Origin: Clostridiales bacterium
Lineage (GTDB): Bacteria; Bacillota; Desulfitobacteriia; Desulfitobacteriales; Desulfitobacteriaceae
Assembly (NCBI GenBank): GCA_027357125.1
Contig: DAHVVW010000011.1
Location: 1-14,617 of the forward strand
Direction: 5' to 3'
DNA: 14,617 bases
Below, piece after piece: positions 1 through 14,617 of this stretch; the first letter of the stretch is position 1; every line of letters starts with the position of its first letter. A program made the position numbers and the translations under genes. The notes beneath the pieces were generated by a model. That model was not told the origin of the DNA. It saw nothing but the letters and a program-made list of their open reading frames with translations, and ran no database searches.

Positions 1-465
1 AAAGCTTTGGCCCGGATGATGATCCTTTTTCTCTTTATTGATCTCGGCCTGCAGGTCTATGAGTTTCTGATCGCCGCGTACAGTCTGGAGCCGGAAGAGA
101 CGCATACTTTATCCACCATGTTTACCAGTAGTTTTTCCTGGTCTTTCTGGGGAGTGCAGATATTCTTAGGGGCTGTCGTCCCCATCTACCTTGTGCTGAA
201 CAAACGGACGGGCGAATCCAGGCTGGGCCTGACCGCCGCCTGCGTGCTGGTTGTGCTGGGAATTATCGGTGTCCGGTTTAACATTGTGCTGCCGCCTCTA
301 ATCGTTCCGGTGTTGGAAGGGCTTCCTACAGGAAACTATTACCCGACCTTGGTCGAGATCGGGAGCAGTTTAGGGGTAATTGCACTGGGACTATTGCTCT
401 ATACTGTGGGTATGAAGCTGCTGCCGCTGGAGGAAGGTATAAAAGGGGTGAGAACACATGACTAA
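1..465 (+). CDS. NrfD/PsrC-type membrane quinol subunit, C-terminal part (5' end outside window)
   Basis: This is the C-terminal part of a polytopic membrane protein that carries electrons between the quinone pool and an iron-sulfur subunit. The reading frame is open to the first base, so the gene begins upstream and the first in-window ATG or TTG is not the true start. About 154 codons are visible, with roughly four hydrophobic segments separated by short charged loops. The segment containing GIIGVRFNIVLPP lines up with VGVIAMRVNFVIGG in the complete NrfD-type protein at 8323-9507, which supports the family call. Its last eight bases (ATGACTAA) overlap the start of the molybdopterin oxidoreductase, indicating translational coupling. 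The order NrfD then catalytic subunit is that of ttrBCA and srdBCA operons, so an iron-sulfur subunit is expected just upstream, outside the window (inference). Confidence 0.85.
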   Translation, partial: KALARMMILFLFIDLGLQVYEFLIAAYSLEPEETHTLSTMFTSSFSWSFWGVQIFLGAVVPIYLVLNKRTGESRLGLTAACVLVVLGIIGVRFNIVLPPLIVPVLEGLPTGNYYPTLVEIGSSLGVIALGLLLYTVGMKLLPLEEGIKGVRTHD

Positions 466-3400
466 AAAACAAGAAAATAAAGCAAAAATCAGCCGTCGTA
501 ATTTCATGAAAGGTGCGGGCGTTATCGGGGCATCAGCATTTGCTGCTCCCTTGTTTATGGATCCGCTGCAACAGCTAACAGGCAATGTCTGGGAAGATGA
601 CCCCCATGGCACCGCTTCTTTCTCTGAGAACTATGATGCGAGCAAGGTTATCTACAGCACCTGTGAACAATGCAACACCCATTGTACAATCAAAACCGTG
701 CTGACGCCTGCTGAAAAAGGAAAGCCCTATACCAGCCTGGTGCGCAAAATTGCCGGCAATCCTTACAGCCCATTGACCACCCAACCTTTTGGCGGACTTG
801 ATTATACGACTCCCATTGCTAAGGCTGCCCAGGGAAAAGACACCCTGGCTTTGGAAGGACGGGGGTATCGCGGGGGCAGAACCTGTTTGAAAGGCCAGGC
901 CGGAATTCAAACCGTTTATGATGCTTTTCGTGTGCGTACCCCCCTTAAGCGAGTGGGGCCGCGTGGAAGTGAGAAGTGGCAGAGCATTTCCTGGGAACAG
1001 GCTATTAAGGAAATCGTGAACGGCAGTCCGGATTTGGGCACTCCCGGCCTGCAATCCATCTGGGCCTTTGCTCCCAAGGAAAAAGTGATGGCTGACTGGG
1101 AAAAAGTGAAAAAAGGGGAAATCCCTTTTGCAGAGTTTGACAAGAAGTATAATGACGTGCTCATAGACACCAAGCACCCTGATTTCGGCCCGAAAGCCAA
1201 TCAGATTGCCTGCCTGGGCGGGAACCGCCGGGATTTTATGCGCGACCGCATTTGGTTCCAGGGGTTGGGAAGCATTAATTTCGATGATCACGGCGGCGCC
1301 TGCGGAGCGAGCGGGGTTATCGGGAATGTCCGTTCCTTTCAGGCGAAGAAGCCAAAAAAACGTCTTTATGCTGATTTGAATCATGCCGAGTTTGTCATCG
1401 TTTGGGGTACGAATCCCCTGGTGGCAAATCGCGGTCCCACCTGGCTGGCTCCGCTGTTGAGCAATGCTTTGGCTAGGGGCATGAAAATGGCGGTCGTAGA
1501 TACCAGGATGAGCAGAAGCGCGGAAAAGGCGGCGCTCTGGGTACCTGTCAAGCCTGGAACGGATGCGGCTTTGGCTCTGGGTATGGGACGCTGGATTGTG
1601 GAAAACAAGCGCTATGATGAGCGATACTTGAAAAATCCCAACAAGAAGGCTGCTGAGGCGGACGGAGAAGCGACCTGGAGTGATGCCGCTTATCTGGTGG
1701 TGGTGTCTGATGAGAAACGACCGAAGCTGAGGGCGGAACAGCTTGGTATCGGGAGTAAGGAACAATTTGTGGTACTGGAAAACGGACAGCCGGTTGCCCA
1801 CGACCAAGCCGGCGCTGCGGATTTGGAAGTTGATACGGAGATTAACGGAGTGCGCCTCAAGTCGGTGTTTACCTTGTATAAAGAGAGGGTAATGGAACAC
1901 ACCTTTAAAGAGTACGCGGAGATTGCCGGTATCTCTGAGCAGCAGATCGTGGACCTGGCCCAAGAGTTTACTGCCCATGGCAAACGCTCAGCCATTATGG
2001 CTTACCGGGGTGTGGGCATGCACGCCAACGGGTATTATACGGCCCGGGCCATCAATATGTTGAATCACCTGATTGGCAACCATGATTGGAAGGGCGGCAG
2101 CATTACAACCGGAGCCACCTACCCTGACTTGAAAGGACGTTATGATTTAACTGGGGTACCGGGAGCCAACAAGGCGTGGGGCATTCCCGTCAGCCGTCGG
2201 CAATCTGAGTACGAGAAGAGCAGCCTATTCAAAAGAGATAACGGTTATCCGGCGCGGCGTCCCTGGTTTCCGGTGGGAGGGAATGCTTCGAGCGAAGTCA
2301 TTCCCAGCGCGGCTGACGGTTATCCGTATCCCTTGAAAGCTTTGTTTTTCTACCGCATCTCCCCTGTGTTGACTTTTCCGGCGGGAGAAATGATTCGGGA
2401 AATCCTTAAAGACCAAAACAAAATCCCGTTGGTGGTTGCTTCCGATATCGTGATTGGGGAAAGCTCGATGTATGCCGATTATATTTTGCCTGACCTGGCG
2501 TATTTGGAGCGGTGGGGAAGAAAGAGCATCACACCCAGTTTCCCCTTAAAGGTGAGCAATTTTATCCAGCCGGTTACGAGGGTTTATCCCGAAGCGCGCG
2601 ATATCCAGGATGTGTTCATCGAGATCCTGAAAAAAATGAATCTGCCGGGAGTCGGAGAGAAAGCTTTTGTTGACGGGAGTCCGCTCCACCGGGTTGAGGA
2701 TTTCTATTTGAAAATGGTGGCTAATATTGCTTTCGCCGAAAAACCTGTACCGGATGCCGGGAGTGAAGAACTGCAGCTGTTTGCTCAGGCCCGGCGTCAG
2801 GCCTTGGGCAGCTTCTTTGATGAAGAACAGTGGAAAAAAGCGGTCAAGCCGGAGGAATGGCCGAAAGTTGTGTATGTGCTCAACCGGGGGGGGAGATTTG
2901 AAGCTCCCGGCCAGGAATATGTGGGAGAGCACCTGAAGTATCGTCTTGACGGCCAGGCGCTCTTTTATGACGAGAAGGTAGCCTCAGTTAAGCACTCCTA
3001 TAGCGGGAACTATTTTGACGGACTGCCCAAGCTGGAACTGATCCGCTCCTATGACAGCAAGGAAATTGAACAGCCCCAGCCTCTGGCTTTGATCAGCTGG
3101 AAAGCCCGCAACATCGGAACCCATCGGGGTATCAGCAATGCCTGGCTGCGGGAAATTAAGGGAGAAAACTATCTTTGGCTGAATCCGCTTGATGCCCATA
3201 AGCGCGGCATCAATGACGGTGACCGTGTGAAAATCAGATCGAACAATTATGAAGTGTTCGGGCGGGTTATGGTCACGGAGGGTATTCGTCCGGGATGCGT
3301 GGGAAGCTCCTATAACTTTGGCCATTATGCCTATGGGAGTAAAGCGGTGCAGATCGATCAAGTTTGGACCACAGCCGTAACCGGGTACGGTCATACCCCG

Positions 3401-3577
3401 TTTGGCGTCAGTGAACCGATGAAAGAAAAAACCGGTTTTGCCAAAGGCAGAAACACCGGATTTTCCATAAATAATTTATTGGTGCTTGACCCGGTACTGA
3501 AAAACACTTCATTGCTCGACCAAGTGGCAGGCGGAGTTGCTTCCCTGGATACAAAAGTTGAGGTCGAGAAAGCCTAA
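458..3577 (+). CDS. Tat-exported molybdopterin oxidoreductase, catalytic subunit (Ttr/Psr/Srd-like), copy 1
   Basis: This is a catalytic subunit of the DMSO-reductase superfamily that uses bis-MGD molybdenum cofactor, probably outside the membrane, to reduce a terminal acceptor. The 1039-residue length is close to TtrA-like enzymes and longer than most PhsA/PsrA. A twin-arginine signal (SRRNFMK, residues 12-18, then a hydrophobic stretch) begins the protein. Cys69, Cys72, Cys76 and Cys143 form a C-x2-C-x3-C...C [4Fe-4S] motif. Cys282 in HGGACGAS is the probable molybdenum ligand. A C-terminal dinucleotide-binding domain occupies about residues 870-1000, with GHYAYGS near its end. The start is supported by AAGGGGTGA seven bases upstream and an 8-base overlap with the preceding NrfD gene. 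It is a clear but divergent paralogue of the protein at 3822-6968. Substrate is unknown: tetrathionate, thiosulfate, polysulfide, selenate or another oxyanion are all possible. Confidence 0.88.
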   Translation: MTKKQENKAKISRRNFMKGAGVIGASAFAAPLFMDPLQQLTGNVWEDDPHGTASFSENYDASKVIYSTCEQCNTHCTIKTVLTPAEKGKPYTSLVRKIAGNPYSPLTTQPFGGLDYTTPIAKAAQGKDTLALEGRGYRGGRTCLKGQAGIQTVYDAFRVRTPLKRVGPRGSEKWQSISWEQAIKEIVNGSPDLGTPGLQSIWAFAPKEKVMADWEKVKKGEIPFAEFDKKYNDVLIDTKHPDFGPKANQIACLGGNRRDFMRDRIWFQGLGSINFDDHGGACGASGVIGNVRSFQAKKPKKRLYADLNHAEFVIVWGTNPLVANRGPTWLAPLLSNALARGMKMAVVDTRMSRSAEKAALWVPVKPGTDAALALGMGRWIVENKRYDERYLKNPNKKAAEADGEATWSDAAYLVVVSDEKRPKLRAEQLGIGSKEQFVVLENGQPVAHDQAGAADLEVDTEINGVRLKSVFTLYKERVMEHTFKEYAEIAGISEQQIVDLAQEFTAHGKRSAIMAYRGVGMHANGYYTARAINMLNHLIGNHDWKGGSITTGATYPDLKGRYDLTGVPGANKAWGIPVSRRQSEYEKSSLFKRDNGYPARRPWFPVGGNASSEVIPSAADGYPYPLKALFFYRISPVLTFPAGEMIREILKDQNKIPLVVASDIVIGESSMYADYILPDLAYLERWGRKSITPSFPLKVSNFIQPVTRVYPEARDIQDVFIEILKKMNLPGVGEKAFVDGSPLHRVEDFYLKMVANIAFAEKPVPDAGSEELQLFAQARRQALGSFFDEEQWKKAVKPEEWPKVVYVLNRGGRFEAPGQEYVGEHLKYRLDGQALFYDEKVASVKHSYSGNYFDGLPKLELIRSYDSKEIEQPQPLALISWKARNIGTHRGISNAWLREIKGENYLWLNPLDAHKRGINDGDRVKIRSNNYEVFGRVMVTEGIRPGCVGSSYNFGHYAYGSKAVQIDQVWTTAVTGYGHTPFGVSEPMKEKTGFAKGRNTGFSINNLLVLDPVLKNTSLLDQVAGGVASLDTKVEVEKA

Positions 3578-3616
3578 GGGAAAGATCGCTTCAGCCAGAA
3601 AGGTGTACGCTGACAG

Positions 3617-3674
3617 AAAGTCACTGTATGCCTTTTTGTCATGTCCAATTAAGTGACATTTTGACAGTGACTGT
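3617..3674 (+). promoter_or_regulatory. Candidate enhancer (UAS): repeated ACAGT-N-ACTGT palindromes
   Basis: A perfect 11-base palindrome, ACAGTGACTGT, lies at 3664-3674. A second copy, AAAGTCACTGT at 3617-3627, matches the other strand of the same palindrome at 10 of 11 positions. A weaker version, TAAGTGACATT at 3650-3660, matches 7 of 11. Centres are at 3622, 3655 and 3669, which is about 123, 90 and 76 bases upstream of the predicted transcription start near 3745. Paired palindromes at this distance upstream of a -24/-12 promoter are typical binding sites for NtrC-family activators. The best candidate binder is the response regulator encoded at 12826-14277; that link is inference. Confidence 0.6.
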
Positions 3675-3694
3675 GCCTGCAAAGCACTTTTTTT
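3673..3694 (+). terminator. Weak intrinsic terminator candidate for the upstream operon
   Basis: A four-pair stem GTGC (3673-3676) / GCAC (3684-3687) is followed immediately by seven T residues (3688-3694). The stem is short, so termination would be inefficient. It is the only terminator-like structure seen after the copy 1 oxidoreductase gene, and it lies between the candidate enhancer and the sigma-54 promoter, overlapping the edge of the last palindrome. Confidence 0.3.
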
Positions 3695-3718
3695 CACGAA
3701 GCAGAAGGGATCAGAGCT

Positions 3719-3734
3719 TGGCATTTATCTTGCA
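3719..3734 (+). promoter_or_regulatory. Sigma-54 (-24/-12) promoter for the second reductase operon
   Basis: The sequence TGGCATTTATCTTGCA matches the sigma-54 consensus TGGCAC-N5-TTGCW. GG is at 3720-3721 and GC at 3732-3733, separated by exactly ten bases, the spacing sigma-54 requires. Transcription should start near 3745, giving a leader of about 77 bases before the ATG at 3822. Palindromic sites upstream and a sigma-54-dependent activator gene in the same window support the call. A sigma-70-like alternative in the same place has poor spacing. Confidence 0.8.
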
Positions 3735-3749
3735 TAACTCAAAATTGCG

Positions 3750-3775
3750 AGCGTTTATAAATACAAAAGAACGCT
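3750..3775 (+). promoter_or_regulatory. Hairpin at the 5' end of the reductase mRNA leader
   Basis: A perfect six-base inverted repeat, AGCGTT (3750-3755) and AACGCT (3770-3775), encloses an AT-rich 14-base loop. If transcription starts near 3745, the stem begins about six bases from the 5' end of the mRNA. A 5'-proximal stem is a known mRNA-stabilising arrangement; an operator role is the alternative. It does not cover the ribosome site at 3806-3812. Confidence 0.35.
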
Positions 3776-3821
3776 TTCACATTAAAAAAGAAAAAGACTG
3801 AAAGGAAAGGAGTTCTTAAGC

Positions 3822-6800
3822 ATGAACAGGCGCGATTTTGTTAAGTCAGTCACCGCTGTGGGGACAGTCACGGCGCTTGGTTTAGGGGTTGAGAAGCTGG
3901 TTCCGGCGGTTTTGGCGGATGAGGTGATCGCGAACCCCACACCTTATGACCATGAGGCCCTGCCCGTGGAAATGCGGATTGATCCTCAAAGCGGCAAGGT
4001 CGAATTAAATCCCGATATTGCCTTGCGCAGCAGCGTATGTTTAGGATGCTGGAGTAATTGCGGCAACCGGGTCAAGGTCGACAAAAAGACCGGGAAAATC
4101 CTGAGGGTTTTAGGGAATCCTTATCATCCCAGCAACGCTGAACCGCATCTGCCTTATACTACACCTTTAATGGAATCCTACAAATCTCTCGGACAGTTTA
4201 AAGAGATCGGGCACACCGGGCGGGCCACGGTTTGCCAGCGGGGCAATGCCGCCTTCCAAATGGTTTACGATCCCAACCGGATTCTGACCCCTTTGAAAAG
4301 GGCCGGCAAACGCGGGGAAGGAAAGTGGAAACCGATCACCTGGGAGCAGGCTGTGCAGGAGACTGTCGAAGGCGGAGAACTGTTCAAAGCGATCGGGGAA
4401 AATGCGATGATCGAGGGTTTGCGCCAAGTGCGCGATTTGAAGACCCCTCTCAACCCAGACCAGCCGGACTGGGGGCCGAAAGCCAACCAGTTGGTGTTTA
4501 TCGGGGGACGGGATGACGGACGGACTGAATTCGCCAACCGCTTCATCACCAAGTCTTTTGGCTCGCCCAACTTCTATGGCCATGGCGGAACCTGCGGTCT
4601 GAGCCGCCGCATCGCCTTTCTGGCCTTCCTGGACACCTGGGATAAAAAGCCCCACATGAAAGCGGACTACATGGAAGCAGAACTGGTAATGTTTTTCGGG
4701 AACGCACCGGGGCAAGCCGGGGCCCCGTTCCAGCCGATGGCCCGCAAATCGGCTCTGGCCCAGGCTAATAACGGGATGAAAGCGATTTTGGTCGATCCGG
4801 TTTTGCAGAACGGAGTATATAACTCTCCGGCAGCCGAGGAGTCGGCCTGGGTTCCGATCCGGCCGGGTTCGGACGGGGCCTTGGCTCTGGCTATGATGCG
4901 CTGGGCTTTCGAACAAAAAAAAATCAATGAAGGATATCTGTCGATTCCCAACAAGGCAGCGGCAGGGAAAAAGAAAAGTCCTTCCTGGAGCAACGCCGCT
5001 TATCTCGTGATTCAAGAGCCCGGGCATCCGGATTTCGGCAAATTCCTGCGCGCCGAACAAATCGGGCTGAAGACAGCGGCAGCACCGGCCAAGCCGGCGC
5101 CTGCTCCGGCAGGCTCTGCACCCGCTGCTCCCCCGGAGCCGAACTATGTGGTCATGGATAAGGCCAGCGGCAAGCCGTCACTTTATACAGACAGCGAAGA
5201 GGGAGTTATCCTCTATACCGGCAAAGTTAGCCTTAACGGTGCCGAGGTGATGGTCAAAACATCCCTGCAGATTCTGGCTGAAGAAGCCAACCGCTATACC
5301 ATTGAACAATACAGCGAAGCGACAGGGCTTCCCAAGGAACGCATTATTTCCTTAGCCAAAGAGTTTTTTAGCCATGGCACCAAGGCGGCCACTGATCACC
5401 ACGGGGGAGTGGCCATGCATACCAATGGTTTTTATGGCTCCTTGGCGGTTATCACCTTAAATGCCTTGGTTGGAAACATCAACCGCAAAGGGGGTTCCAC
5501 CAAGAGCGGAGGAGGATATCGGGGTGTGGACAAAGGCCCGCGTTACGATTTGCTGACATTCCCCGGCATGGTCAAGCCTAAGGGTTTCAGGCTCAGCCGC
5601 GAACTGCGGAAGTACGAAGACACTCCCGAGTATAAAATGAGAAAGGCCAAAGGGGAGAATCCTTATCCGGCCACTCTTCCCTGGAGCCCGCTGGCAGATT
5701 CCATGGTGGGGAATGTCCTTCCTTCGATGATGGCAGGGTATCCGTATACGGCAAAGATTCTCATGATGTGGATGACTAATCCTTTCTATACCACTCCCGG
5801 GCTTTTTCAAAAAGATGTTGAGGAGTACGTCAAAGACCCCAAAAACATTCCGCTCATCATCGCTGTTGATGTTCTGATGGGCGATTCAAGTATGTATGCG
5901 GATTATATTATTCCGGATACCACGTTCTATGAAAGCTGGGGTGTACCCACTGTTTGGAACCTGATTCTGACCAAGGTGAGCGGGGCCCGCCACCCGGTTA
6001 TCGATCCGCTCGTGCCCAAGACCAAGAGCGGGTTGCCGATGTCGTTCGAAGCTTACCTGATCGAAGTCGGCAAGCGCCTGAACCTGCCGGGTGTCGGAGA
6101 TAAAGGGATTCCCAATGCCAACGGTGAACCCACCGCGCTCAATTCGCGCGAGGACTTCTTCCTTAAAGCGATGGCCAACATCGCTTTCGATGAGAAAGCG
6201 GTTCCGGACATTTCCACTCAGGAACTCCAGCTTACCGCTTTGGGCGAGGAACTCAAGTACACTGCTGCGAGTCTGACTCCGGAAGAGTGGGCGAAAGTGA
6301 ATTATGTTTTAGCCAGAGGCGGACGCTTTGAAGAGTACGAGAAAAACTACGACGGGGATGCTTTGCACAACAAGTTCCCCAAGATAATCAACATTTACAA
6401 TGAGAAACTCGGTACCACCAGAAGCAGCGTGAGCGGAGAATATTTAACCGGCACCGCAGCCTGGCTGCCCCCGGCCCTGGCTGACGGCCGTACAATCGAC
6501 CAGGTTTATCCGGACAACCAATGGCCCTTCCTGATTGTTTCCTACAAGCCGCGTTACCGCACCGGCGGCTATTTGTCTAATATTCCTCTCCTTCAGGACA
6601 TGGCAAAAACCAATTATATAGAAATAAATCTCGCGGATGCGGAAAAACTGGGGCTGGCCGACGGGGAGCAGGTGAAACTGGTTACCCCGACCGGGGAAGC
6701 CACGGGTACGATCAAAGTGCGGCGCGGGGTGCGCCAGGGAACAATTGCCATCGAGTACGGGTTTGGGCACTGGGGTGCCGGAGCCCGGAGTTATCAGGTG

Positions 6801-6968
6801 GGGGACAAAAACATTCCCGCTGATCCTGAACTTGGGTCTGGAGTGCTTCTGAATCTTATCACCCTGCGCGATCCCAGTTTGAAAGCCAAGCACCCCTTGT
6901 ATGACTTGGTGGGGGGATCGACTGACCGCAATACAACGAAGGCCAGACTGGAAAAAGTGAGTAAATAA
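3822..6968 (+). CDS. Tat-exported molybdopterin oxidoreductase, catalytic subunit (Ttr/Psr/Srd-like), copy 2
   Basis: This is the catalytic subunit of a complete respiratory molybdoenzyme operon; it should reduce a terminal acceptor outside the membrane using bis-MGD. The 1048-residue protein starts with a twin-arginine signal (NRRDFVK, residues 2-8) and a likely cleavage after VLA near residue 32. Cys73, Cys76, Cys80 and Cys138 form the [4Fe-4S] motif. Cys258 in HGGTCGLS is the probable molybdenum ligand. The dinucleotide-binding domain covers about residues 900-1015. The start has AAAGGAG nine bases upstream. Compared with copy 1 it carries an extra loop of about 20 residues rich in Ala and Pro around residues 418-440. 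Shared stretches with copy 1 include WGPKANQL versus FGPKANQI and MANIAFDEK versus VANIAFAEK, so the two are paralogues. Expression is probably driven by the sigma-54 promoter at 3719-3734. The substrate is not identifiable from sequence. Confidence 0.88.
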   Translation: MNRRDFVKSVTAVGTVTALGLGVEKLVPAVLADEVIANPTPYDHEALPVEMRIDPQSGKVELNPDIALRSSVCLGCWSNCGNRVKVDKKTGKILRVLGNPYHPSNAEPHLPYTTPLMESYKSLGQFKEIGHTGRATVCQRGNAAFQMVYDPNRILTPLKRAGKRGEGKWKPITWEQAVQETVEGGELFKAIGENAMIEGLRQVRDLKTPLNPDQPDWGPKANQLVFIGGRDDGRTEFANRFITKSFGSPNFYGHGGTCGLSRRIAFLAFLDTWDKKPHMKADYMEAELVMFFGNAPGQAGAPFQPMARKSALAQANNGMKAILVDPVLQNGVYNSPAAEESAWVPIRPGSDGALALAMMRWAFEQKKINEGYLSIPNKAAAGKKKSPSWSNAAYLVIQEPGHPDFGKFLRAEQIGLKTAAAPAKPAPAPAGSAPAAPPEPNYVVMDKASGKPSLYTDSEEGVILYTGKVSLNGAEVMVKTSLQILAEEANRYTIEQYSEATGLPKERIISLAKEFFSHGTKAATDHHGGVAMHTNGFYGSLAVITLNALVGNINRKGGSTKSGGGYRGVDKGPRYDLLTFPGMVKPKGFRLSRELRKYEDTPEYKMRKAKGENPYPATLPWSPLADSMVGNVLPSMMAGYPYTAKILMMWMTNPFYTTPGLFQKDVEEYVKDPKNIPLIIAVDVLMGDSSMYADYIIPDTTFYESWGVPTVWNLILTKVSGARHPVIDPLVPKTKSGLPMSFEAYLIEVGKRLNLPGVGDKGIPNANGEPTALNSREDFFLKAMANIAFDEKAVPDISTQELQLTALGEELKYTAASLTPEEWAKVNYVLARGGRFEEYEKNYDGDALHNKFPKIINIYNEKLGTTRSSVSGEYLTGTAAWLPPALADGRTIDQVYPDNQWPFLIVSYKPRYRTGGYLSNIPLLQDMAKTNYIEINLADAEKLGLADGEQVKLVTPTGEATGTIKVRRGVRQGTIAIEYGFGHWGAGARSYQVGDKNIPADPELGSGVLLNLITLRDPSLKAKHPLYDLVGGSTDRNTTKARLEKVSK

Positions 6969-7010
6969 GCCGGTTGAATCCGGCAAAGTAAGAAAGAGAG
7001 GTGCAGTCTT

Positions 7011-7676
7011 ATGTCTGGAAAAGAAGGGATAGCATTAGAGCGGGCAGCGGCATTTGAGTTTTTAGCCGGTATCTTTTTAAAAGAACCGAGCGTTTCGATT
7101 ATGAATGAGGTAAAGATTTGGGCTAAAGAGGGGAAAGAGCCGGAAATGCTTCCCCTTCTGGAGAATATTGACCGAGAAGATCCCGATTTGACGGGATTAA
7201 CGCAAGAGTATTATGATCTCTTCTTTGTCCCGGTGTCAGGCCGCTTTGTGCCGCCCTTTGAGTCGGCTATCCGGGGGGCGGTGCGTCAGGACGGCGGAGC
7301 AACGAAGTTTGGCCCTTACTGGGGGGATACCACCGTTAAGTTGGCTGCCCTTTATGAACGAACTCAGTTTCATCCTGGACGCCTGGCGGTGTTCGAGCCT
7401 TTACGGCAGTTGAATTTACCTGATCACGTAGGACTGGAACTCTCCTTTATGGCCTATCTCTGCCGTCTGGAAGCTCAGCAGCTTGAGCGCGGTCTGTCCG
7501 CGAAGCTAATTCGGAAAATCCAAACTGATTTTTTGCAGGAACATTTACGAGAATGGGTGGGGCTTTGGGTAAATGACTTAGAGAAAGTGCCGCAGTCCGG
7601 ATATTATCTGTACTTTGCCAGGCAGGCTCGCGACTTGTGCCAGGAAGAAACTCAAGTTTTGCTTAAACATGCCTAA
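7011..7676 (+). CDS. TorD/DmsD-family molybdoenzyme maturation chaperone
   Basis: This cytoplasmic chaperone of 221 residues is expected to bind the apo-catalytic subunit or its twin-arginine signal, hold it until molybdenum cofactor is inserted, and prevent early export. The family mark is the stretch YYDLFFVP followed by VPPFES (about residues 66-86), which matches the conserved LF-x-P...PP-x-ES core of TorD-like proteins; the rest is mostly helical. It sits 42 bases after the copy 2 catalytic gene with a GAGAGGTG ribosome site, and before the iron-sulfur subunit, so copy 2 is the obvious client. No chaperone gene is visible with copy 1, so it might serve both (inference). Confidence 0.85.
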   Translation: MSGKEGIALERAAAFEFLAGIFLKEPSVSIMNEVKIWAKEGKEPEMLPLLENIDREDPDLTGLTQEYYDLFFVPVSGRFVPPFESAIRGAVRQDGGATKFGPYWGDTTVKLAALYERTQFHPGRLAVFEPLRQLNLPDHVGLELSFMAYLCRLEAQQLERGLSAKLIRKIQTDFLQEHLREWVGLWVNDLEKVPQSGYYLYFARQARDLCQEETQVLLKHA

Positions 7677-7715
7677 ACAGTGACCTCAAGCCTGTCATTG
7701 AAAGGAGTGGTAAAA

Positions 7716-8330
7716 GTGGCCTCACAAACCAAACGCTATGCCATGGTCATCGACCTGCGCAAATGTGTAGGATGCAATGCCTGTACGGTATCCTGCAAGA
7801 TTGAAAACCAGGTGCCGGAAGGGGTATTCCGCACTTGGGTCAAAGAAATAGAAAAAGGAACCTATCCGCAAATTACCAGGTTCCGTCTGCCGCGGCTGTG
7901 CAACCATTGCGACAACGCGCCTTGTTTGGCAGCCTGTCCGGTTCAGGCGACTTACCGGGCTGAGGACGGAACCATTATGGTCGACTATGACCATTGCATC
8001 GGCTGCAAATATTGCATGGCAGCATGTCCGTATGACGCCCGCTTTATTAATCCCATCAGAAAGACCGCGGAAAAGTGTACGTTTTGCTATCACCGGGTTA
8101 AGGCCGGGCTCCTGCCCGCCTGTGTCACCACCTGTGTCGGAGGGGCGCGCATATTCGGCGATTTAAACGATCCTCAGAGCCTGGTGGCCAAGTTGGTGGC
8201 CAATAATCCGGTGCAGGTTTTAAAACCGGACATGAGCACCAAACCCATGGTCTTCTATATCGGGGCGGACCAGGATATTATGGGTGCGCGCTATGGCGAC
8301 CTGGAGAAAGGAGAAAGGAAGCATGGATAA
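7716..8330 (+). CDS. Four-cluster [4Fe-4S] ferredoxin subunit (PsrB/PhsB/DmsB type)
   Basis: This electron-transfer subunit connects the membrane quinol subunit to the catalytic subunit. With a GTG start at 7716 it has 204 residues and sixteen cysteines in four groups: 17/20/23/27, 62/65/70/74, 94/97/100/104 and 121/124/136/140, enough for four [4Fe-4S] clusters. The GTG at 7716 is chosen because AAAGGAG lies eight bases upstream; an earlier in-frame GTG at 7680 has no ribosome site and falls only three bases after the chaperone stop. There is no signal peptide or membrane segment, so export probably occurs bound to the Tat-signal-bearing catalytic subunit, as in other DMSO-reductase-type complexes. 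Its last eight bases (ATGGATAA) overlap the start of the NrfD gene. Confidence 0.92.
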   Translation: MASQTKRYAMVIDLRKCVGCNACTVSCKIENQVPEGVFRTWVKEIEKGTYPQITRFRLPRLCNHCDNAPCLAACPVQATYRAEDGTIMVDYDHCIGCKYCMAACPYDARFINPIRKTAEKCTFCYHRVKAGLLPACVTTCVGGARIFGDLNDPQSLVAKLVANNPVQVLKPDMSTKPMVFYIGADQDIMGARYGDLEKGERKHG

Positions 8331-9507
8331 TGTCACCTACCTTGCCAATGTGACCCATCCCGTGCAACTTGGCGTTTTAATTGCAATCTACTTTTTCTAC
8401 ACCGGACTGAGTGCGGGTTCTTTCGTTTTGTCCAGTCTGGGTACAGTTTTCGGGATTGAAAAATACAAACCGATTGCCAAAGCAGGGGTCATCATGGCTA
8501 TAGCTTTGCTCGCGATCGCTCCCCTCCATCTCATTGCTGACCTGGAACAGCCCGGACGCTTCTACACTCTCTTCTTCCGGTTGAACCCGACCTCGGCCAT
8601 TTCCTACGGAACCTTTCTCCTCACGCTTTATCCGCTTAACAGTATAATTTATCTGTGGTTTTTAATGCGCAAAGATTTTGCTGCCGGAGCAAATCAGGTG
8701 TCCGGTTTCCGGCAGAAGCTTTACCGCTTCTTAACGTTTGGCAAAACGGATCTTTCTCCGGAGGCTGTGGCTAAAGACGCCAAACGGGCTAAGCTGCTGG
8801 GGACCTTAGGAGTACCCCTGGCTTTGCTGGTACACGGCTATACCGGATTTATCCTGGCCAACATTCAGGCCCGGGCCCTGTGGCATACGGGGCTTATGCC
8901 CTTGATCTTCCTGATGTCGGCCATGGTATCCGGAACCGGTTTGCTGATTCTTGTCCTTTTGTTGAGCCAACGTTTCTTTTCTCCGGAGCGGAGTATTACT
9001 CCGGAACGCAAGAAGCTGATTCTCGATATTGCTCAGCTTATGCTTTGGTTTATTGTGGTCGATGCCAGCCTGATGGTGATAGACTTTATTGTGCTTTATT
9101 ATACGAATGCAGCCGGGCGCGCGGCGGCCGAACTCTTCCTGTACGGGAGCCACCGCACCATGTTCCTCGGTGTCGAAGCCGGTCTGGGTCTGTTCGTTCC
9201 TTTCCTCCTCCTGTTAATTCCACGCACCAAAGGCTCCCTGAGCTGGATTTCTTTAGCTTCGTTCCTAACATTGGTCGGGGTTATCGCCATGCGGGTTAAT
9301 TTTGTCATCGGCGGGCAACAGCTGCCTTTGACCGGGAACACTCTAAATCCCTATACGGCTGACCCCAGGCACCTCATGTTCATTGCTGTGTTTGCCCTGG
9401 CAGAACTGGCGATTCTCTACTTTGCCTTTCGCTTCCTGCCTGTCTTCGGCTTGCCCAAGACTCCGCCGGCTCCGGTAAATTATCAGGGACAGGTTGGAGC
9501 CAAGTAG
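8323..9507 (+). CDS. NrfD/PsrC-type membrane anchor and quinol-oxidising subunit
   Basis: This integral membrane subunit should oxidise quinol and pass electrons to the ferredoxin subunit. The 394-residue protein has about nine hydrophobic segments, starting near PVQLGVLIAIYFF and ending near LAELAILYFAFRFL, in line with NrfD-type proteins (eight to ten helices). The ATG at 8323 is preferred over an in-frame GTG at 8284 because it has GGAGAAAGG just upstream and makes an eight-base overlap (ATGGATAA) with the ferredoxin gene, the same coupling seen between the first NrfD and its catalytic gene at 458-465. It is the last gene of the operon and is followed by a strong terminator. No haem-binding motif was seen, so it resembles PsrC/NrfD rather than a cytochrome subunit. 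Confidence 0.88.
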   Translation: MDNVTYLANVTHPVQLGVLIAIYFFYTGLSAGSFVLSSLGTVFGIEKYKPIAKAGVIMAIALLAIAPLHLIADLEQPGRFYTLFFRLNPTSAISYGTFLLTLYPLNSIIYLWFLMRKDFAAGANQVSGFRQKLYRFLTFGKTDLSPEAVAKDAKRAKLLGTLGVPLALLVHGYTGFILANIQARALWHTGLMPLIFLMSAMVSGTGLLILVLLLSQRFFSPERSITPERKKLILDIAQLMLWFIVVDASLMVIDFIVLYYTNAAGRAAAELFLYGSHRTMFLGVEAGLGLFVPFLLLLIPRTKGSLSWISLASFLTLVGVIAMRVNFVIGGQQLPLTGNTLNPYTADPRHLMFIAVFALAELAILYFAFRFLPVFGLPKTPPAPVNYQGQVGAK

Positions 9508-9555
9508 ATTTTTCCTGAGTTTTCAGTAAGAATATCTGAATTGATCCAGGCGAGA

Positions 9556-9602
9556 AGGGAGAACAACCGGACAGGTGTCGGGGAGTTCTCCCTGGTCTTT
9601 TT
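9556..9602 (+). terminator. Strong intrinsic terminator of the second reductase operon
   Basis: The arms AGGGAGAAC (9556-9564) and GTTCTCCCT (9585-9593) are perfectly complementary over nine bases. Inside them CCGGAC and GTCGGG can pair with one mismatch around an AGGT loop. A T-run at 9598-9602 follows. It separates the reductase operon from the signalling operon. Confidence 0.85.
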
Positions 9603-9610
9603 CAGGCATT

Positions 9611-9639
9611 TTGGTTTTTTATTGCCCGCATGGTACACT
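9611..9639 (+). promoter_or_regulatory. Possible housekeeping promoter of the signalling operon
   Basis: TTGGTT (9611-9616) and TACACT (9634-9639) are separated by 17 bases, fitting a weak sigma-A promoter upstream of the TTG start at 9670. Each box matches consensus only partly (3/6 and 4/6). The placement just after a strong terminator and before a gene with its own ribosome site makes some promoter here likely. Confidence 0.35.
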
Positions 9640-9669
9640 AATATTAATAAGGCTCGGGGGTGACAGGGC

Positions 9670-10671
9670 TTGAACAAACGCCTGTGGATTTTGGGGATTG
9701 CGGCTTTCTTGCTTTTTCTGGTAGGAGCCTATCTTGTGACTGTTCCTGCGGCTAAGCCGCGGGTGGCGCATATAGGAATCCTGCTGGCCAATGATACCCG
9801 CCTGGCCAAAGTGGAGGGCTTGCAACAGGCCTTAAGCCGTCTGGGCTACCTGGACGGGCAGGATGTAACCTATCAGGTCTTGAATGCGCAAAACGATATT
9901 TCCCAATTGCCCGTGCTGGCCCGGCGTCTGGTTCAAAACAGGCATGATGTGCTGGTTGCGGCAGGGTACATTGAAGCTCAATCTTTAAAAGATATTACAG
10001 CCGCCGTGAAGAGGCCGGTTCCGGTGATCTTCATGGGCTCCCTTGCTCCGGCCGCAATCGGCCTGGTGCTGAATCCAACTCATCCGGAAGGAAATTTGAC
10101 CGGACTTAACAATTATCACCTTGAATTAACCCCCAAACGGCTGGAACTGCTCCATCGTTTGCTTCCTAACGTGCGACGTGTGGCAGTGCTGGGGGATCTG
10201 CGCGTGCCTTCCTTTGAACGGACCCAGGCAGGGATTCAGTCAGTGGCCAGGGAGTTTTCCCTGACTCTGAATTCTTTCACAGTCTCCAGCCCGGAAGATA
10301 TTGAAAGAGTGTTTCAGGAGATGGCGGCGGCTAAAGTGGAGGCCATTATGCTTCTTCCCGGATTTTTTCTGGAGACGAGCATGGAGCAAATTGTTGGGCG
10401 GGCTCTGCAGCAAAACCTTCCTGTTTTTGGAGTTTATCCGGGTGATATCAAATATGGCTGTTTGGCTTCTTATGGCACTTCTTACGAAGAGCAGGGGGCG
10501 CAATCGGCCCATCTCGTGAACAAAAGCCTGCGCGGGCAGGCCACGGGAGATATTCCGGTAGAAACTCCGGATAAAATTGTCTTGTCGGTCAATTTGCGCA
10601 TAGCCAACAAATTGGGAATTCATCCGGCAGCGGATGTGCTCAGCCTGGCGGATCAGGTAATCCAACCGTAG
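9670..10671 (+). CDS. ABC_sub_bind (TrpX-like) periplasmic substrate-binding protein, probably sensory
   Basis: This 333-residue protein belongs to the ABC transporter substrate-binding family typified by TrpX (Pfam ABC_sub_bind). Evidence is the opening HIGILLAND after the signal region, the GLQQALSRLGY-type segment, and the TGLNNYHLELTPKRLELLHR region followed by VRRVAVLGD. The N-terminus has a hydrophobic helix (about residues 4-25) but no lipobox cysteine, so it is either an uncleaved membrane anchor or a Sec signal rather than a lipoprotein. The start is TTG with GGGGGTGA six bases upstream. No permease or ATPase gene is adjacent; instead a histidine kinase follows almost immediately. 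This suggests it captures a ligand and presents it to the kinase, as AioX does for AioS (inference by analogy; AioX is from a different binding-protein family). The ligand is unknown. Confidence 0.8.
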   Translation: MNKRLWILGIAAFLLFLVGAYLVTVPAAKPRVAHIGILLANDTRLAKVEGLQQALSRLGYLDGQDVTYQVLNAQNDISQLPVLARRLVQNRHDVLVAAGYIEAQSLKDITAAVKRPVPVIFMGSLAPAAIGLVLNPTHPEGNLTGLNNYHLELTPKRLELLHRLLPNVRRVAVLGDLRVPSFERTQAGIQSVAREFSLTLNSFTVSSPEDIERVFQEMAAAKVEAIMLLPGFFLETSMEQIVGRALQQNLPVFGVYPGDIKYGCLASYGTSYEEQGAQSAHLVNKSLRGQATGDIPVETPDKIVLSVNLRIANKLGIHPAADVLSLADQVIQP

Positions 10672-10685
10672 GGAGGATGGAAAGT

Positions 10686-12857
10686 TTGAAAGTCGGCCCG
10701 GTTCCTTGGTGGATGCGGATCAAAGGGCGTGTTCTGGTTTTTGGCATTATGATGTCTATTTTTCCTTTGCTTTTTCTCGGCCTGGCCAGTTTTAACACCA
10801 CCCGGCTGCACCTGGAAGGGAGTATTCAGGAGCAGAACTTTGAGCGGGCCAACGCCCTCGCCCAAGAGATTGGGGATTTTGTGCAGAATATGGCGGACAG
10901 CCTGACCCATGTCGCTTCAACCAGTGCGCCCATGCTTGTGGGGAAGGATCAGGTGGCCCGGGCCTCGATTTTGGGAACACTTCTCCGGGAAGAACCGTAT
11001 CTGGAGAAAATAACGGCAGTAGACAGGAATTGGCGTGTTCTCGGCCAGGTTGCCAGAAGGGAAGTGATTTTGCCCGGTTCTGTACCTGTCAGGCTGGAGA
11101 AGGTTGAGTTTACGGATGAGCGTTCCTTTGCTGTCAGCAATGTGTTTTTCACGGGGGATGGACGCCCGGAGTTTTATTTGACGGTGCCGATTCAGGATCC
11201 GTATACCCGTCAGGTTATCGGCTATTTACAAGCGGAGACCGATCTGAAGGGAATGGTCACCAAGATAGCCAACTTGCGCATCGGCCAGGCCGGTTATGTT
11301 TTTCTGACGGATGAGAAAGGGAATTTAATTAGTCATACAGACTTTAGCCATGTCCTGCGCCAGGAAAATGTGCGCCAGAATCCGTCCGTACGCGGTTTTT
11401 TGACAGGGGAAAGTCCGACCCATCGAGGACGGGAATACGACAACTCTGACGGTATCAGGGTGATAGGTCTGTTTGCCCCGGTGGGCAACCCAAATTGGGG
11501 TGTGTTTATTGAACAACCGATTCGGGAGGCTTATGAGCCTATTTCACAGTTTGCCTTCAAACAGGTGGGGATTGTGCTTTTCATGGGGATTCTGGTTACG
11601 ATTCTGAGCATTGTCTTTGGTTTAAAACTCACCCGTCCGATTGAAAACCTGGAAGGGGAAGTCAGGCACATTATTTCCACCGGTAATCCGGAAGCTACCG
11701 TTCCCCAGCAAACCCGGGATGAAATCGGGCGTTTGGTGCAATCCTTCAATCAGTTGCTCCGTATGCTGCACGAGCAAGGCAAGAGCCTCAAAGCTGAAAA
11801 GGAGTTATTGACAACGGTTGTTAACGGAATTGGCGCAGGAATGGCGCTTTTAGACGCAGAGAAGCGCATCATCTGGTGGAATTCTATTTTCGCGGACTGG
11901 TTTGGCTCTGACAGCTTGCAGAAGGTTCCCTGTGATAAAGTGTTGACAGGAGAAGGCATCGATTGTTTTTTCCTGGAAAACGGTAGGGTGGTTGCGCTTG
12001 AGGTCAACGGGCTTCGCCGTTATATCCGTCAAATGTACTATGGGCTGGTGCCGGAGAATCAGGAAAATGCAGCTTATTTGCTGCTCCTTGAGGATGTTAC
12101 GCAGCAAGTGGAACTGGAAGTACGCATGATCGAGACGGACAAGATGGCTGCTGTGGGGTTGCTTGCCTCTGGCGTAGCCCATGAAATAAATAATCCCCTG
12201 GCTGTTATCTCGGCTCACAGCGAGGAACTGTCTGACCGTTTGCGTGAAGACACTCCAACAGTTGCTGAAGTCAGAGAGGTACTGGGCATTATTTCAGGTC
12301 AAGTTCTACGGTGCAAACAGATTACGGGCCAACTCCTGCAGTTTGCCCGCAAAGGCAAACAAGGGCGGGATCTGGTGGATATCGGAGGAGCGACCGCCCA
12401 AACGACAACCTTGCTCCGGCACAGAGCCAAGCAAAAGCAAGTCGGAATTGAGATCGACTTGCCGGAAGGGCTAGTGGTTTTAGGCAATGAGAATGAATGG
12501 CAGCAGGTAGTTTTAAATGTTTTAACCAATGCCATCGATGCATCTCCTGAGGGAGAAACTGTGCAAGTCCGGGCTTGGCGTGAGGAAACTGCCATTCAGG
12601 TTGAAGTGGAAGATCATGGCTGCGGGATTCCGTCCAGCCAGATTAAAAAAGTTTTTGATCCTTTCTTTACCACAAAACCACCAGGACAAGGAACAGGGCT
12701 GGGTTTGTTTGTGAGTTACGGAATTGTCCAGAAAATGAAGGGACAGTTAGCCTTAGCAAGTGTGGAAGGCCAGGGTACCAAGGTGAGGATTACTTTACCA
12801 TTCCAAGAGGTAGGAGAGGAAAGACATGAAGCACCGGCAGCAAGTACTGATTCTTGA
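10686..12857 (+). CDS. Membrane histidine kinase, Cache-HAMP-PAS-HisKA-HATPase
   Basis: This sensor kinase of 723 residues should autophosphorylate and pass phosphate to the regulator encoded next. Domains in order: membrane helix about 16-36; extracytoplasmic Cache-type sensor up to about 290; second helix about 294-316; HAMP about 317-365; PAS about 375-480; HisKA with phosphorylatable His499 in VAHEINNPL; HATPase with the N-box near 601-615, DHGCGIP from 643 and GQGTGLG at 667-673. The TTG at 10686 is chosen because GGAGG at 10672-10676 lies nine bases away; an ATG at 10677 directly abuts that site and is less likely. The ribosome site follows the binding-protein stop codon directly. The PAS domain has two cysteines, Cys416 and Cys427, that could be redox or metal sensitive (inference). 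The 3' end overlaps the regulator gene by 32 bases. Confidence 0.9.
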   Translation: MKVGPVPWWMRIKGRVLVFGIMMSIFPLLFLGLASFNTTRLHLEGSIQEQNFERANALAQEIGDFVQNMADSLTHVASTSAPMLVGKDQVARASILGTLLREEPYLEKITAVDRNWRVLGQVARREVILPGSVPVRLEKVEFTDERSFAVSNVFFTGDGRPEFYLTVPIQDPYTRQVIGYLQAETDLKGMVTKIANLRIGQAGYVFLTDEKGNLISHTDFSHVLRQENVRQNPSVRGFLTGESPTHRGREYDNSDGIRVIGLFAPVGNPNWGVFIEQPIREAYEPISQFAFKQVGIVLFMGILVTILSIVFGLKLTRPIENLEGEVRHIISTGNPEATVPQQTRDEIGRLVQSFNQLLRMLHEQGKSLKAEKELLTTVVNGIGAGMALLDAEKRIIWWNSIFADWFGSDSLQKVPCDKVLTGEGIDCFFLENGRVVALEVNGLRRYIRQMYYGLVPENQENAAYLLLLEDVTQQVELEVRMIETDKMAAVGLLASGVAHEINNPLAVISAHSEELSDRLREDTPTVAEVREVLGIISGQVLRCKQITGQLLQFARKGKQGRDLVDIGGATAQTTTLLRHRAKQKQVGIEIDLPEGLVVLGNENEWQQVVLNVLTNAIDASPEGETVQVRAWREETAIQVEVEDHGCGIPSSQIKKVFDPFFTTKPPGQGTGLGLFVSYGIVQKMKGQLALASVEGQGTKVRITLPFQEVGEERHEAPAASTDS

Positions 12858-14277
12858 TGATGAGGAAGCTTTGCGTTCGATTATTGCTAAGCGTTTGCAG
12901 CGGAAAAAGTATGATGTATTTGAAGCTGGGACCGCTCAAGAAGGGCTGTCCTTGCTGCGTGACAACCTTCTGGATGCTGTACTTTTAGACTTGCGCTTGC
13001 CGGACGGGGATGGTCTTGGGGTATTGCATGAACTGAAACAGCTCCAGCCGGATATTCAAGTCATCATGCTGACTGGACACGGAACCATGGAGTCTGCCAT
13101 TGAAGCGATGAAGGCCGGGGCTTTTGATTACCTGACCAAACCCTGTAATTTGTCCGAGTTGGAAATTACTTTGGAGAAAGCATTGGAGCAACGCAAGCTT
13201 CTTCTGGAAAACACCGGCCTGCGCCAGGTTGTACATCGCCAAATCCCGGAATTGAGAATTGTGGGGGAAAGTGCCATCTTAAAGGCTCTCCTGGAAATGA
13301 CCAGGAAGGTAGCTCAAAGTGACACAGCGGTCCTGATTCAAGGAGAGAGCGGAGTCGGCAAAGAACTGATTGCCCGGGCTCTGCATAGCTGGAGCCCGAG
13401 GGAAGCCCAGGCCTATGTTCCGGTAAATGCCGGGGCTATACCTGAAGCCCTGATGGAAAGCGAATTGTTCGGGCATGAAAAAGGAGCGTTTACCGGAGCA
13501 GGGGGGCAAAAGATCGGATTGGTGGAGATGGCAGACCGCGGCACTCTTTTCTTGGATGAAATCGGGGAGATGCATTTGGGACTGCAGGTAAAGCTGCTTC
13601 GCTTTTTGGAGGCCGGAGAATTCCGCCGTGTCGGGGATACCAGGCTGCGGCGCGTCGATGTGCGGATTGTCACAGCGACGAACCGGGATTTGCAAAAAGA
13701 GGTTAAAACGGGACGGTTTCGCCAGGATCTGTACTACCGTTTAAACGGTTTAACGCTGGTGGTGCCGCCCTTGCGTGAACGCCGGGAAGATATTATCCCC
13801 CTTGCCGAATACTTTCTTCAACGCTTGGACAAAACGGATGTGGCCGGACAAAGCTGCGTACTGGCGCAGGAAACGAAAGAGGAATTGCTGAAGTATGATT
13901 TTCCGGGTAATGTGCGCGAACTTGCCCACCTGATTGAGCGGGGTCGGCTGCTGGCGGCGGATAGGCTGATTTTCCCGTACGACATCTGGCTGCAAACCAG
14001 TCATTCCCTGCAAGAAGCGGGGCAAACGAAACGACTCGCTCCGGCAGAAAAAAGGGGATTGACACACACAGGTTCTGAAAGTTTCTGGGCAAGAGAAGGT
14101 ACTGGACGGTGGCCGGATGACGGTCATTATCCTGCCTTGGAAGAGGTTGAGCGCGGCTATGTCTTAGCCACGTTAAGGAAAGTTCAGGGCAACCGGGCTC
14201 AAGCGGCGAAACTGCTAGGCATCAGCGTGCGCAATCTCTATCGTAAAATTGAAGCCTATGGAGTGAAAGAGCCCTAA
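12826..14277 (+). CDS. NtrC-family sigma-54-dependent response regulator
   Basis: This 483-residue transcription activator has three parts. The receiver contains the acidic pocket Asp11/Asp12, phospho-acceptor Asp55, Thr83 and Lys105. The AAA+ domain has Walker A GESGVGKE (173-180), the sigma-54 contact loop GAFTGA (220-225) and Walker B around Asp244-Glu245. A Fis-type helix-turn-helix lies at about residues 438-480. All hallmark residues for phosphorylation, ATP hydrolysis and sigma-54 contact are present, so it should be functional. The ATG has GGAGAGG six bases upstream and overlaps the kinase gene by 32 bases, marking them as a cognate pair. The sigma-54 promoter and palindromes at 3617-3734 are the most plausible target in the window (inference). 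Confidence 0.93.
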   Translation: MKHRQQVLILDDEEALRSIIAKRLQRKKYDVFEAGTAQEGLSLLRDNLLDAVLLDLRLPDGDGLGVLHELKQLQPDIQVIMLTGHGTMESAIEAMKAGAFDYLTKPCNLSELEITLEKALEQRKLLLENTGLRQVVHRQIPELRIVGESAILKALLEMTRKVAQSDTAVLIQGESGVGKELIARALHSWSPREAQAYVPVNAGAIPEALMESELFGHEKGAFTGAGGQKIGLVEMADRGTLFLDEIGEMHLGLQVKLLRFLEAGEFRRVGDTRLRRVDVRIVTATNRDLQKEVKTGRFRQDLYYRLNGLTLVVPPLRERREDIIPLAEYFLQRLDKTDVAGQSCVLAQETKEELLKYDFPGNVRELAHLIERGRLLAADRLIFPYDIWLQTSHSLQEAGQTKRLAPAEKRGLTHTGSESFWAREGTGRWPDDGHYPALEEVERGYVLATLRKVQGNRAQAAKLLGISVRNLYRKIEAYGVKEP

Positions 14278-14280
14278 TTA

Positions 14281-14352
14281 TTAGGACCAATAAATAGTAG
14301 TCAGCCACCTCTTAGGTAGCCTCTAACTTGTTAACCTATTTGATAATCCTAA
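14281..14352 (+). repeat. Imperfect inverted repeat between the regulator gene and the thiC fragment
   Basis: Two 17-base arms, 14281-14297 and 14336-14352, can pair at 13 positions plus one G-U, with three mismatches and a 38-base loop. There is no T-run directly after it, so it is not a classical terminator. The right arm contains the stop codon of the thiC fragment. It could be a bidirectional transcription barrier, a remnant of a rearrangement junction, or chance. Confidence 0.3.
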
Positions 14353-14617
14353 CCGATTAGGTGGGAGCCACCGTAACTCACCAGAGGGTCAAGCCGGTTT
14401 TCCTGTTTGGCCCGCTCCACAACGCTCATCGTCGTACCGCAGTGCAAAGCCAGAAAGTCAACCCCATCGGCTGCCTGCCGCTCGATCACGTCAAACAATT
14501 CTTCGACATCCATCTTAAGAGACGACTCGTATTTTTTGGCTGTTTCCGCTACGGCCTGATAATAGGGCAAGGTTCCCACCGGGGTTGATGTGGCGGCTAA
14601 ACTTTCCTTGCGCATGA
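14349..14617 (-). pseudogene. thiC: thiC fragment (phosphomethylpyrimidine synthase), truncated at its C-terminal side
   Basis: The minus-strand frame encodes a recognisable central part of ThiC, the radical-SAM enzyme that makes the thiamin pyrimidine. Matching stretches are PVGTLPYYQA, the acidic segment leading to ERQAADGVDFLALHCG, and RLDPLVSYGGSHLIG, which corresponds to the VSRGGS region of ThiC. The frame is open at the window edge, so the 5' part lies outside. It ends in a stop directly after SYGGSHLIG, where intact ThiC proteins continue for roughly 200 residues including the cysteine motif that binds the catalytic [4Fe-4S] cluster. The remaining 71 bases before the regulator gene do not encode the missing part in any frame. 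The product would be inactive, hence pseudogene. Confidence 0.7.

Follow-up and report, generated by a model that had tools for sequence, protein, structure and literature searches.

Why should a gene for a binding protein without transporter partners lie between a molybdoenzyme operon and genes for a histidine kinase and a sigma-54 activator? The window considered here, the whole 14,617-nucleotide stretch that was analysed, is an entire contig rather than an internal slice. The original prediction placed the binding protein, a Cache kinase and an NtrC-type regulator in one operon, downstream of a molybdoenzyme operon with a sigma-54 promoter, and the gene layout bears out both statements. The binding-protein and kinase genes are 5 nt apart and the kinase and regulator genes overlap by 32 nt, so the triad forms one operon by layout, with Pfam domains of the assigned types (Table 1). 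The upstream reductase operon spans positions 3822–9507, behind a −24/−12 promoter at 3718–3735. Between this operon and the triad stands a terminator-like hairpin (two such hairpins were found, compared with 0.6 expected), which points to a separate transcription unit for the triad rather than to a tail of the reductase operon.

Positions 1–3577 carry the last part of another TtrA-type operon, distinct from that at 3822–9507. As judged against P. ferrireducens and D. metallidurans, this is the operon that follows a second complete triad, which is found in the same assembly on contig C380; in relatives, the two triads stand at opposite ends of one locus. The original prediction lacks this second triad, as well as the operator TGACA-N3-TGTCA, the occurrence across Bacillota and the TsdA, YeiH and tatA targets described below. 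An Rfam search of the window found nothing.

Table 1. Features of the window and the evidence for them
Feature	Position	Strand	Evidence or remark
NrfD1, C-terminal part	1..465	+	same operon as TtrA1; cut by contig end
TtrA1-like molybdoenzyme	458..3577	+	comparison with P. ferrireducens and D. metallidurans
Candidate activator site 1, TGACAGAAAGTCA	3611..3623	+	1 mismatch to TGACA-N3-TGTCA
Candidate activator site 2, TGCCTTTTTGTCA	3629..3641	+	2 mismatches to TGACA-N3-TGTCA
Candidate activator site 3, TGACATTTTGACA	3654..3666	+	1 mismatch to TGACA-N3-TGTCA
−24/−12 (sigma-54 type) promoter, TTGGCATTTATCTTGCAT	3718..3735	+	86 nt before ttrA2 start
TtrA-like molybdoenzyme catalytic subunit (TtrA2), inferred target	3822..6968	+	NCBIfam TtrA, 886 bits
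TorD/NarJ-type chaperone	7011..7676	+	
TtrB-like Fe-S subunit	7680..8330	+	4Fe-4S dicluster domains
NrfD-type membrane subunit	8284..9507	+	
Terminator-like hairpin, between reductase operon and triad	9577..9596	+	
Sensor-type ABC_sub_bind (PF04392) binding protein	9670..10671	+	Pfam PF04392, 166.9 bits (cut-off 25.9)
Histidine kinase, 726 aa	10677..12857	+	dCache_1, HAMP, weak PAS, HisKA (H502), HATPase_c
NtrC/AtoC-type sigma-54 activator, 483 aa	12826..14277	+	Response_reg, Sigma54_activat, HTH_8

The binding-protein clade and its cassette

The binding protein (333 aa, TTG start codon) is assigned to the ABC_sub_bind family by its PF04392 score and by its fold, the top four among 50 listed structure matches being TrpX/CD0873-like. 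No phosphonate-binding Pfam family was found in it up to an E-value of 0.001. AioX, by contrast, has been placed in an alignment with PhnD and further oxyanion-binding proteins (excerpt of PMC5908839), so the predicted parallel with AioX-AioS-AioR, drawn for a binding protein of an unrelated family, is upheld. No lipobox was seen in the protein, and the helix predicted at residues 3–24 is likely to be a membrane anchor. The assembly, which is 76% complete, has three ABC_sub_bind genes: that of the window, that of the second triad and one on contig C332 with its own permease and ATPase. Within this assembly, the protein was correctly described as lacking both partners, and none were found for it elsewhere in these 76%; a transporter protein with distant partners was rejected as an explanation because the one transporter set seen, on C332, has its own binding protein.

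In a tree of 74 rows, of which 68 differ, one 100/100 branch splits a sensor clade (46 rows) from transporter-type proteins (28 rows), and the window's branch, type I, forms a separate clade. The two classes are also separated by profile scores in a phylum search of 25 genomes, with sensors at 273 bits or more and low-scoring, transporter-type proteins at 183 bits or less; Bacilli sensors score lower than the other sensors (230–340 bits). Asp231 is present in 28 of 28 transporter-type rows and absent from all 46 sensor rows, whereas Glu102 is found in 46/46 sensor rows and 0/28 transporter-type rows, so that the transport-type pair D231 and S102 is replaced in the sensors. D176 is likewise kept in 46/46 sensor rows, and C264 occurs in 17/17 type I rows, 2/29 other sensor rows and 4/28 transporter-type rows. 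As judged from these alignments, the pocket of the sensor clade appears changed relative to transporter-type proteins.

The co-occurrence that the original prediction proposed as a check was found. Of 48 loci, 47 are observable at this position, and in all 47 the kinase gene directly follows the binding-protein gene, as it does in all 20 Bacilli loci; since L200 and L136 are the same contig, this gives 66/66 unique observable loci. No permease adjoins a sensor binding protein in the 47 observable loci, the kinase standing there instead; by contrast, 21 of 29 low-scoring loci have a permease (our own count). The regulator gene comes next in 41 of 43 loci, or 42 if L144 is counted, where an opposite ORF hid its motifs, and in 20/20 Bacilli loci. 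The Bacilli loci, taken from 24 genomes with G768, G679 and G715 excluded and with the context of G464 being L070, include close relatives of one another. Because binding proteins were the starting point of the search and kinases without one went uncounted, the presence of the binding protein in all 67 loci is not evidence in itself. The three-part circuit, predicted to be unusual in a Gram-positive anaerobe, is not a one-off: it is spread over Bacillota. At L038, a single 535-aa ORF has a kinase-like start and a regulator-like motif at its end.

Regulators, promoters and the common operator

The sensor part of the kinase can be aligned across all 21 kinases compared; the TtrS model matches only residues 481–698, at 89 bits (cut-off 750). 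The regulator has the receiver aspartate (D55), GAFTGA motif (residues 220–225) and Fis-type helix–turn–helix (HTH_8) of an NtrC-type activator, with the recognition helix ISVRNLYRK, and D55 and G220–A225 are invariant in 23 of 23 regulators.

Allowing up to two mismatches, TGGCAC-N5-TTGCW has 15 matches in the window (8.05 expected), of which that at 3718–3735 is the only one with a single mismatch. None of 200 shuffles of the 350-nt promoter region scored as high, by a −24/−12 score with preset rather than fitted weights. A score of at least 14.9 was reached before 23 of 30 reductase operons, compared with 0/16 regions before binding-protein genes (best 14.2, at L134). A gene for sigma-54, rpoN, is present in 18/20 carriers and was not found in the window's own assembly (76% complete), P. 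ferrireducens (90%) or G018. A true absence from the genus was judged improbable because whiA, the neighbour of rpoN elsewhere, is missing as well from the first two and ends a contig in G018.

Upstream of the −24/−12 promoters lies a common operator, TGACA-N3-TGTCA. It occurs in 19/21 regions (46 sites, compared with 1.77 expected) and in 1/22 control regions, a count that is not independent on its own because the operator was first seen in those regions; a motif-free palindrome scan was noisy, with the operator visible by eye. Of the 67 triad loci, 46 have the composite of operator and −24/−12 site, as against none of 31 transporter-type loci, which as controls are short (0.16 compared with 1.17 Mb) and include five repeated loci. 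The 46 include 19 of 19 unique Bacilli loci (L200 excluded as the same contig as L136), which were fetched after the motif had been defined. The 21 triad loci without it reflect contig ends, type III triads or real absence; on a second look, weaker −24/−12 sites just under threshold were seen at L047–L050 and L130/L131, and L045, at first without a −24/−12 site, has one if the start is read further in. L140, among the 46, has no gene behind its site.

In 11 whole genomes, the exact palindrome occurs 15 times: 10 sites precede reductase operons, one precedes tsdA (the only site in that genome), two precede YeiH genes and two are unexplained. The unexplained pair, in D. metallidurans, has neither a −24/−12 site nor a fitting gene. 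The reversed palindrome occurs four times in the same genomes. Regulators with an SVRN, SLRN or SVRQ helix have an intergenic operator site in 29 of 32 loci, two of which (L066 and L132) count by a site away from the promoter; those with a GLxT helix have one in 1 of 4 loci, far from the triad. L068 and L202 escaped the helix pattern. Type III loci L051, L053, L124 and L055 have a weak operator candidate, GTCA-N3-TGAC, which also occurs once each in L043, L126 and L070 and nowhere in the window. At L195/L197, assignment of the sigma-54 site to a TrpXYZ-like transporter was rejected, since the tatA gene before the transporter is the one served; an Rfam search of L195 (positions 5300–6400) found nothing.

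Targets, signal and competing readings

The enzyme encoded at 3822–6968 scores 886 bits on the NCBIfam TtrA model and 115.7 bits on ArrA (cut-off 1600), and the second enzyme of the window scores 470.5 bits on TtrA; both lie below the TtrA equivalog cut-off of 1750. By these scores, the two are to be regarded as TtrA relatives and not as established TtrA. The genes behind the operator comprise TtrA-type operons, the unrelated haem enzyme TsdA (11 loci: 10 of the 20 Bacilli loci plus L070), YeiH-type exporters and tatA (behind the promoter in 7/12 loci examined), which TtrA-type enzymes require for their export by the Tat pathway. Because TsdA, YeiH and tatA are among the targets, and because the tetrathionate/thiosulfate couple is common to TtrA and TsdA (excerpt of PMC6879331), we consider that the triad is probably a sulfur-oxyanion three-component system that drives the adjoining TtrA-type operon.

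Building on the gene order, domains, catalytic motifs, promoter, operator and conservation read from the sequences, we infer a ligand, docking, phosphotransfer, regulator–operator binding and induction as follows. Anchored by its N-terminal helix at the outer face of the membrane, the binding protein would bind an extracellular sulfur oxyanion, most likely tetrathionate and next thiosulfate, and would dock on the kinase's dCache domain. Through H502, the kinase would phosphorylate D55 of the regulator, which would bind the TGACA-N3-TGTCA sites at 3611–3666 and, via GAFTGA, drive sigma-54 RNA polymerase at 3718–3735, so that the reductase operon is made when its substrate is present. In type I proteins, the ligand's sulfane sulfur may react with a single invariant cysteine, C264, by analogy with AioX, in which the pocket residue Cys106 contacts arsenite.

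The same circuit might serve another signal (arsenate, selenate, polysulfide or sulfite), which would make the sulfur-oxyanion reading wrong for type I; this we regard as unlikely. Among NCBIfam models, both window enzymes match TtrA best and by a wide margin, albeit far below the cut-off and with PhsA and ArrA also matching weakly. In the tree, type I stands as a clade apart, none of its triads was seen next to TsdA, and some of them adjoin Fdh-like (L041) and other DMSO-family (L042) operons; yet types I and II have a common operator and recognition helix, type II triads have TtrA1-type operons at some loci and TsdA at others under that operator, and the operator has YeiH-type exporters as additional targets where the genome carries type I triads. 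Type III triads adjoin a TtrA relative in which a TGA codon stands in frame at the metal-ligand position, which indicates that triad targets diversify and so also speaks for another signal. Further triad neighbours are CRP and Fe-S/FMN genes (L135) and, by eye, a CoA transferase (L140).

It is distinctly improbable that the dCache domain alone senses, with the binding protein as a bystander or modulator: although dCache domains often bind small molecules directly and the sensor part aligns through all the kinases compared, the E102 and D176 kept in every sensor row would be unneeded in a bystander. Very improbable indeed is an ordinary amino-acid sensor or orphan transporter protein that neighbours reductases by chance, given the clade split, the changed pocket, the lack of an adjoining permease and the shared operator; in view of cassette conservation and the distribution of composite sites (46/67 compared with 0/31), a chance neighbourhood was rejected. 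Returning to the sulfur-oxyanion reading, we lean towards an undescribed, Bacillota-wide family of tetrathionate/thiosulfate three-component systems, in which one operator with sigma-54 promoters serves TtrA-type molybdoenzymes and TsdA, unrelated enzymes for a single reaction, along with tatA and YeiH-type exporters.

Relation to known sensors

In LuxP–LuxQ and TorT–TorS, a type I periplasmic binding protein docks on a membrane kinase, but these systems have other protein families, hybrid kinases and other signals. Transport proteins of the TrpX/CD0873 type share the family and fold of the window's protein and differ in having an adjoining permease and ATPase, the sensors being a separate clade without both. 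TtrSR and ThsSR resemble the triad in their presumed signal and adjoining TtrA-type reductase; TtrR, however, is a FixJ/LuxR-type response regulator, and TtrS has a kinase-fused PhnD-like domain where the window kinase has dCache. In the excerpted text of PMC5408782, the PhnD-like sensor of TtrS and ThsS lies within the kinase and the operators are FixJ-like, in contrast to the separate binding protein and NtrC-type regulator here. AioXSR and ArrXSR, the latter reported in Firmicutes too, likewise combine a binding protein, a kinase and an AtoC-family regulator beside a molybdoenzyme (excerpt of PMC5908839). Their PhnD-aligned AioX/ArrX belong to a family other than PF04392, they adjoin arsenite oxidase or ArrA rather than TtrA-like enzymes or TsdA, and the triad, unlike them, has its own operator, TGACA-N3-TGTCA. 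By analogy, the triad would work as AioXSR does, with another binding-protein family.

Tetrathionate and thiosulfate sensing is familiar from the Gram-negative systems TtrSR and ThsSR, from which biosensors for gut inflammation are being constructed (excerpt of PMC5408782). No Gram-positive counterpart of these tetrathionate/thiosulfate sensors was found in open-access titles and abstract openings, and the triad appears to be an alternative, in Gram-positives, to the sulfur-compound sensors already described. It would represent an amino-acid-transporter family turned signal receptor, with a recognizable residue signature. The defined operator, promoter and partner set offer a direct way to learn what the TtrA-like enzymes of Bacillota respire, since the target list of the regulator, together with the ligand of the binding protein, would name the substrate of the enzyme.

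The triad in the window and its conservation

The window, an entire contig (C22) of an assembly that is 76% complete, carries a triad of genes for an ABC_sub_bind (PF04392) binding protein, a dCache histidine kinase and an NtrC-type regulator (triad 1). As the original prediction had it, the three genes form an operon-like array (a 5-nt gap, then a 32-nt overlap) that adjoins a molybdenum reductase operon with a sigma-54 promoter, a strong −24/−12 site lying 86 nt upstream of the first gene of this TtrA-like operon. A terminator-like hairpin separates operon and triad. Among named organisms, the closest relative found was Paradesulfitobacterium ferrireducens PLL0, with a binding protein 91% identical to that of the window. 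The window's binding protein is an orphan, as had been claimed: of the three ABC_sub_bind genes in the assembly, only the one on contig C332 is followed by permease and ATPase genes, and the other two each head a triad.

The second triad lies on contig C380, ahead of genes for TtrB- and NrfD-like proteins. Because the end of C380 and the start of the window map side by side on a P. ferrireducens contig, the two would read as one locus: triad 2–TtrB1–NrfD1–TtrA1–sigma-54 promoter–TtrA2–TorD–TtrB2–NrfD2–triad 1. The assembly is broken at a HindIII-like site within nrfD1, where the same seven bases open the window and close C380. Desulfosporosinus metallidurans has both arrangements on separate contigs, that of triad 2 in L068 and that of triad 1 in L066; the binding-protein gene of L066 appears to be split by sequencing error or decay, and its kinase and regulator genes are uninterrupted.

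Features of the window and of related loci
Sequence	Position (strand)	Feature
Window	1–7	AAAGCTT, also the last bases of C380
Window	3611	operator copy 1, 1 mismatch
Window	3629	operator copy 2, 2 mismatches
Window	3654	operator copy 3, 1 mismatch
Window	3822–9507	TtrA-like operon, preceding the triad
Window	9670–14277	triad 1: ABC_sub_bind protein, dCache-HAMP-PAS-HisKA kinase, receiver-AAA+-HTH_8 regulator
Window	14349–14615 (−)	ThiC/BzaB-like radical SAM gene fragment at contig end
L066	9992–11028	type I binding-protein gene, apparently split in two frames
L135	13994–15965	triad beside CRP-type regulator and Fe-S/FMN-binding membrane protein
L051	2115–5204 (−)	type III TtrA-like gene, in-frame TGA
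L053	14296–17385 (+)	type III TtrA-like gene, in-frame TGA
L124	729–3914 (−)	type III TtrA-like gene, in-frame TGA

A profile (A1) was built from 20 triad binding proteins. Its matches in 398 phylum genomes, listed to E 1e-52, formed two groups (≥273 and ≤183 bits), with a high-scoring protein in at least 25 genomes; the same split, one fragment excepted, was seen in an 82-genome class search. In Bacilli, 24 of 398 genomes had matches, at 230–340 bits. The triad cassette is conserved, which bears out the proposed co-occurrence: among 48 loci examined, the kinase lies directly behind the binding protein in 47/47 observable cases, the regulator comes next in 41/43 (42 if L144 is counted) and TtrA/TtrB/NrfD-type genes adjoin in 34. 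The remaining loci have contig ends (L133, L139, L141, L143, L145, L148), YeiH (L047–L050), TsdA (L070) or other genes (L135, L140, L144) as neighbours. In Bacilli, kinase and regulator follow in 20/20 loci. Low-scoring, transporter-type proteins are accompanied by a permease in 21 of 29 loci. In a tree that carries a long-branch warning, a single branch with support of 100/100 separates 46 sensor from 28 transporter-type rows (68 of 74 distinct).

A common operator at sigma-54 promoters

A −24/−12 score of ≥14.9 was found ahead of 23/30 reductase operons; ahead of 16 binding-protein genes, the score never exceeded 14.2. The triad-linked promoters have one operator in common, TGACA-N3-TGTCA, which sits upstream of the −24 box, usually in three copies in the type I branch, to which the window's triad belongs, and in two in type II, the branch of the TsdA triads. 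With ≤2 mismatches, it occurs in 19 of 21 reductase-promoter regions, for which shuffled sequences give an expectation of 1.68; of 22 regions ahead of binding-protein genes, one contains it. The exact palindrome occurs 15 times in 11 whole genomes, and its reversed form four times. Ten copies precede the triads' reductase operons, two precede YeiH-type genes, one precedes tsdA in Aneurinibacillus (the only copy in 5.3 Mb) and two have no fitting gene; three of the 11 genomes, including the window's own assembly, contain no exact copy.

Operator (≤1 mismatch) and −24/−12 site occur together in 46 of 67 triad loci and in none of 31 transporter-type loci (0.16 Mb against 1.17 Mb of triad sequence, five loci repeated). 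The first gene behind these 46 sites is TtrB-like in 21, TsdA in 11, TtrA2-like in 10 and S-layer-like in one; the three with none in range are L133 (contig end), L195 (tatA) and L140, where the site is probably due to chance. All 19 unique Bacilli loci, several closely related to one another and fetched once the motif was fixed, carry the composite site.

Sequence comparison suggests that the regulator's recognition helix and the operator match, trans and cis. At least one intergenic operator (≤1 mismatch) is present in 29 of 32 loci with SVRN, SLRN or SVRQ helices, away from the promoter in L066 and L132, and is absent from L052, L037 and L136. GLKT/GLRT regulators have an operator in one of four loci, >6 kb from the triad; their loci bear GTCA-N3-TGAC near the triad, a motif that three of four other loci also hold somewhere. 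Regulators with SLRH and SLRS helices had no operator in the first comparison, and the Bacilli locus L196 (SLRS) has one. The L135 triad (SLRH) has a −24/−12 site, lacks the TGACA operator and perhaps responds to a different signal.

Target genes and the likely signal

In the 20 Bacilli loci, the triad lies ahead of tsdA in ten, ahead of TtrB-NrfD-TtrA1-type operons in seven (L196, L199, L200, L202, L205, L211, L213), beside TtrA2-type operons in two (L197, L203) and ahead of tatA in L195 (Pfam TatA, 82.3 bits). Two TsdA proteins were identified by their matches to thiosulfate dehydrogenase 4wqc (176.7 and 179.9 bits); in the alignment shown for one, the two haem motifs are matched, as is another cysteine, which we take to be a haem ligand. 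The remaining TsdA genes were assigned by likeness to that of L070. YeiH-family (PF03601) membrane proteins, also with −24/−12 sites, are another operator target (L156, L159, L047–L050). The type I triads of L041 and L042 (genome G009) adjoin a formate-dehydrogenase-like operon and a different DMSO-family operon; type I is therefore not tied to TtrA2 alone. The TtrA-like genes beside type III triads probably encode selenocysteine-containing TtrA relatives, as judged from a single in-frame TGA that aligns exactly with the presumed metal-ligand cysteine of TtrA1/TtrA2; the hairpin predicted downstream in L051 has −9.6 kcal/mol, without a shuffle control. Downstream of the sigma-54 site, tatA-like frames occur in 7 of 12 loci examined (L195, L197, L199, L136, L202, L205, L211), which fits the need of TtrA-type enzymes for Tat export.

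We propose that the triad works like AioXSR/ArrXSR, but it lacks the AioX/PhnD-related binding protein that defines those systems; the original comparison, which invoked an unrelated binding-protein family, is thus upheld. The triad may share its purpose with TtrSR, from which it differs in both sensor and regulator type. Several observations count against the sensor reading: the TtrA matches fall below the model cut-off, triads stand beside other genes at L041, L042, L135 and L140, and rpoN was not found in the window's own, P. ferrireducens or G018 assemblies. This last absence probably reflects assembly gaps, because whiA is missing from the first two and lies at a contig end in G018.

For a sensor, the targets point to the signal. 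TsdA enzymes convert tetrathionate to thiosulfate and back (PMC6879331), YeiH has a role in Salmonella sulfite resistance (PMC12880088) and TtrA homologues of D. hafniense were annotated earlier (PMC3306737). No TsdA was seen beside any type I triad among the loci examined. TtrA and TsdA are unrelated proteins that serve one couple, so tetrathionate or thiosulfate is the most economical candidate signal for the triads, that of the window included, since the type I branch has the operator and recognition helix of the TsdA branch.
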